64,000 bases of DNA. It comes from Pseudoclavibacter endophyticus (GTDB taxonomy: Bacteria; Actinomycetota; Actinomycetes; Actinomycetales; Microbacteriaceae). Positions 1 through 64,000 of the stretch are shown in pieces (position 1 is the first letter of the stretch; every line of letters begins with the position of its first letter). Location of the stretch: contig NZ_WBJY01000001.1 in assembly GCF_008831085.1 (NCBI RefSeq), positions 186,001 to 250,000 of the forward strand. The letters run 5' to 3'. A program made the translations under genes and the position numbers. The notes beneath the pieces were generated by a model that saw only the letters and a program-made list of their open reading frames with translations, searched no databases and was not told the origin of the DNA.

Positions 1-259
1 CGGCGCGCTCGCGGTCGTCGAACAGCGCACCCGCGTGCTGCCAGGCGGCGACGGCGGCGAGCTTGCGCTCGGGGATGCCGTTCTCGCGGGCGTCGGTCGC
101 GTGCATGTCGACGCAGAACCCGCAGCCGTTCACGATCGACGCGCGCAGCTTGACGAGCTCGTAGAGCTCGAGGTCGAGCGCGCCGCGGACATAGCCGTCG
201 AGCGCCGCGACCGCGCGGTACCCCTCGCGGTTCGTCGATGCGATGTTGATGCGTGACAT
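1..259 (-). CDS. AhpD/carboxymuconolactone decarboxylase-like alkylhydroperoxidase, 3' part cut off
   Basis: The ATG reads leftwards from 259 and the frame stays open to the window edge, so about 86 N-terminal residues are visible and the C-terminus is missing. The fragment carries the AhpD-type redox centre CGFCVDMHA, that is CxxC followed by a His four residues later, within a helical segment containing LVKLRAS. In this family the cysteine pair reduces organic peroxides, usually with lipoamide- or thiol-linked recycling. It is transcribed divergently from the ABC-F gene. Family assignment is firm; the exact substrate is unknown. Confidence 0.8.
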   Translation of the reverse strand, partial: MSRINIASTNREGYRAVAALDGYVRGALDLELYELVKLRASIVNGCGFCVDMHATDARENGIPERKLAAVAAWQHAGALFDDRERA

Positions 260-340
260 GGTCTTCCCTTCGTGTGGTCGCGCGCCCATCGCGCGCACTC
301 ACCCAAGGTGTCGGAACGGGGCGAACGAGTGTGACAGCTC

Positions 341-363
341 CCCAGGCGGGAATTCGCCCTGGG
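341..363. repeat. Inverted repeat upstream of the ABC-F gene
   Basis: CCCAGGCG and CGCCCTGGG flank a GGAATT loop, giving about 8 paired bases with one bulged C. It lies in the 210-base divergent gap between the AhpD-like gene and the ABC-F gene, about 105 bases before the latter's start. It could be a leader hairpin or an operator. Nothing else in 260-469 is recognisable apart from a TAACGT hexamer that could be a -10 element near 395. Confidence 0.3.
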
Positions 364-469
364 CCCCGGGGCAGCCCTGTGCTAACGTCTCGCCCGTGAA
401 GTCCTGATCGAGTCCGACCCGTGCGCGAGGCTGTGCCCCGCGGGTTTCGCTTCGATCCCGAAAGACCCC

Positions 470-2242
470 GTGTCCGCTCACACGACTTCATCTTCATCCA
501 TGCATGCACGCGCCCTCCGCGCGGAGGGTCTCTCGCACGCCTACCGTGGCAGGCGCATCCTGAGCGACGTCTCGCTCACGGTGCCGCCGGGCGCCCGCGT
601 CGGGCTCATCGGCGAGAACGGCAGCGGCAAGTCGACACTGCTGCGGCTGCTCGCCGGCGTCGAAGCGCCGGACGCGGGGGTCATCTCGCGTCCCGATCGA
701 ACCGGACTGCTGTGGCAGGAGCCGCCGTTCGACGCCGGCGCGACCATCGACGACGTGCTCGCCGACGCGCTCTCGAGCGCGCGGGCGATCGAGGCCGCCC
801 TCGAGGAGGCGGCGATGCAGCTGGCCGACGGCGGCGACGAGGCGGCCCGGGTCTACGAGGCCGCGCTCGACGAGGCCGCGCGCGCCGACGTCTGGGCGGC
901 GCCCGCCCGAGCCGACGCGACGCTCGCCGCGCTCGGACTCGGCTCGTTGGACCGCTCACGGCCTGTCGGCGCGCTCTCCGGCGGGCAGCGATCCAGGTTG
1001 TCGCTCGCGTGGCTGCTGATTCGTCGTCCGACCGCGCTGCTCCTCGACGAGCCCACGAACCACCTCGATGACGGGGCGGTGGCGTTCCTGCGCACGACGC
1101 TGTCCGACTGGCCCGGGCCCGTGCTCTTCGCGAGCCACGACCGGGCGTTCCTCGACGAAGCCGCGACCTCGTTGCTCGACCTCGACCCGATACCGCACGA
1201 GGGCGACGGGGCGGAGCGGCGCGAGGATGCCGGCAGTGCCGCCACCGCGGCGACCGGCGCCGCTGCGGCAGACTCCGCGGTGGGCGATGGGCCGGATGCC
1301 GGGGGATCGGCCGCGGATGGCCTCGACGTGGCGTCGGGTCGCGGTGCGACCGTCTTCGGCGGCACGTTCAGTGACTACCTCGTCGAGCGCGAACGCCGCC
1401 GGGAGCGCTGGCGCGTGCGCTACCGGGACGAGCAGGCCGAGCTCGCACGGCTCGAGGCGCTTGCCGAGCGTGCGCACGGCTTCGGGCGCACGAGCGCGAG
1501 CCGGGCCGAGTTGCGCATGGCGCGCAAGTTCTTCGCCGACCGCAATGCGCGCGTGATCTCGCAGCGCGTGCGGTCGGCCGAGCGACAGGCCGACGAACTT
1601 GCCAGGTCGGCCGTCGGAGCGCCACCCGAGCCGCTGCGATTCTCACCGCCGCGGCACGAGCGCCCGCTCGACGGCGGGCCGATTATCGAGGTCGACGGCG
1701 TCGAGGTGCGCGGCCGTCTTCGGCCGGTGACCCTGACGCTCGGTCCCGGCGACGCCGTGCTCGTGACGGGCGCGAATGGGGCGGGCAAGTCGACCCTGCT
1801 GCATGTCCTGGCGGGCCGGCTCGCGCCCACCGCGGGTCACTGGCGGGCGGTCGGCGGCACGCGGGCCGGCCTGCTCGAGCAGGACGTGACCTTCGTGCAT
1901 CCCGAGCGCAGCGCATCCCGGGTCTATCGCGACGTGGTCGGCGCCGAGCGCGCCGAGTCCGTGCCGCTCGACACGTTCGGGCTGCTCTCGACGGGTGAGG
2001 CGGAACGGCAGGTCGGCGAGCTCTCGGTCGGGCAGCGGCGCCGCGTCGCCCTGGCGATCGTGCTCGCCGATCCGCCCGAGCTGCTGCTGCTCGATGAACC
2101 CACCAACCACCTGTCGCTCGCGCTCGCAACCGAGCTGGAATCGGCGCTCGCGTCCTATCCGGGGGCGGTCGTCGTCGCGTCACACGACCGATGGCTCCGG
2201 CGCCGATGGCACGGCACGCGACTCGAGCTCGCACCCGTCTGA
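470..2242 (+). CDS. ABC-F family ATP-binding protein
   Basis: A 590-residue soluble protein with two ABC cassettes and no membrane segment, the ABC-F layout. These proteins act on ribosomes (translation factors or antibiotic-resistance factors) rather than in transport. Cassette 1 has a Walker A motif at residues 48-56 (GENGSGKST), signature LSGGQ and Walker B LLLDEPTNHLD. Cassette 2 has GANGAGKST, LSVGQ and LLLLDEPTNHLS. Both sites look catalytically intact. Between them is an Ala/Gly/Asp-rich insertion (roughly residues 245-290) followed by an Arg-rich helical linker. The start is a GTG; an in-frame ATG at 500 is an alternative and would remove ten residues. Resistance versus housekeeping role cannot be told from sequence alone. 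Confidence 0.88.
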   Translation: MSAHTTSSSSMHARALRAEGLSHAYRGRRILSDVSLTVPPGARVGLIGENGSGKSTLLRLLAGVEAPDAGVISRPDRTGLLWQEPPFDAGATIDDVLADALSSARAIEAALEEAAMQLADGGDEAARVYEAALDEAARADVWAAPARADATLAALGLGSLDRSRPVGALSGGQRSRLSLAWLLIRRPTALLLDEPTNHLDDGAVAFLRTTLSDWPGPVLFASHDRAFLDEAATSLLDLDPIPHEGDGAERREDAGSAATAATGAAAADSAVGDGPDAGGSAADGLDVASGRGATVFGGTFSDYLVERERRRERWRVRYRDEQAELARLEALAERAHGFGRTSASRAELRMARKFFADRNARVISQRVRSAERQADELARSAVGAPPEPLRFSPPRHERPLDGGPIIEVDGVEVRGRLRPVTLTLGPGDAVLVTGANGAGKSTLLHVLAGRLAPTAGHWRAVGGTRAGLLEQDVTFVHPERSASRVYRDVVGAERAESVPLDTFGLLSTGEAERQVGELSVGQRRRVALAIVLADPPELLLLDEPTNHLSLALATELESALASYPGAVVVASHDRWLRRRWHGTRLELAPV

Positions 2243-2285
2243 CGTGACCGCCCGACGACCACTCGGCAAACTCTATGAAAAAGAC

Positions 2286-2314
2286 TGGACATGAATACTT
2301 GTAGCCTTTAGCAT
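2286..2314 (+). promoter_or_regulatory. Candidate sigma-A promoter for the YceI gene
   Basis: TGGACA (2286-2291, 5/6 to consensus -35) is 17 bases from TAGCAT (2309-2314, 4/6 to consensus -10), in a locally AT-rich stretch unlike its surroundings. Transcription would start near 2321, leaving an 80-base leader before the YceI start at 2400. Confidence 0.4.
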
Positions 2315-2399
2315 TTGTGGCGTACCGCAGTGTGCAGCCGCGCGCCCCCTCGCCGTGGAGTCCTCTGCACAGCACCGCACACCACGAAGGAGCATCCCT

Positions 2400-2954
2400 A
2401 TGACCAACGCCGCTGAGATCGACGGCTGGACCGCCGGCACCTGGACCATCGACCCCACCCACTCGGAGGTCGGCTTTCAGGCGCGCCACCTCGGCATCTC
2501 GAAGGTGAAGGGAACGTTCGACCGCTTCTCGGGCACCATCACGACCGGCGAGTCGCTGGAAGACTCGCGCGTCGAGGCCACCGTCGAGGTCGCCTCGGTG
2601 AACACCAATCAGGAGCAGCGCGACCAGCACCTCCGCGCGAGCGACTTCTTCCTCGCCGACGAGCACCCCACCTTCACCTTCACGTCGACCGGCGTGACCG
2701 TGAACGGCGACGACATCACGGTCGTCGGCGACCTCACGCTCCGCGGCGTCACGAAGCCGATCGACTTCGCGGTCGACTTCGGCGGCATCACCGTTGACGG
2801 CTACGGCACCAAGAAGCTCGGCCTCGAGGCCGAGACCACGATCAACCGCCACGACTTCGGCGTCTCATGGAACGCCCCGACCGAGGCCGGCGGCCTCACG
2901 CTTGGCGACAACGTGAAGATCACGCTCGACCTGCAGGCGAACCTCGACGCGTAG
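2400..2954 (+). CDS. YceI family protein
   Basis: 184 residues. The start is the ATG at 2400, preceded by GAAGGAG with a 7-base gap. The N-terminus reads GTWTIDPTHSEVGFQARH and continues with the KGTFDRFSG segment typical of YceI, a lipocalin-like beta-barrel that binds isoprenoid-type lipids in characterised members. No signal peptide is visible, so the protein is probably cytoplasmic, as in other actinobacteria. It is a monocistronic unit: own promoter upstream and a strong terminator directly after. Function in this organism is not known; stress response is the usual context. Confidence 0.9.
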   Translation: MTNAAEIDGWTAGTWTIDPTHSEVGFQARHLGISKVKGTFDRFSGTITTGESLEDSRVEATVEVASVNTNQEQRDQHLRASDFFLADEHPTFTFTSTGVTVNGDDITVVGDLTLRGVTKPIDFAVDFGGITVDGYGTKKLGLEAETTINRHDFGVSWNAPTEAGGLTLGDNVKITLDLQANLDA

Positions 2955-2984
2955 TCCGCGCCCGGCGCAGACACTGCGTCATTC

Positions 2985-3028
2985 GGGCCGCGGCCCGGTG
3001 GGATGCCACCGGGCCGCGGCCCGTTTTT
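2985..3028 (+). terminator. Rho-independent terminator after YceI
   Basis: A perfect 16-bp stem (2985-3000 with 3007-3022) closes a six-base GGATGC loop and is followed by a run of five T on the plus strand (3024-3028). It begins 30 bases after the YceI stop and also protects the convergent HhH-GPD gene. Confidence 0.92.
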
Positions 3029-3085
3029 CGTTCACGACGCGGCGAGACGGCAACACGGCAGAGTCTCGGACGCCGCCGGTGCGCC

Positions 3086-3667
3086 TTAGGCCTTCGTCGC
3101 CTTCGCCGCGGCCTTGGCAGCCTTCTTGGCGGCGCGGACCTCGACGAGCGATTCGGCGTCGACGATGTCGGCGACCGACCGCTTCGAGCCGGCTTCCCCG
3201 TAGGGAGCGGCGGCCGCCTCCCAGCCGTCGCCCGTGAAACCGCCCTGCTTGCCGAGCAGCGCGAGGAAGATGCGCGCCTTCTGCTCGCCGAAGCCGGGGA
3301 GCGCCTTCAGGCGGCGCAGCACCTCGGGCCCGTCCGGGTCGCCCTCGCGCCAAAGGTTGCCCGCATCGCCGCCCCAATCGTCGACGACGGCGCTCGCGAG
3401 CTGCTGCACGCGCTTCGCCATCGACCCGGGGAACCGGTGCACGGCAGGCTTCTCGGCGAAGGAGGCGAGGAACGCTTCGGGGTCCATCGATGCGACGGTC
3501 GCGGCGTCGAACGAGCCGAGCCGGTCGCGGAGCTTCGCCGGTCCAGCGAACGCGACCTCCATCGCCACCTGCTGGTCGAGCAGCATGCCGGTGAGCAGGG
3601 CGAAGTCGTCATCGGAGAGCAGACGGTCTGCGGCGTCATCGCCGGTCAGGTGCAGGTCGCGCGTCAT
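3086..3667 (-). CDS. HhH-GPD-type base-excision DNA repair family protein
   Basis: 193 residues. The sequence matches the small actinobacterial HhH-GPD group: an N-terminal LLTGMLLDQQV segment, a central helical region, and the helix-hairpin-helix LKALPGFGEQKARIFLALLG, followed by the GW and PYGEAGSKRS segment. HhH-GPD proteins are DNA glycosylases, but in this subgroup the activity is not established to my knowledge. The C-terminus is a Lys/Ala tail (KKAAKAAAKATKA). Start chosen at the ATG at 3667 after GGTGG; an in-frame ATG at 3679 is the alternative. It faces the YceI gene across the terminator and is divergent from the amidase gene. Confidence 0.82.
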   Translation of the reverse strand: MTRDLHLTGDDAADRLLSDDDFALLTGMLLDQQVAMEVAFAGPAKLRDRLGSFDAATVASMDPEAFLASFAEKPAVHRFPGSMAKRVQQLASAVVDDWGGDAGNLWREGDPDGPEVLRRLKALPGFGEQKARIFLALLGKQGGFTGDGWEAAAAPYGEAGSKRSVADIVDAESLVEVRAAKKAAKAAAKATKA

Positions 3668-3853
3668 GGCGACCACCATACGCGCGCAGGGTGTTCGCCC
3701 GGATCGGCCGAAGGGCGCCAGCTGCTCGGAGCGCTGTGCACGCATCGCCGATCCACATGGCACGCTCGGGCAACCCGGGACGCCGCACCGCCCCTAGCCT
3801 CGTCCGAAAGCGCCGGGCCCATTCGTTCGGCCCGGGACAGAGAGGTCACCGCA

Positions 3854-5302
3854 TTGCTCACACCGTTCAGTCCTGCTCTCGACATCTCCGCCGCCGTCCG
3901 GCGTCGCGACGTGAGCCCCGTCGAGGTCACGCAGTTGTATCTCGACCGCATCGATCGGTTCGACGACGACCTCGGCGCGATCGTCTGGATCGACGCGGAG
4001 GCCTCGCTCGCCGAGGCGCGTCGGGCGGAGCAGGCGGTCATGGACGGCGACGAGCTCGGCCCCCTGCACGGCGTGCCGTTCCCGGTGAAGGACCTGCATG
4101 CGGCGGCCGGCCAGCCGCTGTTCATGGGGTCGCTCGGCGTGCGCGAGCGCGTGCAAGTCGAGAACGAGCCGGGCGTTGGACTGCTGCGGGCCGCGGGCGC
4201 AACACTCCTCGGTCGCTCGCATGCGCCCGAAGCGGGCACCATGTGCGTCACGGAGACGAGCCGCTTCGGCACTGCCCGCAACCCGTGGGACCTCTCGCGC
4301 TCGCCGGGCGGATCGAGCGGGGGTGCCGCGGCCGCGGTCGCTGCCGGGCTGGCCCCGTTCGCGCACGCGTCAGACGGCGGCGGGTCGGTGCGCGGCCCGG
4401 CCTCGGCGTGCGGCCTTGTCGGGCTCAAACCTTCACGCGGTCGCGTCTCGACACGACACGCGGGCTGGGAGCACGCCGCGACCGAGGGCGTCGAGACGCG
4501 AACGATCGCCGACACCGCCACGATCCTCGACGTCATGAGCGTCTTCGAGCCGCGTGCCATGTACAACGCTCCCGCGCCGGGAGGGACCTTCGCCGAGGCG
4601 GCAGCATCGGGCGCGAACGGTGCCGTTCCGAAGCTGCGCATCGGCCTCGTTACTGAGGCGCCTGGCGGCCTCCCGGTCGACGAAGCGTGCATCGCGGCCG
4701 CGACCAGCGCCGCAAAACTGCTCGCCGACCTCGGACACGAGGTGGTGCCCTTCGCGCTTCGCACCTACAGCGCGGAGGCCGTGACCGGGTACATCACCCA
4801 CATCATGGATGCGGCGGTCGCCACGATCCCGTTCGACGACCCCGAGGCGATCGAGCCGTACCTCAAGGTGCGTCGCGCCCGCGCGCTCGAGGCATCGGCA
4901 GCCGACTATGTCGCGAGCGCGATGCGCATCCAGGACGAGAGCTGGCACATCGTTTCCCAGTTCGGCCGCGACATCGATATCGTCCTCAGCCCCACGATGG
5001 CGCGTCCTCCTGCCCCGGCAGGGGAGCTCGTCGCGGAGGCCAACGCGCAGCCGCACGAGATGCGTCTGCGCGAAGCCCAGATGGTCGCGTTCACGAGCTG
5101 GGTGAACCTCGCGGGCTTGCCCGCGATCTCGCTGCCCCTGCACACGGCGAGCGACGGCCTGCCCATCGGGGTGCAGCTCGTCGGCGGCCCGTGGGGTGAG
5201 GCGACACTGCTCGCACTCGCTGCGTCGATCGAGCAGGCGGTGCCGTGGGCGGGCATCGTTCCGCCCGCCTTCGCGGTGCATGCCGAGCCCGCGCAGCCAT
5301 GA
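3854..5302 (+). CDS. Amidase signature family amidohydrolase
   Basis: 482 residues from a TTG start that has AGAGAGG eight bases upstream. The Ser-cisSer-Lys triad is visible: Lys79 in PVKDLHAA, Ser154 in the GGSSGG loop, and the nucleophile Ser178 in DGGGSVRGPA, 24 residues later as expected. Family members hydrolyse C-N amide bonds, for example malonamate, indoleacetamide, allophanate or Glu-tRNA(Gln) amide. It is the first gene of an operon: its stop overlaps the start of the LivH-like permease (ATGA). The encoded transporter probably imports the amide. The nearby malonate genes make malonamate a candidate substrate, but that is inference only. Gln-tRNA amidotransferase A is unlikely because GatB/GatC are absent. 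Confidence 0.85.
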   Translation: MLTPFSPALDISAAVRRRDVSPVEVTQLYLDRIDRFDDDLGAIVWIDAEASLAEARRAEQAVMDGDELGPLHGVPFPVKDLHAAAGQPLFMGSLGVRERVQVENEPGVGLLRAAGATLLGRSHAPEAGTMCVTETSRFGTARNPWDLSRSPGGSSGGAAAAVAAGLAPFAHASDGGGSVRGPASACGLVGLKPSRGRVSTRHAGWEHAATEGVETRTIADTATILDVMSVFEPRAMYNAPAPGGTFAEAAASGANGAVPKLRIGLVTEAPGGLPVDEACIAAATSAAKLLADLGHEVVPFALRTYSAEAVTGYITHIMDAAVATIPFDDPEAIEPYLKVRRARALEASAADYVASAMRIQDESWHIVSQFGRDIDIVLSPTMARPPAPAGELVAEANAQPHEMRLREAQMVAFTSWVNLAGLPAISLPLHTASDGLPIGVQLVGGPWGEATLLALAASIEQAVPWAGIVPPAFAVHAEPAQP

Positions 5303-6207
5303 TCGAATTCCTGTTCTCCGTCCTCACGCAGCTCGGGCTGTACGGACTCCTCGCTCTCTCGCTCTCCCTCGTGTTCGGCGCGAGCCGGGTGGTGAACCTC
5401 GCCGTCGGCGACTTCGCGGCGATCGGCGCCTTCGTCGTGTATGCGACGGCCGGTTTGCCGTTCGGTGTGAGCGTGCTCGTGGCGATCGTCGTGTCGATTC
5501 CGCTGCTCGTCGCGATCGAGCGCGGCCTGCTTGCGCGGGTGCTGCACAGCCCCCTCGCAACGCTCCTGATCACCTGGGGCGTTGGCATGCTCATTCGCCA
5601 GACGTGCGAGGTGATCTGGGGAGCGACCCCGAGTTCGATCGCCGCACCGGTCGAGGGCAGCATCGAGGTCTTCGGAATCACCTACCCCGCGTACCGGCTT
5701 GTGGTGGGTGTCGTCGCGGTGCTGATCTGCGTCGGCGTGCTGGCCGCGATCTACGGAACGCGAATCGGGTTGCGCATCCGCGCCGTTTCAGACAATTCGC
5801 CCATGGCCTCGCTCCTGGGCGTCCCGCCCGCGGCGACCCGCACGCTCGTGTTCGTCATCGCCGGCATGCTGGCCGTGCTCGCGGGTGCCCTCTACGCGCC
5901 GATCCTCGGGGTGTACCCGTCGCTCGGCTTCAACCTGCTGCTGCCGGCCTTCGTGGCGCTGCTGCTGGCGCAGCCGGGGTCGTTCCGGGGCGCCGCCATT
6001 GCCGCTCTCCTCGTCGTCGTCGTGCAGATCGTGCTGCGGCGATTCTTCCCCGACACGGTTGCCGACACGATCTTTTTCGCCGCCGTCCTCATCGTCATCA
6101 GCGTCCGCTCCCTCCCCCTCATCGGAAAGGCACGATCATGGTTCACTCGCCTGTTCACCGCCCACGCACCCTCGTCCGCGCCATCGGCATCGTCGCCGCG
6201 TGCGTGA
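5299..6207 (+). CDS. LivH-like ABC transporter permease
   Basis: 302 residues, about eight hydrophobic helices, starting LFSVLTQLGLYGLLALSLSL and with the conserved EAAG-like loop region GLRIRAVSDNSPMASLLG that docks to the ATPase. This is the first permease subunit of a branched-chain-amino-acid/urea/amide-type (HAAT) importer. The ATG at 5299 overlaps the amidase stop by four bases, implying translational coupling. The binding protein gene begins inside its 3' end (6138). Confidence 0.88.
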   Translation: MIEFLFSVLTQLGLYGLLALSLSLVFGASRVVNLAVGDFAAIGAFVVYATAGLPFGVSVLVAIVVSIPLLVAIERGLLARVLHSPLATLLITWGVGMLIRQTCEVIWGATPSSIAAPVEGSIEVFGITYPAYRLVVGVVAVLICVGVLAAIYGTRIGLRIRAVSDNSPMASLLGVPPAATRTLVFVIAGMLAVLAGALYAPILGVYPSLGFNLLLPAFVALLLAQPGSFRGAAIAALLVVVVQIVLRRFFPDTVADTIFFAAVLIVISVRSLPLIGKARSWFTRLFTAHAPSSAPSASSPRA

Positions 6208-7352
6208 TGACCGCTTCGCTCGCCGCCTGCGGATCGAGCATCGGGCCCGCCGCAGAGGGCGGTGACTCGGGCGCACTCAAGGTCGGCGTCGTCGTTCCCG
6301 CGACGGGCGTCACCTCATCGGCCGGCCTTGCGCTCCAGGCCGGCGTTGAGATCGCCATCGAGACGATCAACGATGAGGGCGGTGTCAACGGTCAGCCAAT
6401 TGAGTACGAGGTCGAAGACGACCGCGGCGACCCCGCCACGACGACCCAGATCGCAAACCGGCTCGCGAGCGACCCCGACATCTCGCTCATGGTCGGCACG
6501 ATCACCGGCGATACCGCCCAGGCAGCCGCGAGCGTCGCGGACGCGGAGGGACTCCCGTTCGCGACGGCGATCCTCGGCGACCCTTCCGTGTGCAGCGACT
6601 ACGCGTGGAGCTTCGGCGAATCGATCCGCCAGATGCTCGAGCCGCTCGTGCCCGAGCTGCTCGAGAAGTACGGCACTCGGGTGGCGCTCGTCGGCTCCGA
6701 TTACGTGTTCCCACGCGACTACTCGGCCGCGGCGCGTGAGATCGTCGCAGACGCTGGCGGCGAGATCGTCGCCGAGGAGTACAGCCCAATGGGCACGACC
6801 GACTTCGAGTCGACGATCGGACGACTGGCAGCCGGCGAGCCCGATGTCATCCTGTCGATGGTCGTCGGCGCCGATGCCATCGCGTTCACGCAGCAGGCCG
6901 CCGCGTTCGGGCTGCTCACCCCCGAGATCGGCTTCGAGGGCGCCCCCACCGACGCCGACTACTACCCAGCGCTCACGACGCTCGTGGAGGGCCGCGAAAA
7001 GGCGGTCCGGTGGACCGACGCGTTCGACGACCCCGAGAGCCAGGCCTTCGTCGAGGCCTACCGCGAGCGCACCGGCAGCGACGCCCCGATCCCCGAGGTG
7101 GCCGCGAATGCGTACTTCGCGATGCGATTCATCGCGGCGGCCGCGAATGACGCCGGCGTAACCGACCGCGAGGGGATCAACGAGGCGATCGGCTCGTTCA
7201 GCTATGACTCGCCGCTCGGCGACGGCACGCACTTCGACGGCGACCGGAACATCCTGCAGGCGAACATCTTCACGGCGATGATCCAGCCCGGCGGCGTGTA
7301 CGAGATCGTTGAGGACCACGGCATCATTCCCGACACGGGGGCGCCGTGCTAG
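6138..7352 (+). CDS. UrtA/AmiC-like substrate-binding lipoprotein
   Basis: 404 residues, start ATG at 6138 with GGAAAGG seven bases upstream. A signal peptide ends in the lipobox LAAC with Cys31, so it is a membrane-anchored extracellular binding protein. The mature part starts LKVGVVVPATG. It holds LVGSDYVFPRDYSAA, close to the (G)SDYVFPRTAN block that I associate with UrtA/AmiC/FmdD urea and short-chain amide receptors rather than with leucine-binding proteins. It overlaps the upstream permease gene by 70 bases and the downstream fusion gene by seven. Together with the adjacent amidase this suggests an amide ligand. Confidence 0.85.
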   Translation: MVHSPVHRPRTLVRAIGIVAACVMTASLAACGSSIGPAAEGGDSGALKVGVVVPATGVTSSAGLALQAGVEIAIETINDEGGVNGQPIEYEVEDDRGDPATTTQIANRLASDPDISLMVGTITGDTAQAAASVADAEGLPFATAILGDPSVCSDYAWSFGESIRQMLEPLVPELLEKYGTRVALVGSDYVFPRDYSAAAREIVADAGGEIVAEEYSPMGTTDFESTIGRLAAGEPDVILSMVVGADAIAFTQQAAAFGLLTPEIGFEGAPTDADYYPALTTLVEGREKAVRWTDAFDDPESQAFVEAYRERTGSDAPIPEVAANAYFAMRFIAAAANDAGVTDREGINEAIGSFSYDSPLGDGTHFDGDRNILQANIFTAMIQPGGVYEIVEDHGIIPDTGAPC

Positions 7353-9154
7353 CCGGCACGTCCGAGGCCGCCTCGCCCGGCACTGCGCCGGGCGAGGCGG
7401 CCTCGCCCGGCGGCCGGGCCCGCCGCGACGCCCGCCTCGGCCGGCTGGGTGTCGCGGGGGCCGCCGCCGCGGTCGTCGCGCTGCTGGTGCTGCCGTTCGG
7501 CGTCAACCCGGTCGCCCTCAGCATCGTCACCCTCGGCCTCGTCTACGGCCTGTTCACCTACGGCCTCGACCTGTCGTGGGGACGCGTGGGTCTCATCAGC
7601 GTCGGCCAGGCGGCGTTCTTCGGCCTCGGCGCGTACGGCGTCGCGATCGCCGAGCGCTTCGGCGTGAGCATCGTGCTCGGGGCGGTGGCCGGCGTGCTGC
7701 TGGCGGCAGGGATCGGTGCGCTCGTCGCGGCGCTGTCGCTGCAGGTGCGCGGTGAGAAGGCCGTTCCCCTCTTCATCCTCTTCACGCTCGCGGTGAGCCA
7801 GCTGCTGACCCGAGCCGCGACGTCGATGCCCGAGACGACGGGCGGGTCGAACGGATCGACCGTCGAGCGCCTGCCGGTTGTGGGTGGCTACTACCTCGTC
7901 GTCGGCGTCGTGGTCGTCGTCGTGCTGCTCACGAACCGCCTGGTGCTGCGCGGGCGGACGGGCGCGGGCCAGATCGCGGTGCTGGCGAACGCGCAGCGGG
8001 CCGAGAGCCTCGGTATCGGCCCGACGCGCGTGCAGGTGCTCGCCTTCACGGTCGCCGCGGCCGTCTCGGCGGTGGCTGGCACGCTGTTCGCCCAGGTTTC
8101 GGGCATCGTCACACCGGCCTCGCTCGGCATCGCGCTTTCGACGAGCGTGCTCGCATGGCTCGCGGTCGGCGGCAAGCGCGGCCTCGCGGGTCCCTTCCTC
8201 GGCGCCCTCGTGCTGACCGTCATCGAGCAGGTCTTCGGCGGCGACCTGCGCAGCCTCTACGTCTTCGGGCTTGCGATCCTGTTCATCGTGGTCGTGTCGG
8301 TCGCGCCCGATGGCGTGGCCGGCATCGTTCGCCGGATGCTGCGCGGCGGCAGTGACATGCCTCGCCTACCGAGGATGCGTGCGGTGCGCCCGCGGGACGG
8401 CGCCACGGGCGACGCGGGCGCGGCGATCGGCGAGCGCGGCGAACGCGGCGCGCCCGGTACGCCAGAGGTGCTCCTCGAAGTCCGGAATATCACCCAGCGG
8501 CTCGGCCGCGCGCGCATCCTCACCGATGTTTCGCTCACCGTGCACCGCGGTGAGATCGTCGCCCTCATCGGGCCGAACGGGGCCGGGAAGTCGACCCTCC
8601 TCGCGGCGATCGCGGGGAGCATCCGTCCCGAGCGCGGCGAGATCGTCATGAACGGGCACGAGATCACGACGCTGCGGCCGGCGCAGCGCGCGAGGCGCGG
8701 CCTCGGGCGGATGTTCCAGGTGCCGAGCGTGTTCGCCGAGCTGAGCGTCGCCGACAACCGCCGCCTCGCCGCGACGATGGCGGGGGAGTCCGGGCCCGAC
8801 TCGAAGCATCCGGGGCACGAGGATGACATCGCGGCCGGCGAGCTCTCGATGGCCGAGCGTCGCAACCTCGAGCTCGACATGGTGCTCGCGGGTCCACCGG
8901 AGCTCGTGCTGCTCGACGAGCCGGCCGCCGGTCTCTCGCACGACGACGCCACCTCGCTCGCGGGGCGTCTGCGTCATACGAGCGCCGAGAGCGGCTGCGC
9001 CATGATCATCGTCGAGCATGACATGGGGCTCGTGCGCGAGGTGGCCGACAGGGTGGTCGTGCTCGCGGAGGGGCGCGTCATCGCGATCGGCACCATGGAC
9101 GAGGTGGCCGAGCACGACGCCGTGCGGCGCGCGTATCTCGGGGGTGACGCATGA
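7346..9154 (+). CDS. LivM-LivG fusion: ABC permease joined to ATP-binding protein
   Basis: 602 residues. Residues about 30-335 are a LivM-like permease with many hydrophobic helices and the GLDLSWGRVGLISVGQAAFF block. Residues about 375-600 are a LivG-like ATPase with Walker A GPNGAGKST (409-417), Q-loop MFQVP, and Walker B VLLDEPAAG (Asp524, Glu525). The signature is LSMAE (500-504), not LSGGQ/LSYGQ, and the helical subdomain is short; LivF supplies the canonical signature. The GTG start overlaps the binding-protein stop. No other in-frame start is seen for many codons, so the 19-bp hairpin at 7363-7405 lies inside the reading frame and encodes the Ala/Ser/Pro/Gly-rich N-terminus. Confidence 0.87.
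   Translation: MLAGTSEAASPGTAPGEAASPGGRARRDARLGRLGVAGAAAAVVALLVLPFGVNPVALSIVTLGLVYGLFTYGLDLSWGRVGLISVGQAAFFGLGAYGVAIAERFGVSIVLGAVAGVLLAAGIGALVAALSLQVRGEKAVPLFILFTLAVSQLLTRAATSMPETTGGSNGSTVERLPVVGGYYLVVGVVVVVVLLTNRLVLRGRTGAGQIAVLANAQRAESLGIGPTRVQVLAFTVAAAVSAVAGTLFAQVSGIVTPASLGIALSTSVLAWLAVGGKRGLAGPFLGALVLTVIEQVFGGDLRSLYVFGLAILFIVVVSVAPDGVAGIVRRMLRGGSDMPRLPRMRAVRPRDGATGDAGAAIGERGERGAPGTPEVLLEVRNITQRLGRARILTDVSLTVHRGEIVALIGPNGAGKSTLLAAIAGSIRPERGEIVMNGHEITTLRPAQRARRGLGRMFQVPSVFAELSVADNRRLAATMAGESGPDSKHPGHEDDIAAGELSMAERRNLELDMVLAGPPELVLLDEPAAGLSHDDATSLAGRLRHTSAESGCAMIIVEHDMGLVREVADRVVVLAEGRVIAIGTMDEVAEHDAVRRAYLGGDA
7363..7405 (+). promoter_or_regulatory. Perfect 19-bp hairpin at the binding-protein/permease junction
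   Basis: Bases 7363-7381 and 7387-7405 are exact reverse complements with a five-base ACTGC loop. The hairpin starts 11 bases after the binding-protein stop codon and falls in codons 6-20 of the fusion gene. No T-run follows. Hairpins at this place in ABC importer operons commonly stabilise the abundant binding-protein mRNA or lower expression of the membrane parts. That role here is inferred. Confidence 0.6.
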
Positions 9155-9846
9155 GGAGCGGGGCCATCTTGCGCGCAACCGGCGTGCGCGCTGCGTATCG
9201 AGGAGTCGACGTGGTCGGCGGCGTCGATCTCGAGGTCAACTCGGGCGAGGTCGTCGGCGTGCTCGGCCGCAACGGCATGGGCAAATCGAGTCTGCTCGGC
9301 GCGATCTTCGGCCTCGTCGACCGGCCGGGAGGCTCGGTCGAGATCGGTGGCACGCGGATCCCGGCTCGCAAGCCGGTCGCGGCGTCGCGGGCAGGCGCGT
9401 CGTTCCTGCCGGAAGACCGCGGCGTGTTCCCGTCGCTGACCGTGGCGGAGAACCTCGCGCTCGCGAAGCGTCGCGGGGCGATGCCGTTCGAGCCGACCGA
9501 GGTCTTTCCCATGCTCGGCGAGCGGGCGCGGCAGGCGGCGGGCAGCCTCTCCGGCGGCCAGAAGCAGCAGCTCGGGGTGGCCCGTACCGTCCTGTCGGCG
9601 ACGAGCCTCCTCGCAATCGACGAGCTCACGCACGGGCTGCAACCGAGCATGGTGGTCGAGACGTTCCGTCTGCTGCGTCGCGTCGCCGACTCGGGGCTCG
9701 GTGTTCTCGTCATCGACCAGAACCCCGAACTGATCACCAGGCACTGCGACCGCGTGCTCGTGATGGAGGGCGGCCGCGTCGCCCTCGAGGCGACGGTTGG
9801 CGACGACACCCTCGACCGCGTTCGAGGAATCTTGGCGCTCGGCTAG
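9151..9846 (+). CDS. LivF-like ABC transporter ATP-binding protein
   Basis: 231 residues, ATG at 9151 overlapping the upstream stop (ATGA). Walker A GRNGMGKSS (39-47), signature LSGGQKQQL (133-141) and Walker B LLAIDEL (Asp157, Glu158). LivF proteins usually have the GRNGxGK variant seen here. It is the last gene of the amidase-transporter operon. Its TAG stop shares the sequence CTAG with the stop codon of the convergent AraC gene. Confidence 0.88.
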   Translation: MRSGAILRATGVRAAYRGVDVVGGVDLEVNSGEVVGVLGRNGMGKSSLLGAIFGLVDRPGGSVEIGGTRIPARKPVAASRAGASFLPEDRGVFPSLTVAENLALAKRRGAMPFEPTEVFPMLGERARQAAGSLSGGQKQQLGVARTVLSATSLLAIDELTHGLQPSMVVETFRLLRRVADSGLGVLVIDQNPELITRHCDRVLVMEGGRVALEATVGDDTLDRVRGILALG

Positions 9847-10811
9847 CTCGTCTCGTCACCGGCCCAGCGCTGCTCGCGACGCCACCGAGCCGGCGTCGTG
9901 CCCTCGACTGCGCGGAACTGTCGGCTGAGCTGCGTTGCGTCGGCGATACCCCAGCGCGCACCGATCGCCGCGACCGGTGCAGCGCCGGTGGCCGGGGAAC
10001 ACAGATCCGCCTTGATGCGGTCGATACGGCGGCGCCGGATCGTCTGGGCGACCGTGGAATCGTTCGCCTCGAACAGACGGTGGAGGTAGCGGACAGAGAT
10101 GAAGTGCTCGGCTGCGATGCGCCCCGGCGACAGGTCTGGCTCGGCGAGGTGCTCGTCGATCCAGCGGAGCAGCCGGGCGAGCATGCCATCGTCGTTCGAG
10201 GGAGAAGCGGCGTGGTGATCGATACCAGCGAGGCCGTCGATCGACTCGCGCAACAGGTTCACGATGAGGTCGCCGAGCCGCGCACGCGAGCCGTGCCGCA
10301 GCCCGCCCGCGCGGGCGGGGAGTGAGCCGAGCAATTCGGTCGCGATGTGTGCGGCGGGCATTGTGGAGATTTCGGGGCTCGCGCCGCACAGTTGGTCGTC
10401 ATCGCCGGACGCACCGATCGCATCGCGCGGGACCTCGGCGACGATGTAGCGGTACGCGGAGTCGAAACGCAGTTCGAACGGCACGCCGCTCGGGTAGAGC
10501 GAAAGCGAGCCCGGCCGGAGCGCCAGCGACTGGGTCGCCGTCTGCAGGTGCCCGGTGCCCCGCGTCAGCACGCCGACGAGCATGGTTGAGGCGGGCTCCT
10601 TGAGGAAGCCGAGATGTCGCGAGACGATCGCCGAATCTGGGTCGTCGATCGCCGACATGCGCACGGGTCCGAGGCCCCACGAGCCCATCTCGGCCTCGTA
10701 GTGAGACCGGTGCACGACCACGGCGTCCATCGCGTGCGTGGTCGCGCGGGGCGCGCCAGGGCGCAAGTAGCCGCTCACGATCGTTCGACCGCGCTCCGTC
10801 GTCACGTGCAT
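9843..10811 (-). CDS. AraC family transcriptional regulator
   Basis: 322 residues. The ATG at 10811 is preceded by GGGGAGGTGA with good spacing, so it is preferred over the ATG at 10832. The C-terminal 100 residues form the AraC double helix-turn-helix (FISVRYLHRLFE, then SQLSRQFR-like region and a TPARWRR end). The N-terminal part resembles the AraC-binding-2 type sensor domain. It is convergent with the amidase-transporter operon, sharing four bases at the stops, and is a plausible activator of that operon. Confidence 0.85.
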   Translation of the reverse strand: MHVTTERGRTIVSGYLRPGAPRATTHAMDAVVVHRSHYEAEMGSWGLGPVRMSAIDDPDSAIVSRHLGFLKEPASTMLVGVLTRGTGHLQTATQSLALRPGSLSLYPSGVPFELRFDSAYRYIVAEVPRDAIGASGDDDQLCGASPEISTMPAAHIATELLGSLPARAGGLRHGSRARLGDLIVNLLRESIDGLAGIDHHAASPSNDDGMLARLLRWIDEHLAEPDLSPGRIAAEHFISVRYLHRLFEANDSTVAQTIRRRRIDRIKADLCSPATGAAPVAAIGARWGIADATQLSRQFRAVEGTTPARWRREQRWAGDETS

Positions 10812-10942
10812 CCGCTCACCTCCCCGAACCATGCGGGTGACGGGATGCTACTCCGTCCCCGGCCGCGCCAACAGCGCTCGGCGCGGATCGCGACGAGTGA
10901 GGAACACGCGGCGCTCGCCTGAGAGGGTCATGGAGACGAGCG

Positions 10943-11605
10943 TCACGGTCGTCCCACCGAGTCCCCGAGCGCCGCGACGAAATCGCCGAAGCGGTCGCCC
11001 TGCACCGACACGTGCTCCTCGATGAGCTGCTCGGCGGACGCCGAATCGCCCGCGCGGATCGCTTCGACGATGGCCCCGTGCTCGGTCGTCGAGCTGCGCA
11101 TGCGCCCCGGAACGCGCAGCTGCAGCCGGCGGAACGGCCTGAGCCGCAGCAGCAGGCTCTGGGCCGTCCGCGCAAGGAACGCGTTGCCGCTGGCCTCATA
11201 GATCGCAAGGTGAAACTGCTCGTTGGCGTAGTAGTACGCATCGGCGTCACCCGATTCGCTGTTGGCGGCGCACGTCTCGCAGGCGGCTTCGATCTCGCGA
11301 AGCTGCGCGTCCGACCGTCGTCGCGCGGCGAGGCGCGCGCACATGCCCTCGAGCTCCGACATGACCTCGAACATGTTGAGCATGTCGCGCACCGAGAAGT
11401 CCTTGACGAAGGTCCCGCGGTGCGGCTGCGCCTCGACGAGTTCCGTCGCGATGAGCTGGCGCAGCGCCTCGCGAATCGGCGTGCGCGACACCTCGAACTG
11501 GGCTGCGAGCTTCACCTCGTCGAGGCGCTCACCGGGCCTGAACGCGCCGGTCACGATGGCCTGCTCGATGTGGTCGCGGATCTCGCCCGCCCGGCTCTGC
11601 TTCAT
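10943..11605 (-). CDS. GntR/FCD family transcriptional regulator, MatR-like by context
   Basis: 220 residues from the ATG at 11605. Residues 1-70 are a winged helix with the GntR block LAAQFEVSRTPIREALRQL. The rest is an FCD effector domain with the metal-site histidines in NEQFHLAIYEASGN, EHGAIVEAIRAGD and IEEHVSVQ. FCD regulators sense small carboxylates. It follows the matA-matB-UGSC-trxR operon on the same strand by 87 bases. Rhizobial mat operons are also controlled by an FCD-type GntR (MatR), so control of this locus is likely. A matching operator is seen at 16952-16963. Confidence 0.85.
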   Translation of the reverse strand: MKQSRAGEIRDHIEQAIVTGAFRPGERLDEVKLAAQFEVSRTPIREALRQLIATELVEAQPHRGTFVKDFSVRDMLNMFEVMSELEGMCARLAARRRSDAQLREIEAACETCAANSESGDADAYYYANEQFHLAIYEASGNAFLARTAQSLLLRLRPFRRLQLRVPGRMRSSTTEHGAIVEAIRAGDSASAEQLIEEHVSVQGDRFGDFVAALGDSVGRP

Positions 11606-11691
11606 ATCGTGAGAGCCTATGCCGGTCGGGCTGGTCGCCCGGGCGGCCGACCGTCTCGCGGCAGCCGACGGTCGCGAGACCGCCTGATTCG

Positions 11692-12684
11692 TCACCGGGG
11701 TGCGCGAAGGAACTCGAGCGCCGAGGCGGCCGCCGACTCACCGTCGGTTGCAGACTCGGCGAGCATCGCCGCCGTGCCGCTTCGCACGTCACCCGCCGCA
11801 AAGGCCCCCTGTCTGGAGGTCTGGAGACCGGCATCCACGACGACGCGGCCGTCGCGGTCGAGGTCGACCAGCCCGGCGATGGGCCGCGAATTCGGCTGCA
11901 ACCCGATGTAGACGAACAGGCCGTCCGCGGCCTGGTCGACCTCCTGGCCCGTGTCGTGGCGCGAAATCGTCACCGACTCCACCCGTTCGGTCCCGCGCAC
12001 CGCCGTCACGGTGGCGTTCGGGAGCTCGCGCGCATTCGGTCGCGCGCGGAGGTTCTCGACGGCCGTCGCCCTCGCCGTCGGCTCCGGACCGGTGTGCACG
12101 ACGAGGACGTCAGCCGCATGCTCGGCGAGCACGAGGGCCTCGTCGTAGGCCGAGTCGCCGCCTCCGACGACGACCACACGCCTCTCCCGGAAGAACGGGC
12201 CGTCGCAGGATGCGCAGTGCGAGATCCCGCGCCCCTCGAGCTCAGCCTCGCCCACGAGTCCGAGGGCGCGGCGCGTCGAGCCCGTCGCGATGACGATGGC
12301 GCGTGCCCCGAGCGAGCGAGCGGCCGCGCGGACGACAAACCCGCCGCCGTTCACGACCGCCTCGTCGATCGCGGCGGGCCCCGCCGCTTCGATCGCCTCG
12401 ACCTCGTCGAGCGCGACCTCTGCCCCGGCACTCTCGGCCACCTCGAGCAGCTCCACGCCGAGGTCATAGCCAGCGATCGGCTCGTCGAAGCCGGGCGCAT
12501 TGGCAACGTTCTCGACCGTGCTGACCTGGCCGCCGACCCCAAGCCGGTCGAGGAGCAGGGTGCGCGCTCCACCGCGCGCGGTGGCGGCCGCGGCCGTCAG
12601 CCCCGCCACCCCCGCCCCGACCACGATCACATCGAAGACCTCGTCCGGTCCACCGGCGCCGCTCGCGCCGCCCTCCCCGCTCAT
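11692..12684 (-). CDS. Thioredoxin-reductase-like FAD/NAD(P)H disulfide oxidoreductase
   Basis: 330 residues. FAD site VVGAGVAGLTAAA near residue 21, redox motif CASC (Cys157, Cys160) inside HCASCDGPFF, NADPH site VVVGGGDSAYDEA (about 171-183), and a C-terminal GAFAAGDVR FAD block. This is the TrxB architecture. The ATG at 12684 overlaps the stop of the UGSC-like gene by four bases (ATGA), so the two are translationally coupled. A GTG at 12690 is the alternative start. No thioredoxin gene lies in the operon, so the partner may be the CxxC of the UGSC-like protein itself; this is inference. It need not be the cell's housekeeping TrxB. Confidence 0.85.
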   Translation of the reverse strand: MSGEGGASGAGGPDEVFDVIVVGAGVAGLTAAAATARGGARTLLLDRLGVGGQVSTVENVANAPGFDEPIAGYDLGVELLEVAESAGAEVALDEVEAIEAAGPAAIDEAVVNGGGFVVRAAARSLGARAIVIATGSTRRALGLVGEAELEGRGISHCASCDGPFFRERRVVVVGGGDSAYDEALVLAEHAADVLVVHTGPEPTARATAVENLRARPNARELPNATVTAVRGTERVESVTISRHDTGQEVDQAADGLFVYIGLQPNSRPIAGLVDLDRDGRVVVDAGLQTSRQGAFAAGDVRSGTAAMLAESATDGESAAASALEFLRAPR

Positions 12685-14381
12685 CGCCACTCGTCGATCG
12701 AGACCGTCGCGCTGCGGCGGGCGCCCATGATCTGCCAGTAGCCGTTGGTCTCGCCGCCCACCACCACGACATTGATGGTCTCGGGTGCGAACATCCGCAG
12801 GTCCTCACCGGGCGGGGTGGCGAGTCGGCTCGCGAACGGCTCTTCGCCGAACGTCGCGCGCGGGTACACGTAGTTCTGGATCACCTGCAGATCCCAGTAC
12901 CGGTCTGCGCGCATCGTCGCCGTCTCGTGAACCCACTGAATGAGGTCAGCCTTGTTCACGAATCCACCCCGGTCGATGAACTGGCGCGCCACGATCGGGT
13001 CGAGCAGCAGCACGGGCGCCGTCACGGCGTCGGTGCCGCGCAGCATGTCGCCGACGTGCTCGCGCCAGTGCTCCTTGCGCAGGCCGAGGCCGAACGTGGT
13101 CGAGCGATTGCCGAAGAAGATCGTCGCCGCGCTCTCATCGGTCGCGAACCCGTGCTGCACATGCAGCGGTTCCCACGGACTGCGTTCTTCGTTCTCGGCG
13201 AAGGTCAGCCCGTTGTAGGTGTAGTTGTTGCCGAGCGAGCCCATGAACGTCTCGCCCGGGACCGACCCTCCCTGCAGGTTCTGCGACAGCAGGCTGTAGG
13301 CGCGGCCGATCGTGGCGTTCGCGTGATTGTAAGGTCCGAGGGCGCCGACGCCGCTGTTCATACGGACCTCGTCGCGGAACGGCCCGTTCACGACCGTCAT
13401 CGCGGCTCCCGAGCTTGAGGTGCTGCCGCGCGCGGTCTGCCCGCTCGACGCGAGCGCGAGGATCGCCGGGAGATAGGCGGGCTTCGCGCCGGCCATGACG
13501 GCGTTCACGGCGACCTTCTCGACCGTGAAACTCCACGCACCGCGGTTCGCGGTTGGCTGCAGCCGACCGACCACCTCGTCGGGGTCGTGACTCGTCGCGG
13601 CGAGCATCTCGCGCACCCGCCGCTTGGTCGGCAGCACGATCGGAAGCTGGTCGGTCCAGTGCTTCTCGGCGAACTGCTCGTAGAGGCGATCGGCGCTCGC
13701 GGGAGCGACGAAGCGCTTTTCCGACACGTCGGGAGCGGGAGCTTTCGCGGGTGCCGGCGCCCGCGTGAGCGCCTCGGTGATCGCGCGCATGACGGGCGTG
13801 TCCGTGGTCGGGTCGGCCCCGTCGACATAGTCGCGCAGCTCCTGGGGGCTCTTGCCCATGACGGGCTGCGGCACGAAGACCTGGGGGAGCTCGGGTAGGC
13901 CGCCCATGCGGGCGACCGACGTGACGACGCGCTTGAATGTGTCGGTGTGCACGGCGACCGTCGGGATGCCGTACTTCGTTTCGAGGGTGATCGCGTGCGT
14001 CGCGACTGCAGGCGCACAGGTGCTGCAGTGGCCGACGCCGAGAATCGCCGCGTCGCCGTCCGCCCTCACGCGCTCCCACAGCGCCGGGTCGTCCTTCGCA
14101 TACGTCGAGGCGAGTTGCTCGATGCGGGTCGTCACGCTCGGCATGTGCTCGGCGAACCACGCTTCGATCTGCTTCAGGAGCTCGATCGAGTCGTCGAAGC
14201 GGCTGTCGATGAGATACACGGTGCGGTCGGCGAGGTCGTCGAGCCGAGTGGCCGGCGTCTTCGCCGTGACGACGGGCGGGAACCCCGTCGGGTCGTGCAC
14301 CTCGAGCAGGTCGTCGTGCTCACCGCCGTCGCGATCGTTCACAGACGCTGCCGACGTCATCGTCGGGTCCGAGCTCGTCAT
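12681..14381 (-). CDS. Two-domain UGSC-like redox protein (Cys form), function unknown
   Basis: 566 residues, no signal peptide, ATG at 14381 with AAGGAG upstream. The N-terminal domain (about 45-205) has AILGVGHCSTCAPAV followed by KYGIPTVAVHTDTF. This resembles the UGSC family, where a Sec-Gly-Ser-Cys motif sits in the same place; here it is Cys119-Ser-Thr-Cys122. After an Ala/Pro linker (205-225), the C-terminal domain starts with DQLPIVLPTKRRVREML and VEKVAVNAVMAGAKPAYLP, a block I recall from uncharacterised proteins found with UGSC genes. The stop overlaps the TrxB-like start and the start overlaps the matB stop, both as ATGA. A reductase or lyase acting on a substrate linked to malonate is possible; no activity is claimed. 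Confidence 0.6.
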   Translation of the reverse strand: MTSSDPTMTSAASVNDRDGGEHDDLLEVHDPTGFPPVVTAKTPATRLDDLADRTVYLIDSRFDDSIELLKQIEAWFAEHMPSVTTRIEQLASTYAKDDPALWERVRADGDAAILGVGHCSTCAPAVATHAITLETKYGIPTVAVHTDTFKRVVTSVARMGGLPELPQVFVPQPVMGKSPQELRDYVDGADPTTDTPVMRAITEALTRAPAPAKAPAPDVSEKRFVAPASADRLYEQFAEKHWTDQLPIVLPTKRRVREMLAATSHDPDEVVGRLQPTANRGAWSFTVEKVAVNAVMAGAKPAYLPAILALASSGQTARGSTSSSGAAMTVVNGPFRDEVRMNSGVGALGPYNHANATIGRAYSLLSQNLQGGSVPGETFMGSLGNNYTYNGLTFAENEERSPWEPLHVQHGFATDESAATIFFGNRSTTFGLGLRKEHWREHVGDMLRGTDAVTAPVLLLDPIVARQFIDRGGFVNKADLIQWVHETATMRADRYWDLQVIQNYVYPRATFGEEPFASRLATPPGEDLRMFAPETINVVVVGGETNGYWQIMGARRSATVSIDEWR

Positions 14382-15928
14382 CGTGTGTACTCCTTTCTTG
14401 TCGAAGCCGCGGGGCCGGGCTCCGTCATCGTTCCGTCGTCGCTCGAGTAGCGGGTCCGGAGTTCGTTCTTCTGCACCTTGCCCATGACGTTTCGCGGCAG
14501 CGCCGGCAGCACGACGTAATCATGCGGGCGCTTATAGCGGGCGAGGTGTTCCGCCAGATGAGCGTCGAGGTCGTCCGCGGTCGGCGCGGTGGGGGAGGCC
14601 GGAACGATCGCGGCGATCACGCGCTCGCCGAGATCGGCGTCGGGCACGCCGAACACGGCGCTTTCGCCGACGCCGTCGACGGCGTCGAGCACGAGCTCGA
14701 CCTCTTTCGGATACACGTTGTACCCGCCCGTGATCACGAGGTCCTTCTCACGGCCGACGATCTCGACGTAGCCATCGGCGTCGATGCGACCGAGGTCGCC
14801 CGTGATGAAGAATCCGTCGTCGGTGAATTCGGCGGCGCTTCGCTCGGGCAGGCCCCAGTAGCCGACGAAGACGTTGGGCCCGCGCACCTGGATGCTGCCG
14901 ATGCCCTGCGCATTCGGTTCGGCGAGTCGCAGTTCGACGCCGGGCAGGGGACGGCCGACCGTGCCGGGGCGGCGCTCGCCATCGATCGGATTCGACGTGA
15001 GCATCGTCGTTTCCGTCATGCCGTAGCGCTCGAGGATCGCGTGTCCGGTGCGCGCCGCCCAGGCGCGGTGCGTCTCGGCGAGCAGCGGTGCCGAGCCTGA
15101 GACGAACAGCCGGATGCTCGACGCGCGTTCGCGCAGGTCCGGCACCTCGAGCAGTCGCGAATAGTACGTTGGCACGCCCATGAGTACCGTGGCCCGCCGC
15201 AGTGCGTCGGCGAGCGACGCGACCTCGAAGCGCGGCAGCAGCAGCACGGTCGCGCGGGCGAGGAACGAGACGTTGATGCCGACGAACAATCCGTGGGTGT
15301 GGAAGACGGGCAGGGCGTGCACGAGCGTGTCGTCGCACGAGAATCGCCATTGGGCCCGCAGCGTTTCGGCGTTGGCGGCGAGGTTGCCGTGCGTCAGCAT
15401 GGCCCCCTTCGACCGCCCCGTCGTGCCGGAGGTGTAGAGGATCGCGGCGAGGTCGTCTCGCCCTCGCGGCACCACTGGGCGCGCGGTCGCTCGCGCGGCC
15501 GCCTCGGCGAGCGTGCCGGCCCCGTCGGCGTCGGCCGTGAGCATCGTCGCGTCCGCGCGTTCGCAGGCTGCGGCGAGTTCGTCGGCGCGTGCCGGCGCAC
15601 AGAGCACCACGGCCGGCTGCGCGTCGCTGATGAAGTACGCGAGCTCTGTGGTCGTGTACGAGGGGTTGATCGGCACGAACACGGCCCCGGCCCGCAGGGT
15701 CGCCAGGTACGCCGCGATGGCGTGGACGCTCTTGGCGAGCACGGCGACGACGCGGTCGCCGGGCTGCGTGCCCACCGCCTCGAGCGCCGCGGCGTAGCCC
15801 GCCGCGAGCTCGTCGAGCTCGTCGTACCGTACTCGCCGGCCGTCGGGCAGCTCGATGGCGACGCGACCCGCGTCGTCGCCCGATGCCATGAGCGCGATGA
15901 AGAGGTTCTCGTTCATCCCCGCGCTCAT
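14378..15928 (-). CDS. matB: Malonyl-CoA synthetase (AMP-forming)
   Basis: 516 residues of the ANL acyl-CoA synthetase fold. The AMP-binding P-loop YTSGTTGRSKG is at 165-175. FHTHGLFVG (209-217), VLMGVPTYYSRLL and ERYGMTET with TSNPIDGERRPGTVG follow closely the malonyl-CoA synthetase subgroup (MatB/ACSF3). The hinge and C-terminal Lys region (PRNVMGKVQKNELR) are present. It converts malonate, CoA and ATP to malonyl-CoA. The ATG at 15928 overlaps the matA stop (ATGA), and its own stop overlaps the UGSC-like start. Substrates such as methylmalonate are also possible for this family. Confidence 0.85.
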   Translation of the reverse strand: MSAGMNENLFIALMASGDDAGRVAIELPDGRRVRYDELDELAAGYAAALEAVGTQPGDRVVAVLAKSVHAIAAYLATLRAGAVFVPINPSYTTTELAYFISDAQPAVVLCAPARADELAAACERADATMLTADADGAGTLAEAAARATARPVVPRGRDDLAAILYTSGTTGRSKGAMLTHGNLAANAETLRAQWRFSCDDTLVHALPVFHTHGLFVGINVSFLARATVLLLPRFEVASLADALRRATVLMGVPTYYSRLLEVPDLRERASSIRLFVSGSAPLLAETHRAWAARTGHAILERYGMTETTMLTSNPIDGERRPGTVGRPLPGVELRLAEPNAQGIGSIQVRGPNVFVGYWGLPERSAAEFTDDGFFITGDLGRIDADGYVEIVGREKDLVITGGYNVYPKEVELVLDAVDGVGESAVFGVPDADLGERVIAAIVPASPTAPTADDLDAHLAEHLARYKRPHDYVVLPALPRNVMGKVQKNELRTRYSSDDGTMTEPGPAASTRKEYTR

Positions 15929-16914
15929 CGCGCGGCCTGCCCGTCGTAGCGGTAGCTCACCATGACGCCGAATGACCGTTCGAAGGCCACCGCCGAGGAA
16001 TCGGCGCCCGGGAGCACGCGATCCAGGCGAGCGCCATTGCGGAGGTGGAAACGAGCAACGGGGTCGCAAGGGGCGTCACCGTGGCGGACCGCGTCGGCGA
16101 CGAATCGTTCGACGACGTCGTTCAGGAGCGCGGGGGGCGGGCGCTTCCCGGCGGCGAGCGCGTCCTGCGTCAGGGCGGGAGGCGAGGCGTCTCCCTGCTC
16201 CGCGGCGGCATGGGCCAGCCAGGCCCGCAGCGCGGGGGCCGGGGAGAGCGTCACGGTGTGACGGATGGAGGGCAGCGTCGCGGAGACTCGCCCAAGGGCC
16301 CCGGCGAGCATCGTGCGCCCGAGGCCGAGTCCCCGGAGTCCCGCGTGGCAGGTCGAGATCGAGTAGAAGACCGCGATCGTGGCCTCGGCTGGGTCGATCG
16401 GCACGCGGTCGGTCGCGAGCAGCTCGCCGATCGACGCAGACGGGCGGGCCGTGAGGGCGATCGACGTGAACGCGACGGGCTCGTCCGGCAGTGCTGGATG
16501 GAACAGGCCGTAGACGAGCCGGTCGGCAGGGTTCAGGCGACGGAGGAGTTCGGCGTCGTCGGCGATCGGGTGCACGGCCTCGTGTCCCACGAGCCAGTCG
16601 AGGAGGGAGTCTGAGTCAGCCGCGGTGATCTGGCGCACGTCAAGGCGCCGGGGCGCGAACTCGTCGGCGAGGGCGGCCCGCAGTCGCGTTTCGGTGCTCG
16701 GCAACGTGGCGTCACCCAGCCCCCGGCTGGTCGTATCTGGAACCCTGCTCGGCTCGCCGTTGCGGGTGCCCGCGGCGGGACCGGCGAGGAGCGCGGCACG
16801 CTGCCCGGCGAGGCTCAGCGGGTCGCGAACACCGCGGGCGTGGCCGGCGGCGGCCGGTGTGGCGTTACGTGCTGTGTCGCCATGCGCCAGCGGCCGAATC
16901 GGGTGTGTCGTCAT
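15925..16914 (-). CDS. matA: Malonyl-CoA decarboxylase, short form
   Basis: 329 residues from the ATG at 16914 (GAGGGGG six bases upstream). It has the catalytic-domain blocks of malonyl-CoA decarboxylase: VFYSISTCHAGLRGLGLG, HTVTLSPAPALRAWL, and DPVARFHLRNGARLDR with the likely catalytic His290, ending FGVMVSYRYD. It would turn malonyl-CoA into acetyl-CoA. Family members are commonly near 450 residues; here residues 1-75 are Ala/Pro/Arg-rich and the N-terminal all-helical domain appears reduced or lost. First gene of the minus-strand malonate operon, divergent from tctC. Confidence 0.82.
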   Translation of the reverse strand: MTTHPIRPLAHGDTARNATPAAAGHARGVRDPLSLAGQRAALLAGPAAGTRNGEPSRVPDTTSRGLGDATLPSTETRLRAALADEFAPRRLDVRQITAADSDSLLDWLVGHEAVHPIADDAELLRRLNPADRLVYGLFHPALPDEPVAFTSIALTARPSASIGELLATDRVPIDPAEATIAVFYSISTCHAGLRGLGLGRTMLAGALGRVSATLPSIRHTVTLSPAPALRAWLAHAAAEQGDASPPALTQDALAAGKRPPPALLNDVVERFVADAVRHGDAPCDPVARFHLRNGARLDRVLPGADSSAVAFERSFGVMVSYRYDGQAAR

Positions 16915-16932
16915 TGATGCCCCCTCAATTAA

Positions 16933-16963
16933 TGTATAGCACCACCCATAGATTGTATGCAAT
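16933..16963 (-). promoter_or_regulatory. matA promoter with overlapping GntR-type operator
   Basis: On the minus strand TTGCAT (16957-16962) is 18 bases from TATACA (16933-16938), a good sigma-A promoter about 20 bases before the matA ribosome site. ATTGTATGCAAT at 16952-16963 is a 10/12 palindrome close to the ATTGTATACAAT-type sites bound by many GntR regulators. It covers the -35 element and sits between matA and tctC. The regulator encoded at 10943-11605 is the natural candidate to bind here. Confidence 0.5.
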
Positions 16964-17048
16964 ACTGCCGATGTTGCATGGCGTGAACGACGACGTTCGC
17001 GCCGGAACTGCGAATAACCGACGTTTCACTTCACGAGGGGCGACGACG

Positions 17049-18161
17049 ATGTCACCGAAACGCAGAGGACTCCTGGCCACCGCCGTGGCCGCCACGACAC
17101 TGCTGGCGATCACCGGCTGCGGGGTCACCAATCAGCAGGGAGGTGGCGGAGACGGCGGCGGTGCCTACTACGAGGGCGAACGCATCACGATGATCGTTCC
17201 CTTCGATGCCGGAGGCGCATCCGACACCTTCAGCCGCATGCTGGCGGGCTACCTGTCGCAGTATCTCGAGGGCAACCCAGAGGTCGTCGTCGAGAACGTG
17301 CCGGGTGGCGGCCAGAAGGAGGGCCTCAACCGGTTCGAACGCGCCAGCCACGACGACGGCCTCACCCTCGCGATGGGTTCAGGCGGCATCCTCGTCTCGA
17401 GCCTGATCGACACCGAGGGCGTGGAGTTCGATCCCGAAGGCTTCGAGACGGTCGCCGCGTTCGGAGGTGGCATGTCGATCTTCGGCAGCGTCGAGGCCGG
17501 TGTGACCTCCCTCGACGACCTCGTCACGGGGCCCGGCCCGTTCTTTTACGGTGGCATGGAGCTCAACGCGTCGGAGGCCGTGCGCGTCTTCGCCCTCGAG
17601 CAGCTCGGTATCGCCGGCTTCACGCCGCTCATGGGCTATGACGGTGGCGGGTCGGTCACCGCGGCGGTGCTGCGCGGTGAGCTGAGCATGGGCAACGTCA
17701 CCTCGTCGCACTACCTCAACAACGTGCTCCCGCTCGAAGAAGACGGTGATGTGACGCCCCTCATGACGCAGGGGTACGTCGTCGGCGACGAGGTGCAGCG
17801 CGACCCGGCGTTCCCGGATCTGCCGACCATGCCTGAGGCCTACGAGATGGTCACCGGTGAAACTGCCGCCGGGATGGGGTGGGACATCTACCGCGCCGTG
17901 ACCACGGCGCAGACCAATCTGCTGCGCAACTACTGGGTCCACGGCGACGCGCCGCAGGAGGCGAAGGACGCCCTGCACGCCGCGATGGCTCAGGTGGTCG
18001 TCGACGAGGGTTTCCTCGAGGAGGCCGGGCAGCTGCTCGGCGAGGAGCCTCCTGTGCAGCTCGGAGAGGAGGCGGAGGCGTCGCTCGTTGCGGCACGCAA
18101 CCTCACGCCCGAGCAGGTGCAGTGGATCAGCGACTACATCGACGAGGTCTCGTCGCGATGA
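17049..18161 (+). CDS. tctC: Tripartite tricarboxylate transporter binding lipoprotein
   Basis: 370 residues. Start ATG at 17049 with AGGGG eight bases before. The signal peptide ends in the lipobox ITGC (Cys24), followed by a Gly-rich linker. The mature protein has the TctC opening ITMIVPFDAGGASDTFSRML and VVVENVPGGGQKEGLNRF. TctC captures carboxylates outside the cell for the TctA/TctB permease. Its position divergent from matA makes malonate or a related dicarboxylate the likely ligand, replacing the MatC carrier of rhizobial mat operons. Confidence 0.88.
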   Translation: MSPKRRGLLATAVAATTLLAITGCGVTNQQGGGGDGGGAYYEGERITMIVPFDAGGASDTFSRMLAGYLSQYLEGNPEVVVENVPGGGQKEGLNRFERASHDDGLTLAMGSGGILVSSLIDTEGVEFDPEGFETVAAFGGGMSIFGSVEAGVTSLDDLVTGPGPFFYGGMELNASEAVRVFALEQLGIAGFTPLMGYDGGGSVTAAVLRGELSMGNVTSSHYLNNVLPLEEDGDVTPLMTQGYVVGDEVQRDPAFPDLPTMPEAYEMVTGETAAGMGWDIYRAVTTAQTNLLRNYWVHGDAPQEAKDALHAAMAQVVVDEGFLEEAGQLLGEEPPVQLGEEAEASLVAARNLTPEQVQWISDYIDEVSSR

Positions 18162-18217
18162 CCGAATCGCACGTTCGCGCGTGCGCGCGCATGCGTATCC
18201 CGGGAGAGTAGGGCCAC

Positions 18218-19768
18218 ATGCTCGAATCGGCGCTCGAAGCGCTGCAGATGATCTTGAGCCCCGAGCACCTCATCTGGCTCGTGGTCGGCGTGGTGCTCGG
18301 GCTCATCCTGGGGCTCATCCCCGGGCTCGGTGGCATTACCGGCATGGCCGTCCTTTTGCCGCTCATCGTGGGGATGCCGCCGGCGAGCGGGATCGGCATG
18401 CTCATAGGGCTCAACGCGGCCACGACGATCGGCGACACGTTCCCCTCCGTGCTCATGGGTGTGCCCGGCACGGCTGCGTCGCAGGCCACCGTCGTCGACG
18501 GTTACCCGATGGCACGCAAGGGGCTCGGCAATGTGGCTCTCGGGGCGGCGTTCACCGCCAACATGATCGGCGGCATCATCGGAGCGGTCGCGCTCTTTCT
18601 GCTCATCCCGCTCGCGCGCCCCCTCATCGTCGGGATCGGCTCGCCGCAGCTGTTCATGATGGCGCTGCTGGGCATGTCCCTCATCGTGGTCATCACGAGG
18701 GGGCCAATCGCCCCGTCGCTCATCTCGGCGTTCCTCGGCATGCTGCTCGCGACGATCGGCAGTGCGGGCATGACTGGCGACTACCGCTTCGTCGGCGAGA
18801 TCGTTTACCTGTTCGACGGCATCGATCTCGCGGTGCTCGCGATCGGCTTCTTCGCGCTGCCGTCGGTGCTGTCGCTGCTCGTTCGCGGAACGGCGGTCGC
18901 CGAGCACATGCCCTACTCGAGGGGCGGTGTGCTGCGGGGCGCTCGCGAGGTCGTGGTTCGTCACAAACGGCTCGTCGTCGGCAACAGTCTCCTCGGCACG
19001 CTGCTCGGCATCGTTCCGGGCATCGGCGGCAGCGTCATCGACTGGCTCGCCTACGGGGCGACGAAGCGCCTCGTGCGCACGGATCGCGACAACTTCGGCA
19101 AGGGCGACATCCGTGGCGTCATCGCGCCGGAGGCCGCGAACAATGCGAAGGACGGCGGCGTGCTCGTGCCCACCTTCATGTTCGGCATCCCCGGCAGCGC
19201 GACCGCCGCGATCCTGCTCGGCGGGCTCGCGACGATGGGCGTCGCGACGGGTCCGACCATGCTGCGGCCCGAAAACCTCTATCTCATCTTCATGTTCGTG
19301 TGGACGCTCGCCCTCGCCAATGCCCTCGGCGCCATCGGCAGCGCGGCACTCGCCGGCCCGCTGAGCAAGCTCACCAGGCTCAAGCCCTACAGCTATGCGC
19401 CGTTCCTCATCGTCATCATGCTGCTCGCCGCGTATCAGTCGGGGGTCCACTGGGGCGACATCGTCCTGGTCGTCATCATCGCGCTCCTCTCGTGGGGCAT
19501 GCAGGTCATCAAGTGGCCGCGGCCGCCGCTCATCATCGGCTTCGTGCTCGGCCAGGGCGCCGAGAACTACCTCTGGATCTCGGTCAGCCGCTACGAGTGG
19601 TCGTGGCTCGCGCAACCGGCGACGATCGTGCTCGGCGTGCTGGTGATAGCGACGCTCGCTGCGGGGTTCGCCGGGTCGACCGGTGGCTTCCAGCGGCTCG
19701 TGCGGCGGGCAGCGGGCCGGTTCCTGCCGTCGAAGGCCGCCACGACGCGAGACCGAGAGGGGGCGTGA
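18218..19768 (+). CDS. tctA: Tripartite tricarboxylate transporter large permease
   Basis: 516 residues with about eleven to twelve hydrophobic helices. The TctA signature regions are visible: GLILGLIPGLGGITGMAVLLP near residue 27, and TTIGDTFPSVLMGVPGTAASQAT. It forms the transport channel of the secondary carboxylate system. It follows tctC by 56 bases and precedes tctB by four. The order C-A-B differs from the common C-B-A. Confidence 0.9.
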   Translation: MLESALEALQMILSPEHLIWLVVGVVLGLILGLIPGLGGITGMAVLLPLIVGMPPASGIGMLIGLNAATTIGDTFPSVLMGVPGTAASQATVVDGYPMARKGLGNVALGAAFTANMIGGIIGAVALFLLIPLARPLIVGIGSPQLFMMALLGMSLIVVITRGPIAPSLISAFLGMLLATIGSAGMTGDYRFVGEIVYLFDGIDLAVLAIGFFALPSVLSLLVRGTAVAEHMPYSRGGVLRGAREVVVRHKRLVVGNSLLGTLLGIVPGIGGSVIDWLAYGATKRLVRTDRDNFGKGDIRGVIAPEAANNAKDGGVLVPTFMFGIPGSATAAILLGGLATMGVATGPTMLRPENLYLIFMFVWTLALANALGAIGSAALAGPLSKLTRLKPYSYAPFLIVIMLLAAYQSGVHWGDIVLVVIIALLSWGMQVIKWPRPPLIIGFVLGQGAENYLWISVSRYEWSWLAQPATIVLGVLVIATLAAGFAGSTGGFQRLVRRAAGRFLPSKAATTRDREGA

Positions 19769-19772
19769 TCCG

Positions 19773-20282
19773 ATGAGTCTCAGCATTGCGAGAGTCGCCG
19801 CGACGGCGGTCGTGTTCCTCGTGTTCGTCGGAGCGGCGATCATCTCGCTGGGTTCGATCGAGCGCCCGACCTACTGGTTCCCCGCCTTCGTCGCGGTAGC
19901 CGGCGCGCTGTCGTCGGCATACGCGCTCGGCGTCGATCTTCGGAAGGTGCTGACGGGCAGGTCGGCCGTCGATGACGAGGTGACCGACCTCGGCGCATCC
20001 ATCGCCGATGTCGCGGACAGCGACGACGCCGGCGAGCGGTCCGCCGTGCGCCGCCGCGTGCTCGTCTGGATCGCGTGGTTCGTCGCGCTGCCGGCTGTCA
20101 GCCTCGTCGTGCCGTTCTTCTATGCCTCACTCGTGTGGCTGTTCTGCGTGCTGCGATTCTCGGGAAAACGCAGTTGGGTGTTCTGCATCGTCTCCGTGAT
20201 CGTGTTCGGTGTCGTCGTCAACGGGCTCATCGTGCTCCTGCAGATCCGCGTTCCCCCGGCCCTGCTGACTGGCTGGGGATAG
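19773..20282 (+). CDS. tctB: Tripartite tricarboxylate transporter small membrane subunit
   Basis: 169 residues from the ATG at 19773. Four hydrophobic helices: residues about 5-27, 33-50, 98-128 and 140-163, with an acidic cytoplasmic loop between the second and third. The size, topology and position directly after tctA identify it as TctB, a poorly conserved subunit. It ends 60 bases before the convergent MshA-MshB fusion gene. Confidence 0.82.
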   Translation: MSLSIARVAATAVVFLVFVGAAIISLGSIERPTYWFPAFVAVAGALSSAYALGVDLRKVLTGRSAVDDEVTDLGASIADVADSDDAGERSAVRRRVLVWIAWFVALPAVSLVVPFFYASLVWLFCVLRFSGKRSWVFCIVSVIVFGVVVNGLIVLLQIRVPPALLTGWG

Positions 20283-20344
20283 ACGGGGTGCCGGCGCCCG
20301 CCTCGGCGGGACCGGCTCGCGACTCGTCGACGGCGCGCCGGCGG

Positions 20345-22420
20345 CTACGACACGCGCTGCAGGCAGATGCTCGTCGTGAGCGGGTCGAACTGTCCGCCGA
20401 CGTGCACGACGTCGGGACCGGCGATGGTGAGTTGTGTGCCGTAGGCGGCGAGCGCGCGGCGCACCTGATCCTCGAACTCGGGCAGGTGCAGCCAGCGGTG
20501 CGCGCCGTACGGGGCCGGCGAGACGCGGTCCGGAGGGGTCGGTGTCGCCGCGAGTCCCGTCGTCACGATCTCGACCGCGGCGATGCCGGCGCGGTCGGCG
20601 GCGACGCGAGTGGCCGTGTGCAGACGAACATGGTCGGGATGGCCGTAGCCGCCGTCGCGGTCATAGACGACCACCACGTCCGGGCGCGTCGCGGTGAGGT
20701 GGGCCTCGATATCGCCCGAAAGCTCGCCGATCGACGCCTTCGCGATCGAGTCGGGGGCGGGATCCGGCACCGGGCCGGCGACGCCGTCGCTCACCCAGAT
20801 CATGCCCGAGTCCGCGTATCGGCGCGGCTCGAGCCCGTCCGCGCGCGCCGAGCCCTCGCCCAGCCAGGTGCGCGTCGAGATCCCGAGCGCGTCGCAGGCT
20901 GCGTCGAGCTCACGTTCGCGGGCGGCCGCCACGGCGTCGGCGTGCGCCCCGGGCTCGTGCGACTCGAGCGCGTCGCTCGCCTCGGCGCGCACTTGGCCCT
21001 GTTCGCCGCGGGATGCGGTCAGGAGATCCACAGCGACGCCGCGCGAGGCGAGCCAGGCGGCGAGCGGCCCCGTCGTGAGGGTCTCGTCGTCGGGATGCGC
21101 GTGCACGAGGAGCACGCGCCGGGCGTCGCCGAAGATGGCCGCGTGGTCGCGCTCGCGCGTCTCGCGCTCGATCGCCAGCCGAGGAGCATCCGGCCCATCG
21201 GCGCCCTTGGCCTCGGCGATGAGATCGGCCGGCGACCGCCCCGCCACGAGCCCGGCGTAGAAATCGAGGTGCGCCTCCGCAGCGCGCCCCCAGCTCTGCG
21301 TCTCGGCCCACGCCCGTGCCGACCGGCCGAGCGCGGTGCGGGCCTCGTGATCGGCCAGAAGACTCGAGACGACCTCGCGCCAGCGGCTCGGCACGCGTCC
21401 CGGCACGATGACGCCACTCACGCCGCAGACGGTCGCCTCGTGCAGTCCGCCGGAGGGAGCCGAGACCGTCGGAACGCCGCACGCGGCGGCCTCGAGCGCG
21501 ACGAGCCCGAAGGTCTCGCTGTAGCTCGGAACGAGCACGAGGCTCGCGCACTGCATGAGCGGTACGAAGTCATCGCGCTCGAGCCCGCCGACGCGCTCGA
21601 CGCGGTCGGCGATACCGTGACGATCGATGAGCTCGTTGAGCGATTCGTCGTACTCGGTGAAGTCTTTCGCGGCGTCGCCGACGATGCGCAGGTGGGGCGA
21701 CGGCGATGCCGCATCGGCCGAGAACCCCGCGATCGCCTCGACGGCCAGGTCGGCCGCCTTGAGCGGCTGCAGCCTGGCTGCGAACAGCACGTAGGGCGAC
21801 TGCTCCGCGCACTTCGACCGCTCGTCGGGCCGGAACATTTCGAGATCGACGCCCGGCCGGATCACGCGGATCTTTGCCGGGTCGGCGCCGATTCGCTCGA
21901 CCGTGTGCGCCTCAGCGATGCTGACGGTCACGATCGCGTTGGCCTCGCGGGCCGCGCGCGCCTCGCCCGGCACACGCCCCGGCGACTCCGGAGGCTCGCC
22001 CTCGCCGAGCTGCTCCCCCTTGCGTGCGGCGACCGAGTGGTAGCTCACGACATGGGGCACGCCCCACTCGCGCGCGAGCTCGAGCCCCGCCATGGCGCTC
22101 ATCCAGTGGTGCGAGTGCACGAGGTCAGGCGCGGGCTCACCTCGCAGCGCTTCCGTGTACTCGCCGATCCACTCGTCGATCGAGCTTTTCGGCAGCACCT
22201 CGGCCGGCCCCGCGTCGATCTGGTGCAGCGAGAGCCCGGGTACCACGGTGGTGACGGTGGGTGCGAGCGGGTCCATGCGCCGTACATACACGTGGACGTC
22301 GTGGCCGCGCGCCGCGAACTCGCTCGTGAGGTTGCGCAGCACGACGTTCATGCCACCCGCGTCGGCCGACCCGAGTCGTGCCCACGGCGACGTGTGCATG
22401 CAGAGAATCGCGAGACGCAT
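20345..22420 (-). CDS. mshA-mshB: MshA-MshB fusion: mycothiol glycosyltransferase plus deacetylase
   Basis: 691 residues. Residues 1-395 are a GT4 glycosyltransferase with the MshA block GSADAGGMN (17-25), VHSHHWMSA and the EX7E motif in SETFGLVALE (301-310). Residues 433-691 are a PIG-L/LmbE zinc deacetylase with HAHPDDE (440-446; His442, Asp445) and YDRDGGYGHPDHV (His593, His596), as in MshB. MshA joins GlcNAc to inositol 3-phosphate and MshB deacetylates GlcNAc-inositol, the first and third steps of mycothiol synthesis. They are normally separate genes. The reading frame is continuous with a linker near 396-432. Start ATG 22420 chosen over 22444 because the ribosome site lies between them. 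Confidence 0.85.
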   Translation of the reverse strand: MRLAILCMHTSPWARLGSADAGGMNVVLRNLTSEFAARGHDVHVYVRRMDPLAPTVTTVVPGLSLHQIDAGPAEVLPKSSIDEWIGEYTEALRGEPAPDLVHSHHWMSAMAGLELAREWGVPHVVSYHSVAARKGEQLGEGEPPESPGRVPGEARAAREANAIVTVSIAEAHTVERIGADPAKIRVIRPGVDLEMFRPDERSKCAEQSPYVLFAARLQPLKAADLAVEAIAGFSADAASPSPHLRIVGDAAKDFTEYDESLNELIDRHGIADRVERVGGLERDDFVPLMQCASLVLVPSYSETFGLVALEAAACGVPTVSAPSGGLHEATVCGVSGVIVPGRVPSRWREVVSSLLADHEARTALGRSARAWAETQSWGRAAEAHLDFYAGLVAGRSPADLIAEAKGADGPDAPRLAIERETRERDHAAIFGDARRVLLVHAHPDDETLTTGPLAAWLASRGVAVDLLTASRGEQGQVRAEASDALESHEPGAHADAVAAARERELDAACDALGISTRTWLGEGSARADGLEPRRYADSGMIWVSDGVAGPVPDPAPDSIAKASIGELSGDIEAHLTATRPDVVVVYDRDGGYGHPDHVRLHTATRVAADRAGIAAVEIVTTGLAATPTPPDRVSPAPYGAHRWLHLPEFEDQVRRALAAYGTQLTIAGPDVVHVGGQFDPLTTSICLQRVS

Positions 22421-22513
22421 TTGCCCACCCTTCGTGGCGATCATTGGGCACCAGCCTAGAGAGCCGCCGGTGCCCCGCCGTACGTAGGCGTGCCGAGCCG
22501 TCGCGTGCGGGGC

Positions 22514-24052
22514 CTACTCGGTGGGAACGGCGTCGGCGATCTCGTCGGGCGACCCGCCGGCGGCATCCGCGCTGTCCGCGGGCGCGTCGGTGGCTCCCGC
22601 TCCACCGGCCGCGAGGTCATCGGCGGGTTCCACCGAGATCGCCCATTCGTCGTAGGCCTCGATCTGGATGAGCACGGGGCCCGATTCGAACGGCCGCGTG
22701 AAGGAGGTGATGCCGCCGTTGCTGAACCACCAGTCGTCGTCGGCGGCGTAGGTGTCGATGCTGACGCTGTCGTCGGGCGTGAGCGTGAACACCGCGTCGC
22801 CGCCGTCGCCCGTGTAGTAGACGAGATCGTTCTTGCTGCCGGTGATCGTCTCGTCGAACGAACGAAGCGACGTGACCGAGCGGAGCGTGAGAACCCAGTC
22901 GCCGCTCGACTCGATCTCGAGGGCGACGGTCGGCACATCCGCCGACGTATTGATGGGCGCGAGACCGGTCTCCTGCCGGTAGCTCGTGTACACCCGCCAG
23001 CTGTCTTCACGCTCGGCATCGATCTCGGAGATCCGCACGGTTTCACCCGTGCTCGTCACCTCGATGACCGCGGGCACGCCGTCTCCGTCGGGGAGAACGA
23101 CATCGAGAACGGCGTTGCCCGACCCCTCGACGGTGGGGTTGGCGTCGACGTCGAGGGTCGCCTCGCTGCCGCTCCCAGCCCCGCCGCCCAGCCCGCCGCT
23201 CAGCGCTCCCGTCGAAACGACGATCTGCACGACGAGCGTGATCGCGATGATCACGAGGGCCACGATGCCGCGCGATTTCGAGCCGGTCGGATTCGCGATC
23301 TGGATGATCGCGGCGATGCCGAGGACGATGCCCGCCGGCCACACGAATCCGGGGGCGTTGAACAGGGCGACGACGAGCAGCCCGACGGCCAAAAAGATGG
23401 TGAGGTTCGAGCTCTTCTTCGGTGTGCCGTTGTTCGACTCGCGCGTGTTGTGCGGGCCCTTGCTGGTGGCGCTGGCGACGGTCGGCGATGAACCGTCGTC
23501 GGGCGTCCAAGCGCCGGCCGGCAGCTCGGGCGCGTCGGCATTGGCCGCTCGGTGCGCGACAATCCGCAACGTCGTGGCGGTACTGCCGGCGGCAGCGGCC
23601 CCCTGAGCTTCGAGCCGCCGAGCGACCGAGTCGAACTGCTCGAGCAGCTGACGCCTCGCGGTCTCGTCGTCGGGGTCGCCATCGGGGTCGCCGTCGCGGC
23701 TGTCCTGACGATCGTCGTCCGCGTGCCCCGGGGTCGCTCGTTCGGCGTCGCCCGCGTTATCGCTCGACGGGGTGTCTGAGGCCGCCAACGAGGCCGCATC
23801 GCCGGACGAATCGAAGGAGACCGTGTACTCGCCGCTCGCAGACGTGTCGGTCTCCGTCGCCTCGGCGTCGGAGCTGCCCGTATCCGCGGGCAACGTCGGC
23901 GACGTGTACTTCGAGAGGAAATCGGACGACTCGTAGAGCTTGGGAGCCGAGTAGTCGCTCGAGCCGAAGCCGCCCCGCTCTGAGGTACTCGCATCGTCGC
24001 TTCTGCCGTCGCCGTCGCCCGTTATGTCGTTGCGGTCGTGGCGTTCGGTCAC
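22514..24052 (-). CDS. Membrane protein with acidic N-terminal domain, unknown function
   Basis: 512 residues, GTG start. Residues 1-210 are a low-complexity Asp/Ser/Thr-rich, probably disordered cytoplasmic region with a short helical part (about 130-165). Three hydrophobic stretches lie at about 217-255 (a pair) and 264-287. The remaining C-terminal 220 residues are Thr/Asp-rich beta-type sequence (DVDANPTVEGSGNAVLDV, SSGDWVLTLRSVTSLRSFD), probably extracellular, ending in an Ala/Asp-rich tail. No family is recognised. Strong acidity suggests a surface-exposed protein. It lies upstream of and on the same strand as the MshA-MshB gene. Confidence 0.75.
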   Translation of the reverse strand: MTERHDRNDITGDGDGRSDDASTSERGGFGSSDYSAPKLYESSDFLSKYTSPTLPADTGSSDAEATETDTSASGEYTVSFDSSGDAASLAASDTPSSDNAGDAERATPGHADDDRQDSRDGDPDGDPDDETARRQLLEQFDSVARRLEAQGAAAAGSTATTLRIVAHRAANADAPELPAGAWTPDDGSSPTVASATSKGPHNTRESNNGTPKKSSNLTIFLAVGLLVVALFNAPGFVWPAGIVLGIAAIIQIANPTGSKSRGIVALVIIAITLVVQIVVSTGALSGGLGGGAGSGSEATLDVDANPTVEGSGNAVLDVVLPDGDGVPAVIEVTSTGETVRISEIDAEREDSWRVYTSYRQETGLAPINTSADVPTVALEIESSGDWVLTLRSVTSLRSFDETITGSKNDLVYYTGDGGDAVFTLTPDDSVSIDTYAADDDWWFSNGGITSFTRPFESGPVLIQIEAYDEWAISVEPADDLAAGGAGATDAPADSADAAGGSPDEIADAVPTE

Positions 24053-24353
24053 AGTGGCTCCCGGTCGGCGTGGGCGGTTCCAGCGCGAAGTTGCGGCCGG
24101 TTCCGTCGAGGAGTGGCGCGCAGTGGCGCGCGGTGGCGTCCGCCAAGTCTAGGATCCGGGTCATCGCGGCCGTCACACGGGCCATGCTGCGACGACTTGC
24201 GACGCACGCAAGATCACTCCGCGTGCGTACATCGCGCACCCCGCGCCGCGGCATCCCGGCCTTCATGGCGTCGTCTGCCGGCTCGGCATCGAGTCGATGT
24301 CACAGCGGCGTGCGCTGCATCGTCATAAAGGGCAACCGAGGAAAGGACACCCC

Positions 24354-24806
24354 ATGCCGACCACGACGCCCGCCCCGACGTCCGCCACGACGCCCGTCGA
24401 AGCATCCATCGCCCGGAGCCGCCCGATCGCGACCACCGCCCTGCTCGTGGCGCTTGCAACCGCTGCGAATTGCGCACTGTACGGCGTCGGCGTGCTTGCC
24501 GGCGGCGAGTTCGTCCTGCACCAGAGTGACGAAAACCCACGCCACGTCGTGCCCCCGTACGACGTCGTGTGGAAATCGGCGCTGCCCGTGGTGCTCGGGG
24601 TTGCCGTCACCGCACTCATCGCCCGCTGGACGCGACGGGGCGCCCTGATCACCACCATCGCTTTCACGGCTGTCGGCGTCGCATCCGCTCTCGGACCGCT
24701 TCTGAAGTCGTATGACGCGCTCCCCGGTGTGCTGCTGGCCGCAATGCACGTTACGTCGTCGGCCGCGTATCTCGTATCGTCGATCGCGGTGACCCGACGG
24801 AGGTGA
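24354..24806 (+). CDS. DUF6069-like small membrane protein
   Basis: 150 residues, ATG at 24354 after GAGGAAAGGA. Four hydrophobic helices alternate with short loops, with NCALYGVGVLAG in the first and a HVVPPYDVVWKS loop. Size and pattern fit DUF6069, a family I know only as actinobacterial membrane proteins of unknown function. Its TGA stop overlaps the ribosome site of the ECF sigma factor gene, so the two form an operon. Confidence 0.65.
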   Translation: MPTTTPAPTSATTPVEASIARSRPIATTALLVALATAANCALYGVGVLAGGEFVLHQSDENPRHVVPPYDVVWKSALPVVLGVAVTALIARWTRRGALITTIAFTAVGVASALGPLLKSYDALPGVLLAAMHVTSSAAYLVSSIAVTRRR

Positions 24807-24811
24807 GTCGC

Positions 24812-25774
24812 GTGGAACTCCACGATCGAGTATCGACGTTCGAGCAGTTGCGTCCGATGCTGTTCTCGATCGCCTACCGCATGCTCGGCAGCGTGAGCGA
24901 CGCGGAAGACGCCGTACAAGAGGCCTGGCCGCGGTTTCAGGATGCCGACCCCGCACCGCGTTCACCGCGCGCGTTTCTGACGACCGTCGTTTCGCGCCTC
25001 TGCATCGACGTGCTGCGGTCGGCGCGGAAACGGCGCGAGCACTACGTCGGCGACTGGCTACCCGAGCCGCTCATAGCCGATCCATACGACGACCCGGCAC
25101 ACGCCGCCGAGCTCGCCGACTCGATGACGATGGCTGCGCTCGTGCTCCTCGAGCGTCTGAGCCCACTCGAGCGCGCCGTGTTCGTCCTCCGTGACGTGTT
25201 CGGCCACGAATACGCCGAGATTGCCGGCATCATGGGACGCTCCGAGCCGGCGTGCCGGCAGGTCGCCGCCCGCGCACGCCGCCACATGGGGGAAGGGCGG
25301 GCCCGGTTCAATGCCAACCGGGCAGCGGGCGCAGAGCTTGCCGACCGTTTCTTCGGCGCTTTTCGCGAGGGCGACCTGGCCTCGCTCACCGAACTGCTGG
25401 CAGCCGACGCGACGTTGACCTCCGACAGCGGAGGCAAGGCTCCTTCGCTGCCGCGACGGATCATCGGTGCTGACAAGATCGCCCGGTTGCTCGCCTCGCT
25501 CTCGGCCCCCTCGGCGGCCGTCGGCATGGGCATGCAGCGGCGCGAGATCAACGGCGCCCCTGGCGCACTCATGACCGACTCGGCCGGACGCGTACTCAAC
25601 ACGATCGTGCTCGAGATCGCGGACGGAACCGTGCAGGTGATCCGGATAGTGGTGAACCCGGACAAGCTTGCCCACCTCGGACCGGTGGCGGATGCGTGGC
25701 GGGTGCATGAGGACGTCGCGAAGGCGCGCCGCTTGGCAGGGCGGGGGACGGGCCCGCTCGCCGCCTGGCCGTGA
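24812..25774 (+). CDS. ECF41-type RNA polymerase sigma factor (SigJ-like)
   Basis: 320 residues. The GTG at 24812 has GGAGGTGA just upstream, so it is preferred over the GTG at 24803. Sigma-2 (about 10-75) and sigma-4 (about 105-165) regions are followed by a SnoaL-like C-terminal domain. The ECF41 marks are present: WLPEPL (82-87) in the linker and DSGGK (205-209, usually DGGGK) in the C-terminal domain, which in characterised ECF41 proteins controls activity in place of an anti-sigma factor. Typical ECF41 neighbours (carboxymuconolactone decarboxylase, oxidoreductase or epimerase) are not here; the partner is the DUF6069-like gene. Confidence 0.87.
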   Translation: MELHDRVSTFEQLRPMLFSIAYRMLGSVSDAEDAVQEAWPRFQDADPAPRSPRAFLTTVVSRLCIDVLRSARKRREHYVGDWLPEPLIADPYDDPAHAAELADSMTMAALVLLERLSPLERAVFVLRDVFGHEYAEIAGIMGRSEPACRQVAARARRHMGEGRARFNANRAAGAELADRFFGAFREGDLASLTELLAADATLTSDSGGKAPSLPRRIIGADKIARLLASLSAPSAAVGMGMQRREINGAPGALMTDSAGRVLNTIVLEIADGTVQVIRIVVNPDKLAHLGPVADAWRVHEDVAKARRLAGRGTGPLAAWP

Positions 25775-25775
25775 A

Positions 25776-25804
25776 CGCCGCTGCCCAAGAACCAGGCAGC
25801 GGCG
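25776..25804. terminator. Hairpin between ECF sigma gene and tRNA-Gly
   Basis: CGCCGCTGCC (25776-25785) pairs perfectly with GGCAGCGGCG (25795-25804) around a nine-base loop. It starts two bases after the sigma-factor stop and ends ten bases from the 3' end of the oppositely transcribed tRNA, so it may end transcription from both sides. There is no T-run. Confidence 0.5.
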
Positions 25805-25814
25805 CGGATGCGCG

Positions 25815-25888
25815 TGGAGCGGATGACGGGAATCGAACCCGCGCCATCAGCTTGGGAAGCTGAGGTTCTACCATTGAACTACATCCGC
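25815..25888 (-). tRNA. tRNA-Gly (CCC)
   Basis: The acceptor stem GCGGATG (5' end at 25888) pairs with CATCCGC (25819-25825). The anticodon stem TCAGC/GCTGA holds the loop TTCCCAA with anticodon CCC at 25854-25856. The T-loop is GGTTCGATTCC, and the 3' CCA is encoded (25815-25817). All arms fold canonically; 74 bases including CCA. It reads GGG glycine codons. Confidence 0.95.
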
Positions 25889-26044
25889 GGAACGCCGCTC
25901 GGGCCGATCGGCCGGTGACGTCGCCGCACGAGCATACACGACGCCCGCCCGGTGTTCTCGGTGCATCGAGCACCCTCGACCGTGCCCCGCCCGCGGTGGC
26001 CGCCGGCGCATTCGTCGGCGCTCCGACCCAAGTACGCTGAACGC

Positions 26045-26650
26045 GTGCTGCTCAGCGACCGCGACATCAAGGCCGGCATCGACGCCGGCGACATCGGCCT
26101 CGACCCGTACGACCCCGCCATGGTGCAGCCCTCGTCGGTCGACGTGCGGCTCGACCGCTACTTCCGGTTGTTCGACAACCACCGCTACCCGTACATCGAC
26201 CCCAGCGAAGAGCAGCCAGAGCTCACGCGCCTCGTCGAAGCGGGTGCCGACGAGCCCTTCGTGCTGCACCCCGGCGAGTTCGTGCTGGCCTCGACCTTCG
26301 AGCAGGTCTCACTCGGTACGGCCTTCGCGGCTCGCCTCGAGGGGAAGAGCTCGCTCGGCCGGCTCGGGCTGCTCACCCACTCGACGGCGGGTTTCGTCGA
26401 CCCCGGGTTCACGGGGCACGTCACACTCGAGCTCTCGAACGTCGCAACGTTGCCCATCAAGCTCTGGCCCGGCATGAAGATCGGGCAGCTCTGCTTCTTC
26501 CAACTCTCGAGCGCCGCGGAGGAGCCGTACGGCTCGGCAGCGCACCAGTCGAGGTATCTCGGCCAGCGCGGGCCGACGGCATCGCGCTCGTGGATGAACT
26601 TCTCGCGCGTCGACGTGAGCGTCACCGATGCGGGCGCGGCCGGCGGTTAG
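26045..26650 (+). CDS. dcd: dCTP deaminase
   Basis: 201 residues from a GTG start ([12 protein letters not shown]). The trimeric dUTPase/Dcd fold motifs [14 protein letters not shown] and [14 protein letters not shown] are present, with the catalytic Glu in the latter region (HVTLELSN). The enzyme deaminates dCTP; actinobacterial homologues such as the Mycobacterium enzyme also hydrolyse dUTP, giving dUMP directly. The tRNA gene is just upstream on the other strand. The TAG stop shares bases with the TAA stop of the convergent antiporter gene (TTAG). Confidence 0.93.
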
Positions 26651-27873
26651 CCCGATCCGGCGTCCTCGGCATCGCGCCGTTGGGCGCGGTTGACGCGAAC
26701 CGCCGCGAGCGTGCACACCGCGATCGTTACGATGGCGCTCAACAGCAGCGAAGCATCCTCGCCGGGATCGAAGACGCCGAGCGACAGCCCGGTCGTCGCC
26801 GCCGCGATGGGCACTCCGAGCTGCGCCGACGTGAGGATCGCCGCCGACGGTCGCTGCCTCGTGACAACGCCGGCGGCGTGGGCGACGACGGCCGCGACGC
26901 CCAGCGCGAAGCCGAGCAGGATGCTCTCGGGATGCTCGAACAACGACCGCAGACCGAGCGACGCCCCGAGCCACACGTAGAAGATGGGGGCGAAGAAGCC
27001 CTCGGTGAGTGCGAACAGTTGCTTCGTGAGCCGTCGCGGCGGCCCGACCGCCGCGACGGCGAGGCCGAACGCGAATCCGGCGAGCATGATCGACACCTGA
27101 GACCAGGTCGCGATCGCGGCGAGTGCGAACAGGATGGCGAGCGACGCCCGAAGCTCGATCGCGAGACCGCGGTCTTCGCTCACCCGCTTCACGCGCTTGC
27201 GCGCGCCGGTGCGCTCGGTCCACCACAGCACCCCGAAGACCGCGGCGGCGGCCGCGATCACGAGCAGCGCACCCATCGCCGCCGTTCCGGCCCGCGGCGG
27301 GTCGATCGCGAGCGGCAGCAACAGGATGCAGACGGCGTCGGCGATCGCGACCTGCGGCAGCAGCTGGGCGACGGTCTTGCCGATCGTGCCGGGCTCCGGG
27401 GGGAGCCGCGGATCGTGCTCGGGCTCGCCGGTCTCGGAGAACCGCTCGCCGTCGTCGGTCGAACCGCCCTTCAACGCGGGCACGATGAACGCGGCCGACG
27501 ATGAGGCGATGAGCACGGCGTAGAGGGGCCCGTGGCCCGTGCCGAAGAGGGCGTCGAGGCCGAAGCCGAGCGGCAGGGCGACGGCACCGACGATTCCCGC
27601 GCGCAGGGCGCCGATGCCCACGCCGCGTCGCAGCGTCGAGTCGACGAGGGGCACGCTCGACCCGGCCACGAACATCACGAGGGCGAACCCGATGTCGGCG
27701 AAAAGTTCGAACGTGGTGTCGTGTGGGTCGAGGATGCCGAATCCGGTCGTGCCCAGGATGACGCCGACCGCGAGCTCGCCGACAACGACCAGCACCGGAA
27801 GGCCTCGCGGAGCCGCCAGCAGCGGGCCGATGAGCGCGACGGCGCAGATGAGGGCGAGCGTGGCGAACGTCAA
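26647..27873 (-). CDS. CPA2-type cation/proton antiporter
   Basis: 408 residues with about eleven to twelve hydrophobic helices, the layout of the Na+/H+ exchanger domain (KefB/NapA-like). Recognisable pieces are [12 protein letters not shown] near residue 30, [15 protein letters not shown] and the acidic, substrate-site-like [20 protein letters not shown] hydrophilic loop of about 35 residues (135-170) divides the halves. No C-terminal RCK domain is present. The start is a TTG at 27873 with GGGAGG four bases upstream. The ion carried is unknown. Confidence 0.82.
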
Positions 27874-27961
27874 GGTGCCTCCCGGGAAAGGGGCGCGGGC
27901 TGGTGAGGTTGAGCGTAGCGCCGACCTCCGCGACGGCGGACTACGCCGTTAGGCTTGGCGG

Positions 27962-29074
27962 GTGACACCTCCGACCGCGTCCCCAGGAGACGGCGATCTC
28001 AGTCGGCAGCCCACGCAGGCCGATCTCCGCCGGTGGCGCCGCTACCTCGCCAACGAGCGCGCCGAAGCAGCCGTGTACCGCGACATCGCGAGCCGTCGCG
28101 ACGGCGAGGAGCGCGACATCCTGCTCGAACTCGCCGAGGCGGAGGGGCGCCACGAGGCGCACTGGCGCGCACTGCTCGGCGAGCACGGGCACGGCCGCGC
28201 GAAGGCCGACCTCAGCACGCGGCTCATCGGCGCGCTTGCCCGCCGGTTCGGCTCGGTGTTCGTGCTCGCGCTGATGCAGCAGACCGAGGCGCGCTCGCCC
28301 TACGCGACCGAGGGCGACGCGACGCCGACGATGGCGGCCGACGAGCGCATCCACGAAGAAGTCGTGCGCGGCCTCGCAATGCGCAGCCGCTCGCGCATGT
28401 CGGGCTCGTTCCGCGCCGCCGTCTTCGGCGCCAACGACGGCCTCGTCTCGAACCTCGCCCTCGTGCTCGGCATCAGCGCCACCGGGGTCAGCAACTGGAT
28501 CGTGCTCGCCACCGGCATCTCGGGGCTGCTCGCGGGCGCGCTCTCGATGGGGGCGGGCGAGTACGTGTCGGTTCGCTCGCAGCGCGAGCTGCTGCACGCC
28601 TCGAACCCGAACCCCGAGACCCCCTCGCTCATTCCTCGCCTCGATGTCGACGCCAACGAGCTCGCCCTCGTGTACCGCGCACGTGGCATGAGCGAGGCCG
28701 ATGCGATCCAGCGCGCTGAGCGCATGATCCGCATGCAGGGGGCCTCGCCCGAGTCGGGGCCCGTGCAACTCAGCGCCGCCGACGAGCACGAAGAGCTCGG
28801 TACCGCGTGGAGCGCCGCGCTCACGAGCTTCTGCTACTTCGCCGTCGGCGCGATCATCCCCGTGCTGCCCGTGATCTTCGGCATGAGCGGCCTCCCGGCC
28901 ATTGCCGTCTCGGCCACCGTTGTCGGGGTCGCCCTGCTTGTGACGGGCGCCGTCGTCGGCGTGCTCTCCGGGGCGTCACCGTGGAAGCGCGCGCTTCGCC
29001 AACTGCTCATCGGGTACGGCGCAGCGGCGGTGACCTACGTGCTCGGCCTGCTCTTCGGAGTCGCGGCGGGGTAG
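27962..29074 (+). CDS. VIT1/CCC1 transporter with N-terminal ferritin-like domain
   Basis: 370 residues from a GTG start. Residues about 20-140 form a rubrerythrin/ferritin-like four-helix domain with iron ligand-type motifs (NERAEAAVYRDIA, ELAEAEGRHEAHW, DERIHEEVV). Residues about 150-370 are a VIT1/CCC1 iron/manganese transporter: VFGANDGLVSNLALVLGI, GLLAGALSMGAGEYVSVRS and three C-terminal helices. This fused form is common in actinobacteria. It exports Fe(II) or Mn(II) from the cytoplasm, the ferritin-like part probably sensing or binding iron. Confidence 0.9.
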   Translation: MTPPTASPGDGDLSRQPTQADLRRWRRYLANERAEAAVYRDIASRRDGEERDILLELAEAEGRHEAHWRALLGEHGHGRAKADLSTRLIGALARRFGSVFVLALMQQTEARSPYATEGDATPTMAADERIHEEVVRGLAMRSRSRMSGSFRAAVFGANDGLVSNLALVLGISATGVSNWIVLATGISGLLAGALSMGAGEYVSVRSQRELLHASNPNPETPSLIPRLDVDANELALVYRARGMSEADAIQRAERMIRMQGASPESGPVQLSAADEHEELGTAWSAALTSFCYFAVGAIIPVLPVIFGMSGLPAIAVSATVVGVALLVTGAVVGVLSGASPWKRALRQLLIGYGAAAVTYVLGLLFGVAAG

Positions 29075-29109
29075 CCGGTCCCGCTCCGTGGGCGAGGTGG
29101 GGCCCCGAG

Positions 29110-29442
29110 TCAGTGGGCGAACCGCTCGACGAGCGTTTCGCACGCGAGCATGAGCTGCGACGCGGCGTCGCGCAACTGCTCGCTGACGCGGACGAGCCCG
29201 ATGTCGTCGCGACCCGGGCCGTCGGCCGGCCCCCGCGCCGGAGCGGGATGGGCGCCGACGGATGAGTGGACCGGCGCGACCGCCTGGGAGACCGCGTGGC
29301 CGGGAGCCGAGAGGCGGGGCGCCGTATCGGGGGGTGCGGCTGCGAGGGTGAGCAGCAGCACGGCGACCGCGAAGGCAACCGACGCGGTGACATGGCGTCG
29401 GGCGTCGCAGTCCGAAGACGTGAGAGTTGCGCGGGGGTGCAT
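29110..29442 (-). CDS. Small exported protein, unknown function
   Basis: 110 residues; ATG at 29442 with GGAG six bases before. A positively charged start is followed by a hydrophobic signal (SVAFAVAVLLLTLAAAP), then a Pro/Ala-rich stretch and a conserved-looking helical end (SEQLRDAASQLMLACETL). No lipobox is seen and one Cys remains in the mature part. It could be cell-envelope located. The gene prediction rests on codon position bias, signal peptide and ribosome site; no homologue is recalled. Confidence 0.55.
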   Translation of the reverse strand: MHPRATLTSSDCDARRHVTASVAFAVAVLLLTLAAAPPDTAPRLSAPGHAVSQAVAPVHSSVGAHPAPARGPADGPGRDDIGLVRVSEQLRDAASQLMLACETLVERFAH

Positions 29443-29544
29443 CGTGGCTCCATCGTCGGGGGATGCGCACCACGCTACGGACGATGCCTCGACGCCACGA
29501 GCCCCGAAAACCCGGGGCGCCCAGTGCGAGGTAGTGTCGCCGGC

Positions 29545-30048
29545 ATGTCGGCGGCGTTTCAGGTGGTGCTCGAGTGGGGCGTGCGCGGGCTCGAGGCGAC
29601 CGCGGCCCATGTGACGATCGTCGCGGCTGCTGTCCCGAGCATCCGCGCGGATGCCATCGTCGCGTTGGCGGGGGAACGAGCCGCCGCGCGTTCGGGCGAG
29701 GGAACGGCCGGGATCGTGCTGCGCGCCGACCTCGGCACCGCGGTCGACGCGGCGCGAGCCGCCTACGAGGCCCAGTTGGCGCTCGCGGAACGGGCATCGA
29801 TCGCCATCATCGCCGTCGGCGGCGAGTGGCCGAGCGAGGAGTCGTCGGGGAGCGCGAGCGGCGGGCGCGATGGAGTGCTGCGGCCGATGGCCGGGGATGA
29901 GCTCGTCGCGGGCGCGGTGGTCGACGCACTGTGCGAGTTCGGCATCGACTTCCACACACCGGCGTGTGCCATCGCCGCAGCGGCGTACGCAACACTGCGC
30001 GGAGCCGCGACGTCGATCGTGCGCGCTGAGGCGGCGTCCCGCCCGTAG
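29545..30048 (+). CDS. Divergent ComB-like (2-phosphosulfolactate phosphatase) protein
   Basis: 167 residues from the ATG at 29545. The N-terminus (VVLEWGVRGLEA) and the later IAVGGEWP...LRPMAGDELVAGAVVDAL segment align with the actinobacterial ComB-like group (VEWG start; GERWPDGSLRPAVEDLLGAG block). The family is usually about 240 residues. Here the central part with the substrate loops is missing or altered, and a Ser/Gly-rich insertion interrupts the WPDGS segment, so catalysis is doubtful. True ComB acts in coenzyme M synthesis, which is not expected here. Confidence 0.5.
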   Translation: MSAAFQVVLEWGVRGLEATAAHVTIVAAAVPSIRADAIVALAGERAAARSGEGTAGIVLRADLGTAVDAARAAYEAQLALAERASIAIIAVGGEWPSEESSGSASGGRDGVLRPMAGDELVAGAVVDALCEFGIDFHTPACAIAAAAYATLRGAATSIVRAEAASRP

Positions 30049-30119
30049 CAGGCGGCGTCCGCAGGCGACGCCCGCTGCCGGCGTCCGGGCTCAAGGGCCA
30101 GAGCTCGATCGGCGCTCGC

Positions 30120-30659
30120 TTACGCGGGGTCGTCCTGCTCGGGCGCGAGATCGCGCTCGTCGACCCGCGCGACGAGCGAGGGCGCCGGTTCGTCGGTCGG
30201 ATCGCCCTCCTGCATCTCGCAGGCGGGCGACGCCACGAGCAGCTTGGTGCAGATCGCCTGCAGCTGCGCGAGTTCGTCCGTATCGAGGACATCCCCGACA
30301 CGCGCGCGAATGTTCCGCATGTGCACCTTCGCGACCCTCGCGAACTCCGCACGGCCCCGGCGCGTGACGCCGGCGATCGTGCCACGGGCGTCGTCGGGGT
30401 CGTTCGACTTCTCGACGAGCCCGCGCTCCGCCAGTCGGTCGATGAGGCGAGACACCGACGACTGCGTGATGAGCACGCTGCGGTTCAGGTCACGGAGGCG
30501 AACCCGGTGGTCCGGTTCACGCACGATGTTGAACAGGACGTCGTACTCGTTGATCGACATGCCCGTTGCGGAGAAGTCGTCGCGCAGGTCGCGCATGATC
30601 GAAACCTGGGCGCGAAACAGCGCCTCCCAGGCGTCGACGGCCGCGTCGGATGATCCCAT
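30120..30659 (-). CDS. MarR family transcriptional regulator
   Basis: 179 residues. The winged helix is at about 45-115 (INEYDVLFNIV, SVLITQSSVSRLIDRLAERGLV, DPDDARG wing), as in MarR. The C-terminal 30 residues are acidic and nonconserved. MarR proteins usually repress their own and neighbouring genes and respond to phenolic or oxidative signals. The gene stands alone; an 8-bp palindrome lies just before the start. Confidence 0.88.
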   Translation of the reverse strand: MGSSDAAVDAWEALFRAQVSIMRDLRDDFSATGMSINEYDVLFNIVREPDHRVRLRDLNRSVLITQSSVSRLIDRLAERGLVEKSNDPDDARGTIAGVTRRGRAEFARVAKVHMRNIRARVGDVLDTDELAQLQAICTKLLVASPACEMQEGDPTDEPAPSLVARVDERDLAPEQDDPA

Positions 30660-30662
30660 GAA

Positions 30663-30670
30663 GATGCATC
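30663..30670. promoter_or_regulatory. Palindrome GATGCATC before the MarR gene
   Basis: GATGCATC lies three bases upstream of the MarR start codon in a short AT-rich stretch (AAGATGCATCATAATC). MarR repressors often bind palindromes overlapping their own start. The site is short, so support is weak. Confidence 0.25.
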
Positions 30671-30727
30671 ATAATCGCCGTCGCCGCTGCCAGGGTCAAC
30701 GCGACCTGGCGCGGGCTCTCAGGCCGG

Positions 30728-31714
30728 CTAGAACCGGTCGGGCGAGTGCGCCATCGAGTACAGCACCTCGACATCGGCGTGGCGGTCGAACCGGTAGCCG
30801 GTGCCGCGCACCGTGCGAACGATGTCGGCGTACGGTCCGAGCTTCGAGCGCAGACGGCGCACGTGCACGTCGATGGTCCGGTCGTTCGGCCGCTCGTCCG
30901 GAGCATCCCGCCAGAGCGTATCGATGATCTCGGCACGATCGACCGTGCGGCCCTCGCGCAGCACGAGCGCCTGCAGCAGCTCGAACTCCTTGTACGTGAG
31001 GCCCACGTTCTCGCCGCCGAGGAGGACGCGGCGGCGCGTCGTGTCGATCGTCACGCCGGTCGGCTGCTCCTGCTCGGGCGACGTGCCGTAGTACTCGGCC
31101 AGCGCTTGCGGCTCGCCCAGGGCGAGCCGCACGACGTCGATGTCTCGTCCCCCGGTGCCCTTGGGGGCGAGAGCCACGGCCGCGTATGTCTCCGCGTGCG
31201 GAGCGACCTCGCCCGTGACGCGCTTCAGCGCCTCGACGAGCTTGGTCAGCGTGGTGTTGTCGAGCTTCGCCTTCGCCTCGTCGAGCCCCACGTACAGCAC
31301 GAAGCCGCGCGCCTCACGCGCAGAGGTGTTCTGCCCCGGGGCGTTCTCGCCTGGGACGGGGGAAGCTGCGCCCGGACCCGCGGGCTGGCGCTGCGGGCCC
31401 GCCGGCGTCGGTGCGGCGCCCGCGCCGGCACCCGGGATGCTGGGATTCGGATGCACGGGTGGGAGCGGTCGCGTCCCCGTGGTCGGGTGCGGACGCTGTG
31501 GACCCTGGGCGCTCGGCGGTGCGTTCACGGGTCGTTGCGAGGTGGTCGAGCGAGCTGTGCGGTTCGGTTGGATCGCGATGGCCGCGTGTTGCGGGCCGCC
31601 TGGGCGATCGAGCGGCGCGAGCCGGCGGTGGCCCGGGCGTGCGGCGATGTCCGTGATGCGCGCGCTCGCGGGGGCGGCGGCGCGTGGGTCGGTCGTGATG
31701 GGAGCGGTCGGCAT
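30728..31714 (-). CDS. OmpR/PhoB-type winged-helix regulator without receiver domain
   Basis: 328 residues. Residues 1-130 are Pro/Ala/Thr/Gln-rich and probably disordered. Residues about 135-205 form a small alpha/beta domain (GFVLYVGLDEAKAKLDNTTLTKL). Residues 225-315 are an OmpR-type DNA-binding domain (LTYKEFELLQALVLREGRTV, NDRTIDVHVRRLRSKLG, VRGTGYRF). No phosphorylatable Asp receiver and no kinase gene nearby, so it is an orphan regulator. The ATG at 31714 is preceded by AAGGA. Transcription probably begins far upstream (see the promoter near 32000), leaving a leader of about 270 bases. Confidence 0.8.
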   Translation of the reverse strand: MPTAPITTDPRAAAPASARITDIAARPGHRRLAPLDRPGGPQHAAIAIQPNRTARSTTSQRPVNAPPSAQGPQRPHPTTGTRPLPPVHPNPSIPGAGAGAAPTPAGPQRQPAGPGAASPVPGENAPGQNTSAREARGFVLYVGLDEAKAKLDNTTLTKLVEALKRVTGEVAPHAETYAAVALAPKGTGGRDIDVVRLALGEPQALAEYYGTSPEQEQPTGVTIDTTRRRVLLGGENVGLTYKEFELLQALVLREGRTVDRAEIIDTLWRDAPDERPNDRTIDVHVRRLRSKLGPYADIVRTVRGTGYRFDRHADVEVLYSMAHSPDRF

Positions 31715-31989
31715 TGATCGGAGTCCTTGAAGATGCTGCTGGTCGCCGGTGTTGAGTCGGCCCGGCGACGAGGGGCCCCGGCCGTGGCACGGCCATGGAG
31801 CGGGAAGCGCGGCAACGAGGCCGCGGTGCGCGACGATGAGCGCAGGTGACGGTGTCGCGAGCGTGAACGCACGGGAGTGCGGTGCCTCAGCGACACATTC
31901 GACAGCACGCGAAGCCGGGCAGCATCATGCCGGCGTTCCCCTTCGCCGCGCGGGCGGGCATGGGTCGCGTCGTGTTCGTCATGCGGGCA

Positions 31990-32019
31990 AGTATGACCGC
32001 GCATGAAAGTGCCTGTCAA
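31990..32019 (-). promoter_or_regulatory. Promoter for the winged-helix regulator, with a long leader
   Basis: On the minus strand a perfect TTGACA (32014-32019) is 18 bases from CATACT (31990-31995, 4/6 to consensus). Transcription would begin near 31983, about 270 bases before the regulator's ATG. The leader holds one short frame starting ATGCCCGCCCGC (near 31957) and ending TGTCGCTGA (near 31889), coding for about 22 residues with the end PGFACCRMCR. Otherwise 31715-32111 contains no gene. Confidence 0.5.
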
Positions 32020-32051
32020 ACGATGACGCCGCGTGACGGAAGGCCGGAATA

Positions 32052-32102
32052 CCGGACCGGGCGTCCGGCCCGCGTGGTCCGTGGCCGCGCTGGATCGCGG
32101 CC
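32052..32102 (-). terminator. Two hairpins just after upp
   Basis: GGCCGCG (32083-32089) pairs with CGCGGCC (32096-32102), and CCGGAC (32052-32057) pairs with GTCCGG (32063-32068). Both follow the upp stop at 32112 within 60 bases on the minus strand. Neither has a U-run, so termination is likely but unproven. Confidence 0.45.
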
Positions 32103-32111
32103 GCCGGGCGG

Positions 32112-32747
32112 CTACTCGGCGGTCCCGTAGAGCCGGTCTCCTGCGTCGCCGAGGCCGGGGACGATGTAGCCGTCGTCATTGAGGGACTCGTCGAGCGCGC
32201 CGAGCACGATCGTGACGTTCTTGTCCCCGAAGTCCCGGTTCATGCGCTGCACCCCCTCGGGAGCGGCGACGAGGCAGATGGCCGTCACGTCGCTCGCACC
32301 CGCATCGAAGAGGAACTGCACGGTTGCGCTGAGCGAGCCGCCCGTCGCGAGCATGGGATCGAGCACGAAGCACTGCCGGTTCGAGAGGTCTTCCGGCAGG
32401 CGTTTGGCATAGGTCTGCGGTTGCAGGGTGGTCTCGTCGCGCACGATGCCGACGAAGCCCACCTCGCACGCGGGCACGATCTTCACGAAGCCGTCGAGCA
32501 TCCCGAGCCCGGCGCGAATGATGGGCACGGCGAGCGGAAGCGGCTCGCTGATTTTCACGCCAGTCGTGGTCGCGACGGGCGTTTCGACCTCGACCTCGGT
32601 CACCCGCATGTCGCGCGTGGCCTCGTAGCTCAGGAGCGCCACGAGCTCGGCGACGAGTTCGCGGAACGCAGGCGCCTGGGTGGCGCGATCACGCAGCACC
32701 GACAGCTTGTGGGTGACGAGGGGATGGTCGGCAACGTGCACACGCAT
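32112..32747 (-). CDS. upp: Uracil phosphoribosyltransferase
   Basis: 211 residues, ATG at 32747 ([20 protein letters not shown]). The PRPP-binding loop DPMLATGGS is at 130-138, and the uracil-binding C-terminus reads [12 protein letters not shown]. Length is standard. It salvages uracil to UMP. Divergent from tadA across 168 bases, an arrangement common in actinobacteria. Confidence 0.95.
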
Positions 32748-32915
32748 GGGCTCAGCGTAGTGGGGGCCTTCAGGTTGCCGGGTCGCCGCCCGAAGGGCGA
32801 AGCGCCCGACGTGCAGCTGGTGCACCATGAGGCACGCGTCACCGGTGCGCATGCGAGAATTCGGCGAACGGCGGGCCGTGACACCTGACCGCGCCACGCC
32901 GACGAGGGAGGACCG

Positions 32916-33437
32916 GTGCGCGCGACCCCCGAGCACGAGGCGCTCATGCGGATGGCGCTCGTCGAGGCGCGTGCGGCGCTCGCGACGGGTGACGTGCCGA
33001 TCGGTGCCGTCGTCGTCGACCCGCGAGGAATCGTCATCGCGCGCGGCCGCAACACGCGCGAGGCCGCCGGCGATCCGACCGGCCACGCCGAGGTGAACGC
33101 CCTCCGGTCCGCCGCCGTCGCCCGCGAGGACGGCTGGCGCCTCCAGGGGTGCACGCTCGTGGTCACGCTGGAACCCTGCGCCATGTGCGCGGGCGCACTG
33201 CTCGCGGCCCGAGTCTCGACCGTCGTGTACGGCGCCTGGGACGACAAGGCCGGCGCGGTGGGCTCCGTCTACGACCTCGTACGCGATGGGCGACTCCCGG
33301 CGACCGCGACGGTCGTCGCGGGCGTACTGGCCGACGAATGCGCCGAGCTGACGCGGTCGTTCTTCCGCGCGGAGAGCTCTTCCATCCCCGTGTCTCAAAA
33401 TGCGACCGGCATGCGCCGCCCCGGGCTGGCTCGTTAG
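32916..33437 (+). CDS. tadA: tRNA-specific adenosine deaminase
   Basis: 173 residues from a GTG start with GAGGGAGG upstream. Zinc-site and catalytic motifs are HAE (57-59, catalytic Glu59) and PCAMC (87-91). [10 protein letters not shown] near residue 25 and the [11 protein letters not shown] loop fit TadA, which makes inosine 34 in tRNA-Arg(ACG). The C-terminus (FFRAESSS) is normal with about 20 extra residues. Confidence 0.92.
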
Positions 33438-33491
33438 ACTGATCCTTCCCGCACGCCGCGCAACGTCGCGCGGCGACGATGAAGGAGCACC

Positions 33492-35264
33492 ATGGAGACG
33501 AGCTCTGCACTCGGACGCTCGCGCGCAGCCCTCCGCGTCGACGGTGCCGGACTGGGCCGCCTTCGCCGTGCGCGCGAGGCGTTCTTCGCGAATGCCGCAG
33601 GCGCGCGTGATCCCGGCCTGCGTACGGAGATCTCGCAGTCATGGCGGCGATCACTCGAGAGCGGTGTCGACCCGAACGCGAGCGAGCTTCCGCTTCTCGA
33701 TGTGGGGGGACGCTCGAAGCGGCTCCGAGCCGCGGCTGAGCCGGTCATGCGGCGACTCGGGGCGCAGCTCGAAGACTCGCGCGCATGGATGATGCTCCTC
33801 GACCGGGAGTGCGCCCTGCTGAGCCCGGTGGTCGGCGACACCGAGCAGTGCGCCATCGCCGCCAATCGCGGAGCCCAGCCGGGTGCGCTCTTTTCGGAGT
33901 CGAAGGTCGGCACGAACGGGTCCTCGATCGCGACCGAGCGGTTTGAGCCCTTCGTGGTCGTTGGCCCGGAGCACTTTCGAGAATGCGAGCAGATGCTCGT
34001 CTCGGTCGGAGCGCCGATCCGCGACGCGCAGGGGCGGCACTGCGGCAGCCTCATGTTGCTGTGCCGAGTCCCGCAGGCGTCGAGCGTCATGCTGCCATTC
34101 ACCTGTAATGCCGCTGCCGATATCGAGGATCGCTTGCGCGAGCTCGCCGCAGGCGCGGGACGGGAACTGCTCGCGCGCTATTCGCGTCTCTCGGTGCGTC
34201 CCTCGCGCGCGGCCATCGCGGTCGGTGACGACCTGCTGATCGCCAACAGGGCGGCTCGCCAGCTGACGGCCCACGGAGTTGGCCTCGAATCCATCGCGCA
34301 GCGCGCGCTCGACAGCGCGCAGGAGACGGACGAACCGGAGTTCGAGATAACGAGCGCCGACGGGGGAGAGGGGCGGCTGCAGCTACGCGTCTCGCGCGTG
34401 ACCCTGTCCGACGGGAGCGTCGGCGCCATCGCCCATCTCCTTCAACCGGCCTCGCCCGCTCGACGCCGCGGAACCCCGAACTCGGACCCGCTCGAGATGC
34501 TGCGGCGAGCGCGACGCGCCGGCGCCGACGCGTGCATCGTCGGCGAGGCGGGAAGCGGGAGGCGCACCCTGGCGGTCGAGGCTTGTGCCGGCGACGGCGT
34601 AACCTTCGACGCCCGCTTGGCGGAGCGTGATCCCGACGCGTGGCTCATGCGGCTCCGCAACGCCGCCGGGACATCGCCCGCGGTGGTCATCGCGCATCTC
34701 GACCAGCTCGCCCCCGCACTCGCTGCCGAGATCGTGCACATCGCCGCGAGGTCGTCGGCGTGGTTCGTGGCGACCGTGGCCGGGACCACGGTCGGGGCCG
34801 GCCGCTCGCCGATGGACGACCACTTCGCGGTCGTGACCGCACGGACACCGCTGCGTGAGCGCCGGGACGAGTTCCGGATGATCGTGGCGCGGATCCTCGC
34901 AGAGGTCGGGGGAGCCGGGTTCGACGAACTGCCGACCCGTTGCTCGCCCGACGCGCTCGCGGCGCTGTCGCGCCAGCGATGGCCGGGAAACGTCTCGCAA
35001 CTCCGGCGCGTCCTCCTGACGGCCGCGATGCGTGCCTCGACGAATGAGATCCGCCTCGAGGACATCCCGCCGAGCGTGCTCGTCGATGCCCGGGCAGGGG
35101 CGACGACGAAGCTCGAGCGGCTCGAGCGAGAGACGATCCTCGAGGGCCTTCGCGACGCCGCTTGGAACAGGGACGACGCGGCGAGATCGCTCGGCATCTC
35201 GCGCGCGACCCTGTACCGCAAGCTCAAGCAGTTCGAGATCTCCATCCCGTCGAGTCGGCGCTGA
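33492..35264 (+). CDS. AcoR-like activator with GAF, degenerate AAA+ and Fis-type HTH domains
   Basis: 590 residues. The N-terminal region carries the AcoR-type GAF domain (SQSWRRS, then WSE-like [15 protein letters not shown] and [14 protein letters not shown]). The middle is an AAA+-like domain with Walker [10 protein letters not shown] (351-359), in which the expected Lys is Arg. No GAFTGA loop is found, so contact with sigma-54 is not expected; actinobacteria lack sigma-54. The C-terminus is a Fis HTH ([21 protein letters not shown]). Such proteins activate alkane, propane or ketone genes in Gordonia and Rhodococcus. Its likely targets are the divergent SDR and LLM/CocE units beside it, whose shared promoter region carries repeated palindromes. 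Confidence 0.85.
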
Positions 35265-35327
35265 CGGTCGGCGCTGGCGCGAGCTGCGGCGCAGGGAACC
35301 TGCACCGTGTTCGCCGCGAGGTGCTGA

Positions 35328-36173
35328 TCAGGATGCCGTCTCGGTCGCGCCGGTGAGGTTGGTCGTCTCCCGAGCCAGGGCCGATGTCACGCTCGCGAAG
35401 CCGGCCTCGAGCCGGGGGCGCAGCTCGGGGTGGGTGAAGGCATACGCGTCGCCGCGCTCGATGCTGCGCACGACCAGCTCGCCGACCTCGGCGGGCGTGA
35501 CCCAGCGCGCCGTCGGCAGGCGCTCCGCCAGGTCGACCTCGGTCAGGCCGCTGCCGCCGTCAAGCTCGGGCGGCCGGCTGCGCAGGCTGTGCTTGATGTT
35601 CGTCGACACGGTGCCGGGGTGCAGCACGGTGACACCGATTCCCACGCCGTCCGTCTCGAACTCGGCGCGAAGGACGTGGCTGAGCGCGTCGACGGCCGCC
35701 TTGCTCGCGACGTAGGGGGCGAATCCGGGTGGCGACAGGAACATCGACATCGACGAGGTATTGACGAGCCATGCACCGTCGGGGTTCGCCCGCAGATGGG
35801 GGAGGAATGCGTGGATGCCGTGGATGACGCCCCACAGATTGACGTCGAGCACCCACTTCCAGTCGGCCAGGGCGATCGACGAGATCGGCGATTCGGGGCC
35901 GACTCCCGCGTTGTTGACGAGGAGGTCGACCCGTCCCCGCGACGCCACCACGTCGTCGGCGAGGGCTTGCACGCTCGACGGATCGGTCACGTCGGTGCGC
36001 ACCGGGAACGCGCCGATCTCGGCCGCGGCGGACACGAGGGCGTCCTCGTCCAGATCGGCGATGATGACGGTCGCGCCGTGACGCACGAGGGCCTCCGCGA
36101 TGCCACGACCGATGCCGCTCGCTCCGCCCGTCACGACGGCGACCCGTCCGTTCCAATCGCTGATTCCTGCCAT
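35328..36173 (-). CDS. Short-chain dehydrogenase/reductase
   Basis: 281 residues. NAD(P) site TGGASGIG (15-22), NNAG (87-90), catalytic Ser near 140 and Tyr154-x3-Lys158 (PYVASK), so the active site is complete. An Asp (ADLDEDA) after the second strand suggests NAD preference. ATG at 36173 with GAGGAG upstream. Divergent from the LLM gene with palindromic operators between them. Oxidation of an alcohol to a ketone for the LLM enzyme would fit the cluster. Confidence 0.88.
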   Translation of the reverse strand: MAGISDWNGRVAVVTGGASGIGRGIAEALVRHGATVIIADLDEDALVSAAAEIGAFPVRTDVTDPSSVQALADDVVASRGRVDLLVNNAGVGPESPISSIALADWKWVLDVNLWGVIHGIHAFLPHLRANPDGAWLVNTSSMSMFLSPPGFAPYVASKAAVDALSHVLRAEFETDGVGIGVTVLHPGTVSTNIKHSLRSRPPELDGGSGLTEVDLAERLPTARWVTPAEVGELVVRSIERGDAYAFTHPELRPRLEAGFASVTSALARETTNLTGATETAS

Positions 36174-36234
36174 GCCGAGCTCTCCTCATCCCACACGATG
36201 GTGTCGCGGCCCGCCGGCGTTGATGCTCACCGGC

Positions 36235-36346
36235 GAGACCGTCTCAGGCTCGCCCACCCGGGGTCGTGGCGTACGTCTCAATCTGAGCCTGTTCCCGGGT
36301 GTTGCCGCACGCGGCGCGTGGGAGGCGGCGCGTCTCAGGCTGAGAC
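36235..36346. promoter_or_regulatory. Operator array GTCTCAG/CTGAGAC in the SDR-LLM divergent region
   Basis: A perfect 15-bp palindrome GTCTCAGGCTGAGAC is at 36332-36346. A near-perfect copy GTCTCAATCTGAGCC is at 36275-36289, and a third, half-conserved copy GTCTCAGGCTC at 36241-36251 adjoins GAGAC at 36235-36239. Centres are about 34 and 57 bases apart. AcoR/MimR-type activators bind comparable upstream repeats, so the product of 33492-35264 is the predicted binder. Confidence 0.65.
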
Positions 36347-36384
36347 CCGAGATCGGGCGCTGAATTTCTAGCGTTAACCACACA

Positions 36385-36399
36385 GTGCGGTATCCGCAC
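36385..36399. repeat. Inverted repeat GTGCGG-TAT-CCGCAC
   Basis: A perfect 6-bp inverted repeat with a three-base centre lies between the operator array and the LLM start, about 60 bases before the ATG. It differs in sequence from the GTCTCAG sites, so a second regulator may bind or the segment may be in the LLM mRNA leader. The local sequence TTTCTAGCGTTAACC just upstream could supply the promoter. Confidence 0.4.
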
Positions 36400-36456
36400 A
36401 GTGCTGGGGCCGGATCCGCTGCCCCGTGCAGTTGCTCAACGCGAGGAGGATCACCA

Positions 36457-37569
36457 ATGCACATCGGAGTGAACTTTGGTTTCGGCCGTGCCGACACGAG
36501 TGTGTCGGAGCACGACATCGTCAAGAACGAAACTGGGCTCGCCGTGCTCTCGGAGGAGCTCGGCTTCGACAGCGTCTGGGCGGTCGAGCACCACTTCACC
36601 GACTACTCGTTCTGCCCCGACAACCTGCAGTGGCTCGCATACGTCGGTGCCAAGACCGTCCGCATCAAGCTCGGCACGGGCGGGGTGATCCTGCCGTGGA
36701 ACGACCCGCTGCGCGTCGCCGAGAAGCTCATGCTGCTCGACAACCTCACTGAGGGACGCGTGATCTTCGGTATGGGTCGCGGCCTCGCCCGCTCAGAGTT
36801 CGAAGGCATGCGAATTCCCGTCGGCGAATCGCGCGAGCGCTTCGACGAGATGCTGCCGATGATCATCCAAGGCCTCGAGACCGGCCACATGGAGGGCGCA
36901 GGCCCCCACTACGTGCAGCCGCGGGTGCAGATCAAGCCCGGCCCGTACGCGAGCTTCGCCGGCCGCATGTACACGGTCGCCGGCTCGGAGGAGTCGATGG
37001 TCGCGGCGGTCAAGAACCGCATCAGCGTGATGTCATTCCTCGTGCGTCCCGTCGACAAGCTCGTCGACACGTTCAACCTCTTCAACGACAAGTGGCGCGC
37101 GACGTGGGACGACGAGCCGGCCCCGGTGTGCCTCAACGTGAACATGTACTGCCACCCCGATCCCGAGGTCGCGAAGGAGCGCATGTACAAGCACGTCGGC
37201 GCGTTCTGGCAGCAGAACGTCGACCACTACGAGTTCACGGGCACCCACTTCGCAACCCAGAAGGGCTACGAGCGCTACGACGAGAAGGCCAAGTTCTTCC
37301 GCGAGCGCGGTGTCGAGCAGGCCGGCCGCGACTACGCCGACGCGGCGATCGGCGGCACGCCCGAGCAGATCCTCGAGAAGCTCGACTGGATCCAGAGCAT
37401 CCTCGGGCGGTACGAGCTCGTCGTCGCGCCCGCGTTCGGCGGCATGCCGTACGACCAGGCCGAGGCGAGCCTGCGCCTGTTCGCAGAGGAGGTCGCCCCG
37501 AAGGCCCGCATCGCTTACGACGCGCGTGTTGCCGAGAAGAAGCTCGCGTCGTCGGGAGCGTCGGCGTGA
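36457..37569 (+). CDS. LLM-class flavin-dependent oxidoreductase (monooxygenase)
   Basis: 370 residues. ATG at 36457, GAGGAGGA six bases upstream. The bacterial-luciferase-like barrel is evident: MHIGVNFGFG start, GFDSVWAVEHHF, KLGTGGVILPWNDPLRVAEK, GRVIFGMGRGLARSEFEG and a C-terminal GTPEQILEKLDW. Such enzymes use reduced FMN or F420 for monooxygenation, including Baeyer-Villiger oxidation of ketones. The downstream CocE hydrolase, which could split the resulting ester, and the SDR suggest that type of chemistry. No dedicated flavin reductase lies nearby. Confidence 0.85.
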   Translation: MHIGVNFGFGRADTSVSEHDIVKNETGLAVLSEELGFDSVWAVEHHFTDYSFCPDNLQWLAYVGAKTVRIKLGTGGVILPWNDPLRVAEKLMLLDNLTEGRVIFGMGRGLARSEFEGMRIPVGESRERFDEMLPMIIQGLETGHMEGAGPHYVQPRVQIKPGPYASFAGRMYTVAGSEESMVAAVKNRISVMSFLVRPVDKLVDTFNLFNDKWRATWDDEPAPVCLNVNMYCHPDPEVAKERMYKHVGAFWQQNVDHYEFTGTHFATQKGYERYDEKAKFFRERGVEQAGRDYADAAIGGTPEQILEKLDWIQSILGRYELVVAPAFGGMPYDQAEASLRLFAEEVAPKARIAYDARVAEKKLASSGASA

Positions 37570-39374
37570 CCCAACAGGAGCAGGCCACCCTCGGCGACGC
37601 CGCCGGCAGCGGGACCGTGCCCGGCGTGACGCGCCGCATCGTCGACCAGGGCGTGCCGATGGCGGCCCGCGACGGCGTCGTGCTGCGGTCGGTCGTGCAT
37701 CGCCTCGCCGGCCGGCGCACGCAGCCGATCGTGCTCGTGCGCAATCCCTACGGCGAACCGCTCACCCGCGGTCTGCCGATCGCCCCGCTGCTCGGGGCCG
37801 GCTTCGCGGTCGTCGTCCAGGACTGCCGCGGCACGGCTGACTCGGACGGCAAGTTCGTGCCGTTCGAGACCGAGGCGACCGACACCCTCGACGCGATCGA
37901 CTGGTGCGGCACCCTGCCGTTCTCGAACGGCACGGTCGTGATGTACGGCGCGTCGTATTCGGGCATGGTGCAGCTCGCCGCGGCGGTGCACCGGCCGGAT
38001 GCCCTGGCCGGGATCATCCCCGTCGTCACGCCCGACGACTATCAGACCCGCCTCGCCTACCGCGGCGGCGCATTCCAACTGGGCCAGCTGACGGGCTGGT
38101 ACACGATGAAAGCCCTGCAGAGCATTACGTACCGCGCACAGCACGGAGAGCAGGTCGGGCCGCTGTTCGCGGCGTTCGGCGCGCACGCCGCCGACCCGTA
38201 CGGCTCGGTCACGAGAACGCGCCTGGCGGATGCGCCGGTGCTCAGCGAAGTGCTGCCGACGTGGCGCACGTGGACGACGAACGACACGACGGGCGACTAC
38301 TGGCCGAGCGTGAGCTACCGCGACCGCCGCGCCGAGGTCGCCGTGCCCGGCCTGCACGTCGGCGGCTGGTTCGATCTCTTCCTTGGCGGCACGATCAGCA
38401 ATTTCGCGACCCTTCGCGAGCGCGCCGCGACCGAGCGCGCCCGCGATGGGCAGCGCCTCATCGTCGGCCCCTGGCAGCACACCGATCAGAGCGGTACGGT
38501 CGGAGACCTGTCATTCGGACCGCCCGCGTCGGCGGCCGGCCTCGGCCTCGAGGGGATCGTGACCGACTTTGCGGCGGCGACCGCGGCCGGCGCCCAGATC
38601 GCCGGCCCGCCCATTCGCCTCTACGTCATGAACGACGGCTGGCGCGACGAGCACGAATGGCCGCTCGCCCGAACGACCTTCACGCCGTGGTACCTGCAGC
38701 CGGGCGGCGGGCTCGGACCAGCGGTTCCAGACGTGGATGCCGCCGCCGCGGACGCCTCGACGTCGTACGTGCACGATCCTGCCGACCCGGTGCCGATGAT
38801 CGGCGGCCAGTCGGGCATCATGGCCGGCGGTCTCGACGGCGGCAACCAGTGGACCGCGGGCCCTCGCGATCAGCGACCGCTCGATGGCCGCGACGACGTG
38901 CTGCGCTTCACCGGCGAGCCCCTTGCTGCCGACACCGAGGTGACGGGTCCGGTCGAGGTCGTGCTGCACGCCGCCACGAGCGCCGACGACGCCGACTTCG
39001 TCGCCCGTCTTGTCGACGTGTATCCCGACGGGCGCGCCATCGGTGTCGTCGACGGCGTCGTGCGGGCGAAGTTCCGCGATGGGCAGGACGAGGCGAAGCC
39101 CGTCACGCCCGGCGAGGTCACCGAGCTGCGCATCGATCTGTGGGCCACGAGCTGGTGCTTCGCGGCGGGGCACCGCATCCGCATCGATATCGCGAGTTCG
39201 TCGTACCCGAACTGGGACGTCAACCAGGGCGGCGCCGGGAACAACGCACTCGTCGAGCCCGGATCGGGGGCCAGGGCAACGCAGCACATCCACCACTGCA
39301 CTGCCTTCCCATCACACGTCGTGCTGCCGCTGATCCCCGCGTCAACCGGCCCGGCGTCAACCGGCCCGTCGTGA
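37566..39374 (+). CDS. CocE/NonD family serine hydrolase
   Basis: 602 residues from a GTG overlapping the LLM stop (GTGA). The alpha/beta hydrolase part has the nucleophile Ser130 in GASYSG, VVVQDCRGTADSDGKF, and the cap and Asp/His regions (VPGLHVGGWFDLF, GPWQHT). The C-terminal jelly-roll domain ends SYPNWDVNQGG. This is the layout of cocaine esterase and X-Pro peptidase relatives. No signal peptide, so it is cytoplasmic. In this operon it probably hydrolyses an ester or lactone made by the LLM enzyme. The end has a tandem STGPASTGPS tail. Confidence 0.85.
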   Translation: MTQQEQATLGDAAGSGTVPGVTRRIVDQGVPMAARDGVVLRSVVHRLAGRRTQPIVLVRNPYGEPLTRGLPIAPLLGAGFAVVVQDCRGTADSDGKFVPFETEATDTLDAIDWCGTLPFSNGTVVMYGASYSGMVQLAAAVHRPDALAGIIPVVTPDDYQTRLAYRGGAFQLGQLTGWYTMKALQSITYRAQHGEQVGPLFAAFGAHAADPYGSVTRTRLADAPVLSEVLPTWRTWTTNDTTGDYWPSVSYRDRRAEVAVPGLHVGGWFDLFLGGTISNFATLRERAATERARDGQRLIVGPWQHTDQSGTVGDLSFGPPASAAGLGLEGIVTDFAAATAAGAQIAGPPIRLYVMNDGWRDEHEWPLARTTFTPWYLQPGGGLGPAVPDVDAAAADASTSYVHDPADPVPMIGGQSGIMAGGLDGGNQWTAGPRDQRPLDGRDDVLRFTGEPLAADTEVTGPVEVVLHAATSADDADFVARLVDVYPDGRAIGVVDGVVRAKFRDGQDEAKPVTPGEVTELRIDLWATSWCFAAGHRIRIDIASSSYPNWDVNQGGAGNNALVEPGSGARATQHIHHCTAFPSHVVLPLIPASTGPASTGPS

Positions 39375-39442
39375 CCGGGACCTGCGGCGTCTCTGGGATG
39401 ACGCGAAATGAAGGACGACGCGCCGGGCGCATCCGTGCGCGG

Positions 39443-39739
39443 TCAGTTGGCCCCGCGGATGACGATCTTCTCGGTCGAGACGGTCTCGACGTTCTCGTGG
39501 TCGACGGCGATCTCGACGTACACGCACGCATGCTCGCCGATCACCCCGCGAACCGAGCCCCGGAAGTCGGCGACGACCGGCCCCAGCGCGTCGATCGACG
39601 GCACGTTGGCGACCGTGACGCGCACGCCTGCGAAGGTCTGGCCCTCGTCGTCGGAACCGGCGGACACCTCGAGCACCTCGCCGATGTAGGGGCTCTCAAG
39701 GAGTGCGGCGCGGATCTTCTCGACGGTCTCAGTGGTCAC
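39443..39739 (-). CDS. Small conserved-looking protein, possibly cation-efflux dimerisation-like
   Basis: 98 residues from a GTG at 39739 with AAAGGGA upstream. Predicted alternating helix and strand: VEKIRAALLESPYIGEVLEVSAG, then VRVTVANVPSIDALGPVVADFRG and VIGEHACVYVEIAVD. The beta-alpha-beta pattern and the final HACVYVEI strand recall the cytoplasmic dimerisation domain of cation diffusion facilitators, without any membrane part. This likeness is weak. It lies between the CocE gene and proC, transcribed alone. Confidence 0.5.
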   Translation of the reverse strand: MTTETVEKIRAALLESPYIGEVLEVSAGSDDEGQTFAGVRVTVANVPSIDALGPVVADFRGSVRGVIGEHACVYVEIAVDHENVETVSTEKIVIRGAN

Positions 39740-39965
39740 GGTGTCCCTTTCGCAGTGGTGGTCCCAGGGTACCCGTCGAGCCCACGCAAGCTCGGTCGAA
39801 TCGAACAATGATCGTGGGAAAACGTTGCATGTTCCCCACAGGCGGCGCCTTCCAAGATCACGCCACAGTAATGACCAGAACATGCTCGTCGCCTGAGCAC
39901 CGCGCTGCTCGGCGGTTGCGGCCAGGCGCGGCAGGCCGCGAGGGGTCCGCGCCTAGAATCGCTGC

Positions 39966-40853
39966 GTGACCGCCTCCGATTCAGCAGCCGACCGCCCCGC
40001 CCAGCCCCACGCATCCACGTCGCTGCCGACGATCGCGATGCTCGGCGTCGGCAATATGTCGGGCGCCGTGCTCGCAGGGCTCACGCGACCCGGCTACGGG
40101 CCGACCGAGCCGATCCGCGTCACGAACCGCACCGAGGCACGGGCGGCGACCCACCGGAGCGAGCGGGTCATCGCGCACGCGCTCGAGAACACCCCGACGG
40201 CGAACGTCGACGCGGCGCTCGGCGCCGGCGTCGTCGTCCTCGGCGTGAAGCCGGGCATGATCGCCGACCTGCTCGACGAGGTGCGCGACGCGATCTCCCC
40301 GGATGCCGTGGTCGTCTCGGTGGCCGCGGGCGTCACGATCGAATCGATCGAGCGGCGCCTCGCGCCCGGCACGCGCGTCGTACGCGCCATGCCGAACACA
40401 CCGGCAACGCTCGGCCTCGGAGTCACCGGCATCGCCCGCGGCACCACGGCGGACGATCGCGCAATCGCCGATGCCCGCGCGCTCTTCGAGGCGGTCGGTG
40501 ACGTCGTGGAGGTCTATGAGGCGCAGCTCGACATCGTGACGGGCATCTCGGGCTCCGGGCCCGCCTATGTCTACCTTGTCGTCGAAGAGCTCATGCGCAC
40601 CGCCGAGGTGCTCGGACTCGACGCCGAGCGGGCGCGAACCCTCGCCGTCGGAACCGTGCGCGGCGCCGGTGCCATGCTCGCGGCGGCGCCCGAGACCGAG
40701 CCGTCCGAGCTGCGTCATCGCGTCACCAGCCCCGGCGGCACGACCGAGCGTGCGATCGCCGTCTTGCAGCAGGGCGGCCTCGGAGACCTCATCGAGCGGG
40801 CCGTGCGCGCCAACATTCAGCGCTCCAACGAACTCGCGGCCGAGAACTCCTGA
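39966..40853 (+). CDS. proC: Pyrroline-5-carboxylate reductase
   Basis: 295 residues from a GTG start, with an extra 20-residue Ala/Pro/Ser N-terminus. NAD(P) site MLGVGNMSGAVLAGL, VVLGVKPGMIADLL, RAMPNTPATLG and the C-terminal SGSGPAYVYLVVEEL...TSPGGTTERAI blocks define ProC. It catalyses the last step of proline synthesis. In mycobacteria proC neighbours the small Rv0500A/B genes; here those are at 57.1-57.6 kb instead. Confidence 0.93.
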   Translation: MTASDSAADRPAQPHASTSLPTIAMLGVGNMSGAVLAGLTRPGYGPTEPIRVTNRTEARAATHRSERVIAHALENTPTANVDAALGAGVVVLGVKPGMIADLLDEVRDAISPDAVVVSVAAGVTIESIERRLAPGTRVVRAMPNTPATLGLGVTGIARGTTADDRAIADARALFEAVGDVVEVYEAQLDIVTGISGSGPAYVYLVVEELMRTAEVLGLDAERARTLAVGTVRGAGAMLAAAPETEPSELRHRVTSPGGTTERAIAVLQQGGLGDLIERAVRANIQRSNELAAENS

Positions 40854-40859
40854 TCGGCG

Positions 40860-42386
40860 ATGAGCGCGATGGCACGGGGGCACGAGTTCACGGAGGACGC
40901 CTACGCCGTCCTCGGCGTCGCACGCGGCGCCGATGACGACGAGATCCGCCGCGCCGCACGCCTGAAACAGCGAGAGGCGCACCCGGATCTCGGTGGCTCA
41001 TCGGAGGCGTTCGTGCGCGTTCGGCTCGCGGTCGAGGTGCTCACTGACCCGGAGCTTCGAGCCGAGCACGACGTCTGGCTCGAACGGCGCACCAGGGGCG
41101 GCGCCAGGCGGTTGCGCATGCAGCGACGTGGCGCCCAGGCGGGGCCCGGAGGCCGCGGCGCGGCGCGGCGCGAATCGACCGGCCCGGCGGGGGCGCGCCG
41201 CCCGCCGGGCACCTTCGTTCCGCGGGCCGAGACGCCGCCACCGGACCGCATCCCGAAACCACGAACCGACGTGCGGCGCATGGCGTGGTACCGCACCGCA
41301 TGGAGTGACGCGCCCCTGCAGTGGCCGCCGGCGGTCGCCGCGCTGCCCCCGCTGCGTGCGCGCGAGCTCGCCGTGCTGCTCGCGCACGCGCTCGTGCTCG
41401 TGGCCGGGACACTCCTGCTCACGCTCCCGGGATCGATCGCCGAGTGGCGATTGCCCGATCCGTTCGGGGGCGACGCCCTGTCGCTGTGGCCCGCGATCGC
41501 GGTCTTCGCTCTTCTCGGCGCAGGGTGGATGCTGTGCCGCGTGCTCGTACGCGCCCGCGTGTTCGCGCGCGTCGCCTACGTCGTGACGCTCGCGGTGTCG
41601 ATCGGTATGTCGGCGTTCGCGCTGGTCATCGCACTGTTCTCGCTGGCGGTCTCGCCCGAGCTGTTCACGGATGCCGTGTTCCTGCGCAGCATCGTTCAGG
41701 TGGCGGTGTTCGGCGCCTATGCGGCCACCGCCTTCGCACTGTGGCACACGTTCGCGCCCCGCACCCGCGCCGTGCTGCGTGACCGGCTGCTCGTCTCCCT
41801 CGCCGCGGAGTCGGCGCCCCCGCTCGACGACCGCTCGAGAGTGTGGGGCCGGCCCGGCCAGACCGCGATGGGCGGCGAGGACACTCCGATCAGCGTGAAC
41901 CCCATGCGCGCGAAGCTCGCGCAGCAGGTGGTCGGCGAGGCGCTGGGACAGCTGCAGCGCATGCCGGGAGTGCGGATCGTGCACGGTCTCAGGGCGGCAG
42001 GGCTCGGCACGGTCGCGCACGCCGTTATCGCGGGGCGCAGCATCGCCCTCATCGACGCGCAGCTTTGGGCGCCGGGAACCTACGGCGTCGGCGCAAACGG
42101 CATGGTCACCCGCGACGGCGAAGACGTGGCTTCGGCCGCCGCCGAGTTCCCGCACGTCGTCGAGCGGTTCCACCGGCTCTTCGGCGAGACCGCGAGGGTC
42201 AAGGGGTGGATCACGGTGCTGCCTGAAAGCGAGGGCGATCTGAACGTCGACACCAGCCGCACCTGGCAGCGCGTCCGCCTCGCGACCCTGAATGACACGC
42301 TCCGGGAGGTCGGCGATTGGCTGGCACCCGAGGGCGAGCGCGTCGACCGCCTGCTGCTGCGAGACCTGCTGCGGCACCGCGCCTGA
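40860..42386 (+). CDS. J-domain membrane protein with NERD-like C-terminal region
   Basis: 508 residues. Residues 8-75 are a DnaJ J-domain with the HPD motif (41-43). An Arg/Gly/Pro-rich linker (75-145) leads to four hydrophobic helices (about 170-300). The C-terminal domain (345-508) has VGEALGQLQRMPGVRIVHGL and GTVAHAVIAGRSIALIDAQLW, a pattern like the NERD fold (GE...DHVVVG...VIExK) but with nuclease residues not clearly kept. It starts seven bases after proC and is probably co-transcribed. HPD implies recruitment of a DnaK-type chaperone to the membrane. Function unknown. Confidence 0.75.
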   Translation: MSAMARGHEFTEDAYAVLGVARGADDDEIRRAARLKQREAHPDLGGSSEAFVRVRLAVEVLTDPELRAEHDVWLERRTRGGARRLRMQRRGAQAGPGGRGAARRESTGPAGARRPPGTFVPRAETPPPDRIPKPRTDVRRMAWYRTAWSDAPLQWPPAVAALPPLRARELAVLLAHALVLVAGTLLLTLPGSIAEWRLPDPFGGDALSLWPAIAVFALLGAGWMLCRVLVRARVFARVAYVVTLAVSIGMSAFALVIALFSLAVSPELFTDAVFLRSIVQVAVFGAYAATAFALWHTFAPRTRAVLRDRLLVSLAAESAPPLDDRSRVWGRPGQTAMGGEDTPISVNPMRAKLAQQVVGEALGQLQRMPGVRIVHGLRAAGLGTVAHAVIAGRSIALIDAQLWAPGTYGVGANGMVTRDGEDVASAAAEFPHVVERFHRLFGETARVKGWITVLPESEGDLNVDTSRTWQRVRLATLNDTLREVGDWLAPEGERVDRLLLRDLLRHRA

Positions 42387-42422
42387 GGCGCGCGCCCCGC
42401 CTGCGGCGCGCGCCCCGCCTGC
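42387..42422. repeat. Tandem 18-bp repeat, two perfect copies
   Basis: Bases 42387-42404 and 42405-42422 are identical (GGCGCGCGCCCCGCCTGC). They begin one base after the stop codon of the J-domain gene. The rest of the gap to 42670 has no gene; a TAAGAT hexamer at 42551-42556 could be a -10 element for the ATPase gene but has no good -35. Confidence 0.7.
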
Positions 42423-42670
42423 GGCCGGGTGCCGAAACGCCTCCGACGGCCCGACGGTCCCCGCGCCCCCGCGCTCGCGCCTTTTGAGCATCCCGTGCCG
42501 GCGCGTCGCGTACCCTCGCTGTCGTCCAAAGCCCGACCTCTCCGCCGACATAAGATGAAAGCGGGCCGTCGGGATGAGCGCATCCCCGCTCGAAACCGCT
42601 CGAGATTGCCACGAACCCTGCTCGCGACGAACCCCTTCTCGCGCACGCATCGACTCCGGAGGCCACCACG

Positions 42671-44290
42671 ATGGAAGCCCTGCTCACCGTCACCGACCTG
42701 ACGAAGCACTTCGGCGAGACGATCGCGCTGAAAGGCGTGCAGATGCAGGTCAGCCGCGGAGAGATCGTCGGCCTCGTCGGCGAGAACGGCGCGGGCAAGT
42801 CGACGCTCGTGAGCATCCTCGGCGGCTGGACGACGCCAGACGGCGGTCAGCTCGTGCTCGACGACGAGCCGTTTCGGCCCGGGTCGCCGAGCGAAGCGCT
42901 GCTGGCGGGAGTCGGGTCGATTCAGCAGCAGTTCGAGGTCGACGCCAGGCAGACCATCGCGCACAACATCTTCCGGTCGTCGTACAACGCCGACCTCCCG
43001 GTCGACGAGCAGAATGAGCTCGCGCGGGAACTCATGGCGAGCGTCGGGCTCGACTTCGACCCCGAGCGGCGCATGGGCGAGCTCGTGCGAGCCGAGCAAG
43101 CACTCGTCGAGGTGATGCGGGTGATGGCCGAGGAGTCTCAACTCGTGCTCATGGACGAGGTCGCGTCAACCTTCAACGACTTCGAGATCTCACAGCTGCA
43201 CGAGGTCACGCGCCGACTCGCGCGGGCGGGTCGCGCCGTGATCTACATCACGCACCGCATCGACGAGATCGCGTCGCTCGTCGACAGGGTCGTGGTGCTG
43301 CGCGACGGGCTCGTGACGCGCGAGTTCTCGCCGCACGCGTTGCCCCACACCGACATCGCCTACGAGATCACGCAGCGCGAACTGACGTTCGGTGAGCGAC
43401 CCGCGCCGCTCGGCGGCGATGGAGCAGAGCACGCCGTCGCGGGCGAGGGCGGCGTCGCCGCGCGCACCCGGCTCGACGTGGAGGGGCTCTCGACGCCGGA
43501 CGGCGCCGTGCGAGGGGTGTCGTTCGCGCTTCGCCGCGGCGAGGTCTTCGGGCTCACCGGCCTACGGCGCGCGGGGATGAGCGAGCTCGCGGCTGCGCTC
43601 GTGGGGGCGGCGCCGGCGAGCTGGCAGCGCTACCGCAAGGACGGGACCGACGTGCTGCTGCGCGAGCCGGCCGACGCGCTGAAACTGCGCATCGGCTATC
43701 TGTCGGATCGCGATGACGAGCTCGGCCTGCGAACCGAGCACTCGATCGCCGAGAACCTGGTGACGGAGCGCGAGAACGCAACGACGCTCGACGAATTCCA
43801 GGCCCTGCGCGAGGCGGTGGCCCAGGTGCATCGCCTCCGGATCACGTCGACCGGGGTCGGCGGCGAGGTCGGCCACCTGTCGGTCGGCAACCAGCAGAAG
43901 GTGGCGGTGGCACGGTGGATGGGCGCCGGATGCGATGTGCTCGTGCTGAATCACCCAACACGGGGCATCGACGTGGGCGCGCGCCACGACATCACCGAGA
44001 TGCTGCACGAGCTGGCCGCGCGCGGCACGTCGATCGTGTTCATCTCGTCCGACCTGACGGAGCTGCTGGAGCTCAGCCACCGCATCGGCGTCATGCGCGA
44101 CGGCGAGCTCGTGTCGGTGCAGGACAACGCCGACGCGTCGGAGGACTCGCTCATGGCCGAGGCCCTCGGCGAGGGCGTCTTCCGCGACGACCAGGCGGAT
44201 ACGAGCGAGGCGAGCGGGGCCGGTGACGAGTTCGCTGCGCCGAGGGCCCCGGTCGCGGGTGGCCGCCGGGCGCGCCGCGCTAGCCGGTAG
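42671..44290 (+). CDS. RbsA-type sugar/nucleoside ABC transporter ATPase, orphan
   Basis: 539 residues, ATG at 42671 with GGAGG eight bases before. Two cassettes. The first has Walker A GENGAGKST (37-45), a weakened signature (GELVRAEQALVEV) and Walker B LVLMDEVAS. The second has lost Walker A (GLTGLRRAGMSE) but keeps LSVGNQQKVAVARWM and VLVLNHPTRGID, where the Walker B acid is Asn. RbsA-like proteins show the same asymmetry. Permease and binding protein genes are not adjacent, so partners must lie elsewhere. The next gene is a convergent IclR regulator. The C-terminal 35 residues are a basic, nonconserved tail. Confidence 0.85.
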   Translation: MEALLTVTDLTKHFGETIALKGVQMQVSRGEIVGLVGENGAGKSTLVSILGGWTTPDGGQLVLDDEPFRPGSPSEALLAGVGSIQQQFEVDARQTIAHNIFRSSYNADLPVDEQNELARELMASVGLDFDPERRMGELVRAEQALVEVMRVMAEESQLVLMDEVASTFNDFEISQLHEVTRRLARAGRAVIYITHRIDEIASLVDRVVVLRDGLVTREFSPHALPHTDIAYEITQRELTFGERPAPLGGDGAEHAVAGEGGVAARTRLDVEGLSTPDGAVRGVSFALRRGEVFGLTGLRRAGMSELAAALVGAAPASWQRYRKDGTDVLLREPADALKLRIGYLSDRDDELGLRTEHSIAENLVTERENATTLDEFQALREAVAQVHRLRITSTGVGGEVGHLSVGNQQKVAVARWMGAGCDVLVLNHPTRGIDVGARHDITEMLHELAARGTSIVFISSDLTELLELSHRIGVMRDGELVSVQDNADASEDSLMAEALGEGVFRDDQADTSEASGAGDEFAAPRAPVAGGRRARRASR

Positions 44291-44351
44291 ACGGAGCGCG
44301 ATCGCACCAGCGCCGTCGCCGCCATTCCCCGGAGCAGGCGAGTCGGCGCCG

Positions 44352-45179
44352 TCACGAAGCGCGACCGAAGATCTTCCGTTCGAGGCCGCGGGTGGCCGAC
44401 ACCACCGCATCCACGTAGCGCTCGCGGGCCGCGCGCACGCGCTCCTTCGGGCCGGAGATGCTGATGGCGCCGTGTGCCGTGCCGCGCGTATCGATGATCG
44501 GCGCGCTGACCGCGGCAAGCTCGGATTCACTCTCGCCGTCGTTCACCGCGAACCCTTGTGCGCGAACGGTATCGAGGGTCTCGACGAGCGCGACTCGCGA
44601 TCGGATCGTCGCGTCGGTGGCCGGCGCGAGCGTGGCCGAAGGATACAGCTGGTCGAACTCCGCGGGCGACAGCTGCGCGAGCAAGCACTTGCCGGCGGCC
44701 GTTGCGTGCGCGGGCACCCGCGCGCCGACCCTCGACGCGGCACGGATGACGTGCCCGCCCTCGGCCACCGACACGAACACGATCTCGTCGCCCTCGAGGA
44801 CGATGAGGTGGGCGGTCTCGCCGGTCATCGCCGCGACCTGCGCGAGGAAGGGGATCGCCTCGCTCTTGAGGTCGCCGACCCCGATGACCGACATGCCGAG
44901 CTCGACGAGCCGGTAGCCGGCGCCGTACGACTTGTCGCCCGGGTTGTAGCGCAGCAGCCCTCGCTCGAGCAGCGTCGAGACCATGCGGTGCGCCGTCGAC
45001 CGGGCGACGCCGAGCTCGTTCGCGACATCGCTCGTCCGCAGCCACGGGCGCTCCGCGAGCATGAGCAGGATGCGGGCGGCGTTGTCGACCGCGTCGATCG
45101 TGTACCGACCGCGCGGCTCGCTCGAGGTGTCGGCGGAGGGGACCGCGTCAGCGGAGGGCGAGGCGTCATCGATGGCCAT
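44352..45179 (-). CDS. IclR family transcriptional regulator
   Basis: 275 residues. After a 25-residue Ser/Ala-rich start, the winged helix (about 28-90; RTSDVANELGVARSTAHRMVSTLLERGLL) is followed by the IclR effector domain (about 105-270; THAATAAGKCLLAQLS-like segment, VNDGESESELAAVSAPI). IclR proteins control aromatic and carboxylate breakdown. It lies after the dioxygenase-FAH operon on the same strand, separated by a 17-bp hairpin, and probably regulates it. Confidence 0.9.
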   Translation of the reverse strand: MAIDDASPSADAVPSADTSSEPRGRYTIDAVDNAARILLMLAERPWLRTSDVANELGVARSTAHRMVSTLLERGLLRYNPGDKSYGAGYRLVELGMSVIGVGDLKSEAIPFLAQVAAMTGETAHLIVLEGDEIVFVSVAEGGHVIRAASRVGARVPAHATAAGKCLLAQLSPAEFDQLYPSATLAPATDATIRSRVALVETLDTVRAQGFAVNDGESESELAAVSAPIIDTRGTAHGAISISGPKERVRAARERYVDAVVSATRGLERKIFGRAS

Positions 45180-45203
45180 GTGTCCGGTCCTTTCACGAGC
45201 GCG

Positions 45204-45243
45204 GCCGCCGGATGCTCGGGCGCGACCCCGAGCATCCGGCGGC
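45204..45243 (-). terminator. Perfect 17-bp hairpin between the dioxygenase and IclR genes
   Basis: Bases 45204-45220 and 45227-45243 are exact reverse complements around a six-base CGCGAC loop. The hairpin lies just after the dioxygenase stop (45248) and before the IclR start (45179). No U-run follows on the minus strand. It may end or attenuate transcription between catabolic genes and regulator. Confidence 0.6.
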
Positions 45244-45247
45244 GTTC

Positions 45248-46207
45248 CTACTCGGCGACGTCAGGCGTGCCGTAGATGTGGAACTCGGGAGGGATGCGCG
45301 CGCCCCAGCCCGGCTTCGTCTTCCACTCGTCGGCGGACCAGATGTACGTCTCGTGGTCGGGCGCGAACTCGAGATAGCCGCCGTGCGCGACCTCGATGCG
45401 GTTGCCCCCCGGTTCACGCGTGTACAGGTAGAAGCCCTGGATCGCCGTGTGCGCCGACGGACCCGCCTCGATGTAGATGCCCGCGTCGGCGAACATGCTC
45501 GCGGCGAGCAGCACGTCTTCGCGGCTGTCGACAAGGTAGGCGAAATGGTGCAGGCGGCCGCTGCCGCTCGTATTCTCCTGCGTGTAAATGAGCTCGTGGC
45601 CCTGGATCGAGCTGCTCATCCAGGCGCCCGCCTCGGCGACGCCGTCGGCCTGGCGGATGACCTCGTAGGTGCGGAGACCGAAGCCGTCCTCCCAGAACTC
45701 ACGGTTGCGCCGCACGTCCCTCGCGAGCAGGTTGACGTGGTCGAGCCGCCGCACGTTCGCACCGCGGCCGGCGTAGGCCTGCACGTTCGTGGGAATTGCC
45801 GGCCGCTTGCCCTCCGGTGCCACGTACCGCTCGGTGTCGAAGTAGAGGCGGAACGTGTGCCCGTCGGGGTCGAGGAACTCGTACGAGCGCCCGATGCCGT
45901 ACTCGGGGTCGAGCCAGCGGCCCGCGTGCCCGTTGGCCTCGAGCCAGGCGACGCGTCGCTCGAGGGCAGCATCGCTCTCGGTGCGCCACGACATGTACTC
46001 GAGGCCGCCCTGGTTCGACGCCGTGAGTTTGAGCGACCACAGCTGGTAGTCGCCGAAGGCGCGCAGGTAGGTCGAGTCGCCGTCCTGCGCGACGATGTCC
46101 ATACCGAGCAGGTCGACGAAGTAGGCGAGCGTCGCATCCGGCGTCGGGGTGTACATGGCGTGGTAGCCGAGGTGGGCGAGGTCGTAGCCGCGCGCGTAGT
46201 CGGTCAT
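45248..46207 (-). CDS. Type I extradiol (catechol 2,3-type) dioxygenase, VOC family
   Basis: 319 residues in two VOC modules. The active-site iron ligands are in the second half: His157 (RRLDHVNLL), His221 (GRLHHFAYLVD) and Glu272 (GGNRIEVAHGG), with the conserved Tyr in FYLYTREPGGNR. These enzymes cleave catechol-type rings next to the hydroxyls. Co-transcription with an FAH-family hydrolase (22-base gap) supports a meta-cleavage pathway. The true substrate (catechol, homoprotocatechuate or a larger diol) is not readable. Confidence 0.88.
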   Translation of the reverse strand: MTDYARGYDLAHLGYHAMYTPTPDATLAYFVDLLGMDIVAQDGDSTYLRAFGDYQLWSLKLTASNQGGLEYMSWRTESDAALERRVAWLEANGHAGRWLDPEYGIGRSYEFLDPDGHTFRLYFDTERYVAPEGKRPAIPTNVQAYAGRGANVRRLDHVNLLARDVRRNREFWEDGFGLRTYEVIRQADGVAEAGAWMSSSIQGHELIYTQENTSGSGRLHHFAYLVDSREDVLLAASMFADAGIYIEAGPSAHTAIQGFYLYTREPGGNRIEVAHGGYLEFAPDHETYIWSADEWKTKPGWGARIPPEFHIYGTPDVAE

Positions 46208-46228
46208 ATTGCGTGCCTCCTTCAGCGG

Positions 46229-47146
46229 TCAGTGGTGCTCGACGGGGTTCGAGAGCACGCCGATGCCCTCGATCTCGACCTCGACCGTGCCGCCGAGGCG
46301 CACGAGGTCGACGTTCTGCACGGCGCCGCCCTTCGCCGATGCGCGAAGCGCCGTGCCCATGGCGATGACGTCACCCGGCTCGAGCGTGAGGTACTGCGAC
46401 GTGAACGACACGACCTCGGCCACGCTGAAGCGCAGGTTGCCGGTGTTGTCGTCGGTCACGACGCGCCCGTCGTGGCGGCACTGGATGCGCAGCGCGTGGG
46501 GATCTGGCACCTCATCGGTCGTCACGACCCATGGCCCCAGGGGGCCGAACGTGTCGGCGCCCTTGTAGCGGGCGGGGTAGCTCACCCAGCTGTCGACGTA
46601 GCGGATGCCGTTGGGGTCGTCGGGATCGGGGTGGATGGCCCGGTAATGGAAGGTGTCGTCACCGCGCATGGTGGGCGACGTGAGGTCGTTCATGATCGTG
46701 TAGCCGAAGACGTGGCCAGGCGCCTCGTCGATCGTGAGTTCGGCGCCGCCGGTGCCGATGACGACCGTGAGCTCGGGCTCGGGGTGCACGCGGCCGTAGC
46801 GCTCCTTCACCCGGATGGGCTGCCCGTGGCCGACGAGCGATGACGACGGCTTCACGAACATGGCCGGCGTCGAGGGCCCCTGCATGATGCGGTCGGGGTT
46901 GGCACTGTTGTTGAGCGCGACGCCGAGGATCTTGCCGGGGCGGCGGAGCGGCGGGAGCCAGTGCACGCCGTCGAGGGAGATGCGCCCGCTCTGCGCCTTC
47001 GCCTTCGAGGCGAGCGCGAGGCCGTCGGGGTGCTCGATGAGGTCGCCGAGATCGGCGAAGCCCTCGACGACGGCGGCCTCCGTCTCGGACACGCCGACGA
47101 TGACGGCCCGCGAGCCGTCGGCCTGTTGGATCGTGCCGAGCCTCAT
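46229..47146 (-). CDS. Fumarylacetoacetate hydrolase family protein
   Basis: 305 residues. The C-terminal FAH domain (about 65-300) has the metal site HPEPELTVVIG (Glu123, Glu125), GYTIMNDLTSPTM with an Asp ligand, and KGADTFGPLGPWVV. The start fits a family of C-C hydrolases, decarboxylases and hydratases acting on oxo-acids, for example 2-hydroxyhepta-2,4-diene-1,7-dioate isomerase or oxaloacetate-type enzymes. As first gene of the operon with the extradiol dioxygenase, it probably processes the ring-cleavage product. Confidence 0.87.
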   Translation of the reverse strand: MRLGTIQQADGSRAVIVGVSETEAAVVEGFADLGDLIEHPDGLALASKAKAQSGRISLDGVHWLPPLRRPGKILGVALNNSANPDRIMQGPSTPAMFVKPSSSLVGHGQPIRVKERYGRVHPEPELTVVIGTGGAELTIDEAPGHVFGYTIMNDLTSPTMRGDDTFHYRAIHPDPDDPNGIRYVDSWVSYPARYKGADTFGPLGPWVVTTDEVPDPHALRIQCRHDGRVVTDDNTGNLRFSVAEVVSFTSQYLTLEPGDVIAMGTALRASAKGGAVQNVDLVRLGGTVEVEIEGIGVLSNPVEHH

Positions 47147-47242
47147 CGCGCCGCCTCGATTCGTATCGCGGCCGGATGCGCGGTGGCGCTGGTGCCCGTG
47201 CTGATCATGCGTTCGGTCCCCTTCGTGACGTCGTCGTCGCTT

Positions 47243-47292
47243 GCTCGTGCCTGCAGTGGCCGGCTCGTGCTTGCAGTCTCAGTGAGTGAGAC
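47243..47292 (-). promoter_or_regulatory. Direct repeats and palindrome upstream of the FAH-dioxygenase operon
   Basis: GCTCGTGCCTGCAGT (47243-47257) is repeated at 47263-47277 with one change, exactly 20 bases apart, on one helix face. It is followed by a perfect inverted repeat GTCTCA-GTGAG-TGAGAC (47276-47292). They lie 95-145 bases before the FAH start. On the minus strand a TTGAAA hexamer (near 47298) could be a -35. Binding by the IclR regulator is likely but inferred. Confidence 0.5.
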
Positions 47293-47612
47293 GGTGTTTC
47301 AACAGGCAAGACGATACGGGATGCCGCGGGGGCTGTCTACGCCGCCGTCCCCGGTCTGCCGAGGCGGGCCGTCCGTCTGGAGGGCCCGGGAGGTCAAGCA
47401 CGGCCGGAGATGGGCGTGCCCGTCCGTCTCGTCCCTCCAAGGGGTCGTACGCACTCGTCCGCAGAGGTCGCGCTACGCTGGCGGACGGACCGGTGCGAGC
47501 GAAACGAGGTCTCATCGATGTCCGTCCGACCCCGCCCAACGCGGGCCCCGGCCGCACCGGCACGACGCGGGCCAGGTCATCGACGAGCACCTCGCCGACG
47601 ACGGGGACTGAC

Positions 47613-49427
47613 GTGATCACTGCGCGCCGCTGGGGCTTGTTCGAGGCCCCGGCCGACCCGCCGGCCGGGCGGCGGTTGCGTCTCGACCCCACCTGGTCGC
47701 CGGCGCGCATGAGCCGCGAGATCATCCGCCGTGAGTGGCGTCTCGTGCTCGCGGGGTCGCTGCTCCTCGTCAGTTACAACGTCGCGATGATGCTCGTGCC
47801 GGTCGTGGTCGGCAGCGTGGTCGACACCGTCGTGCAGCCCCTCGCCGAGGGCATCCCCGTGAGCGACCTCCTGCCGCTCCTCGCGTGGTGGTGCGCGGCG
47901 GTGCTCGGCCTGTACCTCGTGATCAACTTCGGTTACCGCTTCGGCGGACGCCTCGGCTGGCTCGCGGTGCAGCGCTCGCAGTTCGAGGTCGCGCAGCGCG
48001 TGCTCGAGCGCGTCCTTGATGAACGCGGCATTGCGGGCCCGCCCCGGGCGAGCGGCGGGCTGCTCTCGGTCGCGACCGGCGACGCGCACCGGGCCTGCCT
48101 CGTGCTCTACGTCACGATCTACCCGCCGGGACAGGCCATAGGCCTCCTCGTCGCGGTCGGGGCGCTGTTTACCGTGCACCCGTGGCTCGGCATCGGCGCG
48201 ATCGTGGGTCTTCCCGTTGCGATCCTCGTCATGCACGCCCTCACGCAACCCCTCCGCAAACGCAGTCAGGCCGAGCGTGCCAAGCTCGCCGACGCCGCGG
48301 CATCCGCCGCCGACCTCGTCGCCGGTTACCGCGTGCTTCGCGGCCTCCACGCGCACGACGTCGCGGCGGGGCGCTACCGCGACGTGAGCAGGCGAGCGCT
48401 CGACTCGACGGTCGCGGCGCGCAGCGCGAAGGCCTGGTTCGACGGTGTCGGCACTGGCGTTTCGCAACTGTTCGCCGTCGCGGTCGTCATCGCGGCGGCC
48501 GTGCTCGCGTTCAACGCCGAGATCGGTGCGGGCGGGCTCGCGACCGTCGCCGGTGTCGCCGTCGCGATGGTGCAGCCGCTCAACCTGCTCGTGAACTCGC
48601 TCGCCTCGTACTGGGCGATCGCGCAAGCGAGCACCCGACGCGTGCTCGACCTCATCGGCACGGCACCCAACCCGGCGAGCCTCGGCGACCGCGAAGTGCC
48701 CGCGCCGTCGACCGGCATCGCCGCGCTCGAGTTCCGCGGGTTCCCCGTTGCGGACGGTGCGCGGTTGGATGCCCGGATCGAGCAGGGATCGTTCGTCGTG
48801 CTCGACCTGCCGCACGCGAGCCACGGGCGCCTCGCCGAGGTGCTCGCCGCGCGTGCGAGCGCGTCGGCGCGGATGTCCGGCAGCGACGGCGTTGCCGGAC
48901 CGGCTGGCGGCCCAGCGCCGGCGTTCGACGACGCCGTTCGCGTCTTCGGCATGCCCGTCGGTGCCCTGCAGCCCGCGGCGCTGCGTGAGCGCATCCTCGT
49001 CGTGCCGCACGCACCCGGCATCCTGTCCGGCACCGTGCTCGACAACGTGCGCGCGACCGGTGACGAACCGCGAAGGGAAGACGCCGCCCGAGAGGCGCTG
49101 CGCGTCGCGAGCCTCGAACCGGCCGAACTGCCCGACCGCTACGACACCGGCGTCGGCGACGACGGTTGGGAACTGTCGGGCGGCCAGCGACAGCGCATCG
49201 CGCTCGCCCGGGCCGTCGCCGCGGCACCGGACGTGCTCGTGCTCGTCGAGCCGACGACCTCGGTCGACGCGGTGACCGAGCAGCGGATCGCGGCGCGCCT
49301 CGCCGACCAGCGCGTGGGTCGCACGACCCTCGTCGTGACGTCGTCGCCCGCCTTCCACGCCGTCGCCGACCGCGTTCTGACCGCTGGGAGCGCGCGTACG
49401 CCAACGGGGGTCGGGTCCGATGGTTGA
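47613..49427 (+). CDS. ABC exporter subunit with degenerate ATPase domain
   Basis: 604 residues from a GTG at 47613 (GGGGA upstream). Residues about 35-330 form a six-helix exporter transmembrane domain. The ATPase domain lacks a Walker A motif (LDLPHASHGRLAEVL where GxxGxGKS is expected). The Q-loop Gln is replaced (VVPHAPGILSGTVLDNV), the Walker B Asp is Val (VLVLVEP, 541-547) and the H-loop His is Ser (VVTSSPAF, Ser577). It keeps a perfect signature LSGGQ (521-525) and D-loop. It can therefore serve only the ATP bound by its partner, encoded by the next gene. The frame is open far upstream, so the start is moderately certain. Confidence 0.82.
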   Translation: MITARRWGLFEAPADPPAGRRLRLDPTWSPARMSREIIRREWRLVLAGSLLLVSYNVAMMLVPVVVGSVVDTVVQPLAEGIPVSDLLPLLAWWCAAVLGLYLVINFGYRFGGRLGWLAVQRSQFEVAQRVLERVLDERGIAGPPRASGGLLSVATGDAHRACLVLYVTIYPPGQAIGLLVAVGALFTVHPWLGIGAIVGLPVAILVMHALTQPLRKRSQAERAKLADAAASAADLVAGYRVLRGLHAHDVAAGRYRDVSRRALDSTVAARSAKAWFDGVGTGVSQLFAVAVVIAAAVLAFNAEIGAGGLATVAGVAVAMVQPLNLLVNSLASYWAIAQASTRRVLDLIGTAPNPASLGDREVPAPSTGIAALEFRGFPVADGARLDARIEQGSFVVLDLPHASHGRLAEVLAARASASARMSGSDGVAGPAGGPAPAFDDAVRVFGMPVGALQPAALRERILVVPHAPGILSGTVLDNVRATGDEPRREDAAREALRVASLEPAELPDRYDTGVGDDGWELSGGQRQRIALARAVAAAPDVLVLVEPTTSVDAVTEQRIAARLADQRVGRTTLVVTSSPAFHAVADRVLTAGSARTPTGVGSDG

Positions 49428-51390
49428 CCGGTACACCGAGCGCGCGGCCGGCGAGCCCGCGGCCACGGGGAACGCGGGCGCCCGGGACGCGGCCGTCGGG
49501 CACGCGGCCGTCGGGCACGCGGCCGGGAGTGCCGACCGCGCCGACGACCTCCTCACCGGCGAGGAGCTCCGCCGACAGCTGCCGATCGCCCCGCCCCGTG
49601 CCGTCGCGTCGACGCTCTGGGTGATGCTCCGCGGTCGGCGCCTCCGCCTCGCGGGCGTGCTGCTGCGGTTTCTCGCCGAGGCCGTGACCGCGCTCGTGAT
49701 CCCGTTCGTGACGGGAGCGATCGTCGACACCATCATCGCGGCCGATGGCACGGGAGTGCCCCGCGAGTTCTGGTGGCAGGTGGCGCTGCTCGTGGCCGCC
49801 GCCGCGGCGGCCGGGCTGCTGCGCTGGTCGGGAGCCTCGTCGCTCGCTCGTCTCGCCGAGACCCTCATCGCCGAGCTGCGCGAGGCGTACGTGACGAGCG
49901 CGCTACGGCTGCCGCGGGCATCCGTCGAACGGGCCGGCACCGGCGACATCGTCACCCGCGCCTCCGACGACATCGGCCAGATCTCGGGCACGCTGCCCGG
50001 CGTTCTGCCGCGCGTGTGCGTCTCGGCGTTCACGATCGCGCTCGCGGTCGGTGGAATCGGCGCGATCGACCCGCGGATGCTGATCGGGTTCGCGCTCACC
50101 GTCCCGTTCTACGCGGCCACTGTCGCCTGGTACGTCCGCACGGCGCCTGGGGTGTACGCGGCCGATCGAGCTGCGCGCTCACACCGCGGGCAACACATTC
50201 TCGGCACCCTGACGCAGCTGCCGGCCGTGGTGGCGCACCGCCTCGAACGCCGACAGCTCGGGCGCATCCGGGCGGCCGCGTGGCGGACCGTGCGTTGGGC
50301 GATGCGCACGCGGATCGTGCAGAATCGCCTGTCGGGCAACCTCTACCTCACTGAGGGCGTCGGGCTCGCGGCGGTGCTGTCGGTGGGCGTGTGGCTCGCC
50401 GCGATCGGCGCGTCGACCCCCGGCGACGTGACGGCGGCGGCGCTGCTGTTCCTTCGCACCGTCGGCCCGATCGCCGCGCTCATGTTCGTCATGGACGACC
50501 TGCAGTCGGCCTTCACCTCACTTGGTCGCCTCGTCGGCGTCATCGAATCGAGTGGGCAGGGCCCCTCGTCGGGCTCGGGGAACGAAGCGGGTGCGGGTGT
50601 GGGGAACGGTGCGGGTGACGGCCGCGACCCGGACGCTGCGGTCGTGCGCGCGTCACGGCTCTTCTTCGCCTATCGGCCGGATGCCCCGGTGCTGTCCGGC
50701 GTCGACCTCGAGATCGCGCGCGGGGAGGTGGTCGCGGTCGTGGGTGCGACGGGGTCCGGGAAATCGACGCTCGCGGCTGTGCTCGCGGGCGTGCACGAGC
50801 CGGACGATGGGCTCGTCGAGCGCGGAGTGCCGCTCTCGGCCGTCGTGACGGTGACGCAGGAGTCGCATCTCTTCGCCGGCACGGTGCGCGACAATCTCTC
50901 CCTCGCGGCGCCGGACGCGAGCGACGACGACCTCCGCGCCGCCCTCGAGCGCGTCGGTGCGGCGGAGCTGGTCGACAGCCTCCCGTCGGGACTCATCACG
51001 CCGATCGGCCACGGTGGCGAGACGCTGACGGCGGCGCAGGCGCAGCACCTGGCACTGGCCCGCGTCGTGCTCGCCGATCCGGCGCTCGTGATCCTCGACG
51101 AGGCGACCGCCGAGACCGACACCGCCGACGGCGGGGTACTCGACCGGGCCGCCGCCGCCGCGATCGAGGGGCGTGCCGCGCTCGTCATCGCGCACCGGCT
51201 GTCGCAGGCCGCGGCCGCAGACCGGGTCGTCGTGCTCGACGATGGCCGAGTCGCCGAGCAGGGCTCTCACGCCGAGCTCCTCGCCGCCGGCGGTGCCTAC
51301 GCGCGGCTCTGGGAGGCGTGGTCGCGCGGAGGCGGCAGCCGGGAACGTGCCGCGGCGTCGCCGGCCGCCGACGCTGGGGCCGACGTCTGA
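49420..51390 (+). CDS. ABC exporter subunit with canonical Walker motifs
   Basis: 656 residues; ATG at 49420 overlaps the previous stop by eight bases. An Ala/Gly-rich start with a tandem AVGHAAVGHA repeat precedes a six-helix exporter domain (about 65-340). The ATPase domain has Walker A GATGSGKS (442-449), Walker B LVILDEATAE (Asp560, Glu561) and H-loop His592, but its signature is LTAAQ (536-540) instead of LSGGQ. It complements the upstream subunit: its Walker site would face the partner's LSGGQ. Together they would form a heterodimeric exporter with one consensus site, of unknown substrate. Confidence 0.87.
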   Translation: MVDRYTERAAGEPAATGNAGARDAAVGHAAVGHAAGSADRADDLLTGEELRRQLPIAPPRAVASTLWVMLRGRRLRLAGVLLRFLAEAVTALVIPFVTGAIVDTIIAADGTGVPREFWWQVALLVAAAAAAGLLRWSGASSLARLAETLIAELREAYVTSALRLPRASVERAGTGDIVTRASDDIGQISGTLPGVLPRVCVSAFTIALAVGGIGAIDPRMLIGFALTVPFYAATVAWYVRTAPGVYAADRAARSHRGQHILGTLTQLPAVVAHRLERRQLGRIRAAAWRTVRWAMRTRIVQNRLSGNLYLTEGVGLAAVLSVGVWLAAIGASTPGDVTAAALLFLRTVGPIAALMFVMDDLQSAFTSLGRLVGVIESSGQGPSSGSGNEAGAGVGNGAGDGRDPDAAVVRASRLFFAYRPDAPVLSGVDLEIARGEVVAVVGATGSGKSTLAAVLAGVHEPDDGLVERGVPLSAVVTVTQESHLFAGTVRDNLSLAAPDASDDDLRAALERVGAAELVDSLPSGLITPIGHGGETLTAAQAQHLALARVVLADPALVILDEATAETDTADGGVLDRAAAAAIEGRAALVIAHRLSQAAAADRVVVLDDGRVAEQGSHAELLAAGGAYARLWEAWSRGGGSRERAAASPAADAGADV

Positions 51391-51432
51391 TTGCCCGCCG
51401 CGTCGAGGTGCACCCTCGCAACGCCCCGTCGT

Positions 51433-52254
51433 CTACGCCGGCCAGAACTGCACGGCCGTGTCCCACGCCAGCTTCGCGATGAGGATGCCGAGGACGGTCA
51501 GGAAGACGACCCGCACGAACGCATTGCCCCGCTCCGTCGCCATGCGAGCGCCCACGAACCCGCCGATCATGTTGGCCGCCGCCATCGCGACGCCGAGGAC
51601 GAGCAGTAGCTCGCCGTGCACGCCGTACACGATGATGGCGGCGAGGTTCGTGGTGAGGTTGGCGATCTTCGCGTTGACGCTGGCCTGCAGGAACCCGTAC
51701 CCGAGCATCCCGACGATGAGGATGACGAAGAACGACCCCGTGCCGGGGCCCAGAATGCCGTCGTAGAACCCGACGACGAGGCCGATCGCGGCGGCACGCC
51801 AGACGATCGACGCCCTCGTCGTCTGACTCGGCTCGTGGGCGAGCCCCATCTGCGGGCGCAGCAGCGTGTAGACGGCCACGGCGATGACCGCGACGAGCAC
51901 GACCGGGGTAAGCACCTCGCGGGGCAGGAAGCGCGAGATCGCGGCCCCGCCGGCGGACCCGGCGAACGCGCCGGCGACGAGCGGCCCGAGCAGCACCGCG
52001 TGCACTCGGATCTTGCGGAGGTACACGATGCTCGCCGTCAGGGTGCCGGCGAACGACGCGATCTTATTCGTGCCGAGGATGTACGGGGTGGCGACCTCGC
52101 TGGGAACGCCGATCACGAGAGAGGGCAGCTGGATCAGGCCGCCGCCGCCGACGACAGAGTCGACCCAGCCCGCCACGCCGGCGGCGAGAACGAGCATGAC
52201 GAGGGCGGCCCACGTGATGGGCAGCCACTCGGCGATCACGGGGCCATCGAACAC
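51433..52254 (-). CDS. TauE/SafE (TSUP) family membrane exporter
   Basis: 273 residues with about eight hydrophobic helices. Both TSUP repeats are visible: AAGVAGWVDSVVGGGGLIQLPSL near residue 25 and GLVVGFYDGILGPGTGSFF in the second half. The family exports sulfite, sulfonates, sulfur or organic anions. It is transcribed alone and is convergent with the ABC exporter operon across about 40 bases. Confidence 0.9.
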   Translation of the reverse strand: MFDGPVIAEWLPITWAALVMLVLAAGVAGWVDSVVGGGGLIQLPSLVIGVPSEVATPYILGTNKIASFAGTLTASIVYLRKIRVHAVLLGPLVAGAFAGSAGGAAISRFLPREVLTPVVLVAVIAVAVYTLLRPQMGLAHEPSQTTRASIVWRAAAIGLVVGFYDGILGPGTGSFFVILIVGMLGYGFLQASVNAKIANLTTNLAAIIVYGVHGELLLVLGVAMAAANMIGGFVGARMATERGNAFVRVVFLTVLGILIAKLAWDTAVQFWPA

Positions 52255-52645
52255 CAGATGATTGTGCTCGCGTGCGGGCGAATCGGCGAATCGTCAGTGT
52301 TTCAGCATTCCGGTGTTGCTGCGGCGTTCCGGGGTTCGTGCGTGCCGGAGATCCGGCGGGCCACCTTCCCGTCGATCGAAGGCCGATCTTGCGCATGTCG
52401 TAGAAGTATTCGATGACGTGCGTTCGTCGAGAACGCATCCCTTGTCGCAGACTAGGGGTGAGGGGTGAGTGTTCCATGCGGGACCTGTTGGGTGAGGCCG
52501 TCGTGACGCGGCGCAGTTCCGCCGGGGTGGCATGCTGTGGTGGGTCGTCACAGTGGGGCCATGGCGTGCGCCGGAGGAATCTCGCGCCGTTCGGCGTGTC
52601 GTACTTCTGTTCGAGTAACATGGATTGCGTCAGGGGGTGAATGGC
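52255..52645. other. Divergent intergenic region without a gene
   Basis: No credible coding frame is seen. It has a perfect 7-bp inverted repeat TGCGTTC-GTCGA-GAACGCA (52419-52437) about 165 bases upstream of the TSUP start. The HNH gene's ribosome site AGGGGGTGA is at 52632-52640. Base composition is slightly lower in GC than around it. Promoters for both flanking genes must lie here, but I cannot place them confidently. Confidence 0.5.
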
Positions 52646-54514
52646 ATGGACGAGCTTCGCGACGAGCTTCGCGCGTGCAGCGAGGCCGTGGGTGCGGTGG
52701 TGGCGGCCGCGCTCGACGGAGACGCTTTGCGGCCGGCGCCCGATGGGGAGGTCTTCGAGGTGATGTCGATTGCGGCCGAAGTGGTTCGACGTGCGGAGGC
52801 GGTGATTGTCGAGGCTGTCGCGCAGGTCGAGCAGCGTTCGTCGTCGCCGACGCGGGGCGGGCGCGCATCAACGCGAGCGGGCTGCGCCTCGGTAACCGAG
52901 CTCGTGCAGCGCTGCACCAGAACGTCCGGGCCCGTGGCGAAGCGATATCAGCGCGTGGCCGCGGTGATATCGCGTGACGTGTCGCTGACGACAGGCGAGT
53001 TGCTGCCGGCAAGATTTCCCGCGCTTCGGGACGCGCTCGCCGAGGGCGCCATCGGCGCCGACGGGCTCGAGGCGGCCGTGCAGCCGATCCTCGAGGCCGA
53101 TGCGCGGTTGACGACCGACGAGCGACTGCGCGCCGACGCGATCCTCGCCGCCCACGCCCGCGGGCAGGTCGACGAGCAAGACGGCGACGCCGGGAGCACC
53201 GAGCGTGACGGGACCGAAGGAGGTGCTGGTGAGGGTATTGGCAGCGAGGGCGCAGCCAGCGAGGGTGCAGCCAGCGAGGCTGGCGATGCTCGTGGTCAGT
53301 GCCCCGCGTCGGTGTGGCCGCTTGCCGTTTCGGCGGATGGTCTTCATCGGCACGCGAAGCTGATCGCGATGTACCTCGACGAGGACGGGGCGGAGCCGCG
53401 TGAGCAGCGAGCGATGCGGAAGCGGAGTTTCACGATCGGTCGCGAGCGCGACGGGCTCGTGCACGTGCGCGGCAACGTCCTCCCCGAAACCGCAGCGCAA
53501 CTCCAGTCGCTCCTCGACGCCTACCTCAACCCGAAGCGCAAGGGGCCGCGATTCGTGTCGACGCACGCAGCCGACCCCGCGCCCGAGGTGCCGGCCGGCG
53601 AAACGCGAGGCGGCGAAACGCGAGGCAGCGAAGCGCGAGGCAGCGAAGCGCGAGGCAGCGAAGCGCGAGGCAGTGAAGCCCGACGCAGCGAAGCCGACGC
53701 CAGGGAGGAGGGTGACCGCGCATCGACCGACGAGTCACGATCGACCGGAGAGTCACGATCGACCGGCGACTCACGATCGGCCGGCGAGTCACGATCGGCC
53801 GGCGACCCGCGTTCACACGGAGCGGATCACCCCGGTCGGACGAATCCCGGCGCGCGCGTCGACGACGGTGCGGCATGGGGTTTTGTGGGGCCGGATCCGC
53901 AGCACGCAGACCTGATGCGGGTCGATGATCGCACGCGGCCGCAGGAACAGCACGACGCGCTCGCCGGCATCCTCGAGGTGGCCGCGCGACACCCGGACCA
54001 GCCCACGATCGGCGGCGCCGCGCCCACGCTGACGGTGACCGTGCGGGCGGAAGATCTCGCCGCGAACCGTGGCTGGGCGAGCGTGGATCGCAGGGCCGAG
54101 CCCGTCTCACTCAGCGTGGCCAGACACGTCGGGTGCGTCGGTGTCGTGCATCGCATCACGACCGGTACGAATGGACGAGTCATGAGGATCGACACGTCCG
54201 AGCGCATCTTCAACGCCCACCAGCGGCGAGCGATCGTGCACCGCGACGGCGGCTGCGTCATCCCGGGCTGCACCGTGCCCGCCGCGTGGTGCGAAATCCA
54301 CCACGTGCACGAATACGCCAGAGGCGGGCCGACGCACACCGACAACGGCGTGACCCTCTGTTGGCACCATCACCGGACCATCGACACCAGCGGATGGAGC
54401 ATCCGCATGCACAGCGGAATGCCACAAGTGCGGGCGCCGCACCACTGGGATGCCACCGGACGGTGGCGACCAGCGGGCGACGCGGCACAACGACTCCGTC
54501 GTCGGGCCGGATGA
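52646..54514 (+). CDS. DUF222 and HNH endonuclease domain protein with internal repeats
   Basis: 622 residues, ATG at 52646. The N-terminal helical DUF222 region (about 1-290) is followed by a low-complexity insert (about 315-400) built from tandem SEARG and STGESR-type units. The C-terminal HNH nuclease (about 530-580) has CVIPGC, CEIHHVHEYARGG, a downstream Asn and LCWHHHR, so the zinc-binding Cys pairs and catalytic His are intact. These proteins are frequent multicopy genes in actinobacteria, and their role (repair, mobile element or defence) is unsettled. It stands alone. Confidence 0.85.
   Translation: MDELRDELRACSEAVGAVVAAALDGDALRPAPDGEVFEVMSIAAEVVRRAEAVIVEAVAQVEQRSSSPTRGGRASTRAGCASVTELVQRCTRTSGPVAKRYQRVAAVISRDVSLTTGELLPARFPALRDALAEGAIGADGLEAAVQPILEADARLTTDERLRADAILAAHARGQVDEQDGDAGSTERDGTEGGAGEGIGSEGAASEGAASEAGDARGQCPASVWPLAVSADGLHRHAKLIAMYLDEDGAEPREQRAMRKRSFTIGRERDGLVHVRGNVLPETAAQLQSLLDAYLNPKRKGPRFVSTHAADPAPEVPAGETRGGETRGSEARGSEARGSEARGSEARRSEADAREEGDRASTDESRSTGESRSTGDSRSAGESRSAGDPRSHGADHPGRTNPGARVDDGAAWGFVGPDPQHADLMRVDDRTRPQEQHDALAGILEVAARHPDQPTIGGAAPTLTVTVRAEDLAANRGWASVDRRAEPVSLSVARHVGCVGVVHRITTGTNGRVMRIDTSERIFNAHQRRAIVHRDGGCVIPGCTVPAAWCEIHHVHEYARGGPTHTDNGVTLCWHHHRTIDTSGWSIRMHSGMPQVRAPHHWDATGRWRPAGDAAQRLRRRAG
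53597..53815. repeat. Two in-frame minisatellites inside the HNH gene
   Basis: The first (53597 to about 53695) consists of 15-base units close to GGCAGCGAAGCGCGA, about six copies, coding for GSEAR. The second (about 53729-53815) consists of 18-base units starting GAGTCACGATCGACCGG, about five copies, coding for ESRSTG. Both periods are multiples of three, so copy-number change would alter only linker length. Confidence 0.8.
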
Positions 54515-54563
54515 CCGGGAGAAGCGCCGGATGACCGGGAACAGGGAGCCGGACTGGGCGAGA

Positions 54564-54670
54564 CCGGACAGGTCACGCACCGTGCGGGTGTCTCGTCGTG
54601 CGGGTTACGCCCCGTGCAGTCTCTCCCCGTGCAGGTCTTCGCCGGACAGGTCACGCACCGTGCGGGTGTC
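54564..54670. repeat. Pair of perfect 29-bp direct repeats after the HNH gene
   Basis: Bases 54564-54592 and 54642-54670 are identical over 29 positions (both begin CCGGACAGGTCACGCACC), 78 bases apart. The 49-base spacer holds several degenerate CGTGCGGGT/CGTGCAGT pieces of the same motif. The gap 54515-54707 has no gene. Two copies with a different-length spacer do not make a CRISPR. Confidence 0.7.
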
Positions 54671-54707
54671 ACCGTGCGGACCAGCCGCCGTGCACGACAT
54701 CAGCGCC

Positions 54708-55376
54708 CTACGAAATCGAGGCGAAGCGCTCAACATCGGCCGCGCGGCCTGAGACGATCACGAGGTCGTGGTTCGAGACGACCGTGTCGGCCGTCGCGTA
54801 CGTGAAGTCCTGGCCGGGCGACTTCACGCCCACGACCGTGACGCGATACTTGGAGCGCACGAGCGACTTCGCGAGTGGGAGCCCGCGGATGATCCTGGGC
54901 GGGTACAGCTTCGCGAGCACGAAGTCGTCGTCGAACTGGATGAAGTCGAGCATGGTGCCGCTCAGCAGGTGGGCGATGCGCTCGCCGGCCTCGGCTTCCG
55001 GGTAGATGACGTGGTGCGCGCCGATGCGGGCGAGGATCTTGCCGTGGGTGGACGACATGGCCTTCGCCCAGATCTGCGGGATGCCGAGCTCGACGAGGTT
55101 CGAGGTGACGAGCACGCTCGCCTCGATCGACGTGCCGACGGCCACGACGGCGACCTGGAACTCCTCGGCGCCGATCTGCCTGAGCGCCTCGACGTTGGCC
55201 GCGTTGATCTGCACGGTGTGCGTGACGCGCTCTGCCCACTTCTGCACGAGATCGGCGTCGCTGTCGACCGCGAGTACCTCACGGCCCTGGCGCTGCAGCT
55301 GCCCGGCCGTCGCCGCACCGAATCGACCGAGGCCGATCACCAGCACGGGGGCGTGGAGTGAAAGGTGACTACCCAA
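54708..55376 (-). CDS. trkA: TrkA/KtrA-type potassium uptake regulator
   Basis: 222 residues: an RCK-N Rossmann domain with VLVIGLGRFGAATA (Gly15-x-Gly17-x-x-Gly20) and a following acidic VDSD, then an RCK-C domain (about 140-220). It binds nucleotide and gates the TrkH channel. The TTG start at 55376 has AGAGGA six bases upstream and overlaps the trkH stop by eight bases, so the two genes are coupled. Confidence 0.9.
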   Translation of the reverse strand: MGSHLSLHAPVLVIGLGRFGAATAGQLQRQGREVLAVDSDADLVQKWAERVTHTVQINAANVEALRQIGAEEFQVAVVAVGTSIEASVLVTSNLVELGIPQIWAKAMSSTHGKILARIGAHHVIYPEAEAGERIAHLLSGTMLDFIQFDDDFVLAKLYPPRIIRGLPLAKSLVRSKYRVTVVGVKSPGQDFTYATADTVVSNHDLVIVSGRAADVERFASIS

Positions 55377-56829
55377 CGATGATCCTCTCTTCGGGCATCT
55401 TGTACAGCTGCTTCCTCTGGCTCGACGCGAGCGCGGCCGCCATGGTCACGGTACCCACGCGCCCGAGCCACATGGTGGCCGAGAGGACATAGGTCCCCGA
55501 TTCGGGCAGCTGCTCGGAGAGCCCCGTGCTGAGACCGCACGTCGCGAAGGCGCTGATCGACTCGAAGAGCGCGTTTTGGAAATCGGCGCCCGCGAGGTGC
55601 ATGAGCGACACCGACGAGACGGCTACGATCGTGGCTCCCCACAGCGAGACGCTGACGGCGAGGCGCAGGACGTCGTTCGGGATGCGGCGGCGGAACACCT
55701 GGATGTCGGTCGCGCCACGCGCCTCGGCGACGGCGGCGAGGAAGAGGACGGCGATCGTCGTGACCTTGATCCCGCCCGCGGTCGACGCGGAACCACCGCC
55801 CACGAACATGAGCATGTCGATCACGAGTTTCGTCGACGGCTCGAGCGCCCCGATGTCGATGGTCGAAAGGCCACCCGAGCGGGTCATTGCCGAGAGGAAC
55901 CCGCCCTGTACGAACGTCATCCCGGCGTCGAGGTCGCCGAACGTCTCCGGGTTGTCGTACTCGAGCAGCGTGATCACGCCCCAGCCGAGCACGAACAGCA
56001 CGACCGTCGTGATGAGCGTCAGCTTCACGTGCACGGAGGCCCGTTGGCGTGTCTTGAACCAGCGCGTGAACGCGAAGATCACGGGAAACCCGAGGCTGCC
56101 GAGGAACACTGCCACGCTCAGGCATCCGAGCAGCCACACGTTGTCCTGAAACGGCTCGAGACCCGCGGAGTTGGGCGTGAATCCGGTGTTCGTGAAGGCG
56201 CTGGTGGCGTAGTAGAAGCTCTCCCAGACCGCGAACAGCGGGCTGACGCCAGAGCTGAGGAAGACGGGCAGGATCATGAGCGCGATGATCGCCTCGATGA
56301 CGACCAGCGAGATCGCGACGGTCGCGATCATCGCGCCGATCTCGCCGAGGCGAACAGCCTGCGACTCGGAGACGGCGCCCGCGTGCGTGCGCATGGGGTT
56401 CTGGTCCGACGCCACCATGAGGCGCTGCCGGAGCCCGAGCCTGCGTGTGACGACGGCGCCCATGATGCTCGCGAGCGTGAGCACACCGACGGCGCCGACC
56501 TGCATGCCGATGAAGACGACCGCGTTGCCGAACATCGACCAGTGCGCCCCCATGTCGACCACGACGAGGCCGGAGACACAGATCGTCGAGACCGCGGTGA
56601 ACAGGGCCTCGTGAAAGGGCGTCACCTGGCCAGACGCGGACGAGATCGGGAGGGACAGCAGAAACGTCCAGAGGAAGATGATGCCCGTGAAGATCACGAC
56701 GGCGAAGCGCGACGGCGAGCCCTGCGCGATGTGGTCGATCCAGTCGCGGATGCGGCCGAACGGCGAGTCGGATCGGCGGCTTGGGTGTCGCATCGTCGGG
56801 GCACGACGGCGCCGGTCGGATGAACGCAT
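55369..56829 (-). CDS. trkH: TrkH/KtrB-type potassium channel subunit
   Basis: 486 residues from the ATG at 56829; in-frame ATGs at 56877 and 56793 are alternatives. Four M1-P-M2 repeats carry the filter loops: STICVSGL, AFTNTGF, MTRSGGLST and FATCGLSTG, each with the key glycine. A GGGSASTAGGIKVTT loop is present, as expected in this superfamily. With the RCK subunit downstream it forms a potassium uptake system of the Ktr/Trk type. Confidence 0.9.
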   Translation of the reverse strand: MRSSDRRRRAPTMRHPSRRSDSPFGRIRDWIDHIAQGSPSRFAVVIFTGIIFLWTFLLSLPISSASGQVTPFHEALFTAVSTICVSGLVVVDMGAHWSMFGNAVVFIGMQVGAVGVLTLASIMGAVVTRRLGLRQRLMVASDQNPMRTHAGAVSESQAVRLGEIGAMIATVAISLVVIEAIIALMILPVFLSSGVSPLFAVWESFYYATSAFTNTGFTPNSAGLEPFQDNVWLLGCLSVAVFLGSLGFPVIFAFTRWFKTRQRASVHVKLTLITTVVLFVLGWGVITLLEYDNPETFGDLDAGMTFVQGGFLSAMTRSGGLSTIDIGALEPSTKLVIDMLMFVGGGSASTAGGIKVTTIAVLFLAAVAEARGATDIQVFRRRIPNDVLRLAVSVSLWGATIVAVSSVSLMHLAGADFQNALFESISAFATCGLSTGLSEQLPESGTYVLSATMWLGRVGTVTMAAALASSQRKQLYKMPEERIIVG

Positions 56830-57089
56830 TCCTGCCCTGCTGTCGAAGGTCGTGCCGCGGCCGCGGACGGCAGCCATGCTACTCGCGAGCGTGCGCGACG
56901 CCAGCCTTCCCGCGTAAGCGCCTTCGTGAGCCGGTGCCGAGGGTGCCCCGCTTGTCTCAACAGCCCCGTGGGGCTTATTGTTATCAGCAGGCGTATCGCA
57001 TCACATCCGTCACGAGCGGATCGCCAGCGGGCAGGGGCGCTGGTTGCGATGATTCACGCCACCGAGTACACACCGATACGGGGGACACC

Positions 57090-57299
57090 ATGGACAACGA
57101 GCTCTCCGACGTGCGGTTTCTCACGGTCGCCGAGGTCGCTGAACTCATGCGCGTGTCCAAGATGACCGTCTATCGCCTCGTGCACTCCGGCGAGTTGCCC
57201 GCCGTGCGTTTCGGGCGCTCCTTCCGCGTTCCCGAGTCAGCCGTCGCCGACGCGCTGCAGCAAGGGCGGGGCGACGACGCCGGCCAGCACACGGCATAG
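57090..57299 (+). CDS. Excisionase-type helix-turn-helix protein (Rv0500A-like)
   Basis: 69 residues, ATG at 57090 with GGGGA six bases before. Nearly all of it is one MerR/excisionase-type HTH: FLTVAEVAELMRVSKMTVYR, then LVHSGELPAVRFGRSFRVPESAV. It matches the actinobacterial small HTH encoded next to the 32-33-residue basic protein (the Rv0500A-Rv0500B pair). It is chromosomal and conserved rather than phage-derived. Its stop codon begins the 16-bp repeat array. Confidence 0.85.
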   Translation: MDNELSDVRFLTVAEVAELMRVSKMTVYRLVHSGELPAVRFGRSFRVPESAVADALQQGRGDDAGQHTA

Positions 57300-57377
57300 T
57301 CGAGACACAGCCTCGTCGAGGCCAGCCCCGTCGAGACACTGCTTCGTCGAGACACCGCCTCGTCGAGACACCGCCTC
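57299..57377. repeat. 16-bp tandem repeat array
   Basis: Five successive units near GTCGAGACACCGCCTC (at 57299, 57315, 57330, 57346 and 57362) with 15-16-base period; the last two are identical and the second is divergent. A sixth partial unit (GTCAGTACGG) follows, then GGCGCCCAC twice. The array lies between the HTH gene and the small basic protein gene. Confidence 0.75.
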
Positions 57378-57512
57378 GTCAGTACGGCGCCCACGGCGCC
57401 CACGGCGGCCAGGCAACGCGTGCCGGGCTGAGTCGCCCTGCGTGTAAGGTAGTGCGAGCGATTTTCCGGCTCCCCGTCGGAGCCGCGCGCACGAACGATC
57501 AGAGGAGAACCC

Positions 57513-57611
57513 ATGGGTTCAGTTGTCAAGAAGCGCCGTAAGCGCATGGCGAAGAAGAAGCACCGCAAGCTGCTTCGGAAGACCCGCCACCAGCGCCGCA
57601 ACAAGAAGTAG
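57513..57611 (+). CDS. 32-residue basic ribosome-associated protein (AURKAIP1/COX24, bS22-like)
   Basis: MGSVVKKRRKRMAKKKHR followed by 14 more residues, 19 of 32 being Lys or Arg. AGAGGAGA lies just before the ATG. It corresponds to mycobacterial Rv0500B, the bS22 protein seen in mycobacterial ribosome structures, and to the mitochondrial AURKAIP1/COX24 domain. It is below usual gene-prediction size limits but very well conserved. A hairpin follows at 57626-57662. Confidence 0.93.
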   Translation: MGSVVKKRRKRMAKKKHRKLLRKTRHQRRNKK

Positions 57612-57625
57612 CGGTCGCGATCAAA

Positions 57626-57662
57626 GCGCCGGGAGCATCCGCACGACGGATGCGCTCGGCGC
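57626..57662 (+). terminator. Imperfect hairpin after the small ribosomal protein gene
   Basis: GCGCCG and GCATCCG on the left pair with CGGATGC and CGGCGC on the right, with an internal mismatch loop and a CACGA-type apex. It starts 14 bases after the stop codon. There is only a weak T content afterwards. Confidence 0.5.
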
Positions 57663-57738
57663 TTCGTGCGTCCCGCGGCCTCCGCGTTCGCCGTTCCGTG
57701 TCTACCGTTTCACTGGCGCCGCGGTCGGGGGACGGCCG

Positions 57739-58143
57739 CTACCCCGTCGGCGGTGGCACGTACGTGAGCACCCCGTTGGCGCCGAACGTCTGCAACTCAT
57801 ACGCGTAGTGGACATGGCCGCCAGGAGGGATCAGCGCGCTCCTGGCACCCAGCACGCGGTCGCCCTCGATGTGCACGCTGAGGTGCACGGCGCGTTCCGC
57901 CGGGATCTCGAAGGTCAACCGTCCCCAGAAGGTGAAGTACTGGCGCCCGTCGATGCTCACGACCGGCGGCGTGCCGGCGCCCCGCGGCATGGTGTCGAGT
58001 GTGAGCAGCCGCCGCGCTCCGGTGTACCACTCGACATAGGGGATGATGCCGGGCCAGTGCTCCTGTTGCGGCGTTCCGGTGCGTGACGCCGTCGCGTCGG
58101 TTCCGTTCGCGGTCTGTGCCTCGTGCTGCTCGTGGTCGGTCAC
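57739..58143 (-). CDS. Uncharacterised protein
   Basis: 134 residues from a GTG at 58143; longer starts exist. After a hydrophilic start, the sequence WPGIIPYVEWYTGARRLLTLD, then GRQYFTFWGRLTFEIPAERAVHLSVHIEG suggests a beta-rich domain. No signal peptide, membrane segment or known motif is seen, and I recognise no family. It is convergent with the small ribosomal protein gene and divergent from nhaA. Confidence 0.5.
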   Translation of the reverse strand: MTDHEQHEAQTANGTDATASRTGTPQQEHWPGIIPYVEWYTGARRLLTLDTMPRGAGTPPVVSIDGRQYFTFWGRLTFEIPAERAVHLSVHIEGDRVLGARSALIPPGGHVHYAYELQTFGANGVLTYVPPPTG

Positions 58144-58310
58144 GACACCACATCTACCGGCCGATGGCCGGGGCCACAAGCGCCGCGCGGCCGACGCGGA
58201 TCCGAGGAAGTACGTGGTTCGGGGAAGGATGCGCCCGTGGAGTACGCTTGCCGCTGGTGCGCTGGGAAGTCTGGTCAGCATTCGCTCACCTGACCCCCGA
58301 AAGGCGCCAC

Positions 58311-59609
58311 ATGGCTAACCTCAGTGCCGGCGGCATGTTCACCGCGTTCAAAGAGCGGATGAGTTCTCGTCGTCCCGACGACACGTTCACGCTCAAGGAG
58401 CGGTTGAACTCTCGGAAAGTCGGCGGAGCGCTGTTGCTGAGCGCGGCAGTCGTGGCTTTCGTGCTCGCAAACTCTCCCGCCGCTCCGTTTTACGATTGGC
58501 TCAAGAGCCTGTACCTGGGCTTCAACGTTTCGGTCGGCGAGGACGCCTCGGTCGGCGTCCGGATGTCGATCGAGCACTGGGCCGCAGACGGCGTGCTCGC
58601 GATCTTCTTCTTCGTCGTCGGCATCGAGCTCAAGCGCGAGTTCGTGACGGGATCGCTGCGAGACCCGCGCAAGGCGACCTTGCCCATCGCCGCAGCGGTC
58701 GGCGGCATGGCGGTGCCCGCGCTCGTGTACGTCGCCGTCATCGTGTCATTCGGCGCCAGCGCCGTGAACGGGTGGGCGATCCCCGTCGCCACCGACATCG
58801 CCTTCGCGCTCGCGTTGCTGGCGGTCTTCGGTCGAGGGTTACCGTCGACCTTCCGCACGTTCCTGCTGACGCTCGCCGTGATCGACGATCTGCTCGCGAT
58901 CATCATCATCGCGGTGTTCTTCACGGCCGAGCTCAGCCTGCTCTGGCTGCTCGGCAGCCTCGTCGCCATCGTCGTCTTCTGGATTGTGCTGCACCGCGGC
59001 TACAACCAGGCGTGGCTGACCTTCCCCCTTGCGATCATCGCCTGGTACTGCATGTACCAGGCTGGCGTGCACGCCACGATCGCGGGGGTGCTGCTCGGGA
59101 TGAGCGTCCCAGCGAAGCCGGTCGGCAATGACAAGATCTCGATGGCGGAAGATATGGAGCACGACTGGAACGCGATATCGCAGGGATTCGCACTCCCGGT
59201 CTTCGCCCTCTTCGCGGCCGGCGTGCCGCTTTCCGCAGGTGGGTCGTTCCTCGACTCGATCACCGACCCCGTCTTCATCGGCGTCTTCCTGGGCCTCTTC
59301 ATCGGCAAGCCGCTCGGCGTCTTGCTCGTCGTTGTCCTCTTACGGCGTTTACCAGCGTTCAAGCTCGACCCGAGTTTGCAGCTTTCCGATGTCCTGGCCA
59401 TGGGGCCGCTTGCCGGTATCGGCTTTACCGTGTCGCTCCTGATCGGCACCCTGGCGTTTGGCGACGACATCGTGCACATCGACGTCGCTCACCTCGGGGT
59501 GCTGCTCGGGTCGGTATCTGCGGCGATCGCCGGCATCTTCCTGCTTCGATGGCGTGCACGGTTCCACCGCAGCAGCGACCTCGCCGAAGGTGTCGAGCGT
59601 CTGCCATGA
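58311..59609 (+). CDS. nhaA: NhaA-type Na+/H+ antiporter
   Basis: 432 residues, ATG at 58311 with AAAGG six bases before. About eleven to twelve helices. The NhaA hallmarks are AIFFFVVGIELKREFVTGSL, PVATDIAFALALLA and the ion-site VIDDLLAIIIIAVFF with the paired Asp. It exchanges sodium for protons. A 30-residue hydrophilic N-terminal extension precedes the first helix. The stop overlaps the next gene (ATGA). Confidence 0.93.
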   Translation: MANLSAGGMFTAFKERMSSRRPDDTFTLKERLNSRKVGGALLLSAAVVAFVLANSPAAPFYDWLKSLYLGFNVSVGEDASVGVRMSIEHWAADGVLAIFFFVVGIELKREFVTGSLRDPRKATLPIAAAVGGMAVPALVYVAVIVSFGASAVNGWAIPVATDIAFALALLAVFGRGLPSTFRTFLLTLAVIDDLLAIIIIAVFFTAELSLLWLLGSLVAIVVFWIVLHRGYNQAWLTFPLAIIAWYCMYQAGVHATIAGVLLGMSVPAKPVGNDKISMAEDMEHDWNAISQGFALPVFALFAAGVPLSAGGSFLDSITDPVFIGVFLGLFIGKPLGVLLVVVLLRRLPAFKLDPSLQLSDVLAMGPLAGIGFTVSLLIGTLAFGDDIVHIDVAHLGVLLGSVSAAIAGIFLLRWRARFHRSSDLAEGVERLP

Positions 59610-60265
59610 CCGGCGCAACCCGCGGCGGCGAGGGGGCAGGGTCCGAAAAACCCGACGCCCGGCCGCCGTCCGGCGAGAGTTCGGGTCGGACTCCCCGTGA
59701 CGAACGCGATCTCGACCACGGCGGTGAGCCGCGCATCCACGAGCTGGATCCCGACACCGCGGCGGACCTGCGGGGCCGGCTTGACTTCAGCACGCGCGGG
59801 CGTCGAGCCGAGACCGACGGTCGGGAGCGCGTCAGCGACTCGGACGCGGCGAAGCGCGCTGACCCGACCGGGAGCGGCGCCTTTCCGCGGGCCTCGACGG
59901 GTCCGGACGCCGAAGGCGCGGCGTACGGACACCGTTCGAGTACTGGTCCCGGCGAACCGACGGGAGGCGCCGAACGTCCCGTGCTCGTCGAGCTCTACGG
60001 CAAGCCGGGGTGCCACCTCTGCGACGAGGCGCGGCCGATCGTCGAAGCCGTCGTCGAGCAGGAGGGTGCCACGCTCGTCGAGCACGACATCCTTGCCGAC
60101 GCGACCCTGACGGAGAAGTACGGCGAGTACATCCCCGTCGTGCTCATCGACGGACGGCAGCACGCGACCTGGCGGGTCGATGCGGGCATACTCGCCCGAG
60201 CGATCCGCGCTGCCAGGCGAGGCCGCGGCCGCTGGTGGGGTCGGCGTATCCAGCGCCTGCGCTGA
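59606..60265 (+). CDS. Glutaredoxin-like protein with long disordered N-terminus
   Basis: 219 residues from an ATG overlapping the nhaA stop. Residues 1-122 are Gly/Asp/Arg-rich and without predicted structure. Residues 125-205 are a glutaredoxin-like (DUF836) domain: VLVELYGKPGCHLCDEA with Cys136-His-Leu-Cys139, and a cis-Pro region GEYIPVVLIDG. In mycothiol-containing bacteria similar small redox proteins may reduce mixed disulfides, but this one is not a mycoredoxin by motif. A shorter start cannot be excluded. Confidence 0.78.
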   Translation: MTGATRGGEGAGSEKPDARPPSGESSGRTPRDERDLDHGGEPRIHELDPDTAADLRGRLDFSTRGRRAETDGRERVSDSDAAKRADPTGSGAFPRASTGPDAEGAAYGHRSSTGPGEPTGGAERPVLVELYGKPGCHLCDEARPIVEAVVEQEGATLVEHDILADATLTEKYGEYIPVVLIDGRQHATWRVDAGILARAIRAARRGRGRWWGRRIQRLR

Positions 60266-60300
60266 GCGCAAGCGCTGAGTGCAGGCGCTGAGCGCAAGCG

Positions 60301-60302
<2 letters not shown>
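60259..60302. repeat. 18-bp direct repeat across convergent gene ends
   Basis: GCGCTGAGCGCAAGCGCT occurs at 60259-60276 and 60285-60302. The first copy contains the stop codon of the glutaredoxin-like gene and the second reaches into the aspS stop. Each copy is itself partly self-complementary (AGCGC/GCGCT), so the segment could form a small bidirectional terminator structure. Confidence 0.6.
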
Positions 60303-61611
<1,309 letters not shown>

Positions 61612-61747
61612 CGGCCCAGGTTAGCGCGGGACTTCACCGGACTGTTGCCGCCGCGAGTGGCTCGGCCGGCCGACCCCGGGGCCTCGCGCGGCGCGTGAAT
61701 GCTCGGCGCGGCACGTGGATGTCGGTCGTGCTTCGTACACTGGGCGC

Positions 61748-62395
61748 ATGGTCACGCAGCGCCTCTATCTCGTGCGTCACGGCGAAGTCGACAATCCGGA
61801 CGGCATCCTCTACGGGCGCCTTCCGGGCTTCGGCCTCACCGACCGCGGCCATCGCATGGCTCGACTCGCCGCCGACGACCTCAGGGGGCACGGCGTGCCC
61901 GCGACGGGCCTCGTGGTCTCGCCGCTGCAGCGCACTCGGGAGTCGGCGGCGCCGATCGCCGAGGCATTCGGGCTCGAGCCTCAGTTCGACGAGCGCATCA
62001 TCGAACCGATGAATCGTTTCGAGGGCCGCCGCATGAGCGGGCGTTATAGCGCGCTGCGCCGCCCCTCGAACTGGCGCCACGTCTGGAATCCTGCCCGGCC
62101 GTCGTGGGGCGAGCCCTATTCGAGCATCCGCGACCGCATGCGTGCAGCGGCGCTCGACGCGATCAGGCTGGCGGAGGGCGGCGACGTTATTATGGTGTCG
62201 CATCAGCTGCCGATCTGGACCGTGCACCGGGCGCTCGCGCGAAAACCGCTCGCCCACAATCCCCGGCAGCGCCGATGCTCGCTCTCGAGCATCACGATCC
62301 TCGAATACCACCCGGCGACGGGCTTCCGCGAGGTCGGCTATCGAGAGCCCGCCGTGAGCGAACTCGCGGCATCGACCGACCAAGGAGCAGTGTGA
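61748..62395 (+). CDS. Histidine phosphatase (phosphoglycerate mutase-like)
   Basis: 215 residues, ATG at 61748. Catalytic RHGE (His11), SPLQRTRESA with the second Arg, and the distal VSHQLPIW His complete the active site. Substrate unknown. The stop overlaps the start of the ResA-like gene (GTGA). The phosphatase-TlpA-CcdA-ResB order is the usual start of actinobacterial cytochrome c maturation operons. Confidence 0.88.
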   Translation: MVTQRLYLVRHGEVDNPDGILYGRLPGFGLTDRGHRMARLAADDLRGHGVPATGLVVSPLQRTRESAAPIAEAFGLEPQFDERIIEPMNRFEGRRMSGRYSALRRPSNWRHVWNPARPSWGEPYSSIRDRMRAAALDAIRLAEGGDVIMVSHQLPIWTVHRALARKPLAHNPRQRRCSLSSITILEYHPATGFREVGYREPAVSELAASTDQGAV

Positions 62396-62991
62396 TCCTT
62401 TCCCGCCGTGCCGTCATGGGCGGTGTGCTCTCGGTCGCGCTCGTCGCATCGCTGACGGCGTGCTCGGGCGACGACCTCGGCTTCACCGAGCAGCCGCCAG
62501 ACGGCGGCCAGTTCGCCGGTGACGGCAGCTGGGGTGTCTTCGAGCCCGATCAGCGCGGTGCCGCCGTGGAGTTCTCGGGCGAGACCGAGACGGGAACGAC
62601 CCTCGGGTCTGCCGAACTGGCGGGTGACGTCGCCGTGGTGAACTTCTGGTACGCGGCGTGCCCGCCCTGCCGGGTCGAGGCGGAAGACCTCGAGTCGGTC
62701 TGGCAGCAGTACGCCGACGACGGCGTCCAGTTCGTCGGGGTGAACATCTATGACCAGGTGGCGACCGTCGAGAGCTTCAACGCGCAATTCGGCATCACCT
62801 ACCCCTCGATTCTCGATGTCAGCTCGGGCAGCGTGCTCGCGGCCTTCGCCGACAACGTGCCGCCACAGGCGATCCCGTCCACCCTCGTGCTCGACCGCGA
62901 TGGCAAGGTCGCCGCCTACATCCTCGGCATCGCCGACCCGGGCGTGCTCGGCCCCATGATCGACGACGTCCTCGCCGAGTCGTCCACGTGA
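62392..62991 (+). CDS. resA: TlpA/ResA-like thioredoxin-fold lipoprotein
   Basis: 199 residues from a GTG overlapping the phosphatase stop. Signal peptide with lipobox LTAC (Cys24), then a thioredoxin fold with Cys90-Pro-Pro-Cys93 in FWYAACPPCRVE and the cis-Pro in QAIPSTLVLDRDG. It reduces apocytochrome c or other extracytoplasmic disulfides, receiving electrons through CcdA. Coupled to the next gene by a GTGA overlap. Confidence 0.9.
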   Translation: MILSRRAVMGGVLSVALVASLTACSGDDLGFTEQPPDGGQFAGDGSWGVFEPDQRGAAVEFSGETETGTTLGSAELAGDVAVVNFWYAACPPCRVEAEDLESVWQQYADDGVQFVGVNIYDQVATVESFNAQFGITYPSILDVSSGSVLAAFADNVPPQAIPSTLVLDRDGKVAAYILGIADPGVLGPMIDDVLAESST

Positions 62992-63968
62992 TCTCGTCGG
63001 CGGCAGCGCACGTGGGTTCGGTGCTCGCCGCGCCGCCGCTCGGCGCGTCCGCGGCCGAGCTGTCCGGCGCCCTCGCGGCCGGTCCCGGCGAGATCATCGT
63101 GCAGGGCCAGCTCCTCATCGCGCTGCCGCTTGCCGTGCTGGCCGGTCTCATCTCGTTCGCGTCGCCGTGCGTGTTGCCGGTCGTGCCGGGGTACCTCGGC
63201 CTCGTCGGCGCGACCTCGACGGCGGCGCCGGCCCACGGTGCGCCCACTCAGGACGCGTCGGCCCGGGCCCGGGCCGAGTCCTCCACGGGCGCGGCACATG
63301 CCGCCGTCAGCGCATCCGCCACCGACGTATCCGCGGCGTCCACAATCACGACGGCGACCGCCGTCGCGGGGCGCCCCGGCTACCGGCTCGGCTCACGCGG
63401 CCGCGTCGTGCTCGGGGCGGTGCTGTTCGTGCTCGGCTTCTCGCTCGTCTACGTGCTCACCGGCGCCGCCTTCGGGCAACTTGGCGTGTGGCTGCTGCAG
63501 TATCAGGACATCGTGCTCCGGATGCTGGGGGCCATCGTCCTGCTGATGGGTCTCGTCTTCATCGGTCAGGTGACCTTCTTGCAGCGACAGTGGAAGCCCA
63601 CCTCGAAGCCCATCGGGCTCATCGGCGCGCCACTGCTCGGCGTGATCTTCGGTGTCGGCTGGGCGCCATGCGTTGGCCCGACCCTCATCGCGATCCAGTC
63701 GCTCAGCTTCCAATCGGCGAGCGCAGGGCGTGGCGCGCTGCTCGCGTTCGCGTACTGCCTCGGCCTCGGCATCCCGTTCGTGCTCGCGGCAGTCGGATTT
63801 GGGGCGGCCGCCCGGTGGAGCACCTGGCTGCGCCGCAACATGCGCCACATCAACGTCATCGGCGGCGTGCTGCTCATGGTCATCGGCCTGCTCATGGTGC
63901 TCGGCATCTGGCAGTCGTTCATCTCGTGGATCGGATTCCTGCTTCCCGGCTATGTCTCGCCCCTCTGA
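62988..63968 (+). CDS. ccdA: CcdA-type cytochrome c biogenesis/thiol transporter
   Basis: 326 residues from a GTG. About six to seven helices. The two electron-carrying cysteines lie in the mirrored motifs SFASPCVLPVVPGYLGL and GWAPCVGPTL. A hydrophilic Ala/Ser/Thr-rich loop of about 55 residues separates the first helix from the rest, and the N-terminus has an extra 35 residues. It moves reducing equivalents from cytoplasmic thioredoxin to ResA. Confidence 0.9.
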   Translation: MISSAAAHVGSVLAAPPLGASAAELSGALAAGPGEIIVQGQLLIALPLAVLAGLISFASPCVLPVVPGYLGLVGATSTAAPAHGAPTQDASARARAESSTGAAHAAVSASATDVSAASTITTATAVAGRPGYRLGSRGRVVLGAVLFVLGFSLVYVLTGAAFGQLGVWLLQYQDIVLRMLGAIVLLMGLVFIGQVTFLQRQWKPTSKPIGLIGAPLLGVIFGVGWAPCVGPTLIAIQSLSFQSASAGRGALLAFAYCLGLGIPFVLAAVGFGAAARWSTWLRRNMRHINVIGGVLLMVIGLLMVLGIWQSFISWIGFLLPGYVSPL

Positions 63969-64000
63969 TCACATCGACGCCGGTCGCGACGGCTTCGAGC
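63952..64000 (+). CDS. resB: Start of the next gene, probably ResB (cytochrome c biogenesis), cut by window end
   Basis: An ATG at 63952 inside the ccdA 3' end opens MSRPSDHIDAGRDGFE up to the window edge. Actinobacterial ResB proteins often begin MSRPSDH and follow ccdA directly. Only 16 residues are visible, so the call depends on this N-terminal match and on gene order. Confidence 0.45.
   Translation, partial: MSRPSDHIDAGRDGFE

Follow-up and report, generated by a model that had tools for sequence, protein, structure and literature searches.

Operon layout

The window, a 64,000-nucleotide stretch of a Pseudoclavibacter endophyticus contig, contains a MatA/MatB malonate operon. As in other operons of this type, MatA and MatB are adjacent and are accompanied by a GntR-type regulator and a transporter; the window version is extended by genes for a UGSC-CDOM fusion and a TrxB-like protein. 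The features are listed by position.

10943..11605, minus strand: GntR/FCD regulator (Pfam GntR and FCD)
11692..12684, minus strand: TrxB-like flavoprotein, 330 aa (TIGR01292 257.8 bits, below the cut-off of 343.45; aligned to solved thioredoxin reductases)
12205..12216, minus strand: CxxC (CASC) of the TrxB-like protein (sequence)
12681..14381, minus strand: UGSC-CDOM fusion, 566 aa (open reading frame; Pfam UGSC 90.4 bits, cut-off 25; model pLDDT 90)
12681..13718, minus strand: CDOM, residues about 222-566 (345 aa), predicted substrate-binding half (no Pfam or NCBIfam family; in split systems encoded by its own gene next to UGSC)
13818..14303, minus strand: UGSC domain, residues 27-188 (Pfam PF24696, gathering score passed)
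14016..14027, minus strand: Cys119-Ser-Thr-Cys122, predicted active site
14378..15928, minus strand: MatB, malonyl-CoA synthetase (NF005702 690.1 bits, curated subfamily cut-off 558)
15925..16914, minus strand: MatA, malonyl-CoA decarboxylase (Pfam MCD, PF05292, 179.7 bits, gathering cut-off 23.2; aligned to solved malonyl-CoA decarboxylases)
12681..12684, minus strand: ATGA overlap, fusion/TrxB (junction letters)
14378..14381, minus strand: ATGA overlap, MatB/fusion (junction letters)
15925..15928, minus strand: ATGA overlap, MatA/MatB (junction letters)
17049..18161, plus strand: TctC-like binding protein, transcribed divergently from the operon (place before TctA; 28% match in locus L015, next to a TctA homologue)
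18218..19768, plus strand: TctA permease (Pfam TctA 343.5 bits)
19767..20282, plus strand: TctB-like subunit (Pfam TctB 24.1 bits, below the cut-off of 29.1)

The matA, matB, fusion and TrxB-like genes are chained by three ATGA overlaps, all on the minus strand; open reading frames and junction letters agree with the positions, strand and overlaps given in a preliminary description of this DNA. Because four-base overlaps are frequent in bacterial operons, they tell little by themselves, and the recurring gene order reported below tells more. The best solved relatives of MatB were malonyl-CoA synthetases. MatA could be aligned only from its residue 101 to position 183 of one solved decarboxylase. 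A GTGA at 11695-11692 would form a TrxB/regulator junction were the GntR/FCD gene to start there; the ATG at 11605 is the favoured start. Homologues of this regulator lie at the same place in four other loci (L009, L014, L018 and L020). The Pfam search gave no match for the TctC-like protein.

The UGSC domain of close fusions carries an invariant CSTC motif

Cys119-Ser-Thr-Cys122, noted in the preliminary description, is present and invariant in 13/13 close fusions, and either CxxC or UxxC (U written as C) occurs in all 48 of the 48 UGSC rows. The window protein shares its domain with the UGSC selenoproteins (PF24696, NF041046) and passes the Pfam cut-off; it differs from them in having CSTC instead of UGSC and in scoring 62 bits, below the cut-off of 125, for the UGSC family (seleno)protein equivalog NF041046. 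In a Ramlibacter homologue (L062), TGA lies exactly at the Cys119 position, the frame being open to either side of it; a gene nearby was named SelA-like by eye. Folding 3' of this TGA as a bacterial SECIS hairpin was no better than that of shuffled sequences (z -0.30), so Sec there would rest on the TGA position, the open frame and the SelA-like gene.

UGSC proteins were already described in 2008, in a survey (PMC2398784) that, in a passage on them, termed them redox protein and reported, as in the window, a fusion, there to a domain called Unknown_1 that may or may not be CDOM. The thioredoxin fold guessed at the time was set aside: the 50 VIA rows listed were Rossmann-like, receiver, B12-binding-like and similar chains, with no thioredoxin among them, although a relation may still exist. 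Literature searches on UGSC returned surveys and no function, and no relative was found in viral contigs.

CDOM is the constant partner of UGSC

The second domain, put at 340 residues in the preliminary description, is indeed fused to the UGSC-like domain, at the slightly greater length listed above. It matched no family in Pfam or NCBIfam at E 10. CDOM adjoined UGSC in 28/28 of the over-cut-off actinobacterial UGSC loci examined, out of 45 such places, and lay beside UGSC in 33 of the 34 longer loci. Only polar or small residues are invariant in it, and none of them is Cys.

The best Foldseek rows for CDOM were class I fumarases (E 4.0e-4), with cyclic amide hydrolases lower. This is a weak fold resemblance. 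CDOM is without an invariant Cys for an iron-sulfur cluster, the role that Cys has in fumarase, and profile comparison with six fumarases gave no relation (hhalign 0.1%). No relation to GrdE emerged either, the comparison with a profile of nine actinobacterial GrdE-type proteins giving 0.2% (P 0.25).

The UGSC domain resembles GrdB and PrdB

GrdB and GrdF of glycine/sarcosine reductase and PrdB of D-proline reductase combine a Sec or Cys nucleophile with a second protein, as proposed for UGSC-CDOM. The comparison with these enzymes, drawn in the preliminary description, gains support from profile-profile alignment: the UGSC profile matched 22 GrdB/PrdB-like proteins with an hhalign probability of 95% (P 3.6e-8, score 61.5), the match covering the Sec (UxxC) region over 45-69 aligned columns. 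In controls, unrelated profiles reached at most 2.5%, and none of 200 column shuffles scored above 20.8. A relaxed NCBIfam scan matched GrdB/GrdF/PrdB in only four of six UGSC domains, the window's own not among them, and in one UGSC domain an unrelated family outscored these. PF07355 (Pfam GRDB) gave no match in the window's genome (G000), and none for UGSC domains at E 10.

A further likeness is the dithiol from which glycine reductase draws its electrons (PMC10298544). Unlike these enzymes, the window protein has UGSC fused with its partner in one chain, and UGSC-CDOM occurs in the genomes of members of Micrococcales, of rhizobia and of haloarchaea. CDOM did not match the GrdE/PrdA-type partner, being unrelated in the GrdE-type comparison above, so in its second half the analogy with glycine reductase lacks homology. 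A further parallel is farACEB, a GrdB/GrdE-like pair proposed as a fluoroacetate reductase. In farACEB, as proposed for the window, one operon for the catabolism of a substituted acid encodes both a transporter and a GrdB-like protein; farACEB comes from an anaerobe, however, and has true GrdB/GrdE-type proteins and other accessory genes (PMC10838667). Judged by sequence, the glycine and proline reductases probably have a new relative in the UGSC-CDOM protein of the operon.

Thioredoxin-system genes accompany UGSC-CDOM

The link of the UGSC-like protein to a thioredoxin system, also put forward in the preliminary description, is supported by gene neighbourhoods. Of 14 fusions, 10 have a TrxB-like gene nearby, and in 8/12 genome loci this gene follows the fusion at a distance of 0-90 bases, counted from the stop to the first aligned base. 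TrxB proteins over the curated cut-off are found in the gene orders trxB-trxA-CDOM-UGSC in Arthrobacter and CDOM-UGSC-trxB in Roseovarius. Among 20 split loci, nine had a CxxC extension on CDOM and five a TrxB-like neighbour; none had both and six had neither.

The TrxB-like protein of the window aligns to solved TrxB in its CxxC and FAD/NAD domains. It is without the HRR stretch and scores under the TIGR01292 cut-off, so its electron donor may be other than NADPH. A second, housekeeping TrxB is encoded elsewhere in the same genome. For D-proline reductase, the excerpted review text holds that thioredoxin is not used (PMC10298544).

The malonate link is narrower

The malonate genes adjoin the fusion in 4/12 genome loci, and neither matAB nor a TrxB-like gene lies beside it in another four (L010, L011, L013 and L017). 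Wide occurrence with unrelated neighbours, which the preliminary description had held would count against its pathway, was therefore found in part. The order MatA-MatB-fusion-TrxB-GntR is conserved in L009, L014 and L018, and in three Neorhizobium plasmids examined, of five found. Neorhizobium galegae HAMBI 1141 carries the entire cassette. The MatAB-fusion cassette occurs in both Actinomycetota and Alphaproteobacteria, where the accompanying transporters are of two unrelated kinds.

Fusion and malonyl-CoA decarboxylase are statistically associated, in support of the malonate link: the decarboxylase was present in 10/11 fusion genomes vs 63/190 genomes of a sample not matched for genome size. 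Within the same class only, and with adjoining cases left out, the figures were 4/5 vs 62/189 (one-sided p 0.047). Genomes without adjoining matAB had a decarboxylase elsewhere in six of the seven searched. The malonate link is narrower than the thioredoxin link.

In other annotated UGSC-CDOM loci, the neighbours are transporters, CoA ligases or CoA-transferases, and acyl-CoA enzymes. Searches of the literature on malonate/trxB and on substituted malonates gave no relevant match. Isothiazolinone degradation via malonamic acid was dropped as a candidate, the system in the available text of PMC13274388 being a glutathione transferase. Sulfonates, hinted at by a phosphosulfolactate-synthase-type neighbour in Arthrobacter, were also set aside, as the annotation of the remaining loci, mostly partial, showed no such gene.

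Proposed mechanism and alternatives

We give close to an even chance to the reading, drawn from gene content and sequence comparison, that the fusion is a thiol reductase fed by thioredoxin, and that the malonate it forms is turned into acetyl-CoA by MatB and MatA. The protein would be a two-part thiol/selenol reductase joined into a single chain. Its UGSC half, which may share ancestry with the Sec-bearing region of GrdB/PrdB, would supply the nucleophilic Cys119 (Sec in many relatives) and the resolving Cys122, while CDOM would bind and activate an organic acid. Attack by Cys119 would lead to reductive removal of a group and leave a disulfide, to be re-reduced by the TrxB-like flavoprotein, perhaps via thioredoxin. 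The acid would be imported by Tct and sensed by the GntR protein, and the product, malonate or a close analogue, would be converted to malonyl-CoA by MatB and to acetyl-CoA by MatA. Our guess for the substrate is a substituted malonate such as tartronate, aminomalonate or a halomalonate.

The protein could instead be a GrdB/PrdB-like reductase whose gene lies beside matAB by chance or for some loose benefit, with a product other than malonate. Such a neighbourhood would suit the adjoining of matAB to only five of 13 fusions, window counted, and malonate genes are common in the sampled genomes (63/190 for the decarboxylase). The recurrence of the five-gene cassette in Actinomycetota and in Alphaproteobacteria with unrelated transporters, and the decarboxylases elsewhere in six of seven genomes, argue against it, and we consider it unlikely. 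We think it somewhat less likely still that catalysis lies with CDOM, as a lyase or hydrolase making malonate from a larger carboxylate, with the UGSC CxxC keeping CDOM active, carrying an acyl group or acting as a redox switch; the fumarase and cyclic amide hydrolase rows from Foldseek, and the lack of Cys among the polar or small residues invariant in CDOM, would fit such an enzyme. Least probable in our estimate is a role in thiol protection or in peroxide or disulfide repair, co-expressed with malonate use and off its pathway. TrxB and thioredoxin partners, and the term redox protein in the cited passage of the 2008 survey (PMC2398784), are consistent with that role, but the neighbours in annotated loci fit catabolism and the UGSC profile match is to substrate reductases.

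The thioredoxin-fed reductase may, more doubtfully, represent a whole class. UGSC-CDOM would then be a selenol/thiol reductase class, widespread among bacteria and haloarchaea, that forms a sister lineage to the glycine and proline reductases and uses a new substrate subunit. In the window it would take its single-chain Cys form, which makes malonate by stripping a substituted malonate of its alpha substituent and supplies central metabolism with malonyl-CoA. We regard this generalization as possible rather than expected.

Together, the fixed partner domain, the thioredoxin-system genes and the GrdB/PrdB-like active-site region turn a 'redox protein of unknown function' into a testable enzyme class. 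The malonate operon is a selenium-free form in culturable strains with a guessable product, and offers a direct route to the first substrate of the class.

A malonate operon encodes a UGSC fusion protein

A 566-residue protein with an N-terminal UGSC domain (hereafter, the fusion) is encoded in the window between malonate genes and a gene for a thioredoxin-reductase-like (TrxB-like) flavoprotein.

16914-15925, reverse strand: MatA, passing the Pfam MCD cut-off
15928-14378, reverse strand: MatB, passing the curated cut-off (690 versus 558 bits)
14381-12681, reverse strand: the fusion, Pfam UGSC at residues 27-188
12684-11692, reverse strand: TrxB-like, 257.8 bits versus a curated TrxB cut-off of 343.45
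11605-10943, reverse strand: GntR/FCD regulator, downstream of TrxB-like
17049-20282, divergent from the operon: tripartite tricarboxylate transporter (Tct)

As the preliminary description had claimed, all three junctions from MatA to TrxB-like are ATGA overlaps, and the CxxC motif that it placed in the fusion is indeed present, residues 119-122 being CSTC. The closest solved relatives of MatB are malonyl-CoA synthetases. MatA is short, with 329 residues (15925-16914), and aligns to a solved decarboxylase only from MatA residue 101 and decarboxylase position 183, so the usual N-terminal decarboxylase domain seems to be absent; the MatA of another fusion locus, L018, has about 318 residues (7482-8438). 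The TctC-like part of the transporter had no match to any Pfam family, and the top NCBIfam match of the GntR protein, a phosphonate-use regulator, scored 143.7 bits, far below the 271.5 cut-off. Elsewhere in the window, a branched-chain-amino-acid/urea-type ABC importer comprises three overlapping forward-strand genes (6195-9846), with permease and ATPase fused in one (7346-9154), and adjoins an AraC-type regulator (9843-10832). A 699-residue reading frame (20345-22444, reverse strand) encodes a GT4-type glycosyltransferase and a PIG-L deacetylase in one chain; it looks like a fusion between two mycothiol-synthesis enzymes, MshA and one of MshB type.

UGSC is paired with a second domain

Residues ~222-566 of the fusion form a second domain, CDOM, encoded by a separate gene in split loci. 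A Pfam UGSC search of 396 genomes of the phylum gave matches in 29, above the cut-off in 27, and 34 of the 47 UGSC places listed have one in-frame TGA. Of these 47 places, 45 were above the cut-off; CDOM adjoins UGSC in all 28 of the latter examined as loci; the two below it (L053 and L054) had neither domain by our own profiles. Both domains are present in 33 of 34 longer loci, which were picked from matches; in one of the 34, L109, the contig starts within a CDOM gene. Elsewhere in the window's genome, two further UGSC genes each precede a CDOM gene of their own (L056, G000:C1:1172001-1192000; pairs at 9078-10732 and 15376-17015, both CGSC, within 8 kb). Their neighbours, read by eye, are CoA-ligase-like, acyl-CoA-dehydrogenase-like, SDR-like and two ABC-binding-protein-like genes. 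A profile search of this genome (97.8% complete) found no selA, consistent with all three of its UGSC genes being of the Cys type.

Searches with four proteins at E 10 did not place CDOM in any Pfam or NCBIfam family. Because none of its 14 invariant columns (36 sequences) is Cys, we predict that thiol chemistry should take place on UGSC, not CDOM.

In L098, L100, L107, L112 and L184, a Sec-type UGSC-CDOM pair is adjoined by selD-, selA- and selB-like genes, identified by eye (selB in L184 from annotation). A distinct form, one Sec-type UGSC with two consecutive, different CDOM genes, occurs in L101, L103, L104, L107 and L113, near a TRAP transporter permease in L103 and L107.

Relation of UGSC to GrdB and PrdB

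In a relaxed NCBIfam scan, four of six UGSC domains gave weak matches over UxxC (E 0.003-0.037) to GrdB, GrdF or PrdB, the Sec-bearing subunits of glycine/sarcosine and D-proline reductases; for one of the four, an unrelated geranylgeranyl reductase family scored better (E 0.0005). The window's domain and one other had no such match. Over the active-site region, a UGSC profile (48 sequences) matched 22 GrdB-/PrdB-like proteins from actinobacterial genomes (11 of each, all with TGA at the motif) with a probability of 95% (P 3.6e-8, score 61.5, 69 columns), the PrdB-like set alone with 90% and the GrdB-like set with 85%. Control profiles reached 2.5% (TrxB), 0.9% (GrdE-type), 0.6% (fumarase) and 0.3-0.4% (CDOM), and the top score from 200 column-shuffled UGSC alignments was 20.8, versus the real 61.5. 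By these profile comparisons, UGSC and GrdB/PrdB are distantly related.

In a review, glycine reductase is described as using a Sec nucleophile and a dithiol, with formation of a selenenylsulfide, and D-proline reductase as an NADH-dependent enzyme that does not use thioredoxin (PMC10298544). Fluoroacetate cleavage is proposed for a GrdB/GrdE-like pair in another paper (PMC10838667). A 2008 report already covers UGSC as a family, along with a UGSC/Unknown_1 fusion (PMC2398784), and a 2026 review places the family among largely uncharacterised ones (PMC13188914); in the open-licence PMC literature, we found no report of UGSC function or of a relation to GrdB/PrdB.

Full-length Sec-type GRDB genes are present in Actinomycetota genomes G191, G159, G223, G156, G162, G280, G196, G292, G245 and G148, and all 10 searched Actinomycetota genomes with Sec-type GRDB also have a Gly_reductase (GrdE-type) match.

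Distribution of the fusion

One scan of a species-genome collection, which reaches close relatives only, found 12 nearly full-length fusion relatives (65-74% identity) in Actinomycetota, Alpha- and Betaproteobacteria; CSTC is kept in all 13 fusions, the window's included. Queried against 60 genomes, the window fusion was present only in its own, and in the class to which G452 belongs (385 genomes, at most three candidates scored in each), 38 had some match, with a full-length one in G452 only. Given these frequencies (1/60 and, at full length, 1/385), the fusion gene looks rare. It is also found on five Neorhizobium plasmid records, and its patchy distribution fits with horizontal transfer. 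Ramlibacter genome G456 encodes a more distant fusion, again full-length; its gene has TGA in frame at the Cys119 position, with a TrxB-like gene directly upstream and a SelA-like gene, identified by eye, nearby. Plasmids of Sporomusa termitida (L177) and Vibrio europaeus (L186) carry a full-length or near full-length fusion relative, in both cases with genes for aconitase X and DUF126 close by.

Thioredoxin-system genes are associated with UGSC-CDOM

Ten of 14 fusions have a TrxB-like gene no more than 3 kb away (8 of the 12 genome loci, the window and the Ramlibacter Sec form); none was found within that distance in L010, L011, L013 and L017. Among 20 split loci, nine have a CxxC-bearing N-terminal extension of CDOM, five a TrxB-like neighbour, six neither and none both. 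This mutual exclusion gave Fisher p values of 0.002 (34 loci) and 0.04 (split only), which are optimistic, several loci being close relatives. The extension could not be recognised as a thioredoxin: of the proteins scanned, three whole ones gave no match, and one extension scanned alone gave glutaredoxin- and thioredoxin-like matches only at E 0.06-0.3.

In the 15 of 24 matching plasmid records that were examined, a TrxB-like gene was near in eight and not in seven. Gene orders among the eight include UGSC-CDOM-flavoprotein (the archaeon Haloterrigena), CDOM-UGSC-trxB (Roseovarius) and trxB-trxA-CDOM-UGSC (Arthrobacter, with trxA a Pfam thioredoxin). TrxB of Roseovarius and Arthrobacter passed the curated cut-off; the TrxB-like proteins of Haloterrigena, Variovorax boronicumulans and Microbacterium album fell below it. 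Since the window's protein is also below the cut-off and is without the HRR stretch found in aligned solved reductases, its electron donor may be other than NADPH. It is an extra copy, as a second TrxB elsewhere in the genome passes the cut-off (378.5 bits).

On the Arthrobacter sp. ERGS1:01 plasmid (L179, 3972-9812), trxB-trxA-CDOM-UGSC comes after genes for a phosphosulfolactate synthase of ComA type and a CocE/NonD hydrolase, which might hint at what this copy acts on.

Malonate genes are associated with some fusions

The fusion has matA and matB as direct neighbours in 4 of the 12 genome loci (upstream in L009, L014 and L018, downstream in L019) and in all three Neorhizobium plasmids examined of the five carrying it. 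The same cassette occurs with two unrelated transporters: Tct in the window and M. album, and an ABC importer in Neorhizobium and Chelativorans (the latter assigned from sequence clusters). Malonyl-CoA decarboxylase is in excess among fusion genomes, being found in 10 of the 11 searched, which cover the 12 genome loci except L016 (all 11 but G844 have it), versus 63 of 190 sampled from the class of G452, a sample unmatched for genome size and from other classes than three of the 11 (L011, L013 and L018). With the four adjoining matAB cases removed, 6/7 retain it. Within the class alone, and with G452 removed from the background, the counts are 7/8 (one-sided p = 0.003) and, without adjoining cases, 4/5 (one-sided p = 0.047).

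We propose that Cys119, which is Sec elsewhere, would attack an acid bound by CDOM; a group would leave the acid, Cys122 would resolve the intermediate, and the TrxB-like protein, perhaps via thioredoxin, would recycle the fusion. Malonate, the proposed product, could then pass through MatB and MatA to acetyl-CoA.
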